From Xanthobacter aminoxidans (GTDB taxonomy: Bacteria > Pseudomonadota > Alphaproteobacteria > Rhizobiales > Xanthobacteraceae), in the NCBI RefSeq assembly GCF_023571765.1, contig NZ_JAMJXC010000024.1, positions 1 through 64,000 on the forward strand: a stretch of 64,000 nt of DNA, written 5' to 3'. Shown here piece by piece: positions 1-64,000 of the stretch. The translations under genes and the position numbers were made by a program. The notes under the pieces were generated by a model. That model was not told where the DNA came from, did not search any database, and worked only from the letters and a program-made list of their open reading frames with translations. Positions within the stretch are counted from its first letter, which is position 1. The number at the start of each line of letters is the position of its first letter.

Positions 1-127
1 CGATTACATCGAGATGTTCTACAACCCCACCCGCAAACACGCACGCAACGGGATGCTGTCGCCCATCGAGTTCGAACGGCAGCACAAAGCGACCCCCGAA
101 GGCGTCTAGAAAACTAGGGGCGGTTCA
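1..127 (+). mobile_element. 3' end of an IS3-family insertion sequence
   Basis: The window opens inside an IS3-type element. A transposase C-terminus ends at 109, and a sequence ending GGGGCGGTTCA (117-127) resembles the right inverted repeat of this IS group. The left part lies outside the window. A second, more decayed copy of the same IS end is at 13251-13333. Confidence 0.7.
2..109 (+). CDS. IS3-family transposase OrfB, C-terminal fragment (cut by window edge)
   Basis: The last 35 residues of a DDE integrase-type transposase are visible. They include the FYNPTRKHARNGMLSPIEFE region typical of IS3-family OrfB C-termini, followed by a TAG stop at 107-109. The start and the catalytic DDE residues are beyond the left edge, so intactness cannot be judged. 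It is the outermost sign that the defence genes to its right are embedded in mobile DNA. Confidence 0.75.
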   Translation, partial: DYIEMFYNPTRKHARNGMLSPIEFERQHKATPEGV

Positions 128-128
128 T

Positions 129-161
129 CCGGAGGCGTGGGGCATCGCCCCACGCCTCCGG
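129..161. terminator. Perfect 15-bp hairpin beside the IS end
   Basis: CCGGAGGCGTGGGGC, a 3-nt loop (ATC), then the exact complement. It lies 2 bp outside the IS end and is followed by a T-rich TTGTCCTTC on the plus strand. It could terminate IS transcription; no gene uses it otherwise. Confidence 0.45.
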
Positions 162-811
162 TTGTCCTTCATCACGATACGATGATCAGTCCTGAACTTT
201 TCCAAGCGCGGCGGCGAGGTGCGGACGCATTGCGCCCAGTCCCTAGGGAGAGTTCGGGCTCACCAGGAGCACACTTTCGCGGTCACCCGATGCGACAATA
301 TCCGATGCCCTGTGCAGGAATGCGGGATCTTCCGCCGCTATTCCCACATGCCGCGCAAACGGGCCCCAACGTCGATCCTCACATTCGGGACCGCGCCGGT
401 CCTTACATCCTCTGGACAGGCCTTCGGCCAGGACACATGCTCGAAATGCGGAAGAACAGACTTCGGGATGAAGCGCGTGCGGGCCGCCAGAAGGTCCTTC
501 ACATGGACCGCATCGAGGAATTTCAGCCCAGCGCCAGAAGCAGACCTCACCAAGTGCGAGCCTGAACGTCCGGCATGGGGCCGCCCCCCCGACGGTCAGC
601 TATCGAGTAACGAGTGCCGTGCAGCTGCCCTTTTGCTCCGCGACTCCATTACGGTCGTTTGCGATTTGCGGATCGCTCCCCAGAAGACGCCGCATCTTTA
701 TTTGGACTACCGGCGTGATTGGCACCGATGGGCGGCCTTGCTGGGCCGGAGGCAGGTTTTGCCTCACGGATCGGATGGGTGCCCTAACTATCTTCCACGA
801 CGCTTAATGCG
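162..811. other. 650-bp stretch with no recognisable gene
   Basis: Open frames exist on both strands, but none has a recognisable domain, a convincing ribosome site or family resemblance. The stretch lies between the IS end and the stop of the HNH gene and may be decayed DNA. Confidence 0.5.
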
Positions 812-1654
812 TCAGGGATCTTCGATCTGTTGGAAACCGCCCTCGCAAAACTCGTCGCTCCGTGAGAGGGCACGATAAAGTGCTGACTGCCAACTGTTGA
901 TGTTCCGTCGGCTCCGACTGCGAACCTCGAGCTCCAGATCGTCGCGCAAGCCTTCTGGACCATCTGCCTGAAAAGTCTCTAGGAATGCCACCTTGCGGTC
1001 CACGAGTTCGACGGCCGCGTGCTCCGAATAGAGGTGACCCAGGCCCAGCTTGTCGAAATGGTGTCGCGCACGTTCTACCGTCGTCTCCGAGGCACCGTGT
1101 GGCTCGCGAACCGAATAGGTCACGGTCAAACCCTCGTCGAAGATCAGCGTCGCCTTGATCAGTCGGTGTGCGCTCCAGTCATCGAAATAGGGATGAAAGA
1201 GCAAACGCTCGACTCGGGTCGCTCGATAGATTCCCTTCTCGTGGTTGCAGTCGGAGCAGCAGGGTACGAGGTTGGCCGGCACCACGGCGAGCTCGGGATA
1301 GTCCTCGCGCGTTAAATAGTGGTCGAGAGTCTTCACGTCCCGCTGTGCGCAGAGCGGGCAGCGACCATAGCGTGCTGCGCCTTTGAGCTTGACGTATGTC
1401 CGGCGTTCGCCGCCCTTCACTAATGCCCTGTCGTAGACACCGCTGAGGTCGGCCGCCGGTATCCCGACCGGCACCTCGACGGCGAATTCGTGCAGGGCGG
1501 CGCGGTTCGCATGCTCCAGATAGGACGCCGCGCGAGTCTCGACGTACGGGCGCTGCAAAAGGAGCGCAGTTCGATCGGCAACCGAGCGCGTCCTAGTAGC
1601 GCACGCGGCGAAAAGCTCGCCTGCATCCTCCTCCGGCAGCGCGACCGCCTGCAT
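812..1654 (-). CDS. HNH endonuclease, PtuB/Septu-like partner of the adjacent ATPase
   Basis: The 280-aa protein has a zinc-bound HNH core: C99-x2-C102, then the LDHY motif with H112 as candidate catalytic base, YPEL, and C133-x2-C136-N137 followed by K140. This is the arrangement of Cys4 HNH nucleases that cut DNA. The N- and C-terminal parts are not recognisable. Its ATG overlaps the stop of the upstream ATPase gene by one base (TGATG), so the two are probably translationally coupled. An ATPase plus HNH pair of this layout is the plan of the Septu anti-phage system (PtuA/PtuB) and of some retron effector pairs. Assignment to Septu itself is inference. It is the last gene of a minus-strand operon starting at 7266. 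Confidence 0.75.
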   Translation of the reverse strand: MQAVALPEEDAGELFAACATRTRSVADRTALLLQRPYVETRAASYLEHANRAALHEFAVEVPVGIPAADLSGVYDRALVKGGERRTYVKLKGAARYGRCPLCAQRDVKTLDHYLTREDYPELAVVPANLVPCCSDCNHEKGIYRATRVERLLFHPYFDDWSAHRLIKATLIFDEGLTVTYSVREPHGASETTVERARHHFDKLGLGHLYSEHAAVELVDRKVAFLETFQADGPEGLRDDLELEVRSRSRRNINSWQSALYRALSRSDEFCEGGFQQIEDP

Positions 1655-3189
1655 CAGCCGCGGGCCCGCAGCATGGTTCGCGCAAGCGCGCGCCCTTCCG
1701 ACCCCACGCGGTCGCCGAAGCGTTCGAGCACGTCCTCCAAATCATCCGACTGTGCGACCACGGTGGCTATGAGATTATGGTGACCGCTCTCCGTGACCTG
1801 AACGCGGAATATGTCCCTGGTCAGGGCACCCAGATTCTCCCCAAAGGTTTCGATTTCGGGTCGTTCCACCGATACGGCCCCGCCCGGTCGGAACAGCAGC
1901 GTCACGCAATCGGAAGGGACCTCCTGTACTACGACGGGGGAATGCGTGGCCAGGATCGCCACCCCGTTTCGCTTCGAAAGCAGGTTCGACAGGGCCCGGA
2001 CGAAGGCCATCACCAACGGCGGATGCAAATGCGCCTCGGGCTCGTCGATGAGAACAAGAGTCCGTTCGCTGACCAACTCCGCCAACCGCGTCAATGTTAG
2101 GAGCACGATTTTGTGTCCTGAACTGGCTTTGGCGAAAAGATCACCAGCCGCCTTCTCAACACTCTGAGCAGGCAAGTCTGCCAGAGAGGAAGGGCCCAGC
2201 GCGCTGAACAAGGGATCCGCCTCGAGGATGCGCATCGCCGACTGCCAGCGCGGGCGGCTAGAGCTGCGGAGGCAGTGGAGTGTGCTGTCCACGAAATCGG
2301 TCAGTAGATCCTCCTCGCTCTTGTTGCCTGTGGCCCGCTCGTCGCCCCGCTTGATGCGCTTCTTCAAGCCGACATAAGTATAGCTGAGACCACTTCGCGT
2401 GCCGGCCTTCATGCTGCGAAGCAGACCGGAGGCGGAACGCGGCGGTGGATCGAAGCTGTCGAAGGCGCTGAAGGCCACGGTGATCAGGTTCGCGAACTGA
2501 TCCTTGGCGTCCGCCACCGCTGCGCCCAAAAACCGTAACTGCCCCAGTCGACGATCACGCCTGTTGCGAAGCAGCGAGCTCATCGAGGTGAGCAGCGTGG
2601 TCTTACCCACGCCATTCCGTCCGATCACGACATGGATGTTGGTGGGCGGCAAACTGTTAGGCTCGACCTCGAACAGGATTTCCTCTTCGCTGTCGGGGAA
2701 CCGGTACGAGAAGTTGAACGGGGTCAGTACCGCATCGTTCTGCAGGGTTGATGCGAATTTGGCGTAACGAGTGTCACCGATGGATCGCATGAGAGAGACG
2801 CCGTAGGCGCTCTGCTGTTTCAACGCTTCCAGATCGCCTTGATTCCAAATCACGTCCCGCAAAGCGGTCAGGATTTCGACCCTGACATTCTCGTCCAGAT
2901 GCAGCAGCGATTCATAGTATTCTTGGCTTTGGCCCAGCGAGGCGTATTCGGGGGTCAAGAGTTCGAACTCTTCGTCGATAGGTGTATAGCCGCTGGTCAT
3001 GCCGGACTGCATGATCTTGACGTCGCCGATGTCGAGGCGTGTACCTTCGCTATCGAAATAGACCAGCGCGAAATTGGTCCTGAAGCCATAATCATCCCAA
3101 TTATCTCGTACGACGAATACCTCGTATCTACCTTCAAGGTTTCTGTATCGGCGAGCGCGTTCCGAATAGGGGATGACTGTGAATTTCAT
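1654..3189 (-). CDS. RecF/PtuA-like AAA ATPase of a defence operon
   Basis: The 511-aa protein has Walker A GRNGVGKTT at about residues 190-198, an ABC-like signature SSGHK (356-360), Walker B LVLIDEPEAH (378-387) and an ATHSP switch histidine (414-418). This is the ABC/SMC-like ATPase fold of RecF, OLD and PtuA proteins. No TOPRIM domain follows, so it is not a complete OLD nuclease. About 185 residues of unrecognised sequence precede Walker A and may sense a ligand or DNA. It directly precedes and overlaps the HNH gene. The pair probably acts as a nucleotide-gated nuclease against phage, with the ATPase holding the HNH subunit in check. A 274-bp gap separates it from the nuclease/methylase pair upstream, so it may have its own promoter. 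Confidence 0.8.
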   Translation of the reverse strand: MKFTVIPYSERARRYRNLEGRYEVFVVRDNWDDYGFRTNFALVYFDSEGTRLDIGDVKIMQSGMTSGYTPIDEEFELLTPEYASLGQSQEYYESLLHLDENVRVEILTALRDVIWNQGDLEALKQQSAYGVSLMRSIGDTRYAKFASTLQNDAVLTPFNFSYRFPDSEEEILFEVEPNSLPPTNIHVVIGRNGVGKTTLLTSMSSLLRNRRDRRLGQLRFLGAAVADAKDQFANLITVAFSAFDSFDPPPRSASGLLRSMKAGTRSGLSYTYVGLKKRIKRGDERATGNKSEEDLLTDFVDSTLHCLRSSSRPRWQSAMRILEADPLFSALGPSSLADLPAQSVEKAAGDLFAKASSGHKIVLLTLTRLAELVSERTLVLIDEPEAHLHPPLVMAFVRALSNLLSKRNGVAILATHSPVVVQEVPSDCVTLLFRPGGAVSVERPEIETFGENLGALTRDIFRVQVTESGHHNLIATVVAQSDDLEDVLERFGDRVGSEGRALARTMLRARG

Positions 3190-3463
3190 TGGTGGGTACG
3201 ATCGCTAGGGAAGCTCTGTTCGATAATACTTCGCAGACATCGGTGGTCGCTGGCAACCGGCTATGTCGGAATTCCGGAGGCTGTAATCTCAGCCGTCGAC
3301 ACGCCTCGGCTGGTCTCATAATCCGCTCGGCGGAACCGATACATTCGGAGCATACGGTACGGTCGAAGGCAATGTTGCTCGGCGGTTCCGCAACATGGAG
3401 TGTCTTTCCAGGCGCGCTTTCCGCTAAAACCCGCCAGTCCGCATGCCACCCTATGCCTGCCCA
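3190..3463 (-). other. 274-bp gap inside the defence operon, likely promoter region of the ATPase/HNH pair
   Basis: No convincing coding frame was found. It is the only long gap in the four-gene array, so it may hold a separate promoter. I see no clear operator or structured RNA. Confidence 0.35.
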
Positions 3464-4273
3464 TTACCCCTCCGGCTGGGCTTCTTTAACACGCCGATCG
3501 TCCATGCGGTCGTGCGAACTCGCGATCCTCCGGTTTGGCCAGGTGTCGAACTCGAACACGAGATGCACGACATCAGTCGAGAAGCGACCTTGGATCCCAT
3601 GGACCACGATATCGACGTCGCGCAAGTGCTTGGTAGTAATGATCTCCTCCCCCAGCAAAAGCGTCGTTTTCACGCGATCGGAAGGCAATGCAGCGCGGAT
3701 CCCTTCCGAGATCAACAGCGTCCACTCGGCCGCGTCGCGGTCTGTCACGTATGCGAGCATACCTCCGAATCGCTCCAGGGTATAAGGAGCACTGGCATCA
3801 TCGAAGCGCCCCAAGCCCTCCGCGCCGAGATAGTCGGCGGCGATGTCACCCGGTCTCGTGAGCTTCTTCGCCTCAAGGCGCAGGTCGAGACGGTCGCGAT
3901 GGATCGCCAGCTGTATGTCGGTGGGCTGGGCGCGCGGTCCGATCGCCGGATCGTATCGCCGAGCGACCTCGACATGGAAGTCCATGCCCGTCAGACTGGG
4001 GATCGACGATCCTGGGCTCGGCGCAACGATGAACTGCTCGTCGCGGATCTCCTCCATAGCCTCGATAAGCGCCTGGCTTATCGACGTCTCGTCCGGAAGC
4101 TTGGCTCCCTTGAGGGCCTTGTTGCTCTTGCCGAACCACCCGGGCCGTCGCTCCGTCGACGCCGGCTCGCGAACCCGTCGCGCCGCTTCGCGCAGGCCGC
4201 CGATCGCCTCGCCGAGGAATCGATGCCAGGCGTCGTCCGCTAGGTCATCCGCAGGCCATCTTCTCATGGACAT
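3464..4273 (-). CDS. Putative PD-(D/E)XK nuclease paired with the methylase
   Basis: The 269-aa protein has no strong family match that I recognise. The segment PTDIQLAI followed by LDLRLEAKKL gives D119, then E134-x-K136, with the spacing of a PD-(D/E)XK nuclease core. Next come YLGAEGLGRF and GGMLAYV, a pattern seen after the E-x-K strand in several restriction-like families. Its start overlaps the end of the methylase gene by 10 bp (start ATG at 4273; another Met two codons on). The overlap suggests a stoichiometric restriction and modification pair. The nuclease call rests on the motif only. An alternative is a specificity or accessory subunit. Confidence 0.5.
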   Translation of the reverse strand: MSMRRWPADDLADDAWHRFLGEAIGGLREAARRVREPASTERRPGWFGKSNKALKGAKLPDETSISQALIEAMEEIRDEQFIVAPSPGSSIPSLTGMDFHVEVARRYDPAIGPRAQPTDIQLAIHRDRLDLRLEAKKLTRPGDIAADYLGAEGLGRFDDASAPYTLERFGGMLAYVTDRDAAEWTLLISEGIRAALPSDRVKTTLLLGEEIITTKHLRDVDIVVHGIQGRFSTDVVHLVFEFDTWPNRRIASSHDRMDDRRVKEAQPEG

Positions 4274-7266
4274 TCCGAAATGACCTGCCTGATGACTTCG
4301 CCAGCGTCGTCCACGGCCTGATCGGCCATCCAGGCGAACAACGCCGAAGATTTACTCAGGCGCGCCACGCGGCTGTTTGCGTCGAACGAAACGACGCTCG
4401 AAGCCACGAACTTGCCGTCACGGCTCGGCGGTGCGGCTTCTTCCTTCTCTGCGTCTTGCCCGAACGCGACGCGGAGCCTAACGACGCCGTCGCCGTGCCC
4501 TTCGATCGTCACCGATGGCGCGAACCGCTCCGTGAACGCGGCTGCGAGGTCGCGGCTGAAGCGATCCAGATAGAAACGGATTTGATCTTCACCCGCTTCC
4601 ACAAACGCGTCGGCAGGAAGTTGCGCGTCGGCATACCCTTCCGAGAAAGAGAGGAACTCTTTTACTGCGCGTCGTAGATCCGAGCCCGCACCTAGCGCAT
4701 CCAGGATGGATTCGTCCTTGTTCGAGGAACCATGCAAGTCCAGAAAGGCCGGCTCGGAAGCGTCTTCGAATGGGCAAGGAAGCGAGAGCAGATCACCCTT
4801 CTCGAAACGTTTGCCGTCTAGCAATACCGTCGCGCCGTAGAGGGCCGCAAAATATCGCACGACGCCCGATTCGAGGAACGCTTTCAGGGACCAAAGCGCG
4901 TCGATCTGCCGAGAGACTTGCGTATGCTCGAAGTGCTGCGTGGCCGATGCAGCGCGGCGATCATTTGCAAAAAATATCCCGTAGAAAGTGGAATTAAAGG
5001 CATGCGGCGCTTCGAGCACGCGTAGCCCCTTGAAGGCTCGTGGCACCAAAAGGATGTTGCCGGAGAAAAGCGCCCGATAGCCTGCAGCAATCTCCTGTTC
5101 TAAAGCCTTAGGCAGGGCGACGAGATTGACGGGTAATTTTCGCCCCTGGCTGTCGGTCCGCACCGGGAAGCGGAAACCCGTATCCTCCTCATTGCCGCCG
5201 CGCTGGATGCGCAAGCCCGAGCGCATCAGGAAATCCTCGACCGTCGATTTGCGCCGCCTCGTGAAGTTCCGAAGTGCGTCGCGGGTCCGCCGGTCCACCG
5301 TTCCTAGAATGAGCGGGCCGAACCAGCCATTGGAGTCCCCCTGTAGGTCCCTAACCTGGACGGTCTGCAGGTCGGTTTGCGACACAAAAAGCGCCCAGAC
5401 GTCTCCAACCTCGCCTAGCGGTAACGAGGACAGCCGAGGTCTGTATACGGAGACGAGGTCGGACGGTTGGGGCGCTTGGTGGCGCGCCACCACGACCGTC
5501 GCCGCCGCACGGGCGCCGGTGAAGAGCCGGTATCGCAGATAGGAAAGATTGGCCACGGAACGGACGGAGACTTTGGAGGCTAATGCCGTGGCGAAGCGTT
5601 CCGATTGGCGACCTACTAAGGAGGTTGTCGGCAGGATAAGCCCGATGACCGCATCTTCCTCGCACAGACGCTCTACGGCGAGCCAGACGAACGCGTCCGA
5701 AAGGCGCCCGTGCATAACGGGTGTCTCAGCCTGCAGTTCGGCGAGAAATGCGGTCAACGCGTCATCGGTCACCGGAACGCTCTGGTTCGGAGCCTGGCTA
5801 TTGCGTCTCGTAGCCTGACGCTTCAGCCGACGCCAAGGGGGATTGCCGAGAACATGGGTGAAGGTTGTGCCCTCGAAAGGATGCGAGAAGGCACTGGCGA
5901 CAACGATGTTGTCGGCGAGGGGCGGCAAGAGCTTCTCGCCCGCATCGATTCCGGCGAGATCCTTGATCGCCACTCCGGCAATATAGTCTAGCATCGTCAT
6001 ATATAGGCTGAAGCGGCAAACATTGGCGGCCTGGGCGTTCTTCTCGATGCCGAAAATACAATCCCTTAACAGGTGGCGAGCCGAGTTCGCGTGGGCGGGG
6101 CCCCAGCCGCCGGGCGGAGCGCATCGCTCCATGATGCGGCGGTAGGCGGAGACGAGGAACACGCCGGAGCCGGCCGCGGCGTCGACCACCCGCGAGGTCG
6201 CATCCATAGGGCGTTGGGCATCGGCGCGCGTGACGACGAAATCGGCCAAGTAAGGCGGCGTGTAGAAAGCGCCTTCGTCGCGCTGCGCATCGCCGTCCTC
6301 TAAGCGAAGGAACCGCTCGTAGATTGCCGAAATCGTTTCGGTGCGAAGCACCTGGAACGAGACGTCGAGGAAGCTTAGCTGCCTTCCCTCTACCTTCTCG
6401 TCCCACCGCACGACCCGATGGATGAACGGGATCAGCTCAGACGGAATTTGGGGACGCTCGGTCTCCGCGATCGGGAACACACAGCCATTGATCGCCCCGT
6501 CGATGCCGTCCAGGACTGCCCAGACCTCGTCGGGCGAGAACTCCGGATAATTGGACCGCAAACCACGATGGGAAGCCGCGTCGGCGAATCCCATACCCTT
6601 GCATCCAGAGGCCCGGATGACATCGCGCAGCCACTGCTCGTCGATCAATCCCCTATCAATCAGCACGAACAGGTAGATAAGCTTGCCAACCAATGCGTTC
6701 ACGAGCGCGCGGCCTTGGCGCGTATCGAGCTGGGGAAAAGTGGTGCACGCGTATCGGTTGAGTTGCTCGATCGCGGCTACGAGCCGGCTGTCGATTGTGT
6801 CCGCGCGCGAGACCTTGCGGTCCTTCCAAAAAATGGAAGTTGTCAGGGAGCGCGCCGAAACGTCCTCCAACGATGCGGGTAAAACGTCGTCGACGTCCTC
6901 GTGGCGCGTCAGGACAGACCCGTCGGATGGAGGGCCGAACCCGTTCCTCACTTCCACCCCACCAGGGGTTACGACGACGAGCAGCGGCACGACGCCCTGG
7001 GTCCAGACGCGACGGTGTAGTTCGTCCGCGGCCATGTCGTCGCGCGCCTGGCCCACATATACAACCGGCTTGAAAGATCCTGGAATCGCGCCATCAGAAA
7101 TGCCGAACACGGAATGGACGCCGATCGCCCCAAACGCCGTCATGACGACGTGTACATTCTCGAGCCGATCGAAGGACTCGGCGTTGGCGAAATACGTCGC
7201 GCTGCCAACGTAGCCTAGCGCGCGACACAGCGACTCGACCTTGCGCGTGAGGGACGCGTCGTCCAT
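4264..7266 (-). CDS. Large N6-adenine DNA methyltransferase (Eco57I/type IIG-like)
   Basis: The 1000-aa protein contains an amino-methyltransferase core. FYTPPYLADF precedes the SAM motif VVDAAAGSGVF (about 361-371), and the catalytic motif IV is GNPPW (474-478). This order is that of gamma-class N6-adenine methylases. About 300 N-terminal residues include a VVYVGQA...ELHRRVWTQGVVPLLVVVTP segment, which may be a degenerate nuclease or sensing domain. The long C-terminus may be a target recognition region. It starts from ATG with a good AGGGGAGG ribosome site. It heads the minus-strand defence array and overlaps the putative nuclease. It could be the modification half of a restriction system, or a phage-exclusion methylase like those in BREX or DISARM, but no other BREX or DISARM gene is present. 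Confidence 0.8.
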   Translation of the reverse strand: MDDASLTRKVESLCRALGYVGSATYFANAESFDRLENVHVVMTAFGAIGVHSVFGISDGAIPGSFKPVVYVGQARDDMAADELHRRVWTQGVVPLLVVVTPGGVEVRNGFGPPSDGSVLTRHEDVDDVLPASLEDVSARSLTTSIFWKDRKVSRADTIDSRLVAAIEQLNRYACTTFPQLDTRQGRALVNALVGKLIYLFVLIDRGLIDEQWLRDVIRASGCKGMGFADAASHRGLRSNYPEFSPDEVWAVLDGIDGAINGCVFPIAETERPQIPSELIPFIHRVVRWDEKVEGRQLSFLDVSFQVLRTETISAIYERFLRLEDGDAQRDEGAFYTPPYLADFVVTRADAQRPMDATSRVVDAAAGSGVFLVSAYRRIMERCAPPGGWGPAHANSARHLLRDCIFGIEKNAQAANVCRFSLYMTMLDYIAGVAIKDLAGIDAGEKLLPPLADNIVVASAFSHPFEGTTFTHVLGNPPWRRLKRQATRRNSQAPNQSVPVTDDALTAFLAELQAETPVMHGRLSDAFVWLAVERLCEEDAVIGLILPTTSLVGRQSERFATALASKVSVRSVANLSYLRYRLFTGARAAATVVVARHQAPQPSDLVSVYRPRLSSLPLGEVGDVWALFVSQTDLQTVQVRDLQGDSNGWFGPLILGTVDRRTRDALRNFTRRRKSTVEDFLMRSGLRIQRGGNEEDTGFRFPVRTDSQGRKLPVNLVALPKALEQEIAAGYRALFSGNILLVPRAFKGLRVLEAPHAFNSTFYGIFFANDRRAASATQHFEHTQVSRQIDALWSLKAFLESGVVRYFAALYGATVLLDGKRFEKGDLLSLPCPFEDASEPAFLDLHGSSNKDESILDALGAGSDLRRAVKEFLSFSEGYADAQLPADAFVEAGEDQIRFYLDRFSRDLAAAFTERFAPSVTIEGHGDGVVRLRVAFGQDAEKEEAAPPSRDGKFVASSVVSFDANSRVARLSKSSALFAWMADQAVDDAGEVIRQVISECP

Positions 7267-7942
7267 CGCTCGCCTCCCCTATCCGCCACGTCCATGGGTG
7301 ACACGACACCCTAAACCATAAAAAGGCATTAAGCCACTGAAAACAAACCGATTACTCAGGCGAGATTGTGCAGGCAGTGCTGGCACTTAGCCGCGGCGGT
7401 TCACTTTCGCTATTCGAGAAAAATGCGCGAACGCGATCAAATTCGTGGACGAACGAAACGTGCTAGACCGGATGCGGCACCATATCGTCTCATGCGTCGC
7501 ATCTGGGCAGATCGACGGCATTTGTCGCGGGAGGTAGCGCCTCCTCTACGATGCACGGCTGGCGTGGCCGGCGGAAAAGAATGCGGTCCCGCTACCGTTG
7601 AGCACGATGCGATGGCGGATCCGCGCGCTTCAACGTTCGAGGTGAGCGCGTCTTATCGTGACGCAAGCTTGGTGTCGCTGGTGAAGGCGCGAATGTCTGC
7701 TCCTCGGTGGAATGCCAGTCGGCAAATGTCGCATTGGTGCCGACGAGCCCCAACTCACCAATGACCGCATTTTGGGACGCAGCGGTTGCCAGCTCAATGA
7801 CTGAGATGGGGGCGCGAAGCAGACGTCGCTAAAGGCGAGATCAAAGGTCGGCAAAGGGTTCCGCACCCCTCAGGGGAACGCGGCGCCGGATCCGTGGAAT
7901 GTCACGGCGACGACGGAGCCTCCTTCCGGCTTTATCCTCGGC
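7267..7942. other. 675-bp intergenic stretch; promoter of the defence operon
   Basis: An AT-rich patch at about 7300-7360 lies just upstream of the methylase on its strand and is the likely promoter. The remainder to 7942 has only short frames without recognisable domains. No RNA gene or repeat was seen. Confidence 0.4.
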
Positions 7943-8287
7943 TCATCCAAACCCCAGCAGTCTCCGAACCTCCGCGTCCACCTTCCGCAGCACGGCCGGC
8001 GACACCGACCCGATAGGCTCCGCCAAGCGCGCCTCGATCGTCGCTATCTTGCAAGGGCGGATGACAGAGGGGGCCGGCAGGCCACTCTCCCGATACCCGG
8101 CGCCGAGCAGCACATCGCCCGGCCAGGGGCGGTTCTCGGCACTGGTGATCATCACTACCCACAACAACTCGGCGGCTTCGCCCACGCCGCCGGGAGACAC
8201 GACCAGTGCGGGGCGGTGCTGCCGGGTGGAGCGATCCGTGTAGGGGAATGGAACGCGGACGACCGCGCCCTTCTCAAAGGTCGGCAT
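7943..8287 (-). CDS. MazF/PemK-family endoribonuclease toxin
   Basis: The 114-aa protein begins MPTFEKGAVVRVPFPYTD and carries HRPALVVSP and a LLGAGYRESGLPAPSVIRPCKIATI stretch, the standard MazF/PemK beta-barrel elements. Members cut mRNA at short sequence motifs when freed from antitoxin. A longer upstream frame exists, but the ATG at 8287 matches family N-termini and overlaps the antitoxin by 14 bp, as expected for coupled TA genes. It may stabilise this integrated region. Confidence 0.85.
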   Translation of the reverse strand: MPTFEKGAVVRVPFPYTDRSTRQHRPALVVSPGGVGEAAELLWVVMITSAENRPWPGDVLLGAGYRESGLPAPSVIRPCKIATIEARLAEPIGSVSPAVLRKVDAEVRRLLGFG

Positions 8288-8489
8288 AGGCCTTGCGGTC
8301 CGCGTCGCTGTCCCACTCGGTGAAGGTGGCGAAGGGGTCATCGCCGGCCTTCGTAGCGGCCTTGGTGAGCACCACGCGGCCGTCCTCAATGCTGTAGGCG
8401 ATCTCGTCGCCCTCCTTGAGGTGCAGGGCTGTGCGCACCGCCTGAGGAATGGTCGTCTGGGCCTTGGACGTGAGCTTGCTGACGATCAT
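8274..8489 (-). CDS. AbrB/SpoVT-family antitoxin
   Basis: The 71-aa protein has a swapped-hairpin AbrB DNA-binding domain: SKLTSKAQTTIPQAVRTAL, LKEGDEIAY and GRVVLTKA. The acidic C-terminal tail (DPFATFTEWDSDAD) would bind the toxin. The GGAGG ribosome site is 7 bp before the ATG. It overlaps the downstream MazF-like toxin and probably represses the pair from the inverted repeat at 8520-8536. Confidence 0.85.
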   Translation of the reverse strand: MIVSKLTSKAQTTIPQAVRTALHLKEGDEIAYSIEDGRVVLTKAATKAGDDPFATFTEWDSDADRKAYADL

Positions 8490-8519
8490 GCCGGCACCTC
8501 CATGGGAATAGGCCTTAAT

Positions 8520-8536
8520 GTAAGGAATATCCTTAC
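8520..8536. promoter_or_regulatory. Inverted-repeat operator of the toxin-antitoxin pair
   Basis: GTAAGGA-ATA-TCCTTAC, a perfect 7-bp inverted repeat 30 bp upstream of the antitoxin start. Autoregulation at such a site is the rule for this type of TA pair; its use here is inferred. Confidence 0.6.
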
Positions 8537-8541
8537 CGCGA

Positions 8542-9249
8542 TCAAGTCGTCAAACCCCCTGTAGAAACTCGGTCATGGTTTCCGGCCACCTCCACGAAAT
8601 CGACCGGCCCGCCCGGCTGCTCGTCGTCGAACATCCCCACCACCAGCCGTCCGGTCCGCCAAGCAAACGTGTCGAGGTTGGTCCTGTATTTCTTCAGCAC
8701 CGGCCCCTCCGCGACCTGCTGGTGACCATGGACGATATGGAAGTCGCCATGCCCGCCGTGATCGTCTTCAGGGTAGATATCCCACAGCAGAGTCTGCTCC
8801 CGCTGTCGATGGAGCGGGCGCCAGCGGTCGACGGCGGCGTGAACATAGACGCGGTGCAGGTCCACATGCATGAGCGGGAGGCCGGCAAGCCAGGTGACGT
8901 GGGCCGCGGGGATCGGCAGCGGCTCACCGGGAGCCCACGTCGATGTACCATAGGATGCCAGCGTGGCTCCGCCGCCGTTTACGATGAAGCGGGGCATTCC
9001 GATCTCGGGGAACTTCACTAGCTCCACCAGCGTCGCCTCGTGATTGCCCATGAGGCAGATCCACTGCCAGCCTGGTGAGGGACCGGCCATAAGGCGCTCG
9101 ATGATGTCCCGGCTCTGCGGTCAGCGATACACATAGTCGCCGAGGAAGACGATCGTGCCACCATCGGCGCGGGCCTCGATGGCGACCAGCGCCGCATCGA
9201 GCAGATCGAACCGGCCATGCAGGTCGCCTATGGCAAAGGTGAAGGGCAC
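8542..9249 (-). pseudogene. Serine/threonine-phosphatase-like metallophosphoesterase, broken by an in-frame stop
   Basis: The frame reads VPFTFAIGDLHGRFD from a GTG at 9249, 10 bp after the relaxase stop. It reaches GDYVYR and then TGA at 9121-9123, and continues in the same frame with PQSRDIIERLM, MGNHE and HIVHGH to 8542. The canonical metal-binding motif GDYVDRG is thus changed at two places: Asp to Tyr, and Gly (GGA) to stop (TGA). Without these it would be a normal PPP-type phosphatase of about 235 aa. Reinitiation at an internal start would give a protein lacking the metal-binding N-terminal half, so I treat it as dead. Confidence 0.8.
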
Positions 9250-9259
9250 GGGCTGCCTC

Positions 9260-10714
9260 TCACAATCCGGGCTGGCGCGGGGCGTCTCCGCCCGGTGCGG
9301 GAACATCCAGCTCTGCCACGGCGGCAATCTCTGCCTGGACCCGGACGAGGCCGAAGCGCTCTGTGAGCCATCGGATGGCCTGCTCGAGCCGCACGCGCAG
9401 AACCTGCATGACCAGCGAGATCGCCCCGACGCCGCTGGCATGGACGTCCGGCTCACCCCAGGTCTCCGCGTCGAGCACGAACCGCCGGCCATCTTCGGCA
9501 AGATGGAAAGGGCCCGCCGGAGAGAGGCTGAGCTCCGGCGCCACCTCCTCGACCAGGTCGAGGGCCGGAGCCTCCAGGATCTCACGGATCTCGGCAGCCA
9601 GCGCCTCCGACTTGCGGAGCGCATCCGCGCGCTCGGCTTTCAGCCGGGCGGAGGCGTCCTTTTCGGCCTTGAGATCGTCTGATAGCCGTTCGGCTTTCAT
9701 TCGTGCCAGGTCGCGTTCACGGGCGATCTTGTCCGCCGAAACCGAGAGAGTGCGTGCCTGATCGAGCTCGGCAGCGAGCCGGCGGCGCTCGTGGTCGCTC
9801 GCCGCCATGCGAACCGCGGCCTGTCCGGCCGCCTCGGCTAGCCGGGAATTTTGTTCGGCTATCCAGCGATCGGGTGCCAGCCGCTCAGAAAGGGTGGGCG
9901 GGGCAATCGTCGGGATCGCTGGCGGCGGTGCCTCGAGGATCCGCTGCACCTCCTCGTGCTTGAGGCGCGCCGCTTCCAGCTCCTGCTCGGCGGCGACCTT
10001 CGCCTTGTACTCCTCCGGCGTGAGGTGCGGCTTCTTGCTGGCTTCTTCGCCGCGAACGATGCAGGCGTCGAGGTGCTGCCGGGCGTGTTCCGCCCAGGAA
10101 TCCTGAAGAGCGGAATAGGACTTCTGGCGGCCGTGACGCCTGGCGAGCTCCTGTAGTGCCTTGTTGACGCTGATCTTCAGCTTCGGTCGCGCCTTGGCGC
10201 GCCCGTCGACGCGGACTGGCGAACACAGGATATCCACGTTGCCGGCGCCGTCCTCGTCGGCGTCGTAACGCACCGCCCAGACGCAGTCCCTGCCGAAGGC
10301 TTCGTCGGCCCACCGCCGTGCCTCCTCGACCAACTGCCGGACACGGGGATTGCCCTGCCAGTCGCGAGGGTCGCCGGTCTCGGCGAGCCAGCCCTTGGAC
10401 ACGATTACTAAGAGGTGCATCGCCAGCGCGCCGTTGCCGTCGCTGGCGATGGCGTGTCGGCGTTTGTGCTCCTTGAAGGCGGCGACATAATCCGTGCCGG
10501 CCTTGAATCCTTCGCCCGCGAGCGACCAGAAATAATTTTCGGTGGCGTCGGCCCCGGGCCGCTGGCGCTCCTTGCCCTTTTTGTCCTGACGCCGGGCGTG
10601 GGACTGCGCGGATGTCAGGTCGGCGAACGTCTTGATATGCGCGCCCCGGTCCTTGCGTGTCACGCAGCGGACGGCTGCTTTTGGCGGCTCAACAAGCCCG
10701 GTGATTGGAGACAT
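9260..10714 (-). CDS. MobV/Pre-type plasmid mobilisation relaxase-like protein
   Basis: The 484-aa protein begins with a basic region (CVTRKDRGAHIKTF, ARRQDKKGK) resembling the N-terminus of Mob/Pre relaxases. It then has a WADEAFG...VWAVRYDADEDGAGNVDILCSPV block where MobV proteins carry the metal-binding HxDE-PHxH motif. Here the histidines of that motif are absent, so the nicking activity is doubtful or uses other residues. Residues from about 210 onwards are charged, heptad-like and coiled-coil forming, also typical of Mob/Pre C-termini. It is followed by the broken phosphatase and preceded by HTH and replication-like genes, which together look like the core of an integrated mobilisable element. 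Confidence 0.55.
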   Translation of the reverse strand: MSPITGLVEPPKAAVRCVTRKDRGAHIKTFADLTSAQSHARRQDKKGKERQRPGADATENYFWSLAGEGFKAGTDYVAAFKEHKRRHAIASDGNGALAMHLLVIVSKGWLAETGDPRDWQGNPRVRQLVEEARRWADEAFGRDCVWAVRYDADEDGAGNVDILCSPVRVDGRAKARPKLKISVNKALQELARRHGRQKSYSALQDSWAEHARQHLDACIVRGEEASKKPHLTPEEYKAKVAAEQELEAARLKHEEVQRILEAPPPAIPTIAPPTLSERLAPDRWIAEQNSRLAEAAGQAAVRMAASDHERRRLAAELDQARTLSVSADKIARERDLARMKAERLSDDLKAEKDASARLKAERADALRKSEALAAEIREILEAPALDLVEEVAPELSLSPAGPFHLAEDGRRFVLDAETWGEPDVHASGVGAISLVMQVLRVRLEQAIRWLTERFGLVRVQAEIAAVAELDVPAPGGDAPRQPGL

Positions 10715-10771
10715 AGCGGATGCGTCCTGAATGTAGTTAGCACACTAGGGGATTGCCTTCGGCCCGCTCCG

Positions 10772-11044
10772 CTAATCCCCGTGTGCCGGGGTGTCCCCCT
10801 GGCCCCCAACCTCCGCTTCCACCTCGACAGGAGGCTCCGGCAACAGCGCCAGGTCGAGCCGCAGGAACTTCTCCAGGCGGCGGCGCGTCTGCATGCGCAT
10901 GTGCCCGCTCGTCTCGACGACGCAAATCGTCTGGCGTGAGACGCCGATGATCTCTTCGAGCTGCCGCTGGGTGAAGGTTTCGATGGCCTCCAGTTCCGAC
11001 AGCGCCGCGTCCTCATCTCCGATTGGAGGGCAAATCTCGAACAT
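10772..11044 (-). CDS. Small XRE-like helix-turn-helix protein
   Basis: The 90-aa protein has the segment FTQRQLEEIIGVSRQTICVVE, a clear helix-turn-helix, with a second helix RRRLEKFLRLDLALLP. AAGGAG lies 10 bp before the ATG. It is probably a repressor of the neighbouring mobilisation and replication genes. No partner toxin is evident. Confidence 0.65.
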   Translation of the reverse strand: MFEICPPIGDEDAALSELEAIETFTQRQLEEIIGVSRQTICVVETSGHMRMQTRRRLEKFLRLDLALLPEPPVEVEAEVGGQGDTPAHGD

Positions 11045-11075
11045 CGTTTCCGCTCCTTCTTTTCGCTAAGAAAAT

Positions 11076-11711
11076 TTAGTCAGACCGTCGTCCGTCCGGT
11101 GCTCTCTGGGCGCCCAACTCGCCCAGAGAGCACAGGCACTGCCGTGCCATCGCGGCTGCGGCCTGAAGGCGGTCGAGCCTGTCAGCGACGCCCGCCATAG
11201 CGACGCCGGCGCTGCGGATCGCCTCCAGCAGCTCCGGGAGTTCAGGGATGAATTTGTTCTCCGTCAGGGTTTTGTACACCGCTGCGGCCAGGGCAGCCGT
11301 GCTGAACGGAGCCATCTCGCTTTCTTCGATAAGCAGTTCCGCCATCGTGTCCACGAAGGCTGCCCGCCGTATCGGATCGAAGTTGGCGCGACCGCTCGTA
11401 AGGACAGTGACCAGGCCCAAGATGTCCTCAGGCGATGCATGTTCGGCCAAGCCGGCTCGCAACACCTGCCTGGCTTCGTCTATCACCGGCGCAGGCGGAG
11501 CTCGCCGGTGTACCATCCACGCCTGCTCTCGGCTTTTTCGCGCGAGCTCTCCCGTGGCCGAATGCTCTGCTGCGTGGAAGAACCCCATGACGCTCGCATC
11601 GGAGCAGATGTCGGCGAACTTCCGGAACCAGCGCCAGGGCGCGAGGTGGGTCTTTAGGGCCGCCACCGGCGTGATGGAGTGATGGGGAGCCGAGTTGATG
11701 ATCTCGGACAT
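11076..11711 (-). CDS. Uncharacterised protein coupled to the replication-like gene
   Basis: The 211-aa protein is mostly helical and alanine-rich, without a signal peptide or recognisable catalytic motif. Its ATG overlaps the stop of the upstream wHTH gene (TGATG), indicating coupled translation. Position suggests a role in element maintenance, for example copy control or partition. That is inference from context only. Confidence 0.6.
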   Translation of the reverse strand: MSEIINSAPHHSITPVAALKTHLAPWRWFRKFADICSDASVMGFFHAAEHSATGELARKSREQAWMVHRRAPPAPVIDEARQVLRAGLAEHASPEDILGLVTVLTSGRANFDPIRRAAFVDTMAELLIEESEMAPFSTAALAAAVYKTLTENKFIPELPELLEAIRSAGVAMAGVADRLDRLQAAAAMARQCLCSLGELGAQRAPDGRRSD

Positions 11712-12733
11712 CAGAACGCTCCCATGGGCACATGCTGCCCTCCGCGGGAGGCCAAATCACTGCGATGCCGCGCCAGGACATTGGAGCAAATCGACTGAAC
11801 GACCAGGTGGTCGGGGACAGCAGATCTCCGAAAATAGCCGGAACCCGAGGCCTCAGACTGACCGGAGGCAAGGGCCGGCGGAGCATCCTTCCATCGGCCA
11901 TCCCGGAGCCAGTAGCCCGGCATGGCGATGAAGCGCGGCTCGCGGCCTCGACAGGCAGATCCATACCGCATGGCTCCGGCCAGCAGGTCAGCAGCTGTCA
12001 CACCACGCTGGCGCGCAGCCCGGTATTCACGCCGGGCGCCATCCTCACCCTCCCGTTTGGGGTACTGCCCGAACCACTCCTGGAAGTCGCTCTCGACCGC
12101 GGCCCGTGGCGTGGCGGATCGGAGAGGTTCGGTAAGCTGATGGTGGCGCTGCTCCTCCAGCATTCGGCGGGGGGCAGGGGGATGCTCCCCTCTTACCGGT
12201 TTCTCTTCCTGGATTCGGGTCGCATTCCTGCAACTGCCTCCGGTCGCATTCTCGCGACCAGTGCCAAGGGCGGCCAATTCAGGGGCGGTCGCATTTTCGC
12301 AACCGGCTTCCGGGCTTTCCGACACCAGGTGCCGGATCCCCAACCGATCAAAGCGAAGCTCATAGTCAGTACGCTTGCCTTGCTTACGATCGGCTTCGAC
12401 CCAACCGCGGTTCTCCAACTCCGCGATCGACCGCATGATCGCGTGTCGGCTGAGTGAGAGCAGGGCGGCAAGGCGAGCGACCGAGGGATTGCACTGGCCG
12501 GTCCGGCTGTTCAGATGATCCAGCAGCAAACCAAAGAGGTTCTTCGCCGTCGAGCACAGCGTGTCATCCACCAGACATGCCTGGAGCAGGCGCCACTTGT
12601 CGAGCAGCGTCACCTGGCTTGTTGGCTGCCGCTCCTCGTGGTACTGAAGATGCGCGGCTTGAGAAGAGCTGTTTCTGAATTGGGCCCGCGAAGCGCTGCC
12701 ACGCTTCGCGGGTCTTTCGTTTTGAAGCCCCAT
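11711..12733 (-). CDS. Winged-HTH replication-initiator-like protein
   Basis: The protein is about 340 aa from the ATG at 12733. Residues about 45-115 form a winged helix: STAKNLFGLLLDHL, NPSVARLAALLSLSRHAIMRSIAELENRGWVEADR. The C-terminal part has FQEWFGQYPKREGEDGARREY and ATGYWLRDGRW-like elements (here MPGYWLRDGRW), seen in phage and plasmid replication accessory proteins. The start is uncertain. A strong hairpin (12685-12712) falls inside the N-terminal codons, and a GTG at 12613 just before TLLDKWRLL is an alternative. It is probably part of the mobile element ending at the tRNA remnant. Confidence 0.6.
   Translation of the reverse strand: MGLQNERPAKRGSASRAQFRNSSSQAAHLQYHEERQPTSQVTLLDKWRLLQACLVDDTLCSTAKNLFGLLLDHLNSRTGQCNPSVARLAALLSLSRHAIMRSIAELENRGWVEADRKQGKRTDYELRFDRLGIRHLVSESPEAGCENATAPELAALGTGRENATGGSCRNATRIQEEKPVRGEHPPAPRRMLEEQRHHQLTEPLRSATPRAAVESDFQEWFGQYPKREGEDGARREYRAARQRGVTAADLLAGAMRYGSACRGREPRFIAMPGYWLRDGRWKDAPPALASGQSEASGSGYFRRSAVPDHLVVQSICSNVLARHRSDLASRGGQHVPMGAF
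12685..12712 (+). terminator. Strong hairpin with T-rich tail
   Basis: CCCGCGAAGCG, a 6-nt loop, and the exact complement, followed by TCTTTCGTTTTG on the plus strand. It faces out of the element and would stop plus-strand transcription. Its location within the annotated N-terminus of the wHTH gene argues for a later start of that gene. Confidence 0.55.
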
Positions 12734-12777
12734 CACTACTTTCCTCTGCTGAGGGGTAGTGATGAGGAACGCGGTTA

Positions 12778-12847
12778 TTTCAATTCAACGGCTTGCGCCA
12801 AATTCCCAAGCTGTATGTCGTGGGTTCGATTCCCATCGCCCGCTCCA
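12778..12847 (+). repeat. tRNA-Gly(TCC) 3'-end remnant, candidate attachment site (copy 1)
   Basis: From about 12803 to 12847 the sequence reads as the anticodon-to-CCA part of an alphaproteobacterial tRNA-Gly, with GGGTTCGATTCCC as T-arm and CGCCCGC-T-CCA as acceptor end. The 5' part does not make proper D and acceptor stems, so it is not a functional tRNA. Integrases commonly use tRNA 3' ends as att sites. A diverged copy is at 20435-20494. Confidence 0.65.
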
Positions 12848-13250
12848 GTTTCGCGAGCTGTGACAAGAGCTTGTCGGCATACCGTTGAACTCGGCGCTCC
12901 CCGTGGGGGTCTACCGCCTGTTCCGGTGAGCTGACCGCATTTGGATCGGCGCCCGTCCCGGTGGTTTCCTTCACCATGAGGAGGTCGCCCGGGATGTGCG
13001 ACCACGTGAGGCTCCCGGTCCAGTATCGGCCGCAGGGTGCAGCTCCAGCTTCGACCTGCGCCGACCAGGTCGCTTGAATCGGATCTCATCGAGGATGCGG
13101 GCCAGCCGTCCGCACTCTGGGGGCTCGGCCATGACGCCATATCCCGGTAGCCGGCGCATCATCGAGACGATGCCCTGCGCCTTTCGGACTCTTTTCGTAC
13201 CCCCGGCCTTCTTCGGTCTATTCGCCTTATCGTACCCCCCGGAAGCACGC

Positions 13251-13333
13251 TCGTGGCGTATGCTGTCGCCAATCGAGTTCGAACGGCGGTACAATGCCAA
13301 AGCTAAAGGCGTCTGGAAACTTGGGGCAACTCA
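13251..13333 (+). pseudogene. Decayed IS3-family transposase C-terminus
   Basis: RMLSPIEFERRYNAKAKGVW corresponds to MLSPIEFERQHKATPEGV at the left edge of the window, and GGGGCAACTCA (13323-13333) to the IS terminal repeat. The TAG stop has become TGG and the upstream coding part is missing. A scrap of the same IS group therefore lies at each end of the 1-13 kb element. Confidence 0.7.
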
Positions 13334-13591
13334 GAGACCTGAACGGCAAAGCGCTGGCTCCATCTCGGATGTTTAGCGCAAGTTGACGTGAATCAAGCCT
13401 GTTGATTTGGGTTCCGTTGTATCAACTTAAATAAAAATTCGCTGCGATTGGGCGCGCCGCCTCGGGCGGTACGAGGTGATTTCAAGAATCATCGATTCTC
13501 GGAATTTGGTGCAGACCTTGGACCAAATCAGCCCGAATGCTTGCCGAGCTTCACCAAGTTTGACCGTTACTGAATCAATGAGATCGTAACC

Positions 13592-15097
13592 ATGAGACAA
13601 AAACTGAAGCTAGCCCTGTCTTCGCTGACGTTGATTGCGCTTTCGGTGATGCCCGGCGCTGCCCAGCAGTACAAATATGAAACCCCGATTGCGCCCGGCG
13701 TTTCCGTACCGGATAAGGTCGACACATCAATCGGCGAACTCAACTTGTCGCATGGCTACCCCGATGCACCAACCATTCAGACGATCTACGACAATTTGGA
13801 CCGCTCGCGCGCCCTGCAAGCCTATCTGCTTGGCCTACCCATAGTAAATCAAGTCGGAATGAGAGATGCGCTGCGTGGATTTGGGCCGGTCAACCAGACG
13901 AACGTCATCTGGGAGAATTTGGTCGACTCTCGGACCGTGGAACTGACGGCAAACGACAACACCGTCTACAGTTTCATTTGGCTTGACACACACAAGGGCC
14001 CGTTAGTCGTCGAAATTCCACCCAAGGTCTTGGGGGCTATCGATGACTTTTGGTATCGCTGGGTTGCCGACGTCGGCATCACCGGTGACGACAAAGGCAA
14101 GGGTGGCAAGTACCTTGTATTGCCGCCGGGATATCAGGGCGAAATTCCACCCGGCTATTTTGTCGTACGGCCCAGCACATACGGCAACTGGATGCCGTTC
14201 CGATCGTTCCTTGTCGACGGTTCACCCCAGCCAGGGGTCGAATCCGTGAAGAAACATCTGAAGATTTATCAGCTCGCAGACGCCGCCAATCCGCCCGCAA
14301 TGAATTTTGTCAATGTATCGGGCGTTCCGTCCAATTTTGTTGCCCCTGGTGACTATTCTTTCTGGAGTCTGCTGAACCAAGCGATCCAGGAAGAACCGAG
14401 CGAAGGAAGTGATCCAACCACGCTGGGCCTTTTTGCTTCCATCGGGATCGTTAAGGGAAAGCCGTTTGATCCCGATGCGCGGATGAAGAAGATTCTGGAG
14501 GACGCTGCGAATATCGGCGCCGTGACCGCACGCACGATCGCCTTTAAGATTCGCAGTGAAGACGCCTACTTCTATCCGAACAGTTCCTGGCGGCTGCCCT
14601 TCTTCGGTGGCTACAAATTCGAAGTCGCACCGGGGGTTGCCAACCTGGATGGGGCCGCCTTCTTCTACTATATCGCCACAGGCGTGACACCGGCGATGGC
14701 ATTGAAGATGGTCGGCCAGGGGTCGCAGTACCCGTGGGCAGCCCAGGACTCGAAAGGCAACCCGTTCGACGGTGCCAAAACCTACAAACTGCACCTGCCT
14801 CCAAACATTCCGGTCAAGGATTTCTGGTCGGTTATCGTCTACGACAATCAGACGCGCTCCATGGTGCAGAGCGATCAGCAGTTCCCCAGCGTGAGCAGCC
14901 AGAACAAAGGCGTCAAGGTCAATGATGATGGCTCCGTGGATGTCTATTTTGGGCCAAAAGCTCCCGCTGGCTTTGAACAAAACTGGGTGCAAACGCTTCC
15001 TGGCAAAGGCTGGTTTATGATCCTTCGCCTCTATGGACCGTTGGAGCCATGGTTCGACAAAACATGGCGTCCTGGAGAAATCGAGCTGCAACAATAA
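13592..15097 (+). CDS. Periplasmic DUF1254/DUF1214 protein
   Basis: The 501-aa protein has a Sec signal peptide (KLALSSLTLIALSVMPGAAQQ), then a DUF1254 N-terminal half (PIVNQVGMRDAL, ENLVDSRTVELTANDNTVYSFIWLD) and a DUF1214 C-terminal half (SWRLPFFGGYKFE, NIPVKDFWSVIVYDNQTRSM, GKGWFMILRLYGPLEPWFDKTWRPGEIE). The family is widespread in environmental proteobacteria and its biochemical role is unsettled. Base composition is visibly lower in GC than in the flanks, with more AT-ending codons, suggesting recent acquisition. It is monocistronic, between an IS scrap and a strong terminator. The N-terminal start is fixed by the signal peptide. Confidence 0.85.
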   Translation: MRQKLKLALSSLTLIALSVMPGAAQQYKYETPIAPGVSVPDKVDTSIGELNLSHGYPDAPTIQTIYDNLDRSRALQAYLLGLPIVNQVGMRDALRGFGPVNQTNVIWENLVDSRTVELTANDNTVYSFIWLDTHKGPLVVEIPPKVLGAIDDFWYRWVADVGITGDDKGKGGKYLVLPPGYQGEIPPGYFVVRPSTYGNWMPFRSFLVDGSPQPGVESVKKHLKIYQLADAANPPAMNFVNVSGVPSNFVAPGDYSFWSLLNQAIQEEPSEGSDPTTLGLFASIGIVKGKPFDPDARMKKILEDAANIGAVTARTIAFKIRSEDAYFYPNSSWRLPFFGGYKFEVAPGVANLDGAAFFYYIATGVTPAMALKMVGQGSQYPWAAQDSKGNPFDGAKTYKLHLPPNIPVKDFWSVIVYDNQTRSMVQSDQQFPSVSSQNKGVKVNDDGSVDVYFGPKAPAGFEQNWVQTLPGKGWFMILRLYGPLEPWFDKTWRPGEIELQQ

Positions 15098-15112
15098 AAT
15101 CCAGCACTGCCA

Positions 15113-15140
15113 AGCCCCGGCTTCAACGCCGGGGCTTTTT
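15113..15140 (+). terminator. Rho-independent terminator after the DUF1254 gene
   Basis: AGCCCCGGC - TTCAAC - GCCGGGGCT with a run of T ending at 15140, 15 bp after the stop codon. Confidence 0.9.
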
Positions 15141-15367
15141 GCTGCAGCGCGCGAATTTGGCGACGCCCGACATGATGCGCGCGCTCCGAGAAAGCGTGGA
15201 ACCCGGTGAATTCGCGGCCACCAGCGACGCCATGCGGGATACTGGTCGCGTGTGACAGCGGCAACATCTCGTATTCGCCGGGCGCCTCAAGGACGTCCGA
15301 CGCGTCACCACACGATAAGACCGCAACGCCTTCAGCTTTCTCGCCGCCGTCCGCATCGCTGCGACCG

Positions 15368-16027
15368 TCAGCGACTGGTCATGAACATCGACCCCAGGAT
15401 TTTCTGGATCGCGGCCGGGACGGGCTCGATGATCCGGTCGGGAAAGCGCAGGCGCAGTCTTGCGGCGGCGTCGCTGAGCGGGCCACCTCCGATCACCACG
15501 GCATCCGCGCCGTCCTGCTCGATGCAGGCGGTCGCCGCCGCGGCCAGCGCCTGGTCCTGCGCGGGAGGATCCGCCGCGAGCGAGAGGGGATCACCATCCG
15601 GCACGCGAACCCCCGTAAATTGGCCCTGAAGGCCAAGGTCGCGGACGCCGGCCTCGATGGAGCGCACGAGATCCGGCGTCGTTGTGGCGATCCCGAAGCG
15701 GGATCCTTTCGCCGCGGCCTTGAGGATGGCCGCTTCACCGATACCAACCACGGGAACCCGCAGGAGCGCACGCAGCGCCCCCACTCCCGGGTTGCCGAAG
15801 GCCGATACGATGATGGCATCTACGCGCGATGCCTCCGCGACCCCGATGCGGACGACCTCATCGGCGGCCTCGGCAAGGGCGGCCTCGTCCACGATCATGG
15901 CGGCCCCGCTCTTGGCCGTCACCCCTCGCAGGGTGACGGCATCGGGCAGGAGGGGCCCCGCGACCGAGAGCATCATCTCGGTCGAGCGGGTGGAGGTATT
16001 GGGATTGATGAGGAGGATCGTTGTCAC
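15368..16027 (-). CDS. Asp/Glu/hydantoin racemase family protein
   Basis: The 219-aa protein starts at GTG 16027 (TTILLINPNTSTRSTEMML). The LINPNTS N-terminus and VSAFGNPGVGALR and VIGGGPLSDAA segments are typical of hydantoin racemase and allantoin/Asp-Glu racemases. Of the two cysteines expected in cysteine-pair racemases, one (C in ATACIEQDGADAVVIGGG) is shifted and the first is replaced by SAFGNPG, so catalysis is uncertain. It sits 47 bp downstream of the MFS gene on the same strand and probably forms a two-gene operon with it, for uptake and isomerisation of an amino-acid-like or ureido compound. Confidence 0.75.
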   Translation of the reverse strand: MTTILLINPNTSTRSTEMMLSVAGPLLPDAVTLRGVTAKSGAAMIVDEAALAEAADEVVRIGVAEASRVDAIIVSAFGNPGVGALRALLRVPVVGIGEAAILKAAAKGSRFGIATTTPDLVRSIEAGVRDLGLQGQFTGVRVPDGDPLSLAADPPAQDQALAAAATACIEQDGADAVVIGGGPLSDAAARLRLRFPDRIIEPVPAAIQKILGSMFMTSR

Positions 16028-16074
16028 GGCAAGTTCCTGATACCCGGGCCGGACCGCGGCCCAGGGGAGAGGCG

Positions 16075-17505
16075 TCAGGCGGTCTGAAGCGGACGTTCGG
16101 CCGGCGCCGTCTCCGGCACGGCTTCCATCGACTTTCCGAAGGTCTCCGGCGCGAACTGCACGGCGATGGCGAAGATCGCGTACATGCCCGCCATCATGGT
16201 GAACATGCCGGCGACACCGGCCATGTCGAACACCCGGCCGGCAAGCAGCGGCATCCACGCGCCCGCCATGGTCCCGAGCGCGAGAATGAACGCCGTGCCG
16301 AAGCCGCGAACCCGGGTGGGGTAGTTTTCTGGCGCGAAGATCCAGATGGTCGTGTTCAGGAGCAGCACGAAAAACTGAAATGCGGCGCCGAACGCGAGGA
16401 TCAGCGCGTCGGTGGTGGCCAGGAAGCCGAAGCCGAGCCCCGCCGCCACGGCGCACAGAGCGCCCGTCGTCAGCACGATCTTGCGCGGGACGCGCGCTGC
16501 CAGCACCGCCGCCGTGAGCGCGCCGAACAGGCTGCCGCTCTGCAGGATGATCGTGTACAGGAAGCTCCGCGTAATCGTATGGCCCTGCGAGACGAGGATC
16601 GTCGGCATGAGGGTCAGCACGGTGAGCTGCGCGCCGAACGTCATCCAGGACGCGATCCCCACGGCAAGGGTGCGGCGAAGAAGGCCGCGGCGGAAGATGT
16701 CGGCCACGATCGCGCCGAGCCTGGGCGTCTCGATCACCGGCTGCGAGGTGACGTGATCGGTCACCGTGACGTTCTTGGTCGAGAAGGACCCGGTCGCAAG
16801 CTGCGACAACACGCGATTGGCTTCTGCCACCCGGCCTCGTGTGACCAGGAAGCGTGGCGTCTCCGGCACGAAGCGCCGATAGAACACGACCAGGACCGCC
16901 GGTAGCACGAGCGCACCGAACAGCCACCTCCAGCCGTCCCCGCCCGGGAACAGGGTGAAGATCAGGAGGGCGAAGGCCGGGGCCAGCATGTTGCCGAGGC
17001 CGCCGCCTCCCACATTGATAAGCCCGACCGCCGTGCCGCGGAACTTGGAGGAGCAGAACTCGGCGAGCAGGGTGACTGCCGTCACGATCTCTCCGCCGAG
17101 CCCGAGGCCGACGATGAAACGGCCGATGGCCATCGTGGTATAGCCCGGCGCCAGCGCGCAGATCGCGGCGCCGACCGTGAACAACAGCAGGTTGACGTTC
17201 AGCATGAAGCGGCGGCCCACCCTGTCGGCCAGGACGCCGGAGCCGAGCCGCCCCATGGCGGCAGCGACGAAGGTCATCGTGTTGAGAAACCCGATGTCGG
17301 CCGCGGAGAGATGCCACTGTTCCCGCAGGAACGGGGCGATCAGCCCCACGGTGTTCTGCTCGAAGACGTCGAACATCACCCCGAACAGCACCAGCAGCAC
17401 GATGAGCTTGTGCGCGGTGGTCACGCCGATCTTGTCGAGCGCCGTCTCGACCTGCACCGCCGCCTCGGACGCGGGGGCGGAAAGCTGCACGTTTTCCCCA
17501 GCCAT
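16075..17505 (-). CDS. MFS transporter (sugar/acid:H+ symporter type)
   Basis: The 476-aa protein from the ATG at 17505 (MAGENVQLSAP) has AAGGGA 7 bp upstream. It is a twelve-helix major facilitator. GVLADRVGRRFML is the A-motif between helices 2 and 3. The second half has its counterpart at AAVLAARVPRK, and ETPRFLVTRGRVAEA precedes the central loop. A longer frame exists upstream, but it would run through the palindromic intergenic region. The divergent RpiR-family gene is the probable regulator, and the racemase follows in the same operon. The substrate is unknown. Confidence 0.85.
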   Translation of the reverse strand: MAGENVQLSAPASEAAVQVETALDKIGVTTAHKLIVLLVLFGVMFDVFEQNTVGLIAPFLREQWHLSAADIGFLNTMTFVAAAMGRLGSGVLADRVGRRFMLNVNLLLFTVGAAICALAPGYTTMAIGRFIVGLGLGGEIVTAVTLLAEFCSSKFRGTAVGLINVGGGGLGNMLAPAFALLIFTLFPGGDGWRWLFGALVLPAVLVVFYRRFVPETPRFLVTRGRVAEANRVLSQLATGSFSTKNVTVTDHVTSQPVIETPRLGAIVADIFRRGLLRRTLAVGIASWMTFGAQLTVLTLMPTILVSQGHTITRSFLYTIILQSGSLFGALTAAVLAARVPRKIVLTTGALCAVAAGLGFGFLATTDALILAFGAAFQFFVLLLNTTIWIFAPENYPTRVRGFGTAFILALGTMAGAWMPLLAGRVFDMAGVAGMFTMMAGMYAIFAIAVQFAPETFGKSMEAVPETAPAERPLQTA

Positions 17506-17549
17506 GGTCAGTCCCTTCGTTGGTCCCCAAACCCGCAGGACGGCTGCGA

Positions 17550-17561
17550 TTGAATTTTCAA
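17550..17561. promoter_or_regulatory. Inverted repeat TTGAA-N2-TTCAA, candidate RpiR operator
   Basis: It lies in the AT-rich part of the divergent intergenic region between the MFS gene and the RpiR gene, about 45 bp from the MFS start. A second A/T block (GCAAAATTTTTTTCAG) follows at about 17574-17590. Use as an operator is inferred from position. Confidence 0.4.
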
Positions 17562-17730
17562 TATACCCGTTCTGCAAAATTTTTTTCAGCAACTTCCATG
17601 CCAGCGCAACGATCCGCATGGTGCCGCGCGGCGCTTTGGGTCATACAGGAGCTGGACCGCATGCCAGCGGCAGGCGGGCCGAACCGCAGTTCGGCTGACG
17701 GCACAAGATGATAGGAACAGGTGAGGCGCG

Positions 17731-18582
17731 GTGAGCACGACGATTTCCGCCAAGGACTCGCTGGTGGCGCGCATCACCCGCCACAGGGATGATCTGTCTC
17801 CGACCGAGAGGCGGCTCGCCGAATTCTTGATCGATTTTCCGGGCAATCTGCCTGCTTATACGGCAACCGAGCTTGCCAATGCCGCACGGGTCTCCAATGC
17901 GGCGGTGACCCGTTTTTTTCACCGGCTCGGGTATGAAAGCTATAACGACGCGCGGCGGCAGGTGCGGCTGGAGCAGAAGGCCGGCTCGCCGCTGATGCTG
18001 CTGAGCGGCGAGAGCCATGCCAGCGATACGTTGCGCGCCCACCTCGAACTCAGCGTCCAGAACCTGTCGGAGACCTACGGCGGATTGTCCGACGAGATGA
18101 TCGACCGGATCGCGCGGGCCATGCTCGCGGCAAAGCGGGTCTGGTTCGTGGGCTTCCGCAACAACCAGTCCTTCGCGGCCTATCTGCGCTGGCAGGTCTT
18201 CCGCGTCATCGAGACCAGCATCCTTCTCCCGGTTGCGGGGGAGACCATCGCCGAATATGCGGTAACGCTGAATAAGGGCGACGTCCTCATCGTCTTCGCC
18301 CTGCGGCGTTCGACGCCCGCCTCCTCCCACCTGATCACGCGGGCAGTCGAGGCTGGCGCGCAGGTCCTGTGCGTGGCGGACTCGGCCACGGAGAACCCGG
18401 GCCCGGCCACATGGCTCATCACCTGCCAGGCGCGGGCGGCCGGCCCGCTGGACAACCATGTGGCGGTGATCGGGCTTTCGCATTTTCTGGCCACCCGCGT
18501 CCTGGAACTCAGCGGCCGTGAAGGCCGGCGCCGCATGGCCGCGATCGAGGCAGCCCACGATGCCTTCGACGAGGAGCCCTAG
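17731..18582 (+). CDS. MurR/RpiR-family transcriptional regulator
   Basis: The 283-aa protein starts at GTG 17731 (AGGTGAGG upstream). Residues about 10-85 form the RpiR HTH (LSPTERRLAEFLIDFPGNLPAYTATELANAARVSNAAVTRFFHRLGY). A SIS sugar-phosphate-binding domain follows (KRVWFVGFRNNQSFAAYLRWQVF, GDVLIVFALRRSTPASS). Several proteobacterial members of this type lack sugar-phosphate function and control amino-acid or hydantoin catabolism. It is divergent from the MFS/racemase operon and most likely controls it. Confidence 0.88.
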   Translation: MSTTISAKDSLVARITRHRDDLSPTERRLAEFLIDFPGNLPAYTATELANAARVSNAAVTRFFHRLGYESYNDARRQVRLEQKAGSPLMLLSGESHASDTLRAHLELSVQNLSETYGGLSDEMIDRIARAMLAAKRVWFVGFRNNQSFAAYLRWQVFRVIETSILLPVAGETIAEYAVTLNKGDVLIVFALRRSTPASSHLITRAVEAGAQVLCVADSATENPGPATWLITCQARAAGPLDNHVAVIGLSHFLATRVLELSGREGRRRMAAIEAAHDAFDEEP

Positions 18583-18796
18583 GGCATTTGAAAAGCGCGC
18601 TGCGCCCCGACAAGGTGTTTGCCTTGCCGGCCCCGTTCATTCCTCAAACCGCGGGATGTCTTCGACCTCTAAAGGCTGGAGACACAAGCCGTGTCGCAAC
18701 AGACGGAACCTCCGCGACATCGCCCCGAGCTTCTGCGCAGTCCATGGTGATCTTTCGAGACCATCGCGTTCGCGACGTTCACCGGGGTCGGTGGGC

Positions 18797-19510
18797 TCAG
18801 GCATCGCCGGCTGTGCTGGAGCCCATCGGCACCACCATGCCGGCTGCAGTCGCGGAACCGGGGACCGCCTGCCAGCGGATCAGCGCCTCGCGCCCTGCCG
18901 GCGTGAGGCCGTAGATGCCGCGATCCACGCGGGCAAACCAGCCATAGACATTGTCCAGAAGGATTTTTCCGGCGTTGGGCGCGAACGCACGCAGATCGCG
19001 CGGGCGTTTGGGGGTCTCCACCATGGCCAGAGCACAGGCGAGCGCCTGCTGCCGATAGGCGGTCATGATGGGTGTACGCGACCCGCCCCCCACCGCCGGA
19101 TCGCCCAGCCGGCGCCGGTGCTCCTCCACGAGCCGCGACCTGCGGCGCGGATCCTTGCGCGGCATGGGAGACGTGGGGCTGACGAGGACCGTCACCTCGC
19201 CCCCAGACGAGACGCCGAGCATGCCGAAGCCGAGGCGCCGACACAGGTTGCGGAAGCGCGCGTCGCTTTCCCGTCCGTTTCCGCGCACCGATGTGCGCGC
19301 TGCGAGCCAGACCTCGTCACAGGCGGAGGCACGGTCGACGGCCTGGAGGACGAGTTCCAGATTGAAGCTGAGCTTCAATTCCCCGATGACCACGATCGGG
19401 ATTCCGTCCCCCGCCAGCGCAACCAGGTCGCAGCCGCCGACCTCGCCTTTGACGGCAAAGCCGAGGCCTTCCAGAAACGCCTTCACGGGCAGATAAAGGG
19501 ATGTCTCCAG
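18797..19510 (-). CDS. DUF2161 family, PD-(D/E)XK-type phosphodiesterase-like, probable CTG start
   Basis: The protein is 237 aa. The family N-terminus (ETSLYLPVKAFLEGLGF) is encoded upstream of the first ordinary start (GTG 19486). In that frame the only start candidate downstream of the preceding stop is CTG at 19510, and a perfect GGAGG sits 6 bp before it, so CTG is the likely initiator. The core GGCDLVAL, then IVVIGELKLSF, gives the D...E-x-K signature. The C-terminal part (KILLDNVYGWFARVDRGIYGLTPAGREAL) resembles a wHTH. It lies 12 bp after the methyltransferase gene and is probably co-transcribed. Its biological role is unknown. Confidence 0.82.
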   Translation of the reverse strand: METSLYLPVKAFLEGLGFAVKGEVGGCDLVALAGDGIPIVVIGELKLSFNLELVLQAVDRASACDEVWLAARTSVRGNGRESDARFRNLCRRLGFGMLGVSSGGEVTVLVSPTSPMPRKDPRRRSRLVEEHRRRLGDPAVGGGSRTPIMTAYRQQALACALAMVETPKRPRDLRAFAPNAGKILLDNVYGWFARVDRGIYGLTPAGREALIRWQAVPGSATAAGMVVPMGSSTAGDA

Positions 19511-19522
19511 GATCCGCCTCCG

Positions 19523-20236
19523 TCAGGCCGGCCTGTGCCGGGCGGGGCCGGGAGGGCGGACCTCCGGATTGGTGGCGATCCAGATGATGTGGCGCGCCCC
19601 TCCGCGCCCGCCATTGGCCCGCACGCGCGCCTCTTCGACGCCGAACCCGGCTTTGCGAACCCGCTGGGTGAAATTCCGGTCCGGCCTCGACGACCAGACG
19701 GCCAGCACGCCGCCGGGCCGCAGCGCGGCCCTGGCCGTGTTGAGGCCGGCACTATCGTAAAGCTGGTCGTTGGCCGCGCGTGTCAGCCCTTCGGGTCCGT
19801 TGTCGACATCAAGCAGGATCGCATCGAAAGTCGCCCGGCCGGCACGGATCAGGCCGACCACATCCTCTTCGCGGATGCTGACACGCGGATCGGTCAGGCA
19901 ACCCGCGAAGATCCCCGCCATGGGGCCCCGCGCCCACGCGACCACCGCCGGCACCAGTTCCGCCACGGTGACACGGGCATCGGGCCCGAGTTCGGCGAGC
20001 GCCGCGCGAAGGGTGAAACCCATTCCCAGCCCACCGATCAGCACATGCGGCCTGGGGCGGTCCCGAAGTCTGGCGCAGACCATCGTGGCGAGCGCCTCTT
20101 CAGACCCGCTGAGACGGCTGTTCATCAGCTCGATGGACCCGGCCATGATCGAGAATTCCGCGCCGCGCTGCATCAGGCGGAGGCGGCCGCCGCCATCGGG
20201 CACGTCCGCGGTGTCGAGCTGCGACCAGGGGATCAC
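19523..20236 (-). CDS. Spermidine-synthase-like SAM-dependent methyltransferase fold protein
   Basis: The 237-aa protein has the Rossmann motif HVLIGGLGMGFTLRAAL, an acidic residue at the end of the second strand (VTVAELVPAVVAWARG) and FDAILLDVDNGPEG, as in the polyamine synthase-like branch of class I methyltransferases. The N-terminal strand block (GGGRLRLMQRGAEFSIMAGSIELMNSR) also fits. Residues that bind decarboxylated SAM in true spermidine synthases are not conserved enough to claim that reaction. It is first of a two-gene unit with the DUF2161 gene. Confidence 0.8.
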   Translation of the reverse strand: MIPWSQLDTADVPDGGGRLRLMQRGAEFSIMAGSIELMNSRLSGSEEALATMVCARLRDRPRPHVLIGGLGMGFTLRAALAELGPDARVTVAELVPAVVAWARGPMAGIFAGCLTDPRVSIREEDVVGLIRAGRATFDAILLDVDNGPEGLTRAANDQLYDSAGLNTARAALRPGGVLAVWSSRPDRNFTQRVRKAGFGVEEARVRANGGRGGARHIIWIATNPEVRPPGPARHRPA

Positions 20237-20434
20237 GGGTCACTCTTCGGTTGAGGATCGCGTTTTGCGAGCGGCCTTATATAGGCCAAACCTCCGTCCC
20301 CTCGCTACCGGCCAGCAGACGACCACGTGCCGCCGCACGACGGGAAGGCTCGTGTCTCAAGTTGAGGGGCAAGGCGGATCTGCCGATAGCGGACACTCGA
20401 CCTGGCGGCCTTGATCTCAGCCATTGACTGCATG

Positions 20435-20494
20435 TTTCAATTCAACGGCTTGCACCGAACTCCCTGACTGTATGTCGCGGGTTCGTTTCCCATC
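20435..20494 (+). repeat. Diverged copy of the tRNA-Gly remnant (copy 2)
   Basis: It aligns without gaps to 12778-12837. Both share TTTCAATTCAACGGCTTGC, CTGTATGTCG and GGGTTCG-TTCCCATCG, with about nine differences over 60 bp. The acceptor end is lost (TTCGGTTCGG instead of CCCGCTCCA). Both copies are in the same orientation and bracket 7.6 kb. Confidence 0.65.
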
Positions 20495-20529
20495 GTTCGG
20501 TTCGGGCAATCCCGCAGGCAAGCCGTGCG

Positions 20530-21360
20530 TCAGTCGTCCGCGCCGTCGCCGGAATCGGGAAGGGTGGCTTGCAGCCGTTCCGCCGCTTCCTTGAGGTTGG
20601 GCACCAGCGCCCGCGCCTTCTCCAGCGAGAAGCGCGGCAACGGGCCGTGGCAGGCCACCGCCGCCACCACCGTGCCGCGCCGGTCCTTCACCGGCACGGC
20701 GATGGCGACGAGGCCTTCCAGAAACTCCTGATCGTCCGTGCTGTAGCCATTCTTCGCGATGCGCTCCAGCTCGGCGTCGAGCGCCTCGACGGTGGTGATG
20801 GTGTTCGGCGTCTGCGCCTTCAGGTGCAGCGTCTCCAGAATGCGCCGGCGCTGGACGGGGCGCATGGCGGAGAGGAACAGCTTGCCGGAGGCGGTGCAAT
20901 GCATGGGCACCCGCGAGCCCACCTCCAGATGCAGGCGCAGCGGCCAGGCCGCCTCCACGCGGTCGAGATAGATCGCTTCCGAGCCCACGCGCGTGACGAA
21001 GTTGCAGGTCTCGCCCGCCACGTCCACCAGCGCTTCGAGGATGCCGCGCCGCTCGGTGCTCACCGAGTTGCGCAGCATGTCGAAGCCCATGCGCAGGAAG
21101 CGCGGCCCCACCGCGAAGCGCCGGCCGTCCGGCTCGCGCAGCAGATAGGATTCCGCCTCCAGCTTCTGGCACAGGCGATGGACGGTGGGCTTGGGCAGGG
21201 AGAGCCGCACGCACAGCTCGGGCACGCCGAGGGGCGTTTCGGAGCGGGCGATCTCGCCCAGAAGATCGAGCGCGCGGAGCATGGCCGAGGCGTTGTCCCG
21301 CTCCTCGGGCTTCTCCGGCTTCTCCACGCTCTCCAGCTGCTGCTTCGCTGCCTTGGCCAT
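20530..21360 (-). CDS. IclR-family regulator of the isethionate genes
   Basis: The 276-aa protein starts at ATG 21360 (MAKAAKQQLESVEKP). An N-terminal winged HTH (ASAMLRALDLLGEIARSETPLGVPELCVRLSLPKPTVHRLCQKLE) is followed by the IclR effector domain (GETCNFVTRVGSEAIYLDRVE, MHCTASGKLFLSAM, GLVAIAVPVKDRRG). Upstream in-frame ATGs lie in the operator palindrome and are unlikely starts. It is divergent from the GMC dehydrogenase/transporter/xsc/pta operon. IclR-type regulators accompany isethionate genes in other proteobacteria, which supports this role. Confidence 0.85.
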   Translation of the reverse strand: MAKAAKQQLESVEKPEKPEERDNASAMLRALDLLGEIARSETPLGVPELCVRLSLPKPTVHRLCQKLEAESYLLREPDGRRFAVGPRFLRMGFDMLRNSVSTERRGILEALVDVAGETCNFVTRVGSEAIYLDRVEAAWPLRLHLEVGSRVPMHCTASGKLFLSAMRPVQRRRILETLHLKAQTPNTITTVEALDAELERIAKNGYSTDDQEFLEGLVAIAVPVKDRRGTVVAAVACHGPLPRFSLEKARALVPNLKEAAERLQATLPDSGDGADD

Positions 21361-21462
21361 CTGAATCGCCAGCCTCTCGCTGCGTGCAGCCTTAGCGGCT
21401 GGCGGCGGGGTGTCAAACGGAACGCAGGTGCACACAGCGCCCCTCGCACTGCACAACATAAA

Positions 21463-21477
21463 TCTCATTAAATGAGA
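21463..21477. promoter_or_regulatory. Palindromic operator TCTCATT-A-AATGAGA
   Basis: A perfect 7-bp inverted repeat with a 1-nt centre in the divergent IclR/iseJ promoter region, followed by a second partial copy (GACTCATCTCATCC) at about 21502. It is probably the IclR-type regulator's site for both promoters. Confidence 0.6.
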
Positions 21478-21553
21478 CGTTTCAGTTCAAAAAATGCATT
21501 GACTCATCTCATCCCTTCGTCGCATCGTCCGTTTCGCAGAGAGGAAACTGCCA

Positions 21554-23260
21554 ATGCAAGGCGAGGAAAACTTCGACTTCGTCGTCATCGGCGCCGGGTC
21601 GTCGGGGTGTGTTCTGGCCAATCGGCTGAGCGAAGACGGCAAGAGCCGCGTCGCCCTGCTGGAAGCCGGACCGAAGGACACGAACCCCTGGATTCACGTG
21701 CCCATCGGCTACGGGAAGACCATGTGGAATGATCGCCTCAACTGGCGCTTCCACACCGAGCCGGAACCCACCATGGGCGACCGGCGCATCTACTGGCCGC
21801 GCGGCCGCGTGCTCGGCGGGTGCTCCTCCATCAACGGCCTCATCGTCATCCGCGGCCAGCAGGAGGACTACGACGGCTGGGCGGCGCGCGGCGCCACCGG
21901 CTGGGGCTTCGAGGACGTCCTGCCCTACTTCCGCAAGCTGGAGGACAACCCTGCCTTCGCCGGGGATCCGCTCCACGGCACCGATGGCCCTGTGCGCATC
22001 AGCTCCATCCCGCGCAAGCACGAGCTGATCGAGGTCATCAAGGAGACCGGACGCAAGCTCGGCGTGCCGGAGACGGCGGATTTCAACGGCGCCCGGCAGG
22101 AAGGCGTCGGCTATTACCAGCTGACCACCCGCAGCGGCTTCCGCATGAGCGCGGCAAAGGCCTATCTTGCCCCTGCCAAGGGCCGCGCCAATCTCTCCAT
22201 CCTCACCGAGACGCAGGCCCGCCGGGTGCTGTTCGAGAACGGCCGCGCCGTGGGCGTGGAGGTGAGCGTAGGCGGGCGGGTAAAGGTCATCCGGGCGCGG
22301 CGGGGGGTGGTGCTGTCGGCGGGCGCGGTGCAATCGCCGCACCTGCTCATGCTCTCGGGCATCGGGCCGGCGGAACACCTGAAGTCCAACGGCATAGGCG
22401 TACATGTGGACAGCCCCGGCGTGGGCGGCAACCTGCAGGATCACCTCCAGCTGCGCCTGCTCTACCGCTGCACCAAGCCCATCACCACCAACGATGCGCT
22501 GAACTCCCTGTTCGGTCGCCTCAGGATGGGGCTGGAATATCTCCTGTTCCGCGGCGGCCCGCTGGCCATCGGCATCAACCAGGGCGGCCTGTTCACGCGG
22601 GTGCTGCCGGAATCGAAAACCCCGGACATCCAGTTCCACATCGGCACCCTCTCGGCGGACATGGCCGGCGGCAAGGTGCATGACTATTCCGGCTTCACCC
22701 TCTCGGTGTGCCAGCTCAGGCCGGAGAGCACGGGCTGGGTGCGGCTCGGCTCTGGCGATCCGCTCCAGCCGCCGAAAATCACCGCCAATTATCTGGCCAC
22801 CGACACCGACCGCCGCTGCGCCATCGCCGCCATGAAGTTCGCCCGCAAGCTCGCCGCCACCGAGCCGCTGAAGAGCTATGTGGCGGAAGAGAAGATGCCC
22901 GGCCCGGGCGTCACCGACGACGAGGGCCTGCTCGCCTTCGCCCGCGAATATGGCGCCACCATCTTCCACCCCGCCGGCACCTGCCGGATGGGCCCCGACG
23001 CCGACCGCGACGCAGTGGTGGACCCGCGCCTAAGGGTCCGTGGCGTCGATGGCCTGTGGGTGGTGGATTGCTCCGTGATGCCGAGCCTCGTGTCCGGCAA
23101 CACCAATATTCCCGCGATCATGATCGGAGAAAAAGCCGCCGACATGATCCGCGAGGACGTGATGAACAACAGGAATGGGCGAGACAACGCCCCAAATCAA
23201 ATCAATGACGGGAGGACACAACAATGGCTGGGCAAGCAGGAGCTTCAAGTCGCGAGCTGA
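21554..23260 (+). CDS. iseJ: GMC-family oxidoreductase, probable isethionate dehydrogenase
   Basis: The 568-aa flavoprotein has the FAD-binding motif VVIGAGSSGCVLANRL at residues about 9-24, the GMC signature GRVLGGCSSINGLIVIRG at about 85-100, and the second signature GAVQSPHLLMLSGIGP. The C-terminal active-site block is FHPAGTCRMG and SGNTNIPAIMIGEKAADMI. Family members oxidise choline-like alcohols; IseJ of Cupriavidus necator oxidises isethionate to sulfoacetaldehyde. Direct co-transcription with a transporter, Xsc and Pta makes isethionate the most likely substrate. GAGAGGAAA precedes the ATG. The C-terminus runs 37 bp into the next gene, beyond the usual family end. Confidence 0.8.
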   Translation: MQGEENFDFVVIGAGSSGCVLANRLSEDGKSRVALLEAGPKDTNPWIHVPIGYGKTMWNDRLNWRFHTEPEPTMGDRRIYWPRGRVLGGCSSINGLIVIRGQQEDYDGWAARGATGWGFEDVLPYFRKLEDNPAFAGDPLHGTDGPVRISSIPRKHELIEVIKETGRKLGVPETADFNGARQEGVGYYQLTTRSGFRMSAAKAYLAPAKGRANLSILTETQARRVLFENGRAVGVEVSVGGRVKVIRARRGVVLSAGAVQSPHLLMLSGIGPAEHLKSNGIGVHVDSPGVGGNLQDHLQLRLLYRCTKPITTNDALNSLFGRLRMGLEYLLFRGGPLAIGINQGGLFTRVLPESKTPDIQFHIGTLSADMAGGKVHDYSGFTLSVCQLRPESTGWVRLGSGDPLQPPKITANYLATDTDRRCAIAAMKFARKLAATEPLKSYVAEEKMPGPGVTDDEGLLAFAREYGATIFHPAGTCRMGPDADRDAVVDPRLRVRGVDGLWVVDCSVMPSLVSGNTNIPAIMIGEKAADMIREDVMNNRNGRDNAPNQINDGRTQQWLGKQELQVAS

Positions 23261-24564
23261 GGCGCGTGGTCGGCGCCAGCGTCATCGGCGCGACCATCGA
23301 GTGGTATGACTTCTTCCTGTACGGCATCGTCGCCGGCATCGTCTTCAACAAGCTGTTCTTTCCGGGCGACGACCCGGTCGTCTCCATCCTGCTCGCCTAC
23401 ACCACCTTCGCGGTGGGCTTCGTGGCGCGGCCGGTGGGCGGGCTCATCTTCGGCCATTTCGGCGACAAGCTGGGCCGCAAGAGCATGCTCATCATCACGC
23501 TGATGATCATGGGCGTGGCGACGGTGGCCATCGGCCTCCTGCCCACCTATGCGCAGATCGGCGTCGCCGCGCCCATCCTGCTGCTGCTCCTGCGCATCGC
23601 CCAGGGCATCGGCATCGGCGGCGAGTGGGGCGGCGCGGTGTTGATGGCGTATGAATACGCGCCGGAGGACAAGCGCGGCTTCTTCGCCTCCATCCCGCAG
23701 ATCGGCCTTGCGCTCGGCCTGTGCCTCGCCTCGGGTGTCACCGCCATCGTCTCCATGCTGCCGGACGAGCAGTTCATGGCCTGGGGCTGGCGCGTGGGCT
23801 TCATCGGTTCCATCGTGCTCATCATCGTCGGCATGTACATCCGGCTGAAGGTGCAGGAGACGCCAGAATTCGAGCAGCTGAAAGCGGCCAACAAGGCGGA
23901 GGCCATCCCGTTCATCACCATGCTGCGGGAGTATCCGCGCAACGTGTTGCTGGGCATGGGCGTGCGCTATATCGACGGCGTGTTCTTCAACGTCTTCGCG
24001 GTGTTCTCCATCGTCTATCTCGCGAACTACGTGAAGGTACCGCGCACGACCGCGCTCTGGCTGGTGACGCTCGCGGCGTTCGTGATGGTGTTCACCATCC
24101 CCATGTTCGGCAAGCTGTCCGACAAGTGGGGCCGCCCGCGCACCTATGCGATCGGCTCGGCGCTGCTGGCGCTGGTGGCATATCCGGCCTTCTGGCTGTT
24201 TTCCACCGGCTCCCTGCCGCTGATCGCCCTCGGCATCGTGTTCCCGTTCGGCGTGCTCTACGCCATGTGCTACGGGCCTGAAGCCGCGCTGTTCTCGGAC
24301 CTGTTCGACGCCCGGGTGCGCTACACCGGCATCTCGTTCGTCTACCAGTTCTCCGGCATCGTCGCGAGCGGCATCACCCCCATCATCGCCACCTATCTGC
24401 TCGCCCGCGGCGACGGACAGCCCTGGCAGGTGTGCGCCTACGTGGTGTTCGCGGCGCTGGTCTCCATGCTCTCGGCGCTGGCGATCCGGGTGCCGGCCCC
24501 CGGCACCCAGTTATCGAAGGCCACGCGCGCCTCGACCGAAACGGTACGCCAGCCAGCGCGCTGA
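23224..24564 (+). CDS. iseU: MHS-family MFS transporter, probable isethionate importer
   Basis: The 446-aa protein is of the metabolite:H+ symporter group. ASVIGATIEWYDFFLYGIVAGIVFNKLFFP is the hallmark N-terminus, GHFGDKLGRKSML the A-motif, and IAQGIGIGGEWGGAVLMAYEYAPEDKRG the helix 4-5 signature. Twelve membrane segments are predicted from hydrophobic runs. Its ribosome site (GGGAGGACACAACA) lies in the end of iseJ, so the two are coupled. An MFS protein (IseU) serves isethionate uptake in C. necator. The assignment here is by context, since MHS members also carry proline, shikimate and citrate. Confidence 0.78.
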   Translation: MAGQAGASSRELRRVVGASVIGATIEWYDFFLYGIVAGIVFNKLFFPGDDPVVSILLAYTTFAVGFVARPVGGLIFGHFGDKLGRKSMLIITLMIMGVATVAIGLLPTYAQIGVAAPILLLLLRIAQGIGIGGEWGGAVLMAYEYAPEDKRGFFASIPQIGLALGLCLASGVTAIVSMLPDEQFMAWGWRVGFIGSIVLIIVGMYIRLKVQETPEFEQLKAANKAEAIPFITMLREYPRNVLLGMGVRYIDGVFFNVFAVFSIVYLANYVKVPRTTALWLVTLAAFVMVFTIPMFGKLSDKWGRPRTYAIGSALLALVAYPAFWLFSTGSLPLIALGIVFPFGVLYAMCYGPEAALFSDLFDARVRYTGISFVYQFSGIVASGITPIIATYLLARGDGQPWQVCAYVVFAALVSMLSALAIRVPAPGTQLSKATRASTETVRQPAR

Positions 24565-24578
24565 CGGGTTTCCGATCT

Positions 24579-24604
24579 GGAGGCGGCGCGCGGCCGCCGC
24601 CTCC
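24579..24604 (+). promoter_or_regulatory. Intercistronic GC-rich hairpin between iseU and xsc
   Basis: GGAGGCGGC...GCCGCCTCC, a 9-bp stem without a T tract, 49 bp before xsc. It may stabilise or partially attenuate the transcript between the uptake and cleavage genes. Confidence 0.4.
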
Positions 24605-24652
24605 CTCCCCCGAATTGCAAGATCTCCAAGGTTCCAAGAGGATTTTTTCGTC

Positions 24653-26428
24653 ATGAAGATGACCACCGAAGAGGCGTTCATCAAAGTCCTGCAGGCGCAC
24701 GGCATCAACGAGGCCTTCGGCATCATCGGCTCGGCCATGATGCCGGTCTCCGACCTCTTCCCCAAGGCCGGCATCCGCTTCTGGGATTGCGCCCACGAGA
24801 CCAATGCGGGCCTGATCTGCGACGGCTACACCCGCGCCACCGGCCGCATGGCCATGGCCATCGCCCAGAACGGGCCGGGCGTGACGGGCTTCGTCACCGC
24901 CATGAAGACCGCCTACTGGAACCACACCCCCATGCTGCTGGTGACGCCGCAGGCGGCCAACAAGACCATCGGGCAGGGCGGGTTCCAGGAAGTCTCCCAG
25001 ATGGCCATGTTCCAGGACATGGTGTGCTACCAGGAGGAGGTGCGCGACCCCTCCCGCGTGGCCGAGGTGCTCAACCGCGTGATCGAGAAGGCTTGGCGCG
25101 CCTGCGCCCCGGCGCAGATCAATGTGCCCCGTGATTTCTGGACCCAGGTGATCGACATCGAGCTGCCGCAGATCGTGCGCCTCGAGCGTCCCGCCGGCGG
25201 CCGCAACGCCATCGCCGAAGCGGCGCAGATCCTGTCCGAGGCGAAGTTCCCGGTGATCCTCAACGGCGCGGGCGTCGTCATCGGCAACGCCATCGGCGAG
25301 GCCATGGCGCTGGCCGAGCGGCTCGATGCGCCCGTCTGCTCCGGCTACCAGCACAACGACGCCGCCCCCGGCAGCCATCCCCTCGCCGTCGGCCCGCTCG
25401 GCTACAACGGCTCCAAGGCCGCCATGGAGCTGATCGCGCAGGCCGACGTGGTGCTGGCGCTCGGCACCCGGCTCAACCCCTTCTCCACTTTGCCCGGCTA
25501 CGGCATCGACTACTGGCCGAAGCAGGCGAAGATCATCCAGGTGGACATCAACCCGGACCGCATCGGCCTCACCAAGAAGATCACCGTGGGCATCTGCGGC
25601 GACGCCAAGGAAGTGGCGGGCCAGCTGCTCGGCCAGCTCGCCCCCGGCGCCGGCGATGCCGGACGGGCGGAGCGCCGCGCGCTGATCCACCAGACCCGCT
25701 CGCGCTGGCTCCAGCAGCTCGCCTCCATGGACCATGAGGACGACGATCCCGGCACCCGCTGGAACGAGGACGCCCGCGCCCGCGACAAGGGCCGCATGTC
25801 GCCCCGTCAGGCGTGGCGGGCGATCCAGTCGGCGCTGCCGAAGGACGTCATCATGTCCACGGACATCGGCAACAACTGCGCCATCGGCAATGCCTATCCG
25901 AGCTTCGAGATCGGGCGGAAATATCTCGCGCCGGGCATGTTCGGTCCGTGCGGCTACGCCTTCCCGGCCATCATCGGCGCGAAGATCGGCTGCCCGGACG
26001 TGCCGGTGTTCGGCTTTGCCGGCGACGGCGCCTTCGGCATCTCCATCAACGAGATGACCTCCATCGGCCGCGAGGAATGGCCGCCGGTGACCATGGTGGT
26101 GTTCCGCAATTTCCAGTGGGGCGCCGAGAAGCGCAACACGACGCTCTGGTACGACAACAACTTCGTCGGCACCGAGCTCGACCCCAAGCTCTCCTACGCG
26201 AAGATCGCCGAGGGCTGCGGCTTCAAGGGGGTGCGCGTGGACACGCCGGAGAGCCTCAGGGAGGCCATCCACACCGCCGCCGAGGAGCAGAAGAAGGGCA
26301 TCACCACCTTCATCGAGGTGGTGCTGAACCAGGAGCTCGGCGAACCCTTCCGCCGGGATGCCATGAAGAAGCCGGTGCCGGTGGCCGGCATCGCCCGCGC
26401 CGACATGCGCGAGCAGATCGCCCGCTGA
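24653..26428 (+). CDS. xsc: Sulfoacetaldehyde acetyltransferase
   Basis: The 591-aa ThDP enzyme converts sulfoacetaldehyde and phosphate to acetyl phosphate and sulfite. Family-specific stretches are visible: GIIGSAMMPVSDLFP near the N-terminus, CAHETNAGLICDGYTR with the ThDP-activating Glu, GQGGFQEVSQMAMF, and the ThDP-binding region GFAGDGAFGISINEMTSIG followed by RNFQWGAEKRN. That last motif is characteristic of Xsc against acetolactate synthase. Length is normal. Pta follows after 77 bp, as in most xsc loci. It is the cleavage step for isethionate and for any sulfoacetaldehyde made from sulfopyruvate by the genes further right. Confidence 0.96.
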   Translation: MKMTTEEAFIKVLQAHGINEAFGIIGSAMMPVSDLFPKAGIRFWDCAHETNAGLICDGYTRATGRMAMAIAQNGPGVTGFVTAMKTAYWNHTPMLLVTPQAANKTIGQGGFQEVSQMAMFQDMVCYQEEVRDPSRVAEVLNRVIEKAWRACAPAQINVPRDFWTQVIDIELPQIVRLERPAGGRNAIAEAAQILSEAKFPVILNGAGVVIGNAIGEAMALAERLDAPVCSGYQHNDAAPGSHPLAVGPLGYNGSKAAMELIAQADVVLALGTRLNPFSTLPGYGIDYWPKQAKIIQVDINPDRIGLTKKITVGICGDAKEVAGQLLGQLAPGAGDAGRAERRALIHQTRSRWLQQLASMDHEDDDPGTRWNEDARARDKGRMSPRQAWRAIQSALPKDVIMSTDIGNNCAIGNAYPSFEIGRKYLAPGMFGPCGYAFPAIIGAKIGCPDVPVFGFAGDGAFGISINEMTSIGREEWPPVTMVVFRNFQWGAEKRNTTLWYDNNFVGTELDPKLSYAKIAEGCGFKGVRVDTPESLREAIHTAAEEQKKGITTFIEVVLNQELGEPFRRDAMKKPVPVAGIARADMREQIAR

Positions 26429-26505
26429 CCGAGATCCGGGCGGGGTTCAGCTTATCAGCACGCCCCGCCTGGCATTTTCTGCCCCAGTCCCCCGAGAGGA
26501 AGGCC

Positions 26506-27585
26506 ATGCTCGCCCTCGACCGGATCATCGACGCCGCGCGTGCCGCCCCCCGCAGCATCGTCCTGCCCGAGGGGAGCGACCCGCGCATTGCTGCCGGCGC
26601 GCGCCGCGCCGCGCGGGAAGGGATCGCCCGGCCGATCCTCCTCGGTGCCCGCGAGGAGGTGATGGCGGCCCTCGATGGTGATGTGCGGGGCATCGCCATC
26701 GAGGATCCCGCCACATCGCCGCGTTTCCAGGCCTATGCGGAGGCGCTGCACCTCCTGCGCCACGCCAGGGGCATGGACCTCGCTGCCGCCCGTCGGCGCA
26801 TGCGCGAGCCGCTCGCCTTCGCCGCCATGATGGTACGGCAGGGGGATGCCGACGGCACGGTCGGCGGCGCGGTGGCCACCACCGCCGAGACGGTGCGCGC
26901 CGCGCTCCAGATCATTGGCCTCGCGCCGGGAGCGAAGATCGTCTCCAGCTTCTTCCTGATGATCCTGTGCGAGGACTATCACGAGCAGAAGGGGGCCTAT
27001 GTGTTCTCCGACTGCGGCCTCGTCATCGATCCCGACGCGGCGGAACTCGCGGACATCGCCCGTGCCGCCGCCCATTCATATACCGCCATGACCGGCGAGG
27101 CGCCCCGCGTGGCCATGCTCTCCTTCTCCACCAACGGCAGCGCGCGCCACCAGCGGGTGGACAAGGTGGTGGAGGCGGTGCGCCTCGTACGGCAGGCGGA
27201 GCCGGATCTGGTGATCGAGGGGGAATTGCAGTTCGACGCCGCCTTCGTCGCCACGGTCGGGGCGGCCAAGACGGCGCCGGGATCGAAGATCCGGGGGGAT
27301 GCGAACGTGTTCGTCTTCCCCAATCTTGATGCCGCCAATATCGGCTACAAGATCGCCCAGCGCATCGGCGGGGCGAAGGCCATCGGCCCGGTGCTTCAGG
27401 GGCTGGCGAAACCCGCCAACGATCTCTCGCGCGGCTGCTCGCAGGACGACGTGTTCCACATGATCGCGCTCACCTGCGCCCAGGCCGGACGCACGCTCCC
27501 GGTCGCGATGTCTGGAAAGATTGAGGGCGTCTGGCAGAACTCACGGCCCGCCGCAGCCAGCCTCGGTGAGACGCGGGCCGGCTGA
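26506..27585 (+). CDS. pta: Phosphate acetyltransferase
   Basis: The 359-aa protein starts at ATG 26506 with GAGAGGAAG before it. The short PTA domain is complete (IVLPEGSDPRIAAGARRA, ADGTVGGAVATTAETVRAAL, MLSFSTNGSARH, ELQFDAAFV, NVFVFPNLDAANIGYKIAQR). It converts the acetyl phosphate from Xsc to acetyl-CoA and so recovers the energy of sulfonate cleavage. It is the last gene of the isethionate operon. Confidence 0.93.
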   Translation: MLALDRIIDAARAAPRSIVLPEGSDPRIAAGARRAAREGIARPILLGAREEVMAALDGDVRGIAIEDPATSPRFQAYAEALHLLRHARGMDLAAARRRMREPLAFAAMMVRQGDADGTVGGAVATTAETVRAALQIIGLAPGAKIVSSFFLMILCEDYHEQKGAYVFSDCGLVIDPDAAELADIARAAAHSYTAMTGEAPRVAMLSFSTNGSARHQRVDKVVEAVRLVRQAEPDLVIEGELQFDAAFVATVGAAKTAPGSKIRGDANVFVFPNLDAANIGYKIAQRIGGAKAIGPVLQGLAKPANDLSRGCSQDDVFHMIALTCAQAGRTLPVAMSGKIEGVWQNSRPAAASLGETRAG

Positions 27586-27594
27586 AAGGACGGA

Positions 27595-27786
27595 TCAGTT
27601 GCCCAGCTGCAGCATGGACTCGGAGGCCGCATAGGCCTCGCCCCACTGGGCGAGCGTCTTGGAGACGGCCGACAGCGAGATCGGCTGCCCGGCCGCGCGC
27701 GGTGCCGCGGCCGCGAACAGCGCTGCCACCAGCACGAGCGGCAGGAAGACCTTTCGCAGTTCGTCTTGGGTGTTCATCTGGGTCAC
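27595..27786 (-). CDS. Small secreted protein of unknown function
   Basis: The 63-aa frame has a charged N-terminus (MTQMNTQDELRK), a hydrophobic stretch VFLPLVLVAALFAAAAPRAAG that looks like a signal peptide, and about 30 further residues (QPISLSAVSKTLAQWGEAYAASESMLQLGN). It is convergent with pta, with only 9 bp between the stops. No family is recognised. The signal-peptide shape and clean placement support a real gene, but coding by chance cannot be excluded at this length. Confidence 0.45.
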   Translation of the reverse strand: MTQMNTQDELRKVFLPLVLVAALFAAAAPRAAGQPISLSAVSKTLAQWGEAYAASESMLQLGN

Positions 27787-27935
27787 GAGCGTGGTTTCAA
27801 GCGACCAGTATATCCCCAGCTACATCCCTCGCCAAATGCGGCGCAACATCGCGCTCTGCTGCGCCGCACAATGGCGGAGAAAATCATGCGGTGCCAAGCT
27901 GTAAGGTGGCGCCACCCCTTCCACTTGACGCACCG

Positions 27936-28943
27936 TCAGCTTCCGGACTTGCCGTGCACGTTGGGCAGGAAGAGGTCCTTCCAGCTCTGCGCCGTGGCGG
28001 CGATCATGCCGGTGCGGGTCATGAAGTCCGCATATTTCTGGATCGCCTGCGGCGTGGTGGTGAAGGTCACCTGCGGGTCGTTCAGGATGCCCTCGATGAG
28101 CGCCACTTCGCTGCCATCGGCGGCGAGGCGGACATAGTCCCGTGCGGCAGCCGACTTGTCGCGATTGATGATGGCGATGGCCTCTTCGAGCGCCGCAAAG
28201 AAGGCGGCATAGATTTTCGGATTGTCATTGGCGAAGCGCGTCGTCGTCCACACCACGTTGAAGGTGGAAGGCTGGCCCAGCACATCGAAGGTGTTGAGCA
28301 CCATGTGCACGCCGGGCTTCCTGAGTTCCAGTTCCTGGATCGGCGCGGCAGTGAAATGGGCCGTCACCTCATTGCCGGCCAAGAGCGCCGCCATGCCATC
28401 GGGATGGGAGAGCGTGACGGTCAATTTGTCGAGATCGTTGCGGTGGTCCGGGCCCAGCTCCTTCTCCGCGGCCATCTGCAGGAACATGGCCTGCACCGAC
28501 ACCTTCACCGCCGGCAGGGCAATCTTGTCCTTCGCGGTGAAGTCCTTCAGCGAGCGCACATTGGGATTGGACGTATTGAGCAGCAGCGGCATGGAATTCA
28601 TGGCCGCCGCCGCCTTGATCGGATTCGCGCTATCCTTGGTCTTGGCCCACAGCAGCACCAGAGGCGGCACGCCGCCGGCGGCGAACTGGATGGCGCCGGA
28701 CAGCAGGGCATCATTCATCGCCGCGCCACCGGCGAGCTTGATGTAGCGGGTTTTCAGGTTCGGCACGCCACGCGCCGCCGCCTCCTTTTCCAGCAGGCCG
28801 CGGTCTTCCATGATCATCAGCGGCAGATGGCCGAGGCTCGGCTGGCGGGCGATGGTCACGTTGTCCACTTCCGCCACCGCGGCTGACGTCATTGCGGCGA
28901 GCAGCACGAGCGCGCCCGCCAGCTTCCGTTTGAATGCGATCAT
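27936..28943 (-). CDS. ABC transporter substrate-binding protein (SsuA/TauA/NrtA type), first of two paralogues
   Basis: The 335-aa protein has a signal peptide (KLAGALVLLAAMTSAAVA). The NMT1/SsuA-type domain begins VDNVTIARQPSLGHLPLMIMEDRGLLEKEAAARG and continues with LLSGAIQFAAGGVPPLVLLWAKT and IALPAVKVSVQAMFLQMAAEKELG. It closely resembles the binding protein at 36277-37299 (shared ALPAVK-S-QA and HF-A-P-QELEL blocks), a duplication at the two ends of one operon. The likely ligand is an anionic C2 or C3 sulfonate. The ABC permease and ATPase would be those at 38310-39966. Confidence 0.85.
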   Translation of the reverse strand: MIAFKRKLAGALVLLAAMTSAAVAEVDNVTIARQPSLGHLPLMIMEDRGLLEKEAAARGVPNLKTRYIKLAGGAAMNDALLSGAIQFAAGGVPPLVLLWAKTKDSANPIKAAAAMNSMPLLLNTSNPNVRSLKDFTAKDKIALPAVKVSVQAMFLQMAAEKELGPDHRNDLDKLTVTLSHPDGMAALLAGNEVTAHFTAAPIQELELRKPGVHMVLNTFDVLGQPSTFNVVWTTTRFANDNPKIYAAFFAALEEAIAIINRDKSAAARDYVRLAADGSEVALIEGILNDPQVTFTTTPQAIQKYADFMTRTGMIAATAQSWKDLFLPNVHGKSGS

Positions 28944-29042
28944 CCTTGAGCCCTCTGTCTGCGTTTCCTCGCCCGTCTTAAGGGCGTCGCCGGGTCTGAT
29001 GCCCGGATCGGGTCTGATGTTCGAATGGGGTTTTGGGCGGCT

Positions 29043-30725
29043 TCAAGTTCGGCCGCGACGGATCACCGGAGCGGGGACGCCCTCGATCATCACATTGATC
29101 GCTGCGGGAAGCCCGCTCGCATGGGCCTCGGCGAGGGCATCCGGCAGGTCGGCGGCATCGGTGACAAGGGCACCATATCCGCCCAGCGCCCGCACCACCT
29201 CGTCATAGCGGGTGGGCAGCAGGTCGCAGTAGCGGGTCCTCCCGGCGCCATAAGTACGCAGCTGGATCTGGTGCTCGGCGTTCCAGCGGGCGTCGTTTCC
29301 GATGACCGCGATGAAGGGCGCCCCAACGCGCAGGGCCGTGTCGAATTCCGCCATGTGGAAGCCGAAGGTGCCGTCCCCCATCACCGCCACCACCGGCGCC
29401 TCCGGCCGGGCGAGCCGGGCCGCGATGGCGAAGGGAATGGAGGCGCCGATGGTGCCGGACACGCCGTTGATGATGCGGTTCTGCGCCTTGACGATGGCTT
29501 GCGGCCACTGGCCGATCTCGCCGCCGTCGCACACCAGCGTCCCGTCGGGATGCCGGGCGAGGAAATCGCGCACCGCGACGCACAGCTCCACCGGATGGAT
29601 ACGACCCGAGGCAGCCCGCATATTCGCCCAGGCTGCCGGCAGGAAGGCCAGCGCCTCGCGCGCCCGCGCGAGCCAGGATGCACGGGGCGCCGAAGCGGCC
29701 GGCGGAGATGCGGCGAGGGCGGCGAGCACGCTGCCGGCCTCCCCTTCCACGCGCTCCACAAGGAGCGGACCTTTCGCCCTGGTGGCACGCGCCAGAAGGT
29801 CCGGGTCCGCGTCCACCACCGCAAAGCGGCAGGACGCCGCCACCGCGGGCGGCGCGCCGAACTTGAGGGTGAAATCCAGCGCCTTGCCGAGCAGCACCAC
29901 GAGGTCTGCCTCGGCCAGCAACTCGGCAAAAGCGCCGAGGCCGGGATCGTTCACCCCGCGCGGGCTCTCCATGCCGATCACCGGAACGCCCGTGGCGGCT
30001 TCCAGCCGCGCCATGGCGCCCCGTCCATGCGGCGTGCACAAGGCGGGGCCGCACAGGATGAGCGGCCGGTCCGCGCTCTCAAGCAGCGCCGCGAGGCGCC
30101 CTGCGATGACCTGCGCGTCCGGCGCAGTCGGCGGCTCAATCGTCACGGCCGGCTCCGATGTGGCCAGCCGCTGCTCCAGCAAATCCACCGGCAGCGCGAG
30201 ATGGACGGGGCCGGGCCGCCCCTCCCGCGCAATGCGGATGGCCCGCGCGATGTCGGTGCCGAGCGCTTCGGCGCTCTCCACCATCCACGAGGCCTTGGCC
30301 ATGGGCCGCGCGACGGCCGCCTGATCCATCTCCTGAAAGGCGCCACGGCCCAGTTCGCCGATGCCGGCCTGGCCGGACAGCAGAAGCACCGGAGATTCCG
30401 CCCCCAGCGCCGTGAACAAGGCGGCCGCGCCATTGGACAGGCCCTGCCCGCCGGTGACGAGCGCCACGCCGATCTCACCGGTCAGGCGCGCATGGGCATC
30501 CGCCATATGCACGGCCGCCGCTTCCTGGCGCACGTGGACAAGGGCGATGTCGGTCTCCAGCAGCGCATCATAGACGGGCATGATGTGGTTGCCGGACAAA
30601 GAAAAAATGCGCTTCACCCCATGCGCCTGGAGCGCGCGGACAACGAGGTCCGCACCACGCGGGGCGAGGTCCTGCCTCGCGTTGGGGAGAGGGGCGGCGG
30701 CGGTGTGGGCGGGTGCGGGGCTCAT
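29043..30725 (-). CDS. ThDP-dependent decarboxylase/acetolactate-synthase-like enzyme, candidate sulfopyruvate decarboxylase
   Basis: The 560-aa protein has a full three-domain ThDP layout. The pyrimidine-binding part contains the activating Glu in VRQEAAAVHMADAHAR, then LVTGGQGLSNGAAALFTAL. The central domain is normal, and the PP-binding domain has VMGDGTFGFHMAEFDTALR with NDARWN. It starts by ATGA overlap with the flavoprotein upstream, so it belongs to the oxidation/hydration unit. If sulfolactate is made and oxidised to sulfopyruvate, this enzyme could decarboxylate it to sulfoacetaldehyde for Xsc. Known sulfopyruvate decarboxylases (ComDE) are two half-length chains, so a one-chain form would be notable. 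Other keto-acid substrates remain possible. Confidence 0.7.
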   Translation of the reverse strand: MSPAPAHTAAAPLPNARQDLAPRGADLVVRALQAHGVKRIFSLSGNHIMPVYDALLETDIALVHVRQEAAAVHMADAHARLTGEIGVALVTGGQGLSNGAAALFTALGAESPVLLLSGQAGIGELGRGAFQEMDQAAVARPMAKASWMVESAEALGTDIARAIRIAREGRPGPVHLALPVDLLEQRLATSEPAVTIEPPTAPDAQVIAGRLAALLESADRPLILCGPALCTPHGRGAMARLEAATGVPVIGMESPRGVNDPGLGAFAELLAEADLVVLLGKALDFTLKFGAPPAVAASCRFAVVDADPDLLARATRAKGPLLVERVEGEAGSVLAALAASPPAASAPRASWLARAREALAFLPAAWANMRAASGRIHPVELCVAVRDFLARHPDGTLVCDGGEIGQWPQAIVKAQNRIINGVSGTIGASIPFAIAARLARPEAPVVAVMGDGTFGFHMAEFDTALRVGAPFIAVIGNDARWNAEHQIQLRTYGAGRTRYCDLLPTRYDEVVRALGGYGALVTDAADLPDALAEAHASGLPAAINVMIEGVPAPVIRRGRT

Positions 30726-32452
30726 GCGACGTCCTTCAGCAGGCTCTGGCCGGGCGCGACGCGGGTGAAGGCCACCGCGGCCGTGGAAATGTCGAGGCGG
30801 CCTGCCTCCTGCCGCACCAGCGTGTAGCGCGAGGTATCAAGGTCCGAGGTCTCGGGAAAGTCCTCGCGGAAATGGGCGCCCCGGCTGTCCTCGCGGGCGA
30901 GCGCCGCGGCGGTGATGGCCTGGCTGACGAGCACCAGATTCTCGAGGTTCAGCCGGTCCATCCAGGTGAGGTTGTAGCGGCGGTCGCTGTCCGGCGCGCC
31001 GGCGCGGGAGACGGCATCGCCGAGGGCACCCAGCGTCTCCTGGGCGCGCTTCAGCCCCTGCGCCGTGCGCAGGATGCCCACGTCGTCCCACATCGCCTCG
31101 TAGAGCGCCTCGCGGATGGCGGGCAGGTCCCGCGCGTCGCGGCCCAGCGGAGAAAAGGCGCGCTCCAGCGCCTGTTCCATGGCCGCCGGGTCAGGATCGG
31201 CCAGGGTACGCCCGCGCTCCACCTCCCGCGCCATGGCATCACCGGCGATGCCGCCGAACACGGTGGAATTGGCGACACCGTTGCCGCCAAGGCGATTGGC
31301 GCCGTGCACGCCGCCCGTATCCTCCCCGGCCGCATAGAGACGGGGCATGGCGGTGCCGCAATTGCCGCCGAACACCACGCCGCCCATCATGTAATGCGCG
31401 GTGGGGATCACCTCAACCCGACCGCCGGCCAGATCGAAGCCGCAATCGGCGCAGCGTTCCACCATGCCCTTGAAGGTCTTGCGCACATGGTCGGGGCCGA
31501 GATGCCCCATCTCGATGTGCACGCCGCCATGGGCGGTGGCATAGCCGTCGCGGATGCGGCGCATGATGGAGCGGCTGACGATGTCGCGGGTGGCCCGCTC
31601 GCCGCGCGGGTCATAGAGGTGCATGAACCGCGCGCCGGTGCGGTCGGTGAGCCAGCCGCCGGCGCCGCGCAGCCCCTCCTCCAGCACGGTGCCCGTCATG
31701 CGTGTGCCGGGGCCGGCGAGGAGGCCGGTGGGGTGGAACTGCACCATCTCCATGTCGCGCAGCGCGAGGCCGGCGCGCAGGGCCATGGCGAGCCCGTCGC
31801 AGGATTTGTCGCCGGAGGGGGTGTGGTACTTGTACATGGTCGGCCCGCCGCCGGTGGCGAGCAGCACCGCGCGCGCCTTCACCAGCACCGGAACGCCGGT
31901 GCGCATGTCCAGCATGAGCACCCCGGCGAGGCCGGAGCCGTCCGCGGCGGGGATGAGGTCGAGGGCGCGATGGTCCTCCATGCGGTTCACGTCACGCCGC
32001 CACACCTGTTCCATGAGGCGGTTGATGATCTCGATGCCGGTGAGGTCGCCCTTGTGCACCGTGCGGTCGAAGGTCTGGCCGGCGAAGGCCTTCTGGTGGA
32101 CGCTGCCATCCGGATTGCGATCAAAGAAGCAGCCGAGTTCAGTCTCCAGCTCGCGGATGCGCACCTGCGCCTCGGTCACCAGCGTCCAGGCAAGATCCTG
32201 GTCGTTGAGCCACTTGCCGCCTTCCACCGTGTCCATGAAATGGCGCTCGACGCTGTCGCCGGGCGCGAGGGCCACGTTGTAGCCGCCCTGCACCATGCGC
32301 GTGCAGCCGCATTTGCCAATGAGGCCCTTCACCGCCACCGTCACGTCGAGGTCGGGCGCCGCCTTCTTGGTGTGAAGCGCAGCGAACAGGCCGGCTCCGC
32401 CCGAGCCGAGGATGAGGACGTCCGTCTCCCGGACCGCGACGGCGGGGGTCAT
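30722..32452 (-). CDS. SdhA/FrdA-like flavoprotein with altered FAD-link and substrate-pocket residues
   Basis: The 576-aa protein has the dinucleotide fold LILGSGGAGLFAAL (about 13-26), HPTG with H240, RATRDIVSRS with catalytic Arg R289, HYMMGG with H353, and GANRLGGN with R387. These match the fumarate/succinate catalytic residues. Two differences stand out. The position of the FAD-linking His in SdhA is C50 here (KCGCTRMVQGG), so FAD is probably non-covalent. The Thr of TEGCRG that contacts one carboxylate is E258 (EEGLRG), after a loop about 6 residues longer. Its gene overlaps the hydratase and ThDP genes by ATGA at each end. I infer a succinate analogue as substrate, possibly 3-sulfopropionate. 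Confidence 0.8.
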   Translation of the reverse strand: MTPAVAVRETDVLILGSGGAGLFAALHTKKAAPDLDVTVAVKGLIGKCGCTRMVQGGYNVALAPGDSVERHFMDTVEGGKWLNDQDLAWTLVTEAQVRIRELETELGCFFDRNPDGSVHQKAFAGQTFDRTVHKGDLTGIEIINRLMEQVWRRDVNRMEDHRALDLIPAADGSGLAGVLMLDMRTGVPVLVKARAVLLATGGGPTMYKYHTPSGDKSCDGLAMALRAGLALRDMEMVQFHPTGLLAGPGTRMTGTVLEEGLRGAGGWLTDRTGARFMHLYDPRGERATRDIVSRSIMRRIRDGYATAHGGVHIEMGHLGPDHVRKTFKGMVERCADCGFDLAGGRVEVIPTAHYMMGGVVFGGNCGTAMPRLYAAGEDTGGVHGANRLGGNGVANSTVFGGIAGDAMAREVERGRTLADPDPAAMEQALERAFSPLGRDARDLPAIREALYEAMWDDVGILRTAQGLKRAQETLGALGDAVSRAGAPDSDRRYNLTWMDRLNLENLVLVSQAITAAALAREDSRGAHFREDFPETSDLDTSRYTLVRQEAGRLDISTAAVAFTRVAPGQSLLKDVA

Positions 32453-33060
32453 TCGGACGCTCCGATGCCGGCCAGCACCGCGTCGCGGCGGGCCGCGACA
32501 TCCGCCTGCACCCGGTCGAACAGGGAGCCGCCATGGGCGTCCATGCCCACCAGCAGTGGCCCGAAATCACGGATGCGGAATTTCCAGAGGCTCTCGGGGT
32601 GGAGATCGTCCATGTCCACGTCCTCGATCTCCTCGATCCACGTGGTCTCCAGCGCTGCCGCGCCGCCGACGATGGCGAGATAGGCGCCGCCCAGATCGCG
32701 GAAGGCCTCCAGCGTCGCCGGACCCATGCCGCCCTTTCCGACGATGAGGCGCACCCCTTCCCGCTCCATGAGCGGGCGGGTGAAGCGCTCCATGCGCATG
32801 GAGGTGGTGGTGCCGATGCAGAAGGGCGTGTAGCCGGCGGGCGCGGCGGGGGATTTCTCCACCCGGTGCACGTTGGGCGCGGTGTGGATCACCGCATGGC
32901 CGTTCAGGTCGAGCCGCGTGGTGCGGCCGCGGTCGAACATGTGAATCTGCGTGGCGTCGCGGATGCCGAACAGGGTGCGCTGGAGCGTCACCGTATCACC
33001 GACCTTCAGGGCACGGACCTGATCGGCATCAACCGGCATTTCAAGGACATGGTGGGCCAT
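32449..33060 (-). CDS. Class I fumarase/tartrate-dehydratase-like hydratase, beta subunit
   Basis: The 203-aa protein starts at ATG 33060. It corresponds to the C-terminal (Fumerase_C) domain: VGDTVTLQRTLFGIRDATQIHMFD, HTAPNVHRVE, CIGTTTSMRMERFTRPLMEREGVRLIVGKGGMG, and VGGAAALETTWIEEIEDVDMDDLHPESLWKFRIRDFGPLLVGMDAHG. TTTSMRM supplies substrate-binding residues and the late acidic segment is family-typical. It is 14 bp after the alpha subunit and overlaps the flavoprotein (ATGA). It would hydrate the enoate made by the flavoprotein, either fumarate or a sulfonate analogue. Confidence 0.88.
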   Translation of the reverse strand: MAHHVLEMPVDADQVRALKVGDTVTLQRTLFGIRDATQIHMFDRGRTTRLDLNGHAVIHTAPNVHRVEKSPAAPAGYTPFCIGTTTSMRMERFTRPLMEREGVRLIVGKGGMGPATLEAFRDLGGAYLAIVGGAAALETTWIEEIEDVDMDDLHPESLWKFRIRDFGPLLVGMDAHGGSLFDRVQADVAARRDAVLAGIGASE

Positions 33061-33074
33061 CGGGGCGCTCCGGA

Positions 33075-33947
33075 TCAGCTGAAGGCGATGCCGCCGGGGG
33101 TGAAGGTGGCCCGCGCGCGGCGGGCGGAATGGCACTGGATGTTCACCGCCACCGGGTTCTGGGTGATGTGGGTGGCGGCGACTTCCACATGGACGGCGAA
33201 GGCCGTGGACCGCCCGCCGAGGCCCTGCGGCCCGATGCCCAGCTCGTTCACCGCGCGGGACAGCTCGGCCTCGATCTTCGCGCCTTCGGCATCCTCGCAC
33301 ACTGTGCGCAGGGGCCGCGTGGCGGCGATCTTCGCGAGGTGCATGCACAGGTCCGAGGTGCCGCCGATGCCGACGCCGACGATGGTGGGCGGGCACACCC
33401 GGCCGCCCAGCTCGATCACCCGGTCCACCACAAAGCGCTTCACGGCGGTGATGCCGTCCGAGGGCAGCAGCATCTTGAGGAACGAGCCGTTTTCCGAGCC
33501 CGAGCCCTTGGGGATCATCTCGATGGAGACGGTCTCCTCCCGGTCGTCGAAATCGATATGGATCACCGGCACGCGGATGCCGCAGGAAGTCTGGTCGTTC
33601 TTGCGGGTGATGGGATGCACCACCGACGAGCGCAGGGAGTTTTCCTTGGTCGAGCGCGCCGCGCCGCGGCGCACCGCCGCCTTAAGCCCGGCCCCGTCGA
33701 AGGCCACGTTGCGGCCGATGGTGATGTTGTAGATGGGAATGCCCGTGTCCTGGCACAGGATGTTGCGGGTGCGCTCGGCGACCTTGATGTTCTCCACCAT
33801 GGTGCCAAGGATGGCCTGGCCGGTGGCGTCCGTCTCCGTACGCTGGAGGTCCGAGAAGCCGGCCTTGATGTCCGGCGGCAGCAACTGGAGCGCGCGCAGA
33901 TAGAGGTCGGCGCAGATCTTTTCGACTTCGTCGAGGTTGAGGTCCAT
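33075..33947 (-). CDS. Class I fumarase/tartrate-dehydratase-like hydratase, alpha subunit (4Fe-4S)
   Basis: The 290-aa protein has the three cluster cysteines at family spacing: C65 (ILCQDTGIPIY), C185 (GGRVCPPTIVGVGIGG) and C272 (VNIQCHS). Other family motifs are HPITRKNDQTS and IPKGSGSENGSFLKML. The 4Fe-4S cluster in such enzymes polarises the hydroxyl of a 2-hydroxy-dicarboxylate during hydration and dehydration. The split alpha/beta form is that of TtdAB and many anaerobe fumarases. Its place beside an SdhA-like subunit and sulfonate genes suggests a dedicated hydratase rather than the TCA-cycle fumarase. Confidence 0.9.
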   Translation of the reverse strand: MDLNLDEVEKICADLYLRALQLLPPDIKAGFSDLQRTETDATGQAILGTMVENIKVAERTRNILCQDTGIPIYNITIGRNVAFDGAGLKAAVRRGAARSTKENSLRSSVVHPITRKNDQTSCGIRVPVIHIDFDDREETVSIEMIPKGSGSENGSFLKMLLPSDGITAVKRFVVDRVIELGGRVCPPTIVGVGIGGTSDLCMHLAKIAATRPLRTVCEDAEGAKIEAELSRAVNELGIGPQGLGGRSTAFAVHVEVAATHITQNPVAVNIQCHSARRARATFTPGGIAFS

Positions 33948-33956
33948 GGGGTGCTC

Positions 33957-34688
33957 CTAGAAGACCAGCGCCAGACCCGAGAGCAGGATCATCAGCGACA
34001 GCATCTGCTTGAATGCCTTCTCGTTCAGGCGGCCGTAGATCTGGAGGCCGAGCACGGCGCCGATGGCGAGCGGCGGCAGGGCCAGGACGATGAGCAGCCA
34101 GGATCGCCCGTCGATGCCCACCACCCCCACGGCTGCCAGCGTCACCACATGCGCGAACAGGATGAAGGGCTGGTACACCCCGCGCGCCACCTCCTTCGGC
34201 CAGCCGCGCAGCTGGGTCCAGATGGTGGGGACCACCCCCGAGTAGCCGCCGAGGCCGCCGAGGATGCCGCCCACGAAACCGATGCCCGCATTGGCCCACC
34301 GGCCGCCCCCGCCGATCACCGGAAGGCGCGGGGCGAGGAGCGCGTAGAGGGCATAGGCCGCCATGCCGAGGCCCAAGGCGAGCTTCAGCGGGGCGGGGTT
34401 CACCGCCGTGAGCACCAGGACGCCCAGCGGCACTCCCACCAGCGCGCCCACGAGGAAGGGCGCGAGGCGCACCCCGTCGATGGACCGGCGGATGGGCCAG
34501 ACCAGCGTGAGATGCAGGATACTGCCGCAGGCGACGATCAGCGCGGTGGTCTGGATCGGGTCCAGCGCGTGCAGCCAGATGGCGGATGCGGCAAGGGCGA
34601 AGGCAAAGCCTGCCCCGCCCGCCGCCAGCGCACCGAGAAAGGCGCCGGCCCAGAGAATGGAAAGGGTCGCGAGCGGAATGCCGAGCAT
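33957..34688 (-). CDS. TSUP (TauE/SafE) family membrane transporter
   Basis: The 243-aa protein starts at ATG 34688. About eight hydrophobic segments form two similar halves. The first repeat motif is WAGAFLGALAAGGAGFAFAL and the second GFVGGILGGLGGYSGVVPTIWTQLRGWPKE, as in TauE/SafE proteins. Family members export sulfite or sulfoacetate, or import organosulfur anions. It sits 2 bp after the SdhC-like gene and 9 bp before the hydratase, so it is a true operon member. Likely tasks are sulfite efflux or movement of the organosulfonate or its acrylate intermediate. Confidence 0.85.
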   Translation of the reverse strand: MLGIPLATLSILWAGAFLGALAAGGAGFAFALAASAIWLHALDPIQTTALIVACGSILHLTLVWPIRRSIDGVRLAPFLVGALVGVPLGVLVLTAVNPAPLKLALGLGMAAYALYALLAPRLPVIGGGGRWANAGIGFVGGILGGLGGYSGVVPTIWTQLRGWPKEVARGVYQPFILFAHVVTLAAVGVVGIDGRSWLLIVLALPPLAIGAVLGLQIYGRLNEKAFKQMLSLMILLSGLALVF

Positions 34689-34690
34689 GC

Positions 34691-35071
34691 TCACCACCCG
34701 CTCAGCAGGAAGAGGAGCCCCACGGCGAGGCCTGCCGCGATGGCACCCGCCACCACCCCGGCGGTGTGGCCACGGAAGGAGAACCACTCGATGGCCAGCA
34801 CCCGGAGGCCAAGCGCCATGTGCACGGCAAGGGCGCTCACGAGGCCCCATTCGGCGATCTTCACCAGCGGGCTGTGGGTGACGGACAGGAAGCTGTCGAG
34901 CGCGTTGGCGCCCGAGAGTGCGGTGCCTAGCGCGATGAAGTGCATGGGCAGGAACACCGCCAGCGCCACGCCCGACAGGCGATGGAGCAGCGCCGCGATG
35001 AAGCCCGGCTTCAGGTGGGCAGCCTCGCGCAGGCCGGGGCGGGTCGTGGAGGTGAGGGTGGACGGCTTCAC
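34691..35071 (-). CDS. SdhC-like cytochrome b membrane anchor
   Basis: The 126-aa protein has three membrane segments. GFIAALLHRLSGVALAVFLPMHFIALG carries the HR-x-SG motif and a His in helix I, as in succinate dehydrogenase cytochrome b556. A second His lies in LVSALAVHMALGLRVLAIEW, a candidate axial heme ligand. The GTG start at 35071 overlaps the stop of the preceding anchor gene (GTGA). Together with the next anchor it would pass electrons from the flavoprotein and iron-sulfur subunits to quinone. Confidence 0.8.
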   Translation of the reverse strand: MKPSTLTSTTRPGLREAAHLKPGFIAALLHRLSGVALAVFLPMHFIALGTALSGANALDSFLSVTHSPLVKIAEWGLVSALAVHMALGLRVLAIEWFSFRGHTAGVVAGAIAAGLAVGLLFLLSGW

Positions 35072-35412
35072 GGCACCAGTCCTCCCGGCTGATAGACCGC
35101 CAGCGCAGCACGCAGCCCCAGCACCAGGATGGCGGCAGCGAAGGCCAGCATGGCCATGTCGAGGGAGCGCGAGCGCCAGCCGGTCCATTCACGGATTACG
35201 CTGCGCAGGCCGATGGGGGCGTGAATGGCGGCGGCGCAGACGAACACACAGTAAAACGCGAGAAACCAGCCGTTGCCCGCCGTCCGCGACAGGATTTCCG
35301 CCGCGCTGAGCCCGCCGCGAACGGCGTGCACCATGGTGGCGAGGTGCAGCGCCACCGCGAGCGCCAGCACCGCGGCCGTGCCGCGCTGGGCCATGTAGAG
35401 AAGGGGATTCAT
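35068..35412 (-). CDS. SdhD/FrdD-like second membrane anchor
   Basis: The 114-aa protein has three hydrophobic segments (GTAAVLALAVALHLATMVHAV, WFLAFYCVFVCAAAIHAPIGL, LDMAMLAFAAAILVLGLRAAL). The two His in the first helix and the IHAPIGLRSVIREW loop resemble succinate/fumarate dehydrogenase anchors. It overlaps sdhB-like by 4 bp (ATGA) and sdhC-like by 4 bp. Individual similarity is low, as is usual for anchors, so the call leans on order and topology. Confidence 0.7.
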   Translation of the reverse strand: MNPLLYMAQRGTAAVLALAVALHLATMVHAVRGGLSAAEILSRTAGNGWFLAFYCVFVCAAAIHAPIGLRSVIREWTGWRSRSLDMAMLAFAAAILVLGLRAALAVYQPGGLVP

Positions 35413-36185
35413 GACTTCACCAGCAGCGCGAGGAGGCGGCCCAGGGGCGAGGGCGCGGTGGCGCGCTTGAGGCCCGCGATGGCGTAGGTGGGCGCCAGAT
35501 CCTTGGGGCAGAACTCGGTGCAGCTCATGTGGCTGTGGCAGGAGTGGCAGCCCACGTCCCCGGACACGGCGGCGAGCCGCGCCGCATTGCCCCGGTCGCG
35601 CTCGTCATTCACCAGAGTCCAGGCGCGGTTGAGGGCGGCGGGACCGAGATAGTCCTTGTTCCAGGCCACCACGTCGCAGGCGGAATAGCACACGCCGCAA
35701 TTGATGCATTCGACGCCGGCGTCGGCGGCCTTCCGCTTCGGGCTGTCGGGCCGCACCGGCGCGAAATCCGCAGGCGGGGCCTCGCCCGGCTCGAAGGCGC
35801 CGTGGGCGCCGCGCCATTTCTCGAAGAAGGGGACCATGTCGACGGTCAGATCCTTCACGATCGGCAGGTTGCGCAGGGGCTCCAGCACAAGGATGTCGCC
35901 GTCCAGAGCCTCGGAAACCCGGGTGCGGCAGGTCCAGCGCGGCCGCCCGTTCACCACCATCGCGCAGGAGCCGCACATGCCGACCCGGCAGGCGAAGCGG
36001 TAGGAGAGCGTCGGGTCCTGCGCGCGCTGGATCTCCGTCACCACGTCGAGAACGGTCTGGCTGGCGCGGCGCGGCACCGCGAAGTCCTCGAAGGCGCCGT
36101 CGGCCTGGCCGCGCCACACGCGGACGCGCAGGGTCTCCTCGGCCTGCGCTGCCGCCGGCCGCCCGTTCTGGCTCGTGCTGGTCAT
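35409..36185 (-). CDS. SdhB/FrdB-like iron-sulfur subunit
   Basis: The 258-aa protein starts at ATG 36185. A plant-type ferredoxin domain has C66, C71, C74 and C86 for [2Fe-2S]. A C-terminal domain has C160, C163, C166 and C170, and C213, C216, C222 and C226, for the [4Fe-4S] and [3Fe-4S] clusters. In the usual CxxCxxxCP the last Pro is Asp here (CYSACD). It forms the electron wire between the flavoprotein and the two membrane anchors, so a full four-subunit, quinone-linked dehydrogenase is encoded in this operon. The subunit order (B-D-C, TSUP, hydratase, A) is unlike a housekeeping sdhCDAB locus. Confidence 0.9.
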   Translation of the reverse strand: MTSTSQNGRPAAAQAEETLRVRVWRGQADGAFEDFAVPRRASQTVLDVVTEIQRAQDPTLSYRFACRVGMCGSCAMVVNGRPRWTCRTRVSEALDGDILVLEPLRNLPIVKDLTVDMVPFFEKWRGAHGAFEPGEAPPADFAPVRPDSPKRKAADAGVECINCGVCYSACDVVAWNKDYLGPAALNRAWTLVNDERDRGNAARLAAVSGDVGCHSCHSHMSCTEFCPKDLAPTYAIAGLKRATAPSPLGRLLALLVKS

Positions 36186-36276
36186 GTCGTTCGTCCTGAA
36201 GGCTTCTTGAGACGCCGCAGGCTGCCGCCCGCGACGGGAAGGCACGCGATGGCCGCGCGCCCGGCCAAGGCGATCT

Positions 36277-37299
36277 TCAGCCCCCCGGCGCACCGTGGAT
36301 GGCGGGGAAGAAGATGTCCTTCCAGTCCTTGGTGGTGGCGCCGACGAGGCCGGCCCGGTGCATGTAGTCGAGATAGGACAGCACCTTCTTCGGGGTGGTG
36401 GTCCACTCGTTCTCCGGCGACTTGATGATGGCCACCGCCTCGTCAACGCTCATCTTGGAGCCCTCGGCCTTGATCCACAGCGCGGCCATGGCGGCAGGAT
36501 CCTTGCGGATCAGGGCATTGGCCTCCTCCAACGCGGCGAGGACGGCGGCGAGGGCCTTGGGGTTCTCGGTGGCGAACTTCTCGGTGGCCCAGATGACGTT
36601 GAAGGTGTGCGGCCCGCCGAGCACCTGATAGCTGTCCAGCACCTTGTGGGCGCGCGGGTCCTTCAGCTCCAGCTCCTGGAAGGGGGAAGAGCCGAAATGC
36701 GCGGTGACCTCGGACTTGCCGCCCATCATGGTGAGCTGGGCATCCGGGTGGCCCATCGAGACGGTGAGGGAATCCAGCTTGTTCTGCTGGCCCGTGCCGA
36801 AGGCCTGCTCGGCGGCCATCTGCAGCGTCACCGCCTGGATGGAGGTCTTCACCGCCGGCAGGGCGATCTTGTCGGCGGAGGTGAAGTCCTTGATGGTCTT
36901 CACGTTCGGGTTCACCGAGACGAGGTAGAGCGGCATGGCGTTCAGCGCCGCGATGCCCTTGACCTTGAGATTGCCGCGCGTGCGGGCCCAGATGGTGAGC
37001 ATCGGCCCGACGCCGCCGGCGGCAATATCGAGATTGCCGGAGATGAGGGCCTCGTTCATGCCCGAGCCGCCGGTGAAGCGCAGCCATTCGGTCTTCAGCG
37101 CGAAGCCCTTGGCGCTCGCCTGCTTCTCGATGAGGTTCAGCTCCTCCATCACCGTCATCGGCAGATAGGAGATGCCGAACTGCTTGGCGAGGCGGACCGT
37201 TCCGGTTTCCGCACGTGCCGTTCCTGCGGCGAGCGACAGCGGAACAAGGGCTAGCGCTGCGGCGGCGAACACAGCCGCGCGTTTGAAGAAGAGACCCAT
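36277..37299 (-). CDS. ABC transporter substrate-binding protein (SsuA/TauA/NrtA type), second paralogue
   Basis: The 340-aa protein starts at ATG 37299, with a signal peptide (AAVFAAAALALVPLSLAAGTARA). The domain opens TVRLAKQFGISYLPMTVMEELNLIEKQ and continues with LISGNLDIAAGGVGPMLTIWART, IALPAVKTSIQAVTLQMAAEQAFG and a C-terminal MHRAGLVGATTKDWKDIFFPAIHG. It is the first gene of the ten-gene operon and divergent from a GntR gene whose promoter holds a shared operator. It probably feeds the ABC permease and ATPase at 38310-39966. The ligand is unknown; a C3 sulfonate is the contextual guess. Confidence 0.87.
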   Translation of the reverse strand: MGLFFKRAAVFAAAALALVPLSLAAGTARAETGTVRLAKQFGISYLPMTVMEELNLIEKQASAKGFALKTEWLRFTGGSGMNEALISGNLDIAAGGVGPMLTIWARTRGNLKVKGIAALNAMPLYLVSVNPNVKTIKDFTSADKIALPAVKTSIQAVTLQMAAEQAFGTGQQNKLDSLTVSMGHPDAQLTMMGGKSEVTAHFGSSPFQELELKDPRAHKVLDSYQVLGGPHTFNVIWATEKFATENPKALAAVLAALEEANALIRKDPAAMAALWIKAEGSKMSVDEAVAIIKSPENEWTTTPKKVLSYLDYMHRAGLVGATTKDWKDIFFPAIHGAPGG

Positions 37300-37514
37300 T
37301 GCGTTCTCCCTGGTGGCAAGCTCCCTGGCGCCTCGCAGCCGGCACGCCTGGGGCTGCCTTTGCCGCGCGCTCAAGGCGTGCGGTCTTGTTTTCGTTTCGG
37401 GATCAAAGGCCGATAGACATGTCCGCTCGGCTTCGATCCGGCGCGCGACCATTTTCCGATTGAGTGTCGGCAGGGGCAGAGTACCCTCGGCAAGACAGGT
37501 GTCAATAGTCTTAG

Positions 37515-37528
37515 GTCATATATATGAC
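37515..37528. promoter_or_regulatory. GntR operator site A (GTCATATATATGAC)
   Basis: A perfect 14-bp palindrome in the divergent region between the binding-protein operon and the GntR gene. It covers the GntR start codon (ATG at 37524). It fits RTCWTATATAWGAY, shared with sites B, C and D. Confidence 0.75.
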
Positions 37529-38276
37529 ATCGGAATCCGTCACCCCCACGAACGCCCGGGCGGCCGCCATCGAGGCACGGCCGCTCTACCAACAGACGCG
37601 CGACCTGCTGCTGAAGCGCATCATCGACGGCGTGTGGAAGCCCGGCGGCTACCTGCCGAGCGAGCAGCAGCTCTGCGGCGAGCTGGGCGTCTCCATCGGC
37701 ACCATCCGCAAGGCCACTGAGGAGCTGGTGATCCACGGGCTTCTAGAACGCCAGCATGGACGCGGCACGCGGGTGGTGCCCCACTCCAGCGCCAAGTCGC
37801 GCTTCCGCTTCCTGCGCTTCGTGCATGGGGATGGACGCCCGCTCGATCCGGTGGCGCATCTCCTCACCCAGACCGTTCGCGCGGCCAGCGCCGAAGAGCG
37901 CCGGCAGCTCGATCTCGACGCCAATGGCAAGGTGCTGGCGCTCACGCGCATCCGCAGCGAGAAAGACCAGCCGCTGGTCTACGAGCGCCTGGCGCTGCCG
38001 GCGCAGACCTTCGCCGCGCTGGGGCTGGAGACCGGCGAGGATATCGTGGAGGAGGTGTACGTCTTCTATCAGGAGCGCTGCGGCGTCACCATCATGCGCA
38101 CCGAGGACGAGGTGGGCATGGCGGTGGCGGATGCCACCATGGCGCAGCATCTCGGCATCGCGACGGGCGCCCCGGTTCTGGAGGTGCGGCGCGTCGCCCA
38201 CGCCCTGGATGGGCGGCGCGTGGAATATCGCGAGAGCTTCACCGCCCACCTCAAGTACAGGACCGCCCTTGAGTAA
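37524..38276 (+). CDS. HutC-type GntR regulator, first of two paralogues
   Basis: The 250-aa protein has a GntR winged HTH (PLYQQTRDLLLKRIIDGVWKPGGYLPSEQQLCGELGVSIGTIRKATEEL) and a UTRA effector domain (RFRFLRFVHGDGRP, LVYERLALPAQTFAAL, HALDGRRVEYRESFTAHLKYR). The only start that keeps the HTH whole is ATG 37524, which lies within operator A and lacks a Shine-Dalgarno. Initiation may be leaderless, and a bound repressor would then block its own expression directly. It is divergent from the ten-gene operon and most likely controls it. Confidence 0.87.
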   Translation: MTSESVTPTNARAAAIEARPLYQQTRDLLLKRIIDGVWKPGGYLPSEQQLCGELGVSIGTIRKATEELVIHGLLERQHGRGTRVVPHSSAKSRFRFLRFVHGDGRPLDPVAHLLTQTVRAASAEERRQLDLDANGKVLALTRIRSEKDQPLVYERLALPAQTFAALGLETGEDIVEEVYVFYQERCGVTIMRTEDEVGMAVADATMAQHLGIATGAPVLEVRRVAHALDGRRVEYRESFTAHLKYRTALE

Positions 38277-38285
38277 GGGCGGTCC
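38260..38285. terminator. Hairpin between convergent GntR and permease genes
   Basis: GGACCGCCCTT-GAGT-AAGGGCGGTCC, an 11-bp perfect stem that includes the GntR stop codon. There is no T run, so it may be a transcript-end stabiliser rather than a classical terminator. Confidence 0.5.
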
Positions 38286-38309
38286 AAGTTTCACACCTAC
38301 CGAAACCGC

Positions 38310-39203
38310 TCAGGCCTGCATGCCCCAGCGCTGGATGGTGTGGCGCTCGATGGTCTGGAAGATCAGGTTTTCCACCACGAGGCCGATGAGGATGACTGTG
38401 AGCAGACCGGCGAACACGTTGGCGATGTCCAGCATGTTCTTGTTCTCGAAGATGAACCAGCCGAGACCGCCGGACCCCGATGACACGCCGAACACCAGCT
38501 CTGCCGCGATCAGCGTGCGCCACGCAAATGCCCAACCGATCTTCAGCCCGGTGAGGATGGAAGGAAACGCCGCCGGGATGAGGATGGTGGCGATGAAGCG
38601 CGGCCCCCTCAGCCCGTAGTTCCGACCCACCATCTTCAGCGTGCGGCTCACCGAGAGAAAGCCGGAATGGGTGTTGAGGGCGATGGCCCATGTCACCGAA
38701 TGCACCAGAACGAAGACAAGGCTGGCGGTGCCGAGCCCGAACCAGATCAACGCCAGCGGCAAGAGCGCGATGGCCGGCAGTGGATTGAACATGGAGGTCA
38801 TGGTCTCCAGGAAATCCGTGCCGATGCGCGAGGCGATGGCGAGCGCCGTCAGCACCGCCGCCAGGGTGATGCCGATGGCGTAGCCCATCAGCAGCACCCG
38901 GAGCGATCCCCACGCGCGTTCCGGCAGCACGCCGTTCATCACGTTGGCGAAGAAGGCGGAAACGGTGGCGCTGAAGGTGGGAAAGAGCAGGTCGTTGTTG
39001 AGGACGCGCCCGTAGATTTCCCAGGCCAATGCCAGCGCGGCGAGAATGATGAGCTTGCGGAAGAAGCTCCAGTTGTAGAGCAGCTCCCAGGTGGAAAGCG
39101 GCTTTTCCACCACCGTCATGGCGTCGGCCGGCATGTCCTCACGATAGATTTCCGGACGCGGCTCGGTGATGGGAATGACCTTCAGGGTGGCGACCTCAGG
39201 CAT
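38310..39203 (-). CDS. ABC transporter permease (SsuC/TauC type)
   Basis: The 297-aa protein has about six membrane segments and the EAA-loop region (LKMVGRNYGLRGPRFIATILIPAAFPSILTGLKIGWAFAWRTLIAAEL), typical of nitrate/sulfonate/taurine permeases. The N-terminus has an extra polar leader of about 45 residues. Its start overlaps the end of the ATPase gene by 8 bp. No binding protein is adjacent in this unit, so the two binding proteins of the neighbouring operon probably share it. Confidence 0.88.
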   Translation of the reverse strand: MPEVATLKVIPITEPRPEIYREDMPADAMTVVEKPLSTWELLYNWSFFRKLIILAALALAWEIYGRVLNNDLLFPTFSATVSAFFANVMNGVLPERAWGSLRVLLMGYAIGITLAAVLTALAIASRIGTDFLETMTSMFNPLPAIALLPLALIWFGLGTASLVFVLVHSVTWAIALNTHSGFLSVSRTLKMVGRNYGLRGPRFIATILIPAAFPSILTGLKIGWAFAWRTLIAAELVFGVSSGSGGLGWFIFENKNMLDIANVFAGLLTVILIGLVVENLIFQTIERHTIQRWGMQA

Positions 39204-39966
39204 CGATGATCTCCTTCGCCTCGTCGGCGAACAGCATGTGCTGGATGCGCTGCTCGAGAAGCGCGGCGTCCTTGGGATCGGTGGTGCTGTTGATCTCCGC
39301 CTTCACCCGGCCGGGATGGGGCGAGAGCAGGAGGATGCGGTTGCCGATCTTGATGGCCTCGGCGATGGAATGGGTGACGAATAGCACGGTGAAGCGGGTG
39401 TCCGCCCACAATTGCAGCAGTTCGTCCTGCATCTTCCGGCGCGTCAGCGCATCGAGCGCGGCGAAGGGCTCGTCCATCAAAAGGATGTCGGGTTCCATGG
39501 CCATGCCGCGGGCGATGGCCACGCGCTGCTTCATGCCGCCGGAGAGCATGTGCGGATAGGTGTCCGCGAACTTGGTGAGGTTGACCTTTTCGATGTAGTG
39601 CATGGCCCGCTCGTCCGCCTCCTTGCCCTTCAGCTTGCGGGCGGCGGTGAGGGCGAAGGCCACGTTCTGGCGCACGGTCTTCCAGGGCAGGAGCTGGTCG
39701 AATTCCTGGAACACCATCATGCGGTCCGGCCCGGGGGCGCGGATCACCTGCCCCTTGAGGCGCATCTCGCCCTCCGTGGGCGTGATGTAGCCGCCGACGG
39801 CCTTCTGCAGGGTGGATTTCCCGCAGCCGGACGGCCCCAAGAGGATGAAGCGGTCGCCCTCGAGAACGTTGAAATCCACCCTGTAGGTGGCGGTGACGAG
39901 TAGATTCGGCGTCTTGTACTGCAGCGTTACGCCACTCACCTCCAGAAGAGGTTTCTGCGAACCCAT
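39196..39966 (-). CDS. ABC transporter ATPase (SsuB/TauB type)
   Basis: The 256-aa protein has Walker A GPSGCGKSTL, Q-loop FQEFDQLLPW, signature LSGGMKQRVAIARGM, Walker B ILLMDEPFAALD and H-loop FVTHSIAEA. These are the features of nitrate/sulfonate/taurine importer ATPases. It is the first gene of a two-gene unit, with 354 bp upstream that contains operator site B. Confidence 0.92.
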   Translation of the reverse strand: MGSQKPLLEVSGVTLQYKTPNLLVTATYRVDFNVLEGDRFILLGPSGCGKSTLQKAVGGYITPTEGEMRLKGQVIRAPGPDRMMVFQEFDQLLPWKTVRQNVAFALTAARKLKGKEADERAMHYIEKVNLTKFADTYPHMLSGGMKQRVAIARGMAMEPDILLMDEPFAALDALTRRKMQDELLQLWADTRFTVLFVTHSIAEAIKIGNRILLLSPHPGRVKAEINSTTDPKDAALLEQRIQHMLFADEAKEIIDA

Positions 39967-40320
39967 GCATCCCTCCCTTGGGACCTGTCGCCGCGGCCTT
40001 TATTGGCCGTTCTGGCGAGGCGTCGTTTCTGCTCCCGGTCTTCATGGGGCCTGACCACCCTTGGCGGGGCGGCAGGCCTTGTCGTGTCTGTTGGGATCCC
40101 GCGGTCGGGGCGAGCGAAATGGCGCATCCGCCCCGCCGTTCTTCGGCTCTTCCTGCTGGCTGCGGACGCCTGTCGCGCCGCCTCAGGTGTCATGACGATA
40201 GACAAGGCTGGTAGGCCTGTAAAGGTCATCTACTATCATATATAAGACATAAGTTTTGTCGCGCCACGCCCACGGCCGCCTCACACCGCAAGATTCAACA
40301 GGATCAATGATTTGTGAAAA
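39967..40320 (-). other. 354-bp promoter region of the ABC unit
   Basis: No coding frame was seen. It contains operator B (40235-40248) in an AT-rich patch, about 270 bp upstream of the ATPase start, and lies downstream of the second GntR gene. A 5' leader of some length is implied if the promoter is at the AT-rich patch. Confidence 0.5.
40235..40248. promoter_or_regulatory. GntR operator site B (ATCATATATAAGAC)
   Basis: It fits RTCWTATATAWGAY exactly. It lies between the second GntR gene and the ABC ATPase gene. Confidence 0.65.
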
Positions 40321-41118
40321 TCAGGTCAGGTCGGAGAGATAGTGGAAACCGGCTGTCAGGCAGAAGCTGATGCGCCATTCCACCGGCGTGCCGTCGAGCG
40401 AATAGGCGAGGCGGTCGATCAGCAGCACCGGCGCGCCGGGCTCCACATTGAGCATGGCCGCAGTATCGGCATCCGCGCCAACGGCCTTCAGTTGCTCCCG
40501 CGCCCGCGCCACGGTGATGCCGTAGCGCTGCGCATAGAGGCCGTAGAGATTGTTCGGCACGGGCGCATCGGCGAGGCCGGGAAACATCTGGTCGGGCAGG
40601 ATCAGGCTCTCGATGATGAGCGGCGCGCCGTCGAACGTGCGCAGGCGGCGGATGCGCAGGACGCGCCCATTGCGCGCCAACGCAAGCGCGGCGCATTCGG
40701 CGGCCGTGCCCTTGGCTCTCTCGATGCCCAGCACCCGGCTTTCGGGAAAGTGGCGCTCCCCGTCATCCCCCACCAGCTTGAAGAACTGGAACAGGATGCG
40801 CTCCTCGTCGTGGCGGGCGACAAAGGTGCCGCGGCCCTGCCGGCGCACGACGATGTTCTCCGCCGCCATCTCGTCCAGCGCCTTGCGCACCGTGCCCTGG
40901 CTGACCCCGAGTTCCGCGGCGAGCTGGATCTCGCTGGGCAGGGGCTCTCCGGGTGCCCACACGCCATCCACCATGCGGCGGATTAGGGTCTCGCGGACCT
41001 GCCGGTAGAGCGGCTTGGATTCGAGTCCTTCGCCCTCGCCGCGATGGGCGGCGCCGGCCGGGCTTCTCTCCTGCGCCCGGCGGGGTTCGGCCCCGGCGGC
41101 AATGCTTGGCTTGCTCAC
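40321..41118 (-). CDS. HutC-type GntR regulator, second paralogue
   Basis: The 265-aa protein starts at GTG 41118 with AGAGGA before it. The HTH is PLYRQVRETLIRRMVDGVWAPGEPLPSEIQLAAELGVSQGTVRKALDEM, and the UTRA domain includes RILFQFFKLVGDDGERHFPE, GAPLIIESLILPDQMFPGL and YSLDGTPVEWRISFCLTAGFHYLSD. The recognition helix (VS-GT-RKA) is nearly the same as in the first paralogue. That explains how both could read one palindrome. It is divergent from slcC-comC with operator C between them, so it probably controls sulfolactate dehydrogenases and itself. Confidence 0.87.
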   Translation of the reverse strand: MSKPSIAAGAEPRRAQERSPAGAAHRGEGEGLESKPLYRQVRETLIRRMVDGVWAPGEPLPSEIQLAAELGVSQGTVRKALDEMAAENIVVRRQGRGTFVARHDEERILFQFFKLVGDDGERHFPESRVLGIERAKGTAAECAALALARNGRVLRIRRLRTFDGAPLIIESLILPDQMFPGLADAPVPNNLYGLYAQRYGITVARAREQLKAVGADADTAAMLNVEPGAPVLLIDRLAYSLDGTPVEWRISFCLTAGFHYLSDLT

Positions 41119-41224
41119 GATCCTCTTGCCCCCTGGTCCGGCGCGTCAGTCTCCGACGCTTATAGGTGCGGCTGGCCCGGCTTGCATCTCACCCCGTGGA
41201 GCTTGCAACACCCGCCAGTCTCAT

Positions 41225-41238
41225 ATCTTATATATGAT
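41225..41238. promoter_or_regulatory. GntR operator site C (ATCTTATATATGAT)
   Basis: A near-perfect palindrome in the divergent GntR/slcC region, 79 bp before the slcC start. It fits RTCWTATATAWGAY. Confidence 0.7.
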
Positions 41239-41316
41239 AACGGAATAGAAGCGCATGCAATGCCCTCGTTCCGCGCCCAGAACGACAATATCCGAAAACG
41301 ACAACCGGAAACGCCC

Positions 41317-42252
41317 ATGCCCGACATCGTCGTCACCGAGTTCATGGACGAGGCGGCGCTCGCCGCGCTGCGCGGCCGTCACAAGGTCCATTACGACCCG
41401 GCGCTGGTGGACCAGCCCGACGCCCTCCACGCCCTTCTCAAGAACGCGCGCGCCCTCATCGTCCGCAACCGCACGCAGGTGCGCGGAGCGCTGCTCGCGG
41501 CGGCGCCCAGGCTGGAGGTGGTGGGGCGGCTCGGTGTCGGCCTCGACAATATCGACGTGGAGGCCTGCCGCGCCCGTGTCATCGCCGTGCGTCCGGCCAC
41601 CGGCGCCAACGATCTGGCGGTGGCCGAATATGTCATCTGCGGCGTGATGATGCTGCTGCGCGGCGCCTACCACGCCTCCGCCGAGGTGGCGGGCGGCGCC
41701 TGGCCGCGCACGCGCCTGATGGGGCGAGAAACGTCCGGCCGCATCCTCGGCCTCGTCGGCTTCGGCGCCATCGCGCGGGAGACAGCGCGGCGCGCCGTGG
41801 CCCTGGGCATGGACGTGATCGCCCACGATCCCTTCCTCGATGCCGGCAATCCCGCATTCGCCGCGAACGGCGCGCGCCCGGCCTCGCTCGACGCGGTGCT
41901 GCGGGACGCCGATGCGGTGAGCCTCCACGTGCCGCTGACCGCCGAAACGCGCGGCCTCATCGGCGCCGACGCCCTCGCCCGCATGCGGCCGGATGCGGTG
42001 CTCATCAATGCCGCGCGCGGCGGCGTGGTGGACGAGGCGGCTTTGGCCGAGGCGCTGAAGGCGGGCCGGCTGGCCGGCGCCATACTGGACGTGTTCGAGA
42101 CGGAGCCCCTGCCCGGCGGTGGCCCGCTGGAGGGCGTGCCCAACCTCATCCTCACGCCGCACATTGCGGGCGTCACCGTGGAATCCAACGTGCGTGTCAG
42201 CGAGGCGGTGGCCGTCGCGGTGGCGCAGGTGCTTCAGGAGAAGGCGGCATGA
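41317..42252 (+). CDS. slcC: (S)-sulfolactate dehydrogenase (D-2-hydroxyacid dehydrogenase family)
   Basis: The 311-aa protein has the NAD-binding loop LGLVGFGAIARETARRA and the catalytic Arg in NAARGGVVDEAALAEAL. A Glu (FETEPLP region) and the catalytic His (LTPHIAGVT) complete the family triad. SlcC of Chromohalobacter salexigens oxidises (S)-sulfolactate to sulfopyruvate. Its coupling to a ComC-type dehydrogenase (ATGA overlap) and to suyAB reproduces that sulfolactate racemisation locus. Without that context it could be any 2-hydroxyacid dehydrogenase, so the name rests on gene order plus family. Confidence 0.85.
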   Translation: MPDIVVTEFMDEAALAALRGRHKVHYDPALVDQPDALHALLKNARALIVRNRTQVRGALLAAAPRLEVVGRLGVGLDNIDVEACRARVIAVRPATGANDLAVAEYVICGVMMLLRGAYHASAEVAGGAWPRTRLMGRETSGRILGLVGFGAIARETARRAVALGMDVIAHDPFLDAGNPAFAANGARPASLDAVLRDADAVSLHVPLTAETRGLIGADALARMRPDAVLINAARGGVVDEAALAEALKAGRLAGAILDVFETEPLPGGGPLEGVPNLILTPHIAGVTVESNVRVSEAVAVAVAQVLQEKAA

Positions 42253-43253
42253 GCGAGCAACTCTCCCTCCACGCGGCCCGCGCCCTCGCCCGCGCGGTGC
42301 TGATCGCGGCCGGCGCCAGTCGAGCGGCGGCCGAGGCCACCGCCGAAGCCCTCGTCGCGGCAGACGCGGACGGCATCGCCAGCCACGGCCTCTCCCGCCT
42401 GCCGGCCTATGCGGACCAGATCCGCTCCGGCAAGGTGAAGGGCCAGGCGGAGCCGGCGCTCGAATGGACCTCCGTCTCCACCCTGCGGGTGGATGCGCGC
42501 GAGGGCCTCGCCTTTCCCGCCATCGCCGCCGGGCTCGAAGCCGCCGCAGGCCGCGTGGCCGAGAGCGGCATCGTCGCGGTTTCGGTGTTCGCCTCGCACC
42601 ATGCGGGCGTCATGGGCCATCACGTGGAGCAGATGGCGGAGCGGGGGCTGGCCGCCCTCGCCTTCTCCAACTCGCCGCAGGCCATCGCGCCGTGGGGCGG
42701 GCAGGCCGGAGTGTTCGGCACCAATCCCATCGCGTTTGCCACCCCACGCAAGGATGCCGCGCCCCTCGTCATCGACGCCTCCCTGAGCAAGGTGGCGCGG
42801 GGCAAGATCATGGTGGCCGCCCAGCGCGGCAATCCCATTCCCTGCGACTGGGCGCTCGATGCGCAGGGCAATCCCACCACCGATCCCAAAGCGGCGCTGG
42901 CCGGCACCATGCTGCCCATCGGCGATGCCAAGGGGGCGGCGCTGGTGCTGATGGTGGAAATCCTCGCCGCCGCACTGACCGGCGGACAGTTCGGCTTCGA
43001 GGCGGCCTCCTTCTTCACCGCGGAGGGCCCCTCCCCCGCCATCGGCCACCTGTTCCTGGTGATGGACCCGGTGCGGCTGGGCGGGCCGGACTATCTCGTC
43101 CGGCTGGAGCTGCTGCTCGGTGCCATCCTGGGGCAGGACGGCACCCGCCTGCCCGGCGAGCGGCGATTGAAGGCGCGGGCGGTGAGCGAGGCCGAGGGCA
43201 TCACCATCCCCGCCGATCTGCTGGAAGACCTGCAGCGCCGCTCCGCCGCCTGA
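42249..43253 (+). CDS. comC: (R)-sulfolactate dehydrogenase (Ldh2/MDH2 family)
   Basis: The 334-aa protein belongs to the malate/L-sulfolactate dehydrogenase family: DADGIASHGLSRLPAYADQIRSG, FASHHAGVMGHHVEQMAERGL with the active-site His, FGTNPIAFATPR, and DWALDAQGNPTTDP. ComC reduces sulfopyruvate to (R)-sulfolactate, the isomer that SuyAB cleaves. With SlcC it turns the S isomer into the R isomer through sulfopyruvate. It overlaps slcC by 4 bp and ends before a strong shared terminator. Confidence 0.87.
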   Translation: MSEQLSLHAARALARAVLIAAGASRAAAEATAEALVAADADGIASHGLSRLPAYADQIRSGKVKGQAEPALEWTSVSTLRVDAREGLAFPAIAAGLEAAAGRVAESGIVAVSVFASHHAGVMGHHVEQMAERGLAALAFSNSPQAIAPWGGQAGVFGTNPIAFATPRKDAAPLVIDASLSKVARGKIMVAAQRGNPIPCDWALDAQGNPTTDPKAALAGTMLPIGDAKGAALVLMVEILAAALTGGQFGFEAASFFTAEGPSPAIGHLFLVMDPVRLGGPDYLVRLELLLGAILGQDGTRLPGERRLKARAVSEAEGITIPADLLEDLQRRSAA

Positions 43254-43266
43254 GACCGGGAAACAG

Positions 43267-43304
43267 AAAAGGGCCGCCGGCATATCCTGCCGGCGGCCCT
43301 TTTT
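43267..43304. terminator. Bidirectional terminator between comC and suyB
   Basis: AAAAGGGCCGCCGGCA - TATCC - TGCCGGCGGCCCTTTT: a 16-bp stem with T-runs on both strands, placed between convergent genes. Confidence 0.92.
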
Positions 43305-43343
43305 GTGCGGGGGAGAAGGCGGCCGCTCCCGGCCGCCCTGCCC

Positions 43344-44624
43344 TCACGCGCTGCGGTAGAGCTTGGTCATCACGAACTCGCGGTGGCCGAGGGATTCAGC
43401 CGCCGTGAGGCGCCCGTTGGCGGTGCGCACGATCATGTCGATGAGCGCGTCGCCGGCCTCCGGAATGGTCATCTCCCGGCGCAGCACGCCCGACACGTCC
43501 ACGTCGATATGCTCGCCCATGGTGCGGATGGTGCGCGGGTTGCCCGAGATCTTGATGACCGGGACGATGGGGTTGCCGATCACGTTACCCTGCCCGGTGG
43601 GGAAAGTGTGGATCACATAGCCCGCCGCCGCCATCAGCGTCACGCATTCGGCCGCCGCGGAGGAGGTGTCCATGTAATAGAGGCCGGGACCCTTGGCGGG
43701 AGCCTCGGCGGGCTCGAGGGCGTCGATGTAGCGGCACTCGCGGCCGATCTTCTCGAGATTGCCCAGCGCCTTTTCCTCGATGGTGGTGAGGCCGCCGGCG
43801 ATGTTGCCCTTGGTGGGCTGGCTGTCGGAGAGATCGTCGGTCTTGTGGGCCTCGATCACGTCGTCCTGGTAGGACTTCCACATCTTGAACCACTTCTCGG
43901 CCACTTCCGGGGTGGCCGCGCGCTCCTTGCACAGGTGCTCGGCGCCGGTGATTTCCGAGGTCTCGCCGAACACGCCGTAGATGCCGTGCGGGATCAGCTT
44001 GTCATACATATTGCCCACGGTGGGGCAGGAGGAGAGGCCCGTGGTGGTGTCGCTCTCACCGCACTTGGTGGAGATCCACAGGTCGGAGATGGGGCAGTCC
44101 TCCTGCGGCAGTTCGTTGGCCCACTGCACGAAGCGCTTGGCCTCGTAGGAGGCCTTGGCCACGGTGGCGATGTCGCCGTTGAGCTCGATACCGAAGCCCA
44201 CCACCGGCTTGCCGGTCTTGGCGATGCCCTCGACCACGCGGTTGGTCCACTGGTCCTCGATGCCGATCACCACCACGGCGGCGACGTTCGGGTTGGAGCC
44301 GATGCCGATGAGGGTGCGGAAGTGGATTTCCAGATCCTCGCCGAACTGCAGGCGGCCATAGGCGTGGGGCAGCGCCATGGTGCCCTTCACATGGGCGGCC
44401 ACGGCCTCGCAGGCGGCGTTGGAGAGATCGTCGAGCGGCAGGATGACGACGTGATTGCGCACGCCCACCCGGCCGTTCTCGCGGCGCCAGCCGCGGACGG
44501 TGGCGTTGGCATAGTCGGCCGAGGCGAGCGCCTTGGGAGTCGCCTTGGTGATGAGCTGGTCGGGCGCGCCGCCGCGGAAGGGGTTGGGCGCGGTCTGGGC
44601 GTGGAACATGGCGATGTTGGACAT
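43344..44624 (-). CDS. suyB: (2R)-sulfolactate sulfo-lyase, large subunit
   Basis: The 426-aa protein starts at ATG 44624. It is of the UxaA/altronate-dehydratase C-terminal type: [62 protein letters not shown], and [24 protein letters not shown]. SuyB with SuyA splits (R)-sulfolactate to pyruvate and sulfite. The conserved Cys in STKCGESD and SSCPTVG are candidate iron ligands. It follows suyA by 8 bp. Confidence 0.92.
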
Positions 44625-44632
44625 TTCTTCCC

Positions 44633-44920
44633 TCACCAGCGCTTGGTCTTGGCATTGTGGATGTGGACGTGCTCGCCCTTGGCGATGTCGGCCTTGGCGA
44701 TGCCGATGTCCTGGCCGTACTTCCAGATGGTGTCCCCGGCCTTGATGTCCGTGAGGGCGACCTTGTGGCCGATGGGCACGTCCATCTTGGAGGTGAGGTG
44801 GAACGCCGAATTGTCGTGCGTCACCACGCACAGCATGTCGGTGCCGGCCTTCAGGCCTTCCACCACGACGACACCCACGGTGTCCTTCTTCTCGTGAACC
44901 AACAGTTGCGGCGCACTCAC
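44633..44920 (-). CDS. suyA: (2R)-sulfolactate sulfo-lyase, small subunit
   Basis: The 95-aa protein starts at GTG 44920 with an excellent AAGGAGGAGG. It is a single SAF domain as in the N-terminal part of altronate dehydratases ([62 protein letters not shown]). The split small/large arrangement is diagnostic of SuyAB. Operator D lies 44 bp upstream. Confidence 0.92.
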
Positions 44921-44963
44921 GCTTGCCTCCTCCTTGTCGTCTCGGCCGGCCTGTGTCGACCAA

Positions 44964-44977
44964 GTCTTATATAAGAT
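44964..44977. promoter_or_regulatory. GntR operator site D (GTCTTATATAAGAT)
   Basis: It has a perfect 12-bp palindromic core TCTTATATAAGA directly upstream of suyAB and fits the consensus of sites A-C. Confidence 0.75.
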
Positions 44978-45147
44978 ATAGTACATAAAACTTCGAACAA
45001 AACCCTGTCAAGCGGCCCGTCGGGTCCCAGCGTTCTTTCTGGTTTTTCGAATGAAGAGCGGGCCTGAATGAAGGGCGGGGCTTGGCCGCGCGGCACCGGC
45101 GCCTGCGCCGGAGCCGCGGGCGGGGATGGGATCTAGGGATGAGGAAA

Positions 45148-45170
45148 GCGCCCCGGACCGGCCGGGGCGC
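45148..45170 (-). terminator. Terminator of the hps operon
   Basis: GCGCCCCGG - 5 nt - CCGGGGCGC, 8 bp beyond the hpsP stop and followed on the minus strand by TTTCC. Confidence 0.75.
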
Positions 45171-45178
45171 GTCGGCGG

Positions 45179-46174
45179 TCAGAGCCGCAGGACGATCTTG
45201 GCCGCGCCGGTGCGGCCGGCATCGATGTCGGCGAAGGCGGAAATGGCCTCCGCGAATCCCCGCTCCTCGATCCAGCCGAGGGAACCGAGGCGCCCAGAGG
45301 CGAGCGCATCCACCGTCGCCCGGAAGTCGGCGGGCGTGTAGCAATAGGTGCCGGAGACGATGATCTCCTGAAGCGTGATGCGGCGGATGTCGAGCCCCTC
45401 CGTGCCGGGCAGAAGCCCCGCATGGACGATGACGCCCCCCGGCCGCACGAGACGGCAGGCCGCGGCGCGGGTCGCGACCGCGCCCACCGCATCGATCACG
45501 AGATCAATGCTGCCATCCTTCGGCTCTCCGCTTTCCTCCGGCGCGTAGCAGCGAAAACGGCCGGCGCGCTCCACCGTGGCCCGCCGCGCCGCATTGGGCT
45601 CGGCGACGAAGATCTCGGCGGCTCCCTGCATGGCCATCACCAGCGCCGCCGCAAGGCCGATGGCGCCGCCCCCGAGCACGAGGCAGCGGGCGGCGGACAG
45701 GGGCATGCCCAGAAGGCGCGCGCCCTGGTTCACCGCGTGGTAGCTCACCGCCACCGGCTCGGCGAGCGCGGCGTGGGCGACGGGGAAATCGTCGGGGATG
45801 GGCACCAGATTGCGCTCCGGCACCCGCACCAGCTCCGCAAACGCGCCGGGGCGCGGCGGCATGGAGAGGATCTGCCGGTCGGGGCACAAATGCGCGCGCC
45901 CCGCCTCGCAGGCCGGGCAGGTGCCGCAGGTGACAAGCGGATTGACGGTGACACGCTGTCCCGCCCGTGGCCCGGAGGCGATGCGCCCCGCCGCCTCGTG
46001 GCCCAGCACCAGCGGCGCCGGGCGCCGCGTGTCGTGCCCGTGATAGGCGTGCATGTCCGAGCCACAGATTCCCACCGCCTCTACCCGCACCAGCACCTCA
46101 TCGTTGGCGGGCAGGGGCTCGGGCTCGCTGCGGAACTCCAGCCGGTGGGGGCCGGTATAGACCAGAGCTTTCAT
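45179..46174 (-). CDS. hpsP: Zinc-dependent alcohol dehydrogenase, probable dihydroxypropanesulfonate 2-dehydrogenase
   Basis: The 331-aa medium-chain dehydrogenase has catalytic Zn ligands in GICGSDMHAYHGHD and GHEAAG, structural Zn Cys in CGTCPACEAGRAHLC, and the NAD fold CLVLGGGAIGLAAALVMA. In the Cupriavidus pinatubonensis pathway HpsO and HpsP interconvert the two enantiomers of 2,3-dihydroxypropane-1-sulfonate through a ketone. The adjacent HpsO and HpsN support that identity. Sorbitol- and threonine-dehydrogenase activity would be the alternative for the isolated protein. Confidence 0.82.
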   Translation of the reverse strand: MKALVYTGPHRLEFRSEPEPLPANDEVLVRVEAVGICGSDMHAYHGHDTRRPAPLVLGHEAAGRIASGPRAGQRVTVNPLVTCGTCPACEAGRAHLCPDRQILSMPPRPGAFAELVRVPERNLVPIPDDFPVAHAALAEPVAVSYHAVNQGARLLGMPLSAARCLVLGGGAIGLAAALVMAMQGAAEIFVAEPNAARRATVERAGRFRCYAPEESGEPKDGSIDLVIDAVGAVATRAAACRLVRPGGVIVHAGLLPGTEGLDIRRITLQEIIVSGTYCYTPADFRATVDALASGRLGSLGWIEERGFAEAISAFADIDAGRTGAAKIVLRL

Positions 46175-46197
46175 GATCGGGCTTTCATCTCGGGGCG

Positions 46198-46959
46198 CTA
46201 TTTGGCGGTGAAGCCGCCGTCCACCGCCAGCACCTGGCCGGTGACGTAGGCCCCGGCGTCGGAGGCGAGGAAAACGGCGGGACCCACCAGATCCTCCAGC
46301 CGCCCGTTGCGGCCAATGGCGGTCTGGGCCGCATTGTGAGCGGCGCGCGCCGCGTCCTCGAACACCGCCTGGGTGAGGGCGGTGGGGAAGAAGCCCGGAG
46401 CGATGGCATTGGCGGTGATGCCATGCCGGGACCATTCCTCCGCCATGGCCCGCGTGAGCTGGGCGACGGCCCCCTTCGCCGCGCCATAGGGCGCGGAATT
46501 GGGAAAGGCACGGAAGGATTGCAGCGACGCGATGTTGAGAACGCGTCCCCACCCCCGCCCCGCCATGGCCGGCGCGAGCTTCTGCACCAGCATGAACGGC
46601 GCGCGCACATGCACCGCCATGTGCAGATCGAAGGCCTCCCGCGTCACGGCGCCAAAGGGCTGGCGCAGGTTCATGCCGGCGGCATTGACGAGGATGTCGA
46701 TGCCGTCGCCGGCCGCTTCAGCCAGACGCTCGGCCCCGTCGTCCGCCGCAAGGTCGGCGACGATGGCCCGGGCGGCGATGCCGTTGCGGGCGAGGTCGGC
46801 GCAGGCGGCATCCAGCTCCGCCGCGCGGCGGGCGGCGAGGACCACGCCGGCCCCCGCCTGCCCCAGCCCCGCAGCGATGGCGAGGCCGATGCCGGAGCTT
46901 CCGCCCGTCACCAGCGCGGTGCGGCCGGAAAGGTCGAACAGGGAAGACAGATTGAACAT
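46198..46959 (-). CDS. hpsO: Short-chain dehydrogenase, probable dihydroxypropanesulfonate 2-dehydrogenase
   Basis: The 253-aa protein has the cofactor motif [23 protein letters not shown], and the catalytic Ser (NIASLQSF) and Tyr-x3-Lys (YGAAKGA). The C-terminal [22 protein letters not shown] is classical SDR. It is 3 bp from hpsN and 23 bp from hpsP. With HpsP it would racemise dihydroxypropanesulfonate for the stereospecific HpsN. Confidence 0.82.
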
Positions 46960-46962
46960 GGC

Positions 46963-49427
<2,465 letters not shown>

Positions 49428-49509
49428 GCGTGTCTCTCCCTGGTGCTGCCGGTGGTCCGGCCTGTTCTGGAGCGCGCGCCGGGGCGCCCTGCTCCCTTTT
49501 TCGACGCCG

Positions 49510-50301
49510 TCAGTGCGCGGCACCGGTCTTTTCCTCGCGGAGCGATCGCCAGATGTGGGTGCGCAGGTGGACGAAGGATTCGAGGTCCATCACGTCCTCG
49601 ATGCGGCTGTAGCGCTCCCAGCCCTCGGCCTCGCGGATCGACTTCACGTCCACGATCTCCTTCAGGCGGCCGGGGCGGCGGGTCATGATCGCCACCCGGT
49701 CGGCGAGATAGACCGCCTCTTCCACGCCGTGGGTGATGAACAGCACCGTGCGCGGATTGCGCCGGGCGAGGCGCACCAGCTCTTCCTGCATCACCACACG
49801 GGTCTGCGCGTCGAGGGCGCCGAAGGGCTCGTCCATCAGCAGCACCTGGGGATCGAGCACATAGGCGCGGGCGATGGCCACGCGCTGCTGCATGCCGCCC
49901 GAGAGCTGGTGCGGATAGGCGCCCTCATAGCCATTGAGGCCGATCAGCTCGACCGCCTCCATGACGCGGATGCGCCGCTCCTCGCGGGGCATGTTCCGGT
50001 TGCGCAGGCCCAGCTCGATGTTCTCGACCACCGTCTTCCAGGGGAAGAGGGCGAACTGCTGGAACACCACCGCCCGGTCCGGCCCCGGTTCGCGCACCTC
50101 GGCATTGCCCACCAGCACGCGGCCGGAGGTGGGAAACTCGAAGCCCGCGGCGAGCCTCAGGCAGGTGGTCTTGCCGCAGCCGGAGGGGCCGACGATGGCG
50201 AGGAATTCCTTGTCGGCGATGGCAAGGTCCACGTCGTCCAGCGCCTTCACCTGGCCGGCGCCGAAACTCTTGCTCACGGCATCGAAGCGGATGGAGCTCA
50301 T
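49510..50301 (-). CDS. ABC transporter ATPase of the hps operon
   Basis: The 263-aa protein has Walker A GPSGCGKTTC, Q-loop FQQFALFPW, signature LSGGMQQRVAIARAY, Walker B VLLMDEPFGALD and H-loop FITHGVEEA. It is of the SsuB/TauB type. AGAGGACAAG precedes the ATG, 9 bp after the permease stop. Confidence 0.92.
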   Translation of the reverse strand: MSSIRFDAVSKSFGAGQVKALDDVDLAIADKEFLAIVGPSGCGKTTCLRLAAGFEFPTSGRVLVGNAEVREPGPDRAVVFQQFALFPWKTVVENIELGLRNRNMPREERRIRVMEAVELIGLNGYEGAYPHQLSGGMQQRVAIARAYVLDPQVLLMDEPFGALDAQTRVVMQEELVRLARRNPRTVLFITHGVEEAVYLADRVAIMTRRPGRLKEIVDVKSIREAEGWERYSRIEDVMDLESFVHLRTHIWRSLREEKTGAAH

Positions 50302-50310
50302 CTTGTCCTC

Positions 50311-51093
50311 TCAGGCTCGCGCGAGGCGGTTGTGGATGCGCGCCTCGAGGGCACGAAGGGCGATGTCGATGAGGACGCCGACGAGGCCGATGGCCGCCAT
50401 GCCGACCATCACCGTCGCGGTGGCGACGCCGCTCTGGGCCTGCACCATCATGTAGCCGACGCCGGTGGAGGCCACGATCAGCTCGGCGCCCACCAGAGAC
50501 TGCCAGCCGAGACCGGCGCCGATCCTGAGGCCCGCCACGATGGAGGGGGTGGCGGCGGGCAGCAGCACTTCCAGGATCAGGCGATGGGTCGGCGTGCCCA
50601 GCATCTCGGCGGCCTCGATATAGCGCGGGTCAACCTGGCGGGCGCCGCGATAGGCGTTGAGCAGGCAGGGCGGAAAGGCGCCGGAGAAGATGATCAGGAC
50701 GGGCCCGCCGAAGCCGGTGCCGAACCACAAGGCGGCGAACGGCACCCACGCGATCGGGGCGATGAAGCGCAGGGCGTCGAACAGCGGCGAGACGATGTCG
50801 TCGAGCAGCCGGAAGCGCCCCATCAGCAGGCCCAGCGGCACGCCCACCGCCGCCGCCAGCAGGTAGCCGGCGGAAAAGCGCTGGAGGCTGGAGGCGAGAT
50901 GCTGCGGCAGCGTGCCCCCCGCGAACGAGGTGTGGAGCAACGTCACCAGCCGCTCGGCCACTTCCAGCGGGCCGGGAAGGAAGGCCTTGCCCACAAGCCC
51001 GCTCGCCGCAACCAGCGCCCACAGGCCGAAGAAGCCGACGAGACCGGCGAGGCCCAGCACCATGCGCCGGGCAGGGTCCAGCGCGCCGGTCAT
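50311..51093 (-). CDS. ABC transporter permease A of the hps operon
   Basis: The 260-aa protein starts at ATG 51093. Six membrane segments and the EAA loop (ARQVDPRYIEAAEMLGTPTHRLILEVLLPAATPSIVAGLRIGAGLGWQSLVGAEL) are typical of sulfonate/taurine permeases. It overlaps the second permease by 4 bp (ATGA). The importer is thus built with two different permeases. Confidence 0.88.
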   Translation of the reverse strand: MTGALDPARRMVLGLAGLVGFFGLWALVAASGLVGKAFLPGPLEVAERLVTLLHTSFAGGTLPQHLASSLQRFSAGYLLAAAVGVPLGLLMGRFRLLDDIVSPLFDALRFIAPIAWVPFAALWFGTGFGGPVLIIFSGAFPPCLLNAYRGARQVDPRYIEAAEMLGTPTHRLILEVLLPAATPSIVAGLRIGAGLGWQSLVGAELIVASTGVGYMMVQAQSGVATATVMVGMAAIGLVGVLIDIALRALEARIHNRLARA

Positions 51094-51875
51094 GCCGTCT
51101 CTCCCTTGATGCGGACCCAGGTCAGGGTGCGGCGCTCGACAAGCCCCAAGAGAGCGGTGGTGAGCGCGCCGAAGATGGCGACGCAGATCATGCCCACGAG
51201 GATCATGCCGGGATAAAGGTCCTGCTGGGCGAGGTTGAGCAGGTGGCCGAGCCCGGCGAGGGCGCCCACCAGCTCGGCCGCCACCAGCGTGGTCCAGCTC
51301 GCCTGCAACGACAGGCGCAGGCCGGTGAAAATCATCGGCGCCGCGCCGGGCACCACCACCTCGCGGATGAAGCGTCCGTGCGGTGTGCCGAGCATCCGCG
51401 CCGCCTCGATGAGGGGGCGCTCGATGGTGCGCACGCCGGCCTGGGTATTGATGACCGAAGGCACGAAGGCAGCGAAGAAGATGACCATGATCTTGGCCGT
51501 GTCCCCGAGCCCGAACCACAGGATGGCGAGGGGGATCCAGGCCAAAGGTGGAATGGGGCGCAACAGCATGAACACCGGGTTCAGCACTGCCTCGGCCGTG
51601 GCGCTCGTGCCCATCAGGAGGCCCAGCGGCACCCCCACCACCACCGACACCACGAAGCCCAGCGCCACCAGCTTCAGCGATTGCAGCACATGCACGACCA
51701 GCGTCGCGTCGCCGTAGCCCCGCCCCATGGCCTGGAGGCCGGCGGCCCACGTATCGGCCGGCGTCGGGAAGCGTCCCGGTGAGATCAGCCCGTTGGCGCC
51801 GGTGGCCATGAACCACGCGAGCACCAGCAAGCCAAGCGTCGTCACGCCGATGGCGGACCTGCGCCCGAGCGGCAT
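51090..51875 (-). CDS. ABC transporter permease B of the hps operon
   Basis: The 261-aa protein has six membrane segments, EAARMLGTPHGRFIREVVVPGAAPMIFTGLRLSLQASWTTLVAAELV as the EAA loop, and GLLMGTSATAEAVLNPVFMLLRPIPPLAWIPLAILWFGLG. It is the first gene of the seven-gene hps transport and catabolic operon. It faces the LacI regulator, with an operator about 80 bp upstream. Confidence 0.88.
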   Translation of the reverse strand: MPLGRRSAIGVTTLGLLVLAWFMATGANGLISPGRFPTPADTWAAGLQAMGRGYGDATLVVHVLQSLKLVALGFVVSVVVGVPLGLLMGTSATAEAVLNPVFMLLRPIPPLAWIPLAILWFGLGDTAKIMVIFFAAFVPSVINTQAGVRTIERPLIEAARMLGTPHGRFIREVVVPGAAPMIFTGLRLSLQASWTTLVAAELVGALAGLGHLLNLAQQDLYPGMILVGMICVAIFGALTTALLGLVERRTLTWVRIKGETA

Positions 51876-51950
51876 TTGTCTCCTCCCGTCATTGCGTGCT
51901 CCATCTGCGGGAGCATCGGCACGCTGCTGGTCCGCCTCGCCGGCGGCTTA

Positions 51951-51964
51951 TGCAAGCGCTTACA
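51951..51964. promoter_or_regulatory. LacI-family operator 1 (TGCAAGCGCTTACA)
   Basis: A near-palindrome with the central AAGCGCTT typical of LacI/GalR sites, between the ABC permease operon and the LacI-type regulator gene. Confidence 0.7.
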
Positions 51965-52060
51965 TGAAAGCTATCATCGAGCGCTCGAGTGTCAAGCAGC
52001 GATCGGCCGAGACCTCGACTTTCACTGCTGCACTGCGGTGGCTGTCTTGCGCGCACAGGC

Positions 52061-52074
52061 TGCAAGCGCATTCA
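52061..52074. promoter_or_regulatory. LacI-family operator 2 (TGCAAGCGCATTCA)
   Basis: An imperfect copy of operator 1, 110 bp away and 30 bp before the regulator gene. Two spaced sites would allow looping or autoregulation. Confidence 0.5.
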
Positions 52075-52102
52075 TCTCTGTTCATCGCGGCCGCCTGCTG
52101 GC

Positions 52103-53155
52103 ATGATGACAACCATGAATCGCAAGGCGCGGGCGACGCTTCAGGATGTGGCTCAGTTGGCCGGGGTCTCCACGGCCACGGTCTCGCGCGCCCTCTCGCG
52201 CCCGGACCTGGTGCAGGAGGAAACCCTGGCGCGCGTGAGCGACGCCATCGCGCGGCTGAACTACGTGCCGGGCGGCGCGGCGCGCGCCCTCGCCTCGGGC
52301 AAGACGCTGACCATCGGCGCGGTGGTGCCCACCCTCGATCACGCCATCTTCGCCCGCGCCATCCAGGCCATGCAGACCGAGCTTGCGGGCAACGGCTACC
52401 AGCTCCTCGTCGCCGCGCACGATTATGCCCCGGCGCAGGAGGCGGCGGCGGTGCGGGCGATGCTGGCGCGCGGCGTCGACGCGCTGATGGTGGTGGGCGC
52501 CGACCATCTGGAGGAGACCTGGGCGCTGCTCACCACCGCGTCCGTTCCGGTGGTTCTGTCCTGGTCGTTTGACGCGCGCCTGCCCGCCATCGGCTTCGAC
52601 AACGAGAAGGCGGGGCGGCTCATCGCCGATCACCTGCTCGACCTCGGCCACCGCCGCTTCGGGATGATCTCCGGCTTCACCCACGCCAACGACCGCGCCC
52701 GCTCCCGCGTCGCGGGGGTCCGCGCCGCCCTCGCCGCACGGGGGATCGAGCTGCCCTCGTCCTGCGTGGTGGAGGCCCCCTTCACCCTTGCCGGCGGCCG
52801 CGCGGGGCTGGCCGAGCTGATGGCGCGGGCGACGCCGCCGACGGCCGTGGTCTGCGGCAACGATCTTCTGGCGGCCGGTGCGTTGTTCGAGGCCCAGGCG
52901 AGCGGCATCGCCGTGCCCGGCGCGCTCTCGGTCGTGGGCATCGACAATCTGGAAATCGCCGCCCACCTCGCCCCACCGCTGACCACGGTGCATCTGCCCA
53001 CCACCGAGCTGGGACGCACGGTGGCGCGCCATCTGCTCGCCCGCCTTCGCGGCGAAGCTCAGCCGCAGCGCGTGGAGCTGCCCATCGAGCTGGTGATCCG
53101 CCGATCGGCCACGGCGCCGGCCACAAGTCCGGCTCTCGCCCGGGAACCGTCATAG
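52103..53155 (+). CDS. LacI-family transcriptional regulator
   Basis: The protein is about 350 aa. The HTH is ATLQDVAQLAGVSTATVSRALSRPDLVQEETLARV followed by hinge NYVPGGAARALASGK. The periplasmic-binding-like effector domain includes TIGAVVPTLDHAIFARAIQAMQ, GFDNEKAGRLIADHLLDLGHRRFGMISG and VVGIDNLEIAAHLAPPLTTVHLPTTELG. Starts at 52103, 52106 or 52115 are all possible and none has a clear ribosome site. It is divergent from the ABC/hps operon and probably its repressor, released by dihydroxypropanesulfonate or a derivative. Confidence 0.87.
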   Translation: MMTTMNRKARATLQDVAQLAGVSTATVSRALSRPDLVQEETLARVSDAIARLNYVPGGAARALASGKTLTIGAVVPTLDHAIFARAIQAMQTELAGNGYQLLVAAHDYAPAQEAAAVRAMLARGVDALMVVGADHLEETWALLTTASVPVVLSWSFDARLPAIGFDNEKAGRLIADHLLDLGHRRFGMISGFTHANDRARSRVAGVRAALAARGIELPSSCVVEAPFTLAGGRAGLAELMARATPPTAVVCGNDLLAAGALFEAQASGIAVPGALSVVGIDNLEIAAHLAPPLTTVHLPTTELGRTVARHLLARLRGEAQPQRVELPIELVIRRSATAPATSPALAREPS

Positions 53156-53177
53156 AGCCAGCCGGCGGTCCGCGCGC

Positions 53178-54092
53178 CTAACCGGCCGGTTCGGTCTCTC
53201 CCGGCGCGCGGGACGAACACGCGGCCCGCAGTGCCGCGCGCAGCCATCGGTGGGCGGGGTCGGCATCGAAGCGGGGATGCCAGGCAAGGGACACAGCGAG
53301 CGCATCCGTCTTCACCGGTAGGTCGAAGGTGTGGAGGCCGGCACGCCCCGGCTCCGTCAGCCGCGCCGGCACCGCGGCAACGTGGTCCGAGGTGCGCACG
53401 ATGGCGAGCGCATCACTGAAATTGGCCACCGCAATGGCGACGAAGCGCTTCAATCCCAGCGCTGCCAGCGCCACGTCGATGGGCCCCGAGAACCGGCCCC
53501 GTCGCGAGACGGAGACATGGGGAAAGGCGGCGAACCGCTCCGGCGTCACGTCCCCGGCGAGCGGATGGCCGGGCCGGACCACCCCCACGAAGCGGTCGTG
53601 GAACAGCGCCTGCAAGCGGATCTCCGGCCCCATGGCGCCGATGACGCCCACATCGGCGTCGATCCGCCCCTCCCGCAGGGCCTCCACATCCTCCTTGTCC
53701 TGATGAGCGAAGCGCAGCCGGACCAGGGGCGCCTCCTGCGCGGCCAATGAGGCCAGCGCCGCGCCGAAGGTGCCGACGAACCCGTCATTGGCGCGGATGA
53801 CGAAGGTGCGCTCCAGCCTCAGAAGATCGATCTCGTCGTCGCCGCGCACCAGCGCCTCGGCCTCTGCCACGAGGCCGCGCAGCCGTTCGCGCAGGCCCTC
53901 GGCACGCGGGGTCGGCACGAGCCCGCGTCCCGCCCGCACCAGCACCGGATCGCCCAGGAGGTGACGGATGCGCGCGAGCTGGCGGCTCATGGCCGGCGCG
54001 GAGAGGTTCAGCCGCTGCGCCGCCCCCACGACGCTGCCCTCCGAGAGAAGCGCATCGAGCGTCACCAGCAGGTTCATGTCGAGCGGCGGCAC
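53178..54092 (-). CDS. LysR-family transcriptional regulator
   Basis: The protein is about 304 aa from GTG 54092. The HTH is MNLLVTLDALLSEGSVVGAAQRLNLSAPAMSRQLARIRHLLGDPVLVRAGRGLVPT, followed by a LysR substrate-binding domain (FVIRANDGFVGTFGAALASLAAQEAPLVRLRFAH). The start could be ATG 54077. Longer upstream frames run into the palindromes of the divergent promoter. It is divergent from the MFS/siderophore-interacting gene pair. Confidence 0.82.
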   Translation of the reverse strand: MPPLDMNLLVTLDALLSEGSVVGAAQRLNLSAPAMSRQLARIRHLLGDPVLVRAGRGLVPTPRAEGLRERLRGLVAEAEALVRGDDEIDLLRLERTFVIRANDGFVGTFGAALASLAAQEAPLVRLRFAHQDKEDVEALREGRIDADVGVIGAMGPEIRLQALFHDRFVGVVRPGHPLAGDVTPERFAAFPHVSVSRRGRFSGPIDVALAALGLKRFVAIAVANFSDALAIVRTSDHVAAVPARLTEPGRAGLHTFDLPVKTDALAVSLAWHPRFDADPAHRWLRAALRAACSSRAPGETEPAG

Positions 54093-54163
54093 GTGGCGCG
54101 CAACTTGGCGCGTAACTTGGCGTCGCGTCGGTTTGGCAGGCAAGGGAGGCGCCTCCGCATCAG

Positions 54164-54208
54164 TGCATCCGATGCAATCATATAGTAGCGACATTGCACT
54201 GTATGCAA
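54164..54208. promoter_or_regulatory. Two LysR-type dyads in the divergent promoter
   Basis: TGCAT-CCG-ATGCA at 54164-54176 and TTGCA-CTGTA-TGCAA (T-N11-A shape) at 54194-54208. The spacing of about three helical turns suits the two half-sites of a LysR tetramer. Confidence 0.55.
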
Positions 54209-54274
54209 ACAACGCCACCCCCTATCGAAAGACCAGTTCAACGCGCCTGCGCGCCGCTTTCGACAGGACCCCAC

Positions 54275-55717
54275 ATGACACGACAAACCTCTTCCCCCAC
54301 CGCCCAGCCGCACGCCGCGGCCGCACACCGGCCCATCCGGTCCGGCATGGTGCTCACCGGGCTTTCCCTTGCCATCCTGCTGTCGCAGCTCGGCACCAAC
54401 ATCATCAACGTCGCCCTGCCCACCTTGGTGAAGAGCCTCGGCGTGGACTTCGGGGCCGTCCAATGGGTGGTGGTGAGCTATCTGCTCGTCGTCACCGCCC
54501 TCATCGTCGGCGTCGGCCGTTTCGGCGACCAGCTCGGCAAGAAGCGGCTTTATCTGTGGGGGCTCGCCGTCTTCATGGCGGCCTCGGTGCTGTGCGCCCT
54601 CTCCAACAGCCTGCCGCTGCTGATCGCCGGCCGCGCCGGCCAGGGGCTTGGCGGCGCCATCCTGATGGCGCTCTCCTTCGCCTTCGTCGGCGAGGTGTTC
54701 CCCAAGGAGCGCACCGGCTTCGCCATGGGGGTGCTATCCACCATGGTGTCCTTCGGCATCGCGCTCGGACCGTCGCTCGGCTCGCTGGCGCTGGCCGCCT
54801 TCGGCTGGCAGGCGGTGTTCTGGGTCAACCTGCCGTTCGGGCTTCTCGCCTTCCTTCTGGTCTCGCGCTATCTGCCCAATGCCGTCGATGCGCCGAAGCA
54901 TCCCGTCCCCGCGGCGCGGTTCGACTGGCTCGGCACGATCCTCCTCGCTTTGACGCTCGGCGCCTATGCGCTGGCCATGACCTTGGCCGGCAAGCAGGGC
55001 TTCGATGCCCCGCTCGTGCTGCAGCTCGGGCTCGGCGCGCTCGTCGGCCTCGCTTTGTTCCTCGCGGTGCAGGTGAAGGCGCGGGCGCCGCTGCTGAAGC
55101 TCTCCATGTTCGGCAACGCACTGCTCTCCACCAGCATGGTCATGAGCGTGCTGGTCTATGCAGTGATGATGGCCACCCTGGTGCTGGGGCCGTTCTTCCT
55201 CTCGAAGGCGCTCGGCCTCGACACCCGCATGGTCGGCCTTGTGATGACGGTCGGTCCCCTCGCCGCAGCCATCATGGGCGTGCCGGCCGGCACCCTTGCC
55301 GACCGCATCGGTGCAAGGCTCGCCATGGTCATCGGGCTGGCGCTGTTCACCATCGGGGCGTTCGTGATGTCCTGGGTGTCGCGTGATGGCGGTGTCGCCA
55401 TCTACATCGTCGCCATCCTGTTCATCAGCGTCGGCCTCGCCTTCTTCCAGACGCCGAACAACACCGCCGTCATGACCGATGCGCGCCCCGAACAGCGCGG
55501 CCTCGTTTCCGGCCTGCTGGCCCTCGCCCGCAATCTCGGCCTCATCACCGGCGCCTCGCTCATGGGCGCGCTCTTCGCCAGCGTCGCCGGCGATACGGCC
55601 ACCGCCACCCCGGACCTCGTGACGGAGGCCATGCGCTTCGCCTTCCGCATCGCGGCGTCCATGGCCGCCGCCGCCTTCCTCCTCTCCCTCACCACGCTGC
55701 GCCGGCGTCACGCCTGA
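54275..55717 (+). CDS. MFS efflux transporter (DHA2, 14-helix type)
   Basis: The 480-aa protein starts at ATG 54275 (MTRQTSSPTAQPHA). Hydrophobic segments begin at GMVLTGLSLAILLSQLGTNIINVALPTL, with A-motif GRFGDQLGKKRLYLWGLA and motif C region GVLSTMVSFGIALGPSLGSLAL. This identifies drug/metabolite efflux of the DHA2 group. It is co-transcribed with the ferric-chelate reductase-like gene 23 bp downstream, which could mean siderophore export. The substrate is unproven. Confidence 0.83.
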   Translation: MTRQTSSPTAQPHAAAAHRPIRSGMVLTGLSLAILLSQLGTNIINVALPTLVKSLGVDFGAVQWVVVSYLLVVTALIVGVGRFGDQLGKKRLYLWGLAVFMAASVLCALSNSLPLLIAGRAGQGLGGAILMALSFAFVGEVFPKERTGFAMGVLSTMVSFGIALGPSLGSLALAAFGWQAVFWVNLPFGLLAFLLVSRYLPNAVDAPKHPVPAARFDWLGTILLALTLGAYALAMTLAGKQGFDAPLVLQLGLGALVGLALFLAVQVKARAPLLKLSMFGNALLSTSMVMSVLVYAVMMATLVLGPFFLSKALGLDTRMVGLVMTVGPLAAAIMGVPAGTLADRIGARLAMVIGLALFTIGAFVMSWVSRDGGVAIYIVAILFISVGLAFFQTPNNTAVMTDARPEQRGLVSGLLALARNLGLITGASLMGALFASVAGDTATATPDLVTEAMRFAFRIAASMAAAAFLLSLTTLRRRHA

Positions 55718-55740
55718 CCCGGCGGCCAAGGACCCTTCCG

Positions 55741-56508
55741 ATGAAACAGCACAACGCACCCCTCGCGGGCGTCGAACGCCCGGTCCCGCCCGAACGCCGA
55801 CTGAGGATCGCCGAGGTCCGCAAGATCATCGAGGTGAGCCCGCACATGCGGCGCATCACCCTCGCCTCGGCGGCGCTCATGGACTTTCCCGTCCGTCGCC
55901 CCGCGCAATGGGTCAAGGTCTTCGTGCCGACAGCCGACGGCGAGAAGCCGAGCGGACGCGCGTACACCATCCGCCATTTCCGCGAGGCGCTGTGCGAGAT
56001 GGACATCGATTTCGTTCTGCACGGAGACGGCCCCTGCTCCACCTGGGCGCAGAACGCGGCACTTGGCGACGTGGTCCAGATCGCCGGCCCGCGGGGCGGC
56101 TTCCGGCTCGATCCGGACGTCTCGCATCTGCTGATCGGAGGCGACGAGACTGCGCTTCCGGCCATCGCTTCCATCCTCGAATCCCTGCCGGCCGGACTTC
56201 CCGTCGATGCCTTCGTGGACATTCCCGACGATGCCGACGCCCAGATCCTCACCTCGACAGCCGACGTGGAAATCACCTGGCTCCCCCGCAATGGCCGGAA
56301 CGCCGGCACCCGGCTCGCCGAGGCGATGATGGGGGCGGAACTGCCGCCGGATACAGGTGCGGTCTGGTTCGCTGCGGAAGCCTCGATCGTCCGCACGGTC
56401 CGCCGGCACTTCCAGCTCGACCGCGCCTTCCCGCGCGGCAGGCTCGTGATGTCCGGGTACTGGAAGCGGGGAGAAACCGACTTCAGGGACAGCGAAGGGG
56501 ATCAATGA
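55741..56508 (+). CDS. Siderophore-interacting protein (ViuB-like flavin reductase)
   Basis: The 255-aa protein has the FAD-binding motif GRAYTIRHFR (normally RxYT), a VLHGDGPCSTWAQNAALGDVVQIAGPRGGF stretch, and a SIP C-terminal domain (LLIGGDETALPAIASILESLP, WFAAEASIVRTVRRHFQLDRAFPRGRLVMSGYWKRGE). Such enzymes reduce ferric siderophores with NAD(P)H in the cytoplasm. AAGGA precedes the ATG. The pairing with an efflux transporter suggests iron handling, apart from the sulfonate theme. Confidence 0.87.
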   Translation: MKQHNAPLAGVERPVPPERRLRIAEVRKIIEVSPHMRRITLASAALMDFPVRRPAQWVKVFVPTADGEKPSGRAYTIRHFREALCEMDIDFVLHGDGPCSTWAQNAALGDVVQIAGPRGGFRLDPDVSHLLIGGDETALPAIASILESLPAGLPVDAFVDIPDDADAQILTSTADVEITWLPRNGRNAGTRLAEAMMGAELPPDTGAVWFAAEASIVRTVRRHFQLDRAFPRGRLVMSGYWKRGETDFRDSEGDQ

Positions 56509-56723
56509 GGGCACCGCGCGTGCCGGTGCCGAGATCAACAAGACAGATGTTGACCACTTCGGCGGTTCGGTGAAGTTTGAGTCAGGTCGCCGGCGCAAGG
56601 GTGGCGGCCTGTATCGGTGCCAGGAGCGACCTGCCGCCCTTCGGGCTGGACGGAAAAGCTCGGATAACGCCGGACGAAAGCAGATCCCGGACCAACCGGG
56701 CTGCAAGGGAAGGGAAACGGGGA

Positions 56724-57944
56724 ATGATCACAAGGCGGCAGGCGTTGCGTTCGGTCGGAGGCATGGCCCTCGGGGCCGGGGCCGGGCTCATGGCGGGGTC
56801 CCGTTTCGCGGCACTGGCTGCGGAAACGATCACACTTCCCTTTGGCAATGGCGAGCGCCCGCTCGTGGTCTATCCCGGCAAACGCGCCCTGATCGGCCTG
56901 ACCGCGCGCCCCCCGCAGCTGGAAACCCCGTTCTCCGTGTTCAACGACGGCATCCTGACGCCGAACGACGCCTTCTTCGTGCGCTATCACCTTGCCGACA
57001 TTCCGCTCGACATCGACCCCACCGCCTTCCGCGTGGAGGTCAAGGGCAAGGTCGCGACGCCCCTTTCGCTTTCTCTCGATGATTTGAAGACCAAGTTCGA
57101 GCCGGTGGAATTCGTCGCCGTGCATCAATGCTCGGGCAACAGCCGGGGCTTCTTCCAGCCGCGCGTGGGCGGAGGACAGGCGGGCAACGGGCTGATGGGA
57201 AATGCCCGCTGGAAGGGCGTGCCGCTGAAGGCCGTGCTGGAAAAGGCGGGCATCGCAAGCGGCGCCGTCGAGGTCGCCTTCAGCGGGCTCGACCGTCCCG
57301 CCATGCCGCAGACGCCGGCCTTCGCCAAGTCCCTGAAGCTCGATCATGCGCTCGATGGCGAGGTGATCCTGGCCTACCAGATGAACGGCACCGACCTGCC
57401 CTGGCTGAACGGCTTTCCCCTGCGCCTCGTCGTGCCCGGCTATTTCGGCACCTACTGGGTGAAGCACCTCAACCAGATCACCGTGCTCGACAAGCCGCTC
57501 GACAATTTCTGGATGGCCACGGCCTATCGCATTCCCGACAACGAATGCGCCTGCGTGCCCGTCGGCGGGAAACCGGAAAAGACCGTGCCGATCGGCCGCT
57601 TCGTCGTGCGGTCCTTTCTCACGAACGTTCTCGACGGCGCGAAGGTCGCGGCGGGCAAGCCCCTGCCCTTGCGCGGCATTGCCTTCGATGGCGGCTCGGG
57701 CATCGCGCGCGTCGAAGTCTCCGCCGATGGCGGCAAGTCCTTCGCGCCGGCGACGCTGGGCGAGGATCTCGGCAAATACTCGTTCCGCGAATGGCGGACG
57801 AGCGTGACCGTGCCGCCGGGAGACCACGCGATCCTGGTGCGGGCCACCAATGTGCTCGGCAAGAGCCAGCCCATGGAGGCGACCTGGAACCCCTCCGGCT
57901 ATATGCGCAACGTCGTCGAAACCACCCGTATCGTGGCCGCGTGA
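56724..57944 (+). CDS. sorA: Sulfite dehydrogenase (cytochrome), molybdenum subunit
   Basis: The 406-aa protein starts at ATG 56724, with a Tat leader (TRRQALRSVGG, cleavage near AALAA). Precursor C136 in VHQCSGNSRGFF is the Mo-ligating Cys. The Mo-cofactor domain (NDAFFVRYHLADIPLDID, GLMGNARWKGVPLKAVLEKAGI, YQMNGTDLPWLNGFPLRLVVPGYFGTYWVKHLNQI) and the C-terminal dimerisation domain (GIARVEVSADGGKSFAPATLGED, EATWNPSGYMRNVVETTRI) are complete. SorA of Starkeya novella oxidises sulfite to sulfate in the periplasm. It would detoxify the sulfite released by Xsc and SuyAB. sorB follows after 11 bp. Confidence 0.92.
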   Translation: MITRRQALRSVGGMALGAGAGLMAGSRFAALAAETITLPFGNGERPLVVYPGKRALIGLTARPPQLETPFSVFNDGILTPNDAFFVRYHLADIPLDIDPTAFRVEVKGKVATPLSLSLDDLKTKFEPVEFVAVHQCSGNSRGFFQPRVGGGQAGNGLMGNARWKGVPLKAVLEKAGIASGAVEVAFSGLDRPAMPQTPAFAKSLKLDHALDGEVILAYQMNGTDLPWLNGFPLRLVVPGYFGTYWVKHLNQITVLDKPLDNFWMATAYRIPDNECACVPVGGKPEKTVPIGRFVVRSFLTNVLDGAKVAAGKPLPLRGIAFDGGSGIARVEVSADGGKSFAPATLGEDLGKYSFREWRTSVTVPPGDHAILVRATNVLGKSQPMEATWNPSGYMRNVVETTRIVAA

Positions 57945-57955
57945 GGGAGATTCCG

Positions 57956-58285
57956 ATGACCAGCCATCCCAAGACCCTCGCCGCCACCCTCGTCACCGCC
58001 GCCGCCCTGGCCTGTGCCGGCACCTTCGCCGGCTTCGCGGTGGCGCAGCCCATGTCCTATGTGCTTCCGCCGGAGACCGCCGTCTTCAAGCCGGGTCCGG
58101 GGGTCGAGGCCGCGGAGAACAATTGCGCCGCGTGCCATTCGGCCGACTACATCCTCACGCAGCCACCCAAGATGGGACGACCGTTCTGGGATGCCGAGGT
58201 TCACAAGATGATTTCCGTCTACGGCGCCCCGATCGACGAGAAGGACGCCAAGGCCATCGTCGACTATCTGGCGGCGACCTACTAG
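57956..58285 (+). CDS. sorB: Sulfite dehydrogenase, monoheme c-type cytochrome subunit
   Basis: The 109-aa protein has a signal peptide (LAATLVTAAALACAGTFAGFAVA) and one CxxCH heme site (CAACH, residues 57-61). Candidate axial Met residues are in PPKMGRPFW and HKMISVYG, and KAIVDYLAATY is the final helix. It accepts electrons from SorA and passes them to cytochrome c. Size and placement match Starkeya SorB. Confidence 0.92.
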   Translation: MTSHPKTLAATLVTAAALACAGTFAGFAVAQPMSYVLPPETAVFKPGPGVEAAENNCAACHSADYILTQPPKMGRPFWDAEVHKMISVYGAPIDEKDAKAIVDYLAATY

Positions 58286-58634
58286 CAGGCGAAGCCGCGG
58301 GCCTCTTGCGCCTGCGGCCGCCTCGCGCCCCGGTGTTCCGCTTTGCAGCAGTCGGTGGCCCGCCGGATCCTTCGGGAGCCCAGGCCATTCATTGGCAATG
58401 GCAGATCATGTCAATCAGACGTGTCCGGCAAAGACGTGCCCGGCACCGACTGGCGTTTCAGGTTTGGCCGATGCAGCCACGCTGGTCCAGCCCCCTTCCG
58501 TTCAGGCAAACCATCCGGCGGGGCGAGGCCCCCGCCGGATGGTCTCAGGTTTCATCGCTTCCCGGATCAGGCCCCCGATGTCGCCCGGATCCGCATGGGC
58601 TTCATCACGAACAGAATGATGAATGCCGCGGCGA
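58286..58634. other. 349-bp stretch without an intact gene
   Basis: Only short frames without recognisable domains are present. It probably belongs to the decayed DNA that also holds the aldehyde dehydrogenase remnant. Confidence 0.4.
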
Positions 58635-58909
58635 CATCCGCATCTCGTCTGCCGAGGATGCGATCGCCCACGCCAACGACACCGAGTTTGGCCTCGGCGC
58701 GCCGATCTGGACGCGGGACGTGGCGAAGGCCGCCGTCTATGCCCGCCAGATCGATGCCGGCGCGGTCTTCATCAACGGCATGGTCGGCCTCGGACCCGCG
58801 CCTGCCGTTCGGCGGCATCAAGCGTTCGGGATACGGCCGGGAACTGGGATCCTACGGCATCCGCGAGTTCACCAACACCAAGACGGTGTGGACCGGCCCC
58901 GCCCGCTAG
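58635..58909 (+). pseudogene. Aldehyde dehydrogenase C-terminal remnant with a frameshift
   Basis: [48 protein letters not shown] is read in one frame. [38 protein letters not shown] then follows in another, up to TAG at 58907. One extra G near 58790 (GGTCGGCCTCGG) accounts for the shift. The segment matches the end of succinate-semialdehyde-type dehydrogenases. The catalytic Cys and NAD-binding parts are absent. Confidence 0.8.
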
Positions 58910-58928
58910 GGCCCGACGTAACAGACGT

Positions 58929-59600
58929 CTACATGCCATCCTGGCGCAGGGCCGCGCGGACCAGCCGCGCGGTCAGCCGGAAATGCTCCATCAGCAGTTC
59001 GACGGCCTCGTTCTCGCGTCGGGCGATGGCGGCCTGCGCGATGGCCCGGTGCTCGTCCTGCTCGTTGCGGCCGGCGCGCGGGACGGTCCGCGCCGCATGG
59101 CGGTAGCGTTGCGCCGCGACATACAGCTGCGTGCAGAAATCGTTGATCCAGGACGACCCCGACGCCGCCACCAGCGCCGCATGGAAGGCGCCGTGGGCCT
59201 GCTCCCATGCGGGATTGCGCTCGGTGGTGTCGTCGGAGAGATAGCGCGGGATGGCTTCCAGCCGCTGGAGTGCCGCGGTCACGCCCTCTTCCCAGGCGAG
59301 CCCCCCGCTGCGGATCGAATTGCGCAGCCCGACCTCGTTGGCCCAGCATCGCGCCAGGATCAGCTCGTCGAGGTCCTGCAGGGTGACCGAGTGGACCCGG
59401 AACCCGCGCTGGTCGCGATGATCGAGCAGCCCCTCGCTGGCGAGCCGGTTCAGCGCCTCGCGGACCGGGCTGGCACCGATGCCATACTGATCGCAGATGG
59501 TGCGAATCTTCAGCTTGGCGCCCGGCTTGATCGCCCCATCGATGATGTCGCTCCGCAGCCGTCCATAGGCCTCGCTGGCCAGGGTTGCGCTCTTCGTCAT
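58929..59600 (-). CDS. GntR-family regulator, FCD type
   Basis: The 223-aa protein starts at ATG 59600. The wHTH is ASEAYGRLRSDIIDGAIKPGAKLKIRTICDQYGIGASPVREALNRLASEGLL, followed by an FCD effector domain (DLDELILARCWANEVGLRNS, AHGAFHAALVAASGSSWINDFCTQLY, EHRAIAQAAIARRENEAVELLMEHF). FCD domains usually bind a metal and a small acid. It is divergent from the FAH-hydrolase operon, with direct repeats between them. Confidence 0.87.
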   Translation of the reverse strand: MTKSATLASEAYGRLRSDIIDGAIKPGAKLKIRTICDQYGIGASPVREALNRLASEGLLDHRDQRGFRVHSVTLQDLDELILARCWANEVGLRNSIRSGGLAWEEGVTAALQRLEAIPRYLSDDTTERNPAWEQAHGAFHAALVAASGSSWINDFCTQLYVAAQRYRHAARTVPRAGRNEQDEHRAIAQAAIARRENEAVELLMEHFRLTARLVRAALRQDGM

Positions 59601-59697
59601 CAACAGTGCCGCGCTCCGTTCTTCGCCCACGAACCTTGGATGATCATAGCCGCTTCGTAAAGCCTGAATGATCGATAATATTGCAATGCACAATCAA

Positions 59698-59739
59698 AAA
59701 ATCGATATTTAAGTTGACCGACTCGGAAAATCGATATTT
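59698..59739 (+). promoter_or_regulatory. Direct repeats AAAATCGATATTT upstream of the FAH operon
   Basis: Two exact 13-bp copies at 59698-59710 and 59727-59739 (29 bp apart), with a weaker ATCGATAAT at about 59670. They lie in the divergent GntR/FAH region, 22 bp before the FAH start, and are candidate GntR sites. Confidence 0.55.
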
Positions 59740-59761
59740 TTTGACGGCAGGAGAACTGCCG

Positions 59762-60655
59762 ATGAAACTGGTCACCTTTGTTCGCAAGCCGTCCGCCGAT
59801 CAGCACCTGGGTGTGGTGCTCGATGACGCCGTGTTCGACCTCACGGCGACCGGCAAGCCCGAATTCGAGAGCATGCTCTCGCTGATCCGCGCCGGCGCCG
59901 TCGATGCCGCGAAGGCTCTGGCCGAGGCCGCCCGGGGGGCGGGTCGCGGCGGGCCTGGTCTCGTCCCGCTGGAAGACGTCACGCTGCTGGCGCCGATCCC
60001 GCGCCCGGCCAAGAACATCTTCTGCGTCGGCCGCAACTACATCGATCACGTCACCGAGGGCTACAAGGCGCGCGGGCTGGACCTGAAGCTGCCGGAATTT
60101 CCCCAGTTCTTCTCCAAGCCGCCGACGACCGTCATCGCCACCGGCGACACCATCCCGCTGCATGAGGGCATCACCAACCTGCTCGACTACGAAATCGAGC
60201 TTGCCATCGTGATCGGCCGCGACGGCCGCGATATTCCGGCTGCCGACTGGCGCAATTACGTGTTCGGCTACACCGTGCTCAACGACATCACCGGCCGCGA
60301 CCTGCAGCGGCGCCACGATCAGTGGTTCAAGGGCAAGGGCCTAGACGGCAGTTGCCCCATCGGCCCCTGCATCGTCACCGACGACGCCATCGCCGATCCG
60401 CAGAAGCTCGACCTGTGGCTGGAGGTGAACGGCGAGCGCCGTCAGGCCGCCAACACCTCGCAGATGATCTTCGACCTGCCCCGCATCATCGAGGACCTCT
60501 CGCGCGGGATGACGCTGGAAGCAGGCGACATCATCGCCACCGGCACGCCTTCCGGTGTCGGCTATGCCATGACGCCGCCCCACCCGCTTCAGCGGGGAGA
60601 CATCGTGACCTGCCACATCGAGGGCATCGGCACGCTCCAGAACCGTATCGGCTGA
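59762..60655 (+). CDS. Fumarylacetoacetate hydrolase family protein
   Basis: The 297-aa protein has an N-terminal cap domain and the FAH barrel: AKNIFCVGRNYIDHV, FPQFFSKPPTTVIATGDTIPL, DYEIELAIVIGRDGRDIP with metal-binding Glu residues, GYTVLNDITGRDLQRRHDQWFKGKGLDGSCPIGP, and ATGTPSGVGYAMTPP. Members cleave acylpyruvates or act as decarboxylase/isomerases in aromatic meta-cleavage routes. AGGAG lies before ATG 59762. It is first in an operon with a deacetylase, an amidohydrolase-2 and an MFS transporter. The substrate is undetermined. Confidence 0.88.
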   Translation: MKLVTFVRKPSADQHLGVVLDDAVFDLTATGKPEFESMLSLIRAGAVDAAKALAEAARGAGRGGPGLVPLEDVTLLAPIPRPAKNIFCVGRNYIDHVTEGYKARGLDLKLPEFPQFFSKPPTTVIATGDTIPLHEGITNLLDYEIELAIVIGRDGRDIPAADWRNYVFGYTVLNDITGRDLQRRHDQWFKGKGLDGSCPIGPCIVTDDAIADPQKLDLWLEVNGERRQAANTSQMIFDLPRIIEDLSRGMTLEAGDIIATGTPSGVGYAMTPPHPLQRGDIVTCHIEGIGTLQNRIG

Positions 60656-60686
60656 ACGAACCGCGACACTTGAAAGGGCGCGCCGC

Positions 60687-61523
60687 ATGACCGCTGCAAC
60701 CTCCACCCCCGTCGCCTGGCCCCTGGACCGTCCGCTCGCCCTATCGGTCAGCGTGATGCTCGAAGCCTGGAGCGACGATTCCGCGCCGGGCATCGGCCCC
60801 ATGGGCAACCCGCTCAAGGCCGGCGTGCTCGACCTGCAGGGCCGCTCCTGGGCGGACTACGGCCCCAAGGTCGGCACCTGGCGCATCCTCGACGCGCTCG
60901 CCGCTGCCGACGTGAAGGCGGTGTTCTACGTCAGCGGCATCCTCGCCGAGCGCTACCCGGACCTGATGAAGGCCATCGTCGCGGCCGGGCACGACATCGC
61001 CGCCCATGCCTGGGCGCAGAACATCGTGCCGGCCTACCAGACCGAGGCCGAGGAGCGCGCCGATCTCCTGCGCTGCATCTCCACCATCGCGGCGACCTCG
61101 GGCCGCCGTCCGGCTGGCTGGATCAGCCCGCGCTGCACCCCCAGCGCCGTCACCTCCGCTTTGCTGGCGGAGCAGGGTTTCGCCTGGCATTCCGACATCT
61201 TCGACACGGATGTGCCCTACAAGCTGGAAACGCCGCGTGGCAGCGTCGTCGGCGTCCCGTTCACCATGGAAGTGAACGACATGCCGCTCTACATCCGCTA
61301 CGGCAACGAGCCGCGCGCCTTCACCCAGATCCTGGAGCGCCTGCTCTCGCAATGGCCGGACGCCCCCAAGCGCCCCTGCTGCCTGGACATCACCGTGCAC
61401 GCGCACGTGTTCGGCCGGCCCTACGGGATCATCGAGCTGATCGAGTCGCTGCGCCTCGCCCGCCGCTACGAGGCGCTGGCGCGTCTGACCACCCACGCCG
61501 AACTCGCCGCTCTGTGTGCCTGA
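60687..61523 (+). CDS. NodB-type polysaccharide deacetylase family protein (PuuE/HpPgdA-like)
   Basis: The 278-aa protein shows GTWRILDALAAADVKAVFYVSGILAERYPDLMKAIVAAGHDIAAHAWAQN as the NodB core, with the His pair shifted (AAHAW instead of H-x3-H), and GWISPRCTPS. Such PuuE-like members act on small amides or allantoin rather than polymers. The cytoplasmic location (no signal peptide) and operon company with an FAH hydrolase and an amidohydrolase favour a small-molecule substrate. Confidence 0.8.
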   Translation: MTAATSTPVAWPLDRPLALSVSVMLEAWSDDSAPGIGPMGNPLKAGVLDLQGRSWADYGPKVGTWRILDALAAADVKAVFYVSGILAERYPDLMKAIVAAGHDIAAHAWAQNIVPAYQTEAEERADLLRCISTIAATSGRRPAGWISPRCTPSAVTSALLAEQGFAWHSDIFDTDVPYKLETPRGSVVGVPFTMEVNDMPLYIRYGNEPRAFTQILERLLSQWPDAPKRPCCLDITVHAHVFGRPYGIIELIESLRLARRYEALARLTTHAELAALCA

Positions 61524-61607
61524 GCCACGCCCCTGCGTCGGCACGGCCGGCGCGGGGGATGGCGGGCCAGAGTTTTCGACACGCATCCGAGCAGCAGGAG
61601 GCGCGCC

Positions 61608-62555
61608 ATGGCGGCGCCAGGGCCGGTTGTTGCCATCGAGGAGCACTATCTCGATGCCGAGGTGTACGCCATCGCCGGCGGCGCCGGCGGGAGCCTCGCC
61701 ACCCGCATGCGCGATCTCGGTGCCCAGCGCCTGCGTGAAATGGACGAGGCGGGCGTCGATATCCAGGTGCTCTCCCATGCGCCGCCCGGGCTTCAACGGG
61801 TTCCGGCGTCATCAGCGGCTGACGTTGCCCGGCGCGCCAACGACCGCCTCGCCGAGGTGGTGGCGGCGCACCCGACCCGCTTCGCCGCCTTCGCCTCGCT
61901 GCCCACGTCCGTGCCCGACCATGCAGCGGAGGAACTGGAACGCACGGTGCGGGAGCTGGGCTTCAAGGGCGCCATGATCCACGGGACGACGGACGGGCTG
62001 TTTCTGGACGACGCCCGCTTCTGGCCGATCCTCGAACGCGCCGAGGCGCTGGATGTGCCGCTCTACATCCATCCCGCCTTGCCGATGGCTGCGGTGCGGC
62101 AGGCCTATATGGGGAAATATGCCGAAACCCACCCGACCTTCGCCACGGCCGCGTGGGGCTTCACCATCGAGACCGGCACCCATGCCATGCGCCTCGTTCT
62201 GTCGGGGGCGCTGGAGGCGTTTCCCCGTCTCCAGCTCATTCTCGGGCACCTCGGCGAGGGAATCCCCTTCCTCATGGCCCGCATCGACGAGGCCCTGAGC
62301 CGCGACACGCCGACGAAGACCTTCCGCAAGCTGTTCACCGACCATTTCCACGTGACGACGAGCGGCTTCTTCTCCGACCCTGCGCTTGCCTGCTGCATCG
62401 CGGAGATGGGCGTGGACCGCATCCTGTTCTCCATCGACTGGCCCTTCGTGGAGAACGCGCCGGGCGTGGACTGGCTGCGGACGTTCGAGCTGGGCGACGC
62501 CGACAAGGCGAAGATTTTCGGCGGCAACGCCAAGAGGCTGCTGAAGCTGGCGTGA
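61608..62555 (+). CDS. Amidohydrolase-2 family protein (gamma-resorcylate decarboxylase/ACMSD-like)
   Basis: The 315-aa protein begins VVAIEEHYLDAEV, where the first metal motif is E-x-H rather than H-x-H, as in 2,3- and 2,6-dihydroxybenzoate decarboxylases. Further motifs are LYIHPALP (metal His), LILGHLGEGIPFLMARID (second His) and ILFSIDWPFVEN (metal Asp). It is a non-oxidative decarboxylase or hydrolase. The preceding gene ends 84 bp upstream. With an aromatic-acid-type MFS transporter next, degradation of a hydroxylated aromatic acid is plausible but unproven. Confidence 0.82.
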   Translation: MAAPGPVVAIEEHYLDAEVYAIAGGAGGSLATRMRDLGAQRLREMDEAGVDIQVLSHAPPGLQRVPASSAADVARRANDRLAEVVAAHPTRFAAFASLPTSVPDHAAEELERTVRELGFKGAMIHGTTDGLFLDDARFWPILERAEALDVPLYIHPALPMAAVRQAYMGKYAETHPTFATAAWGFTIETGTHAMRLVLSGALEAFPRLQLILGHLGEGIPFLMARIDEALSRDTPTKTFRKLFTDHFHVTTSGFFSDPALACCIAEMGVDRILFSIDWPFVENAPGVDWLRTFELGDADKAKIFGGNAKRLLKLA

Positions 62556-62642
62556 GACCGGCCGCGGCGAGGACGCGTGCCGGCGATCGGCGCGCTCCCT
62601 CATCAAGAACACAGATCAAAGCAATGCCGGGGAGGTGATTGG

Positions 62643-64000
62643 ATGACGAACATCAGTATGGGCACGTCCGACAGCGCGCATGCGGAGGTGATCCGCGACG
62701 TCGCCGCGCGCATCGAGCGCCTGCCGTTCTCGCGCTGGCACCTGAAGGCCCGCATCCTGATCGGTACAGCCACCTTCTTCGATGCGTTCGACGCGCTCAC
62801 CATCGCCCAGGTGCTGCCGGTGCTGCGGCCGCTGTGGAAGCTCAGCGGGCCGCAGGTCGGCTTCCTGATCTCGACCGGCTATCTCGGCCAGCTTGTCGGC
62901 GCGCTCGTGGCCGGCATGTGCGCCGAGCGCTTCGGCCGCCTGCCGACCATGATCGGCGCCATCTGCATCATGTCGGCGATGAGCCTCGCCTGCGCGTTTG
63001 CCTCCGACTACGAGACGCTCCTTGTCTTCCGCACCATCCAGGGCCTCGGCCTCGGCGCGCAGGTGCCGATCGCGGCGGTGTACATCAGCGAGATCGCCAA
63101 GGCGCACAAGCGCGGACGCTTCTTCATCCTCTACGAATGCGTCTTCACCTTCGGGCTGTTCGCGTCCGGCCTGATCGGCTCCTTCGTGGTGCCGCACCTG
63201 GGCTGGCAGGCGATGTTCTTCATCGGCGTCCTGCCGATCATCATCGGCGTGAGCCTCGGCTTCCTGCTGCCGGAATCGCCCCGCTGGCTCGCGAGCCGCA
63301 ACCGCGTGGCCGACGCGAAGGCCGCCATGGCGCGCATCGAGAGCGAGATCGAGGCCTCCACCGGCCAGAAGCTCGCCCCGCCCACCGAATGGGTCCCCGC
63401 GGACCCGCGCAGGTCGTCCTGGCGTGACCTGGTCGGCCCCGACTACATCAAGCGCACGGTGGTGGTGTGGGTGATCTGGTTCTCCACCTTCCTCATCACA
63501 TACGGCCTCGGCACCTGGCTGCCGACCCTGTACCGGAGCGTGTTCAACCTGCCGCTCGAAACCGCGCTGCGCTTCGGCACCATCGGCAGCCTGATGCAGC
63601 TGGCCGGAGGATTGACGGCGGGCTTCGTCATCGACCGGATCGGCCGGCGCAGACTGTTCATGGTCGCCCTGTTCGGGGCCGCGGCGGCGCTCCTCTCCAT
63701 CTGGTACGTCGGCCTCACGTCGGTGCCCCAGTTCGTGGTGCTCAGCGGCATCGCCTATTACTTCGCCGGCCTGTCGGTTCTCGGCATCTATCTCTACACG
63801 CCGGAGATCTACCCGACCCGCGCCCGGGCCATCGGCACCGCCCTCGGCACCGCCTGGCTGCGGCTGGCCTCCATGGTCGGCCCGCTGATCGTGGGTTTCT
63901 TCGTGGCCGACGGCATCGGCATGGTGTTCCTCGTCTTCGCATCGGCCGCGATCGTCGCCGGCATCGTCGTCTCGGCTCTGGCCATCGAGACCACCAACCG
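62643..64000 (+). CDS. MFS transporter (aromatic acid/sugar:H+ symporter type), cut by window edge
   Basis: The frame opens at ATG 62643 with GGGGAGG upstream and runs in frame off the end of the window. Visible features are IGTATFFDAFDALTIAQVLPVLRPLWKLS, A-motif GMCAERFGRLPTMIGAI, ISEIAKAHKRGRFFILYE, LPESPRWLASRNRVADAKAAM, and the second A-motif GFVIDRIGRRRLFMV. About 450 residues are seen, so only a short C-terminus is missing. It is the uptake gene of the FAH/deacetylase/amidohydrolase operon. Confidence 0.87.
   Translation, partial: MTNISMGTSDSAHAEVIRDVAARIERLPFSRWHLKARILIGTATFFDAFDALTIAQVLPVLRPLWKLSGPQVGFLISTGYLGQLVGALVAGMCAERFGRLPTMIGAICIMSAMSLACAFASDYETLLVFRTIQGLGLGAQVPIAAVYISEIAKAHKRGRFFILYECVFTFGLFASGLIGSFVVPHLGWQAMFFIGVLPIIIGVSLGFLLPESPRWLASRNRVADAKAAMARIESEIEASTGQKLAPPTEWVPADPRRSSWRDLVGPDYIKRTVVVWVIWFSTFLITYGLGTWLPTLYRSVFNLPLETALRFGTIGSLMQLAGGLTAGFVIDRIGRRRLFMVALFGAAAALLSIWYVGLTSVPQFVVLSGIAYYFAGLSVLGIYLYTPEIYPTRARAIGTALGTAWLRLASMVGPLIVGFFVADGIGMVFLVFASAAIVAGIVVSALAIETTN

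Follow-up and report, generated by a model that had tools for sequence, protein, structure and literature searches.

A ten-gene operon of Xanthobacter aminoxidans likely encodes the uptake and oxidation of 3-sulfopropionate (3-SP), which would be converted via 3-sulfoacrylate to (R)-sulfolactate and then cleaved by the sulfo-lyase SuyAB. Chemistry resembling the succinate-fumarate-malate sequence carried out on sulfonates is well supported, since Roseovarius nubinhibens, a reported 3-SP degrader, carries the module and the genes cluster with sulfonate genes; the substrates themselves are deduced from sequence. A gut Enterococcus converts sulfoquinovose and dihydroxypropanesulfonate to 3-SP, similar genes being present in other Firmicutes; Bilophila uses 3-SP as an electron acceptor, its breakdown route being called unclear (PMC11489063, PMC12890257). 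A 2022 review states that 3-SP degradation requires further investigation (PMC9594981). The initial annotation held that no pathway of this kind had been described; however, the accessible sections of a 2024 paper, citing the thesis of J. Mayer (Konstanz), report that R. nubinhibens ISM degrades 3-SP via sulfoacrylate and sulfolactate (PMC11489063). Those sections give no gene or enzyme-class names for the steps, and no gene assignment for the route from 3-SP through sulfoacrylate to sulfolactate was found in the literature searched. Candidate genes can now be named for an aerobic 3-SP route and linked to the strain where the route was reported, turning a thesis-level pathway into a defined, testable gene set for a poorly known sulfur-cycle step.

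The operon is located on the minus strand at positions 27936-37299 of the window, that is, the whole 64,000-nucleotide stretch analyzed here. Pfam and NCBIfam profile searches, with matches far above chance, recovered all ten genes initially annotated. Four of them encode the subunits of a succinate dehydrogenase (SDH)-like complex and two the halves of a class I fumarase-like hydratase; the others specify a TauE-type exporter, a ThDP enzyme and a pair of sulfonate-type binding proteins (SBPs). The tight spacing noted earlier (mostly overlaps or gaps within 15 bp) applies to the eight core genes, with overlaps of at most 4 bp or gaps of 2-14 bp; the two SBP genes are set apart from the core by 99 and 91 bp. 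The SDH-like complex consists of the iron-sulfur subunit SdhB (35409-36185, 258 aa; PF13085 (Fer2_3), 5.8e-27, plus a 4Fe-4S domain), which exceeds the TIGR00384 cut-off (190 vs 88 bits), the membrane anchors SdhD (35068-35412; PF01127 (Sdh_cyt), 1.4e-7) and cytochrome b-type SdhC (34691-35071, GTG start; PF01127, 4.4e-11), and an SdhA/FrdA-like flavoprotein, referred to as Fp (30722-32452, 576 aa; PF00890 (FAD_binding_2), 6.6e-69; PF02910 (Succ_DH_flav_C), 1.4e-27). The hydratase is formed by alpha-type HydA (33075-33947, 290 aa; PF05681 (Fumerase), 2.4e-86) and beta-type HydB (32449-33060, 203 aa; PF05683 (Fumerase_C), 6.7e-30). A TSUP (TauE/SafE) exporter (33957-34688; PF01925, 2e-19) probably carries sulfite, and the ThDP enzyme (29043-30725, 560 aa) matches PF02776 (TPP_enzyme_N, 4.7e-34), PF00205 and PF02775. 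Both periplasmic binding proteins, NMT1/SsuA-like SBP1 (27936-28943, 335 aa; PF13379 (NMT1_2), 1.4e-9) and SsuA-like SBP2 (36277-37299, 340 aa), match the SsuA family model TIGR01728 below its cut-off (SBP1: 68 bits, 6e-19; SBP2: 9.8e-22). Relatives of SBP2 (47-72%) adjoin Fp in other loci (L033, L036, L038-L040, L050, L064). Family scans used slightly different 5' ends (e.g. TSUP to 34766, SdhC to 35068); the coordinates above use starts that were located separately.

As initially annotated, the operon is surrounded by sulfonate genes. A GntR-family regulator is encoded divergently (37524-38276, plus strand), followed by a sulfonate/nitrate-type ABC permease (38310-39203, minus strand) and its partner ATPase (39196-39966, minus strand), relatives of which (59-80% and 67-81%, respectively) are found near Fp in other loci. 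On the plus strand lie a 2-hydroxyacid dehydrogenase with PGDH-type NCBIfam matches, named SlcC-like from its context (41155-42252), and a ComC-like sulfolactate/malate-type dehydrogenase (42249-43253; best NCBIfam match NF040650, 198 bits, missing the cut-off of 500). The large subunit of (R)-sulfolactate sulfo-lyase, SuyB (43347-44588, minus strand), is 87% identical to that of M. radiotolerans (E 5.5e-254) and lies about 11 kb from Fp in a separate transcription unit. Sulfoacetaldehyde acetyltransferase, Xsc (24653-26428, plus strand; TIGR03457, 980 bits, cut-off 676), a possible alternative exit, spans 24653-27585 together with Pta. A HisD-family HpsN candidate (46963-48921) and the sulfite dehydrogenase SorA (56577-57944) complete the set.

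Based on this gene content, 3-SP would be imported by a binding-protein ABC transporter and stripped of two hydrogens by the membrane-bound SdhB-SdhD-SdhC-Fp complex, yielding 3-sulfoacrylate and passing electrons to quinone. HydAB, a predicted [4Fe-4S] fumarase-like enzyme, would then hydrate 3-sulfoacrylate at C2 to 3-sulfolactate. We infer that the product would be the (R) enantiomer, the substrate of neighboring SuyAB, if HydAB retains L-malate geometry, the descriptor being (R) because CH2SO3- outranks COO-. SuyAB would convert (R)-sulfolactate to pyruvate and sulfite, and the latter may be exported by TauE, oxidized by SorA, or both.

The proposed link between this module and sulfonate genes held up across genomes. 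Fp forms a distinct orthogroup present in 32 of 385 genomes sampled from the class (~8%), and SuyB is encoded by 20 of these 32 genomes compared with 14 of the 353 others, an odds ratio of 40 that ignores kinship. The unrelated control gene PcaH gave an odds ratio of 8.8 with Fp, also ignoring kinship; this is far below that of SuyB and shows genomes with Fp to be well endowed with catabolic genes overall. The odds ratio of SuyB with Fp was 85 in PcaH-positive and 9.5 in PcaH-negative genomes, and Xsc was linked to Fp less strongly than SuyB. TauE genes are found no more than 10 kb away from Fp in at least 9 of the 32 genomes, about one being expected. One locus (L033) combines SuyAB, SdhBDC, TSUP, SBP/ABC components, HydAB, Fp, SlcC and ComC in a single one-strand run; a second (L036) carries the same set on one strand in a different order, and a third, on plasmid pMRAD01 of M. 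radiotolerans (L064), lacks only the ABC permease and ATPase.

Most module relatives, which are frequent in roseobacters, carry a second kind of hydratase, about 33% identical to that of the window; we refer to the window's kind as type A and to the other as type B. No hydratase was found near Fp in four loci (L042-L044 and L154). SuyB is present in 9 of 10 type A genomes, and type A loci in the first sample mostly sit with sulfonate genes, contrary to what the initial annotation would have taken as a refutation: one or more of the listed sulfonate or sulfite genes lie within 10.5 kb in 5/9, and a sulfonate-type ABC permease is present in 7/9. Type B is mixed: such a gene was found at this distance for 3/19 loci in the first sample and 47/78 in the second, while none of the listed markers was detected within 10.5 kb in the remaining 16/19 and 31/78, some of these contigs being short and the tblastn counts missing some genes (TauE in L035 and L066 was found by Pfam alone).

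Loci without nearby sulfonate markers, many of which pair Fp with a hydratase, would also fit a spare SDH/fumarase pair that acts on succinate and fumarate and is merely carried in a sulfonate island. Like E. coli SdhABCD and FrdABCD, the window complex has all parts of the complex II superfamily, i.e. FAD and Fe-S subunits and two cytochrome b-type anchors (PF00890, PF02910, PF13085 and PF01127 twice). Residues H240, R289, H353 and R387 of Fp, which we take to be the catalytic and substrate His and Arg positions of complex II, are invariant in sets of 15 and 19 aligned sequences. HydA, moreover, exceeds the NCBIfam fumarate hydratase cut-off (NF004885, 295.7 vs 276 bits). Unlike the E. coli enzymes, however, Fp carries Glu258 in place of the substrate-binding Thr of fumarate reductase (FrdA), Cys50 in place of the FAD-linking His, and RGAGG instead of RGEGG; the first two positions presumably correspond to the substrate-carboxylate Thr and covalent-FAD His of SDH/FRD. 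The Glu motif is conserved in 122/124 and the Cys motif in 123/124 Fp loci checked. Fp also falls short of the SDH/FRD equivalog cut-offs (TIGR01816, 332.7 vs 727.35 bits), and of two further Fp relatives in the same genome (35-36% identity), one is a separate SDH-type flavoprotein adjoining an SdhB (L002). Together with the strong SuyB link, these features make a spare pair highly improbable, and we propose that Fp is a subunit of a 3-SP dehydrogenase. If true, a respiratory complex would here clearly have been adapted from a dicarboxylate substrate to a sulfonate.

A Glu at the carboxylate-binding Thr of SDH offers no obvious way of holding a sulfonate, which counts against 3-SP as the substrate. 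It hints at an unusual group close to this side of the pocket, and genomics indicates a sulfonate but not which one, so that another compound such as sulfosuccinate, dehydrogenated to sulfofumarate and further converted to oxaloacetate and sulfite, might be considered. We regard this as improbable given that SlcC, ComC and SuyAB encoded in the same runs handle the C3 compounds sulfolactate and sulfopyruvate, two steps from 3-SP, and given the 3-SP report for R. nubinhibens (PMC11489063).

Our preferred assignment of type A HydAB is a proposed 3-sulfoacrylate hydratase. It resembles two-subunit class I fumarases and L-tartrate dehydratases in combining PF05681 and PF05683, in its three invariant cluster-ligand cysteines (Cys65, Cys185 and Cys272 of HydA, by alignment) and in retaining the fumarase motifs CQDTG and KGSGSENGS. 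It differs from class I fumarases in being paired with an Fp gene inside a sulfonate operon and in its beta subunit, which misses the cut-off of the TtdB/FumA C-terminal model (138.7 vs 145.15 bits). The module of R. nubinhibens ISM (L099, NZ_CH724156.1) comprises SdhBDC-Fp-HydAB, accompanied by TauE and a tripartite carboxylate transporter. The intermediates reported for this strain are those proposed here; its hydratase, however, is type B, 32% identical to that of the window, and its HydA and HydB genes are separated by a CaiB-like gene. The thesis route therefore backs the window's hydratase by analogy only.

Where type A and the fumarases carry CQDTG and KGSGSENGS, type B HydA differs, reading C[GA]DTG and HKGGLFG[TS]D[YF]R in seven type B sequences. 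Such enzymes, and less so type A, might instead hydrate sulfoacrylate at C3. The product, 3-hydroxy-3-sulfopropionate, is a bisulfite adduct and would break down to sulfite and malonate semialdehyde. Comparable hydrations are catalyzed by 3-chloroacrylate dehalogenase and DmdD, releasing chloride and methanethiol. In Pseudomonas MPC6, a CoA-acylating methylmalonate-semialdehyde dehydrogenase gene lies immediately 3' of HydB, and Cupriavidus P-10 encodes a full-length homolog near SdhB; yet, including a 15% fragment in M. nodulans, semialdehyde dehydrogenases occur near just 3/106 type B loci. Genes for TauE, YeiH or a sulfite dehydrogenase border several type B modules whose displayed surroundings contain no known desulfonase, and three type B genomes (G205, G194 and G287; 91, 98 and 94% complete) gave no Xsc, SuyB or TIGR01275 match at the thresholds used, TauE adjoining HydB in G205. 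Against this, an Xsc, SuyB or CuyA homolog was found in 25/25 second-sample type B genomes searched, an observation of little power as 22 of them have Xsc, which is common in roseobacters anyway. Furthermore, Paracoccus sp. IB05 (L114) combines a type B module with SuyAB, SlcC, ComC, ABC components and TauE, type A keeps the fumarase motifs and sits with SuyAB, and the thesis report, as cited in PMC11489063, names sulfolactate for type B R. nubinhibens. Overall, direct desulfonation appears rather unlikely; if it occurred in type B, many roseobacters would possess a novel way of desulfonating. A combined scheme, in which the succinate-fumarate-malate trio of the TCA cycle was duplicated into a respiratory sulfonate module widespread in alphaproteobacteria, type A yielding (R)-sulfolactate for SuyAB and type B directly yielding sulfite and malonate semialdehyde, is a quite doubtful extension.

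The initial annotation routed sulfolactate through the ThDP enzyme and Xsc. This second branch may run in X. aminoxidans, with SlcC/ComC forming sulfopyruvate, the ThDP enzyme decarboxylating it to sulfoacetaldehyde, and Xsc and Pta yielding acetyl-CoA; as a general route it did not stand, as the ThDP gene was found at ≥40% identity in 0/9 first-sample type A loci, and 5 of 11 genomes with the ThDP gene beside the module lack Xsc. Support for this branch is weak, and SuyAB is the better-supported exit. Although ComDE and Xsc likewise use ThDP chemistry on C3/C2 sulfonates, the operon enzyme belongs to neither family: it scores below the Xsc cut-off (TIGR03457, 164 vs 676 bits), and the ComDE model TIGR03846 had no match genome-wide at E≤1e-15. 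With a best NCBIfam match of 298 bits (cut-off 587) and the 2-hydroxyacyl-CoA lyase 7pt1 as nearest solved relative (4e-65), it is a candidate sulfopyruvate decarboxylase or a 2-hydroxyacyl-CoA-lyase-like enzyme. Beyond alphaproteobacteria, relatives of Fp are found in gamma- and betaproteobacteria, Rhodococcus and one haloarchaeon.

Ten genes on the minus strand make up the operon, in the transcription order binding protein 2 (SBP2), SdhB, SdhD, SdhC, TSUP transporter, fumarase-like hydratase subunits HydA and HydB, SdhA/FrdA-like flavoprotein (Fp, 30722-32452), ThDP enzyme and SBP1. This ten-gene reading of the initial annotation was borne out, every call being backed by Pfam and NCBIfam. 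The eight core genes overlap by at most 4 bp or are separated by gaps of 2-14 bp, and the binding-protein genes lie 91 and 99 bp away. The operon surroundings are a sulfonate island. On the left, Xsc and Pta line up with genes for an IclR regulator, a GMC-type dehydrogenase and an MFS-family transporter (20530-27585), an arrangement that we take to resemble the isethionate clusters typified by iseR-iseJ-iseU, so Xsc need not be part of the operon studied here. SlcC-like, ComC-like, SuyB and SorA genes and an HpsN candidate are found on the right. An ORF of 642 aa taken from the G+C-bias calls (49288-51216), with odd codon-position G+C and no NCBIfam match at E ≤ 1e-20, is possibly not a gene; G+C-bias gene calling is rough, and the gene counts for loci given below rest on tblastn.

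The genome carrying the operon (5.8 Mb, 100% complete) contains two further Fp matches at E ≤ 1e-20, with identities of 36 and 35%. The former, with an SdhB next to it, probably represents the housekeeping succinate dehydrogenase (SDH), and the latter looks like an L-aspartate oxidase by its motifs. Across the class set of 385 genomes, Fp relatives at E ≤ 1e-110 occur in 32, all at least 61% identical to the Fp of the window with E < 1e-230, leaving the interval between that value and the threshold empty. Compared with E. coli fumarate reductase, Fp retains the active-site His and Arg residues (H240, R289, H353, R387) but carries Glu258 in place of a Thr, Cys50 in place of a His and RGAGG in place of RGEGG. 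In fumarate reductase, the Thr binds a substrate carboxylate and the His carries FAD. Both Cys50 and Glu258 are invariant in alignments of 15 of the 32 class-set Fp sequences and of the window sequence with 18 from the 80-locus set (19 sequences). Of 124 loci, 122 have the Glu motif and 123 the Cys motif; only the two most distant relatives deviate, those from a haloarchaeon (L071, Glu) and Rhodococcus (L074, Glu and Cys). At the sequence level, the replaced pocket and FAD residues mark Fp as related to complex II but altered in its pocket, not as a copy of SDH; its FAD is probably bound non-covalently. The AlphaFold model of Fp has a mean pLDDT of 71.8, with loops near residues 43-62, 236-255 and 384-391 below 50.

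3-Sulfopropionate (3-SP) is succinate with a sulfonate in place of one carboxylate. SDH-like oxidation would convert 3-SP to sulfoacrylate, and fumarase-like hydration would then yield sulfolactate. If HydAB kept the geometry of L-malate, the product would be (R)-sulfolactate by CIP rules, the substrate of SuyAB, in line with the finding that SuyAB is the closer partner at genome level. SlcC and ComC could interconvert the enantiomers via sulfopyruvate or supply a decarboxylase. The initial annotation had known of no described pathway of this kind. Its main line, a predicted sulfonate version of SDH/fumarase chemistry, holds, but the claim of novelty fails, as the route has already been reported for Roseovarius nubinhibens ISM: a thesis (J. 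Mayer), as cited in PMC11489063, names sulfolactate as an intermediate in this strain. According to the same paper, bacterial breakdown of 3-SP is otherwise unreported, homotaurine use by R. nubinhibens excepted (Chen et al. 2024, PMC11489063). In reviews, 3-SP breakdown is called unclear in Bilophila (PMC12890257) and is said to need study (PMC9594981). Paracoccus is named as including a homotaurine degrader (PMC12421959), and our searches found the Fp module in this genus as well. No SDH-like or fumarase-like genes assigned to 3-SP were found in the excerpts from the PMC literature (PMC11489063, PMC12890257, PMC12421959, PMC11507031, PMC12068725, PMC5320631, PMC11659671, PMC13372026, PMC9594981), a body of text with subscription papers and theses mostly outside it.

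Comparison of the 31 other class-set Fp neighborhoods with the genes of the window revealed two hydratase types. Type A, the kind found in the window, occurs in nine (66-74% identity), the contig of one of them (L047) holding only the beta subunit. Type B, a class I hydratase, shares 26-39% identity with that of the window and 64-69% with the alpha subunit of Pseudomonas MPC6; it occurs in 19 and adjoins Fp directly except in L041, where it lies about 6 kb away. No hydratase was found near Fp in the remaining three neighborhoods (L042-L044). In one of these (L043:5663-9135), genes for an aminotransferase and a GbdR-like regulator come after Fp and SdhBDC, and the flavoprotein may have a different partner or substrate there. 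In an alignment of four type A and seven type B sequences, from which one further row was removed because its coordinates produced a stop, Cys65, 185 and 272 are kept in both types; type A HydA retains the fumarase motifs CQDTG and KGSGSENGS, and type B HydA has C[GA]DTG and HKGGLFG[TS]D[YF]R instead. A second set, consisting of the best 80 of at least 589 confirmed Fp relatives, contains 78 type B loci and two untyped ones (L144 ends after Fp; L154 shows no hydratase), a composition biased by the query, which was a type B roseobacter Fp.

Sulfonate genes accompany Fp in other loci as well. The initial annotation had called for a search for the flavoprotein and hydratase beside suyAB or xsc, and single-strand runs including SuyAB were found in two loci. 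L033 reads SuyA, SuyB, SdhB, SdhD, SdhC, TSUP, SBP2, ABC ATPase, ABC permease, HydA, HydB, Fp, an ALS-like ThDP gene, SlcC and ComC, all on a single strand, and L036 has the same set reordered and lacking the ThDP gene. Methylobacterium radiotolerans plasmid pMRAD01 (L064) carries the window's own set, ThDP gene included, with TauE, SuyA, SuyB, SlcC and ComC homologues downstream. Counts of genes within 10.5 kb of Fp are lower bounds, since tblastn missed TauE genes seen by Pfam (L035, L066). For the nine class-set type A loci, four of them on stretches shorter than 17 kb, they are TauE 5, SuyB 2, SlcC 2, ComC 2 and sulfonate-type ABC permease 7; for the 19 class-set type B loci, TauE 2, sulfite-dehydrogenase-like 1, ThDP 4 and ABC permease 1. 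Nine type B loci on plasmid records gave TauE 6, YeiH 5, NIPSNAP 4, semialdehyde dehydrogenase 3 and SlcC and ComC 2, and the 78 type B loci of the 80-locus set gave TauE 45, sulfite-dehydrogenase-like 7, ThDP 12, CaiB 10 and SuyB 1. The NIPSNAP-family small proteins adjoin type B modules together with YeiH on four plasmid records (L065:14135-14461, L067:13428-13742, L070:13413-13727, L075:13365-13679). Given 228 TauE matches over the roughly 140 Mb of the 32 Fp genomes, chance would place about one of them within 10 kb of Fp; at least nine were observed there, the window's own included (Poisson p ~2e-6). Separately, one type A lineage (L040, L045, L047, L049) has a serine/threonine-dehydratase-like PLP gene beside Fp, joined in L040 and L047 by an NADH:flavin oxidoreductase-like gene (intervals noted: L040:6818-9031 and L040:10906-11880). 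Assignment of this PALP-family neighbor as CuyA proved wrong, as it scores as a serine/threonine dehydratase.

At genome level, with presence called at E ≤ 1e-90 for SuyB and E ≤ 1e-190 for Xsc, SuyB is found in 34 of the 385 genomes, specifically in 20/32 with Fp versus 14/353 without (odds ratio 40). Xsc is found in 47, including 14 of the 32 Fp genomes (odds ratio 7.5). The unrelated control gene PcaH, present in 84 genomes and 21 of the 32, gave an odds ratio of 8.8; Fp genomes are thus generally rich in catabolic genes, and the Xsc-Fp association, whose crude value is no better than this control, was down-weighted. The SuyB-Fp link holds in both PcaH strata (17/21 vs 3/63 in positive, 3/11 vs 11/290 in negative genomes). 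The Xsc-Fp link persists in both strata too, at 7/21 vs 8/63 (odds ratio 3.4, p 0.04) and 7/11 vs 25/290 (odds ratio 18.6); apart from this stratification, the odds ratios carry no lineage correction. SuyB is present in nine of ten type A genomes, that of the window counted, the exception being 78% complete, and type B genomes (n = 19) hold SuyB in nine and Xsc in nine cases. An ordinary extra SDH and fumarase was rejected as an explanation of the operon based on the replaced residues, the sharply delimited orthogroup and the SuyB link.

Type B hydratases could alternatively desulfonate their substrate directly. They differ from type A at the CQDTG and KGSGSENGS sites, a semialdehyde dehydrogenase adjoins HydB in Pseudomonas MPC6 and lies near the module in Cupriavidus P-10 (only a fragment is present in M. 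nodulans), and three type B genomes gave no match to a known desulfonase (Xsc, SuyB, TIGR01275). However, all 25 searched genomes of the 80-locus set, L133 not among them, hold Xsc (22), SuyB (6) or a homologue of the R. nubinhibens gene presumed from its family to be CuyA (18), although this test has little power because Xsc is common in roseobacters. Further, the type B module of Paracoccus sp. IB05 (L114) occurs together with SuyAB, YeiH, NIPSNAP, ABC, TauE, ComC and SlcC genes. R. nubinhibens ISM, for which sulfolactate is named (thesis, as cited in PMC11489063), is itself a type B strain. Together, these points weaken direct desulfonation by type B. The R. nubinhibens module is among the best 80 of at least 589 Fp relatives, and the locus (L099) encodes TauE, LysR, a tripartite carboxylate transporter, SdhB-SdhD-SdhC-Fp-HydA, a gene that reads by sequence as a CaiB/BaiF-type CoA-transferase (L099:12702-13874) and HydB. 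Genes 60-78% identical to this CaiB-like gene occur in nine other loci of the 80-locus set.

The ThDP enzyme is a candidate for two functions, either a sulfopyruvate decarboxylase replacing ComDE or an enzyme resembling 2-hydroxyacyl-CoA lyase, its nearest solved structure. Replacement of ComDE is favored by the lack of a TIGR03846 match in the window's genome, G222 and Marivita G387, all of which have the ThDP gene; against this, four other genomes with the gene (G001, G080, G335, G388) show matches below the cut-off, and R. nubinhibens has both the gene and a match. Xsc is absent from 5 of 11 searched genomes with a module-adjoining ThDP gene (G080, G335, G388, G394, G405), so the ThDP product cannot always go to Xsc, which counts against the decarboxylase reading. 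No ThDP gene at ≥40% identity was found in the nine class-set type A loci, and the one in L033, located between SlcC and Fp, is a different gene, 29% identical to that of the window. The ThDP enzyme as an obligatory pathway step is weakened. ThDP gene (19 loci) and semialdehyde dehydrogenase (3 loci) never share a locus, three loci being too few to weigh.

Beyond the class set, Fp relatives were found on plasmid records from Methylobacterium, Pseudomonas, Cupriavidus, Paracoccus, Sulfitobacter, Pseudorhizobium and NT-25, 12 of 16 such records being examined in detail. Plasmid records also gave more distant relatives, from Rhodococcus jostii RHA1 with Fp at 56% and HydA at 51%, and from the haloarchaeon Natribaculum luteum with Fp at 52%. 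In the 80-locus set, a record titled Oceanobacillus sp. HTM 045 (L136), whose Fp shares 79% identity with the one in Sulfitobacter THAF37, may be mislabelled. On the Natribaculum plasmid, an argininosuccinate-lyase-family/XcbC-like gene lies divergently beside Fp (L071:7299-8801), and TauE and a pair of UxaA-family (SuyA/SuyB-like) genes are present as well. An enzyme of the argininosuccinate lyase family probably makes sulfoacrylate in Xanthobacter. Scored with the XcbC model (bacterial coenzyme M synthesis), the haloarchaeal gene reaches 260 bits, below the cut-off of 575; its argH score of 323 exceeds the cut-off of that model. The gene may encode either an unrelated hydratase with an equivalent role, possibly a class II sulfoacrylate hydratase, or a plain argininosuccinate lyase.
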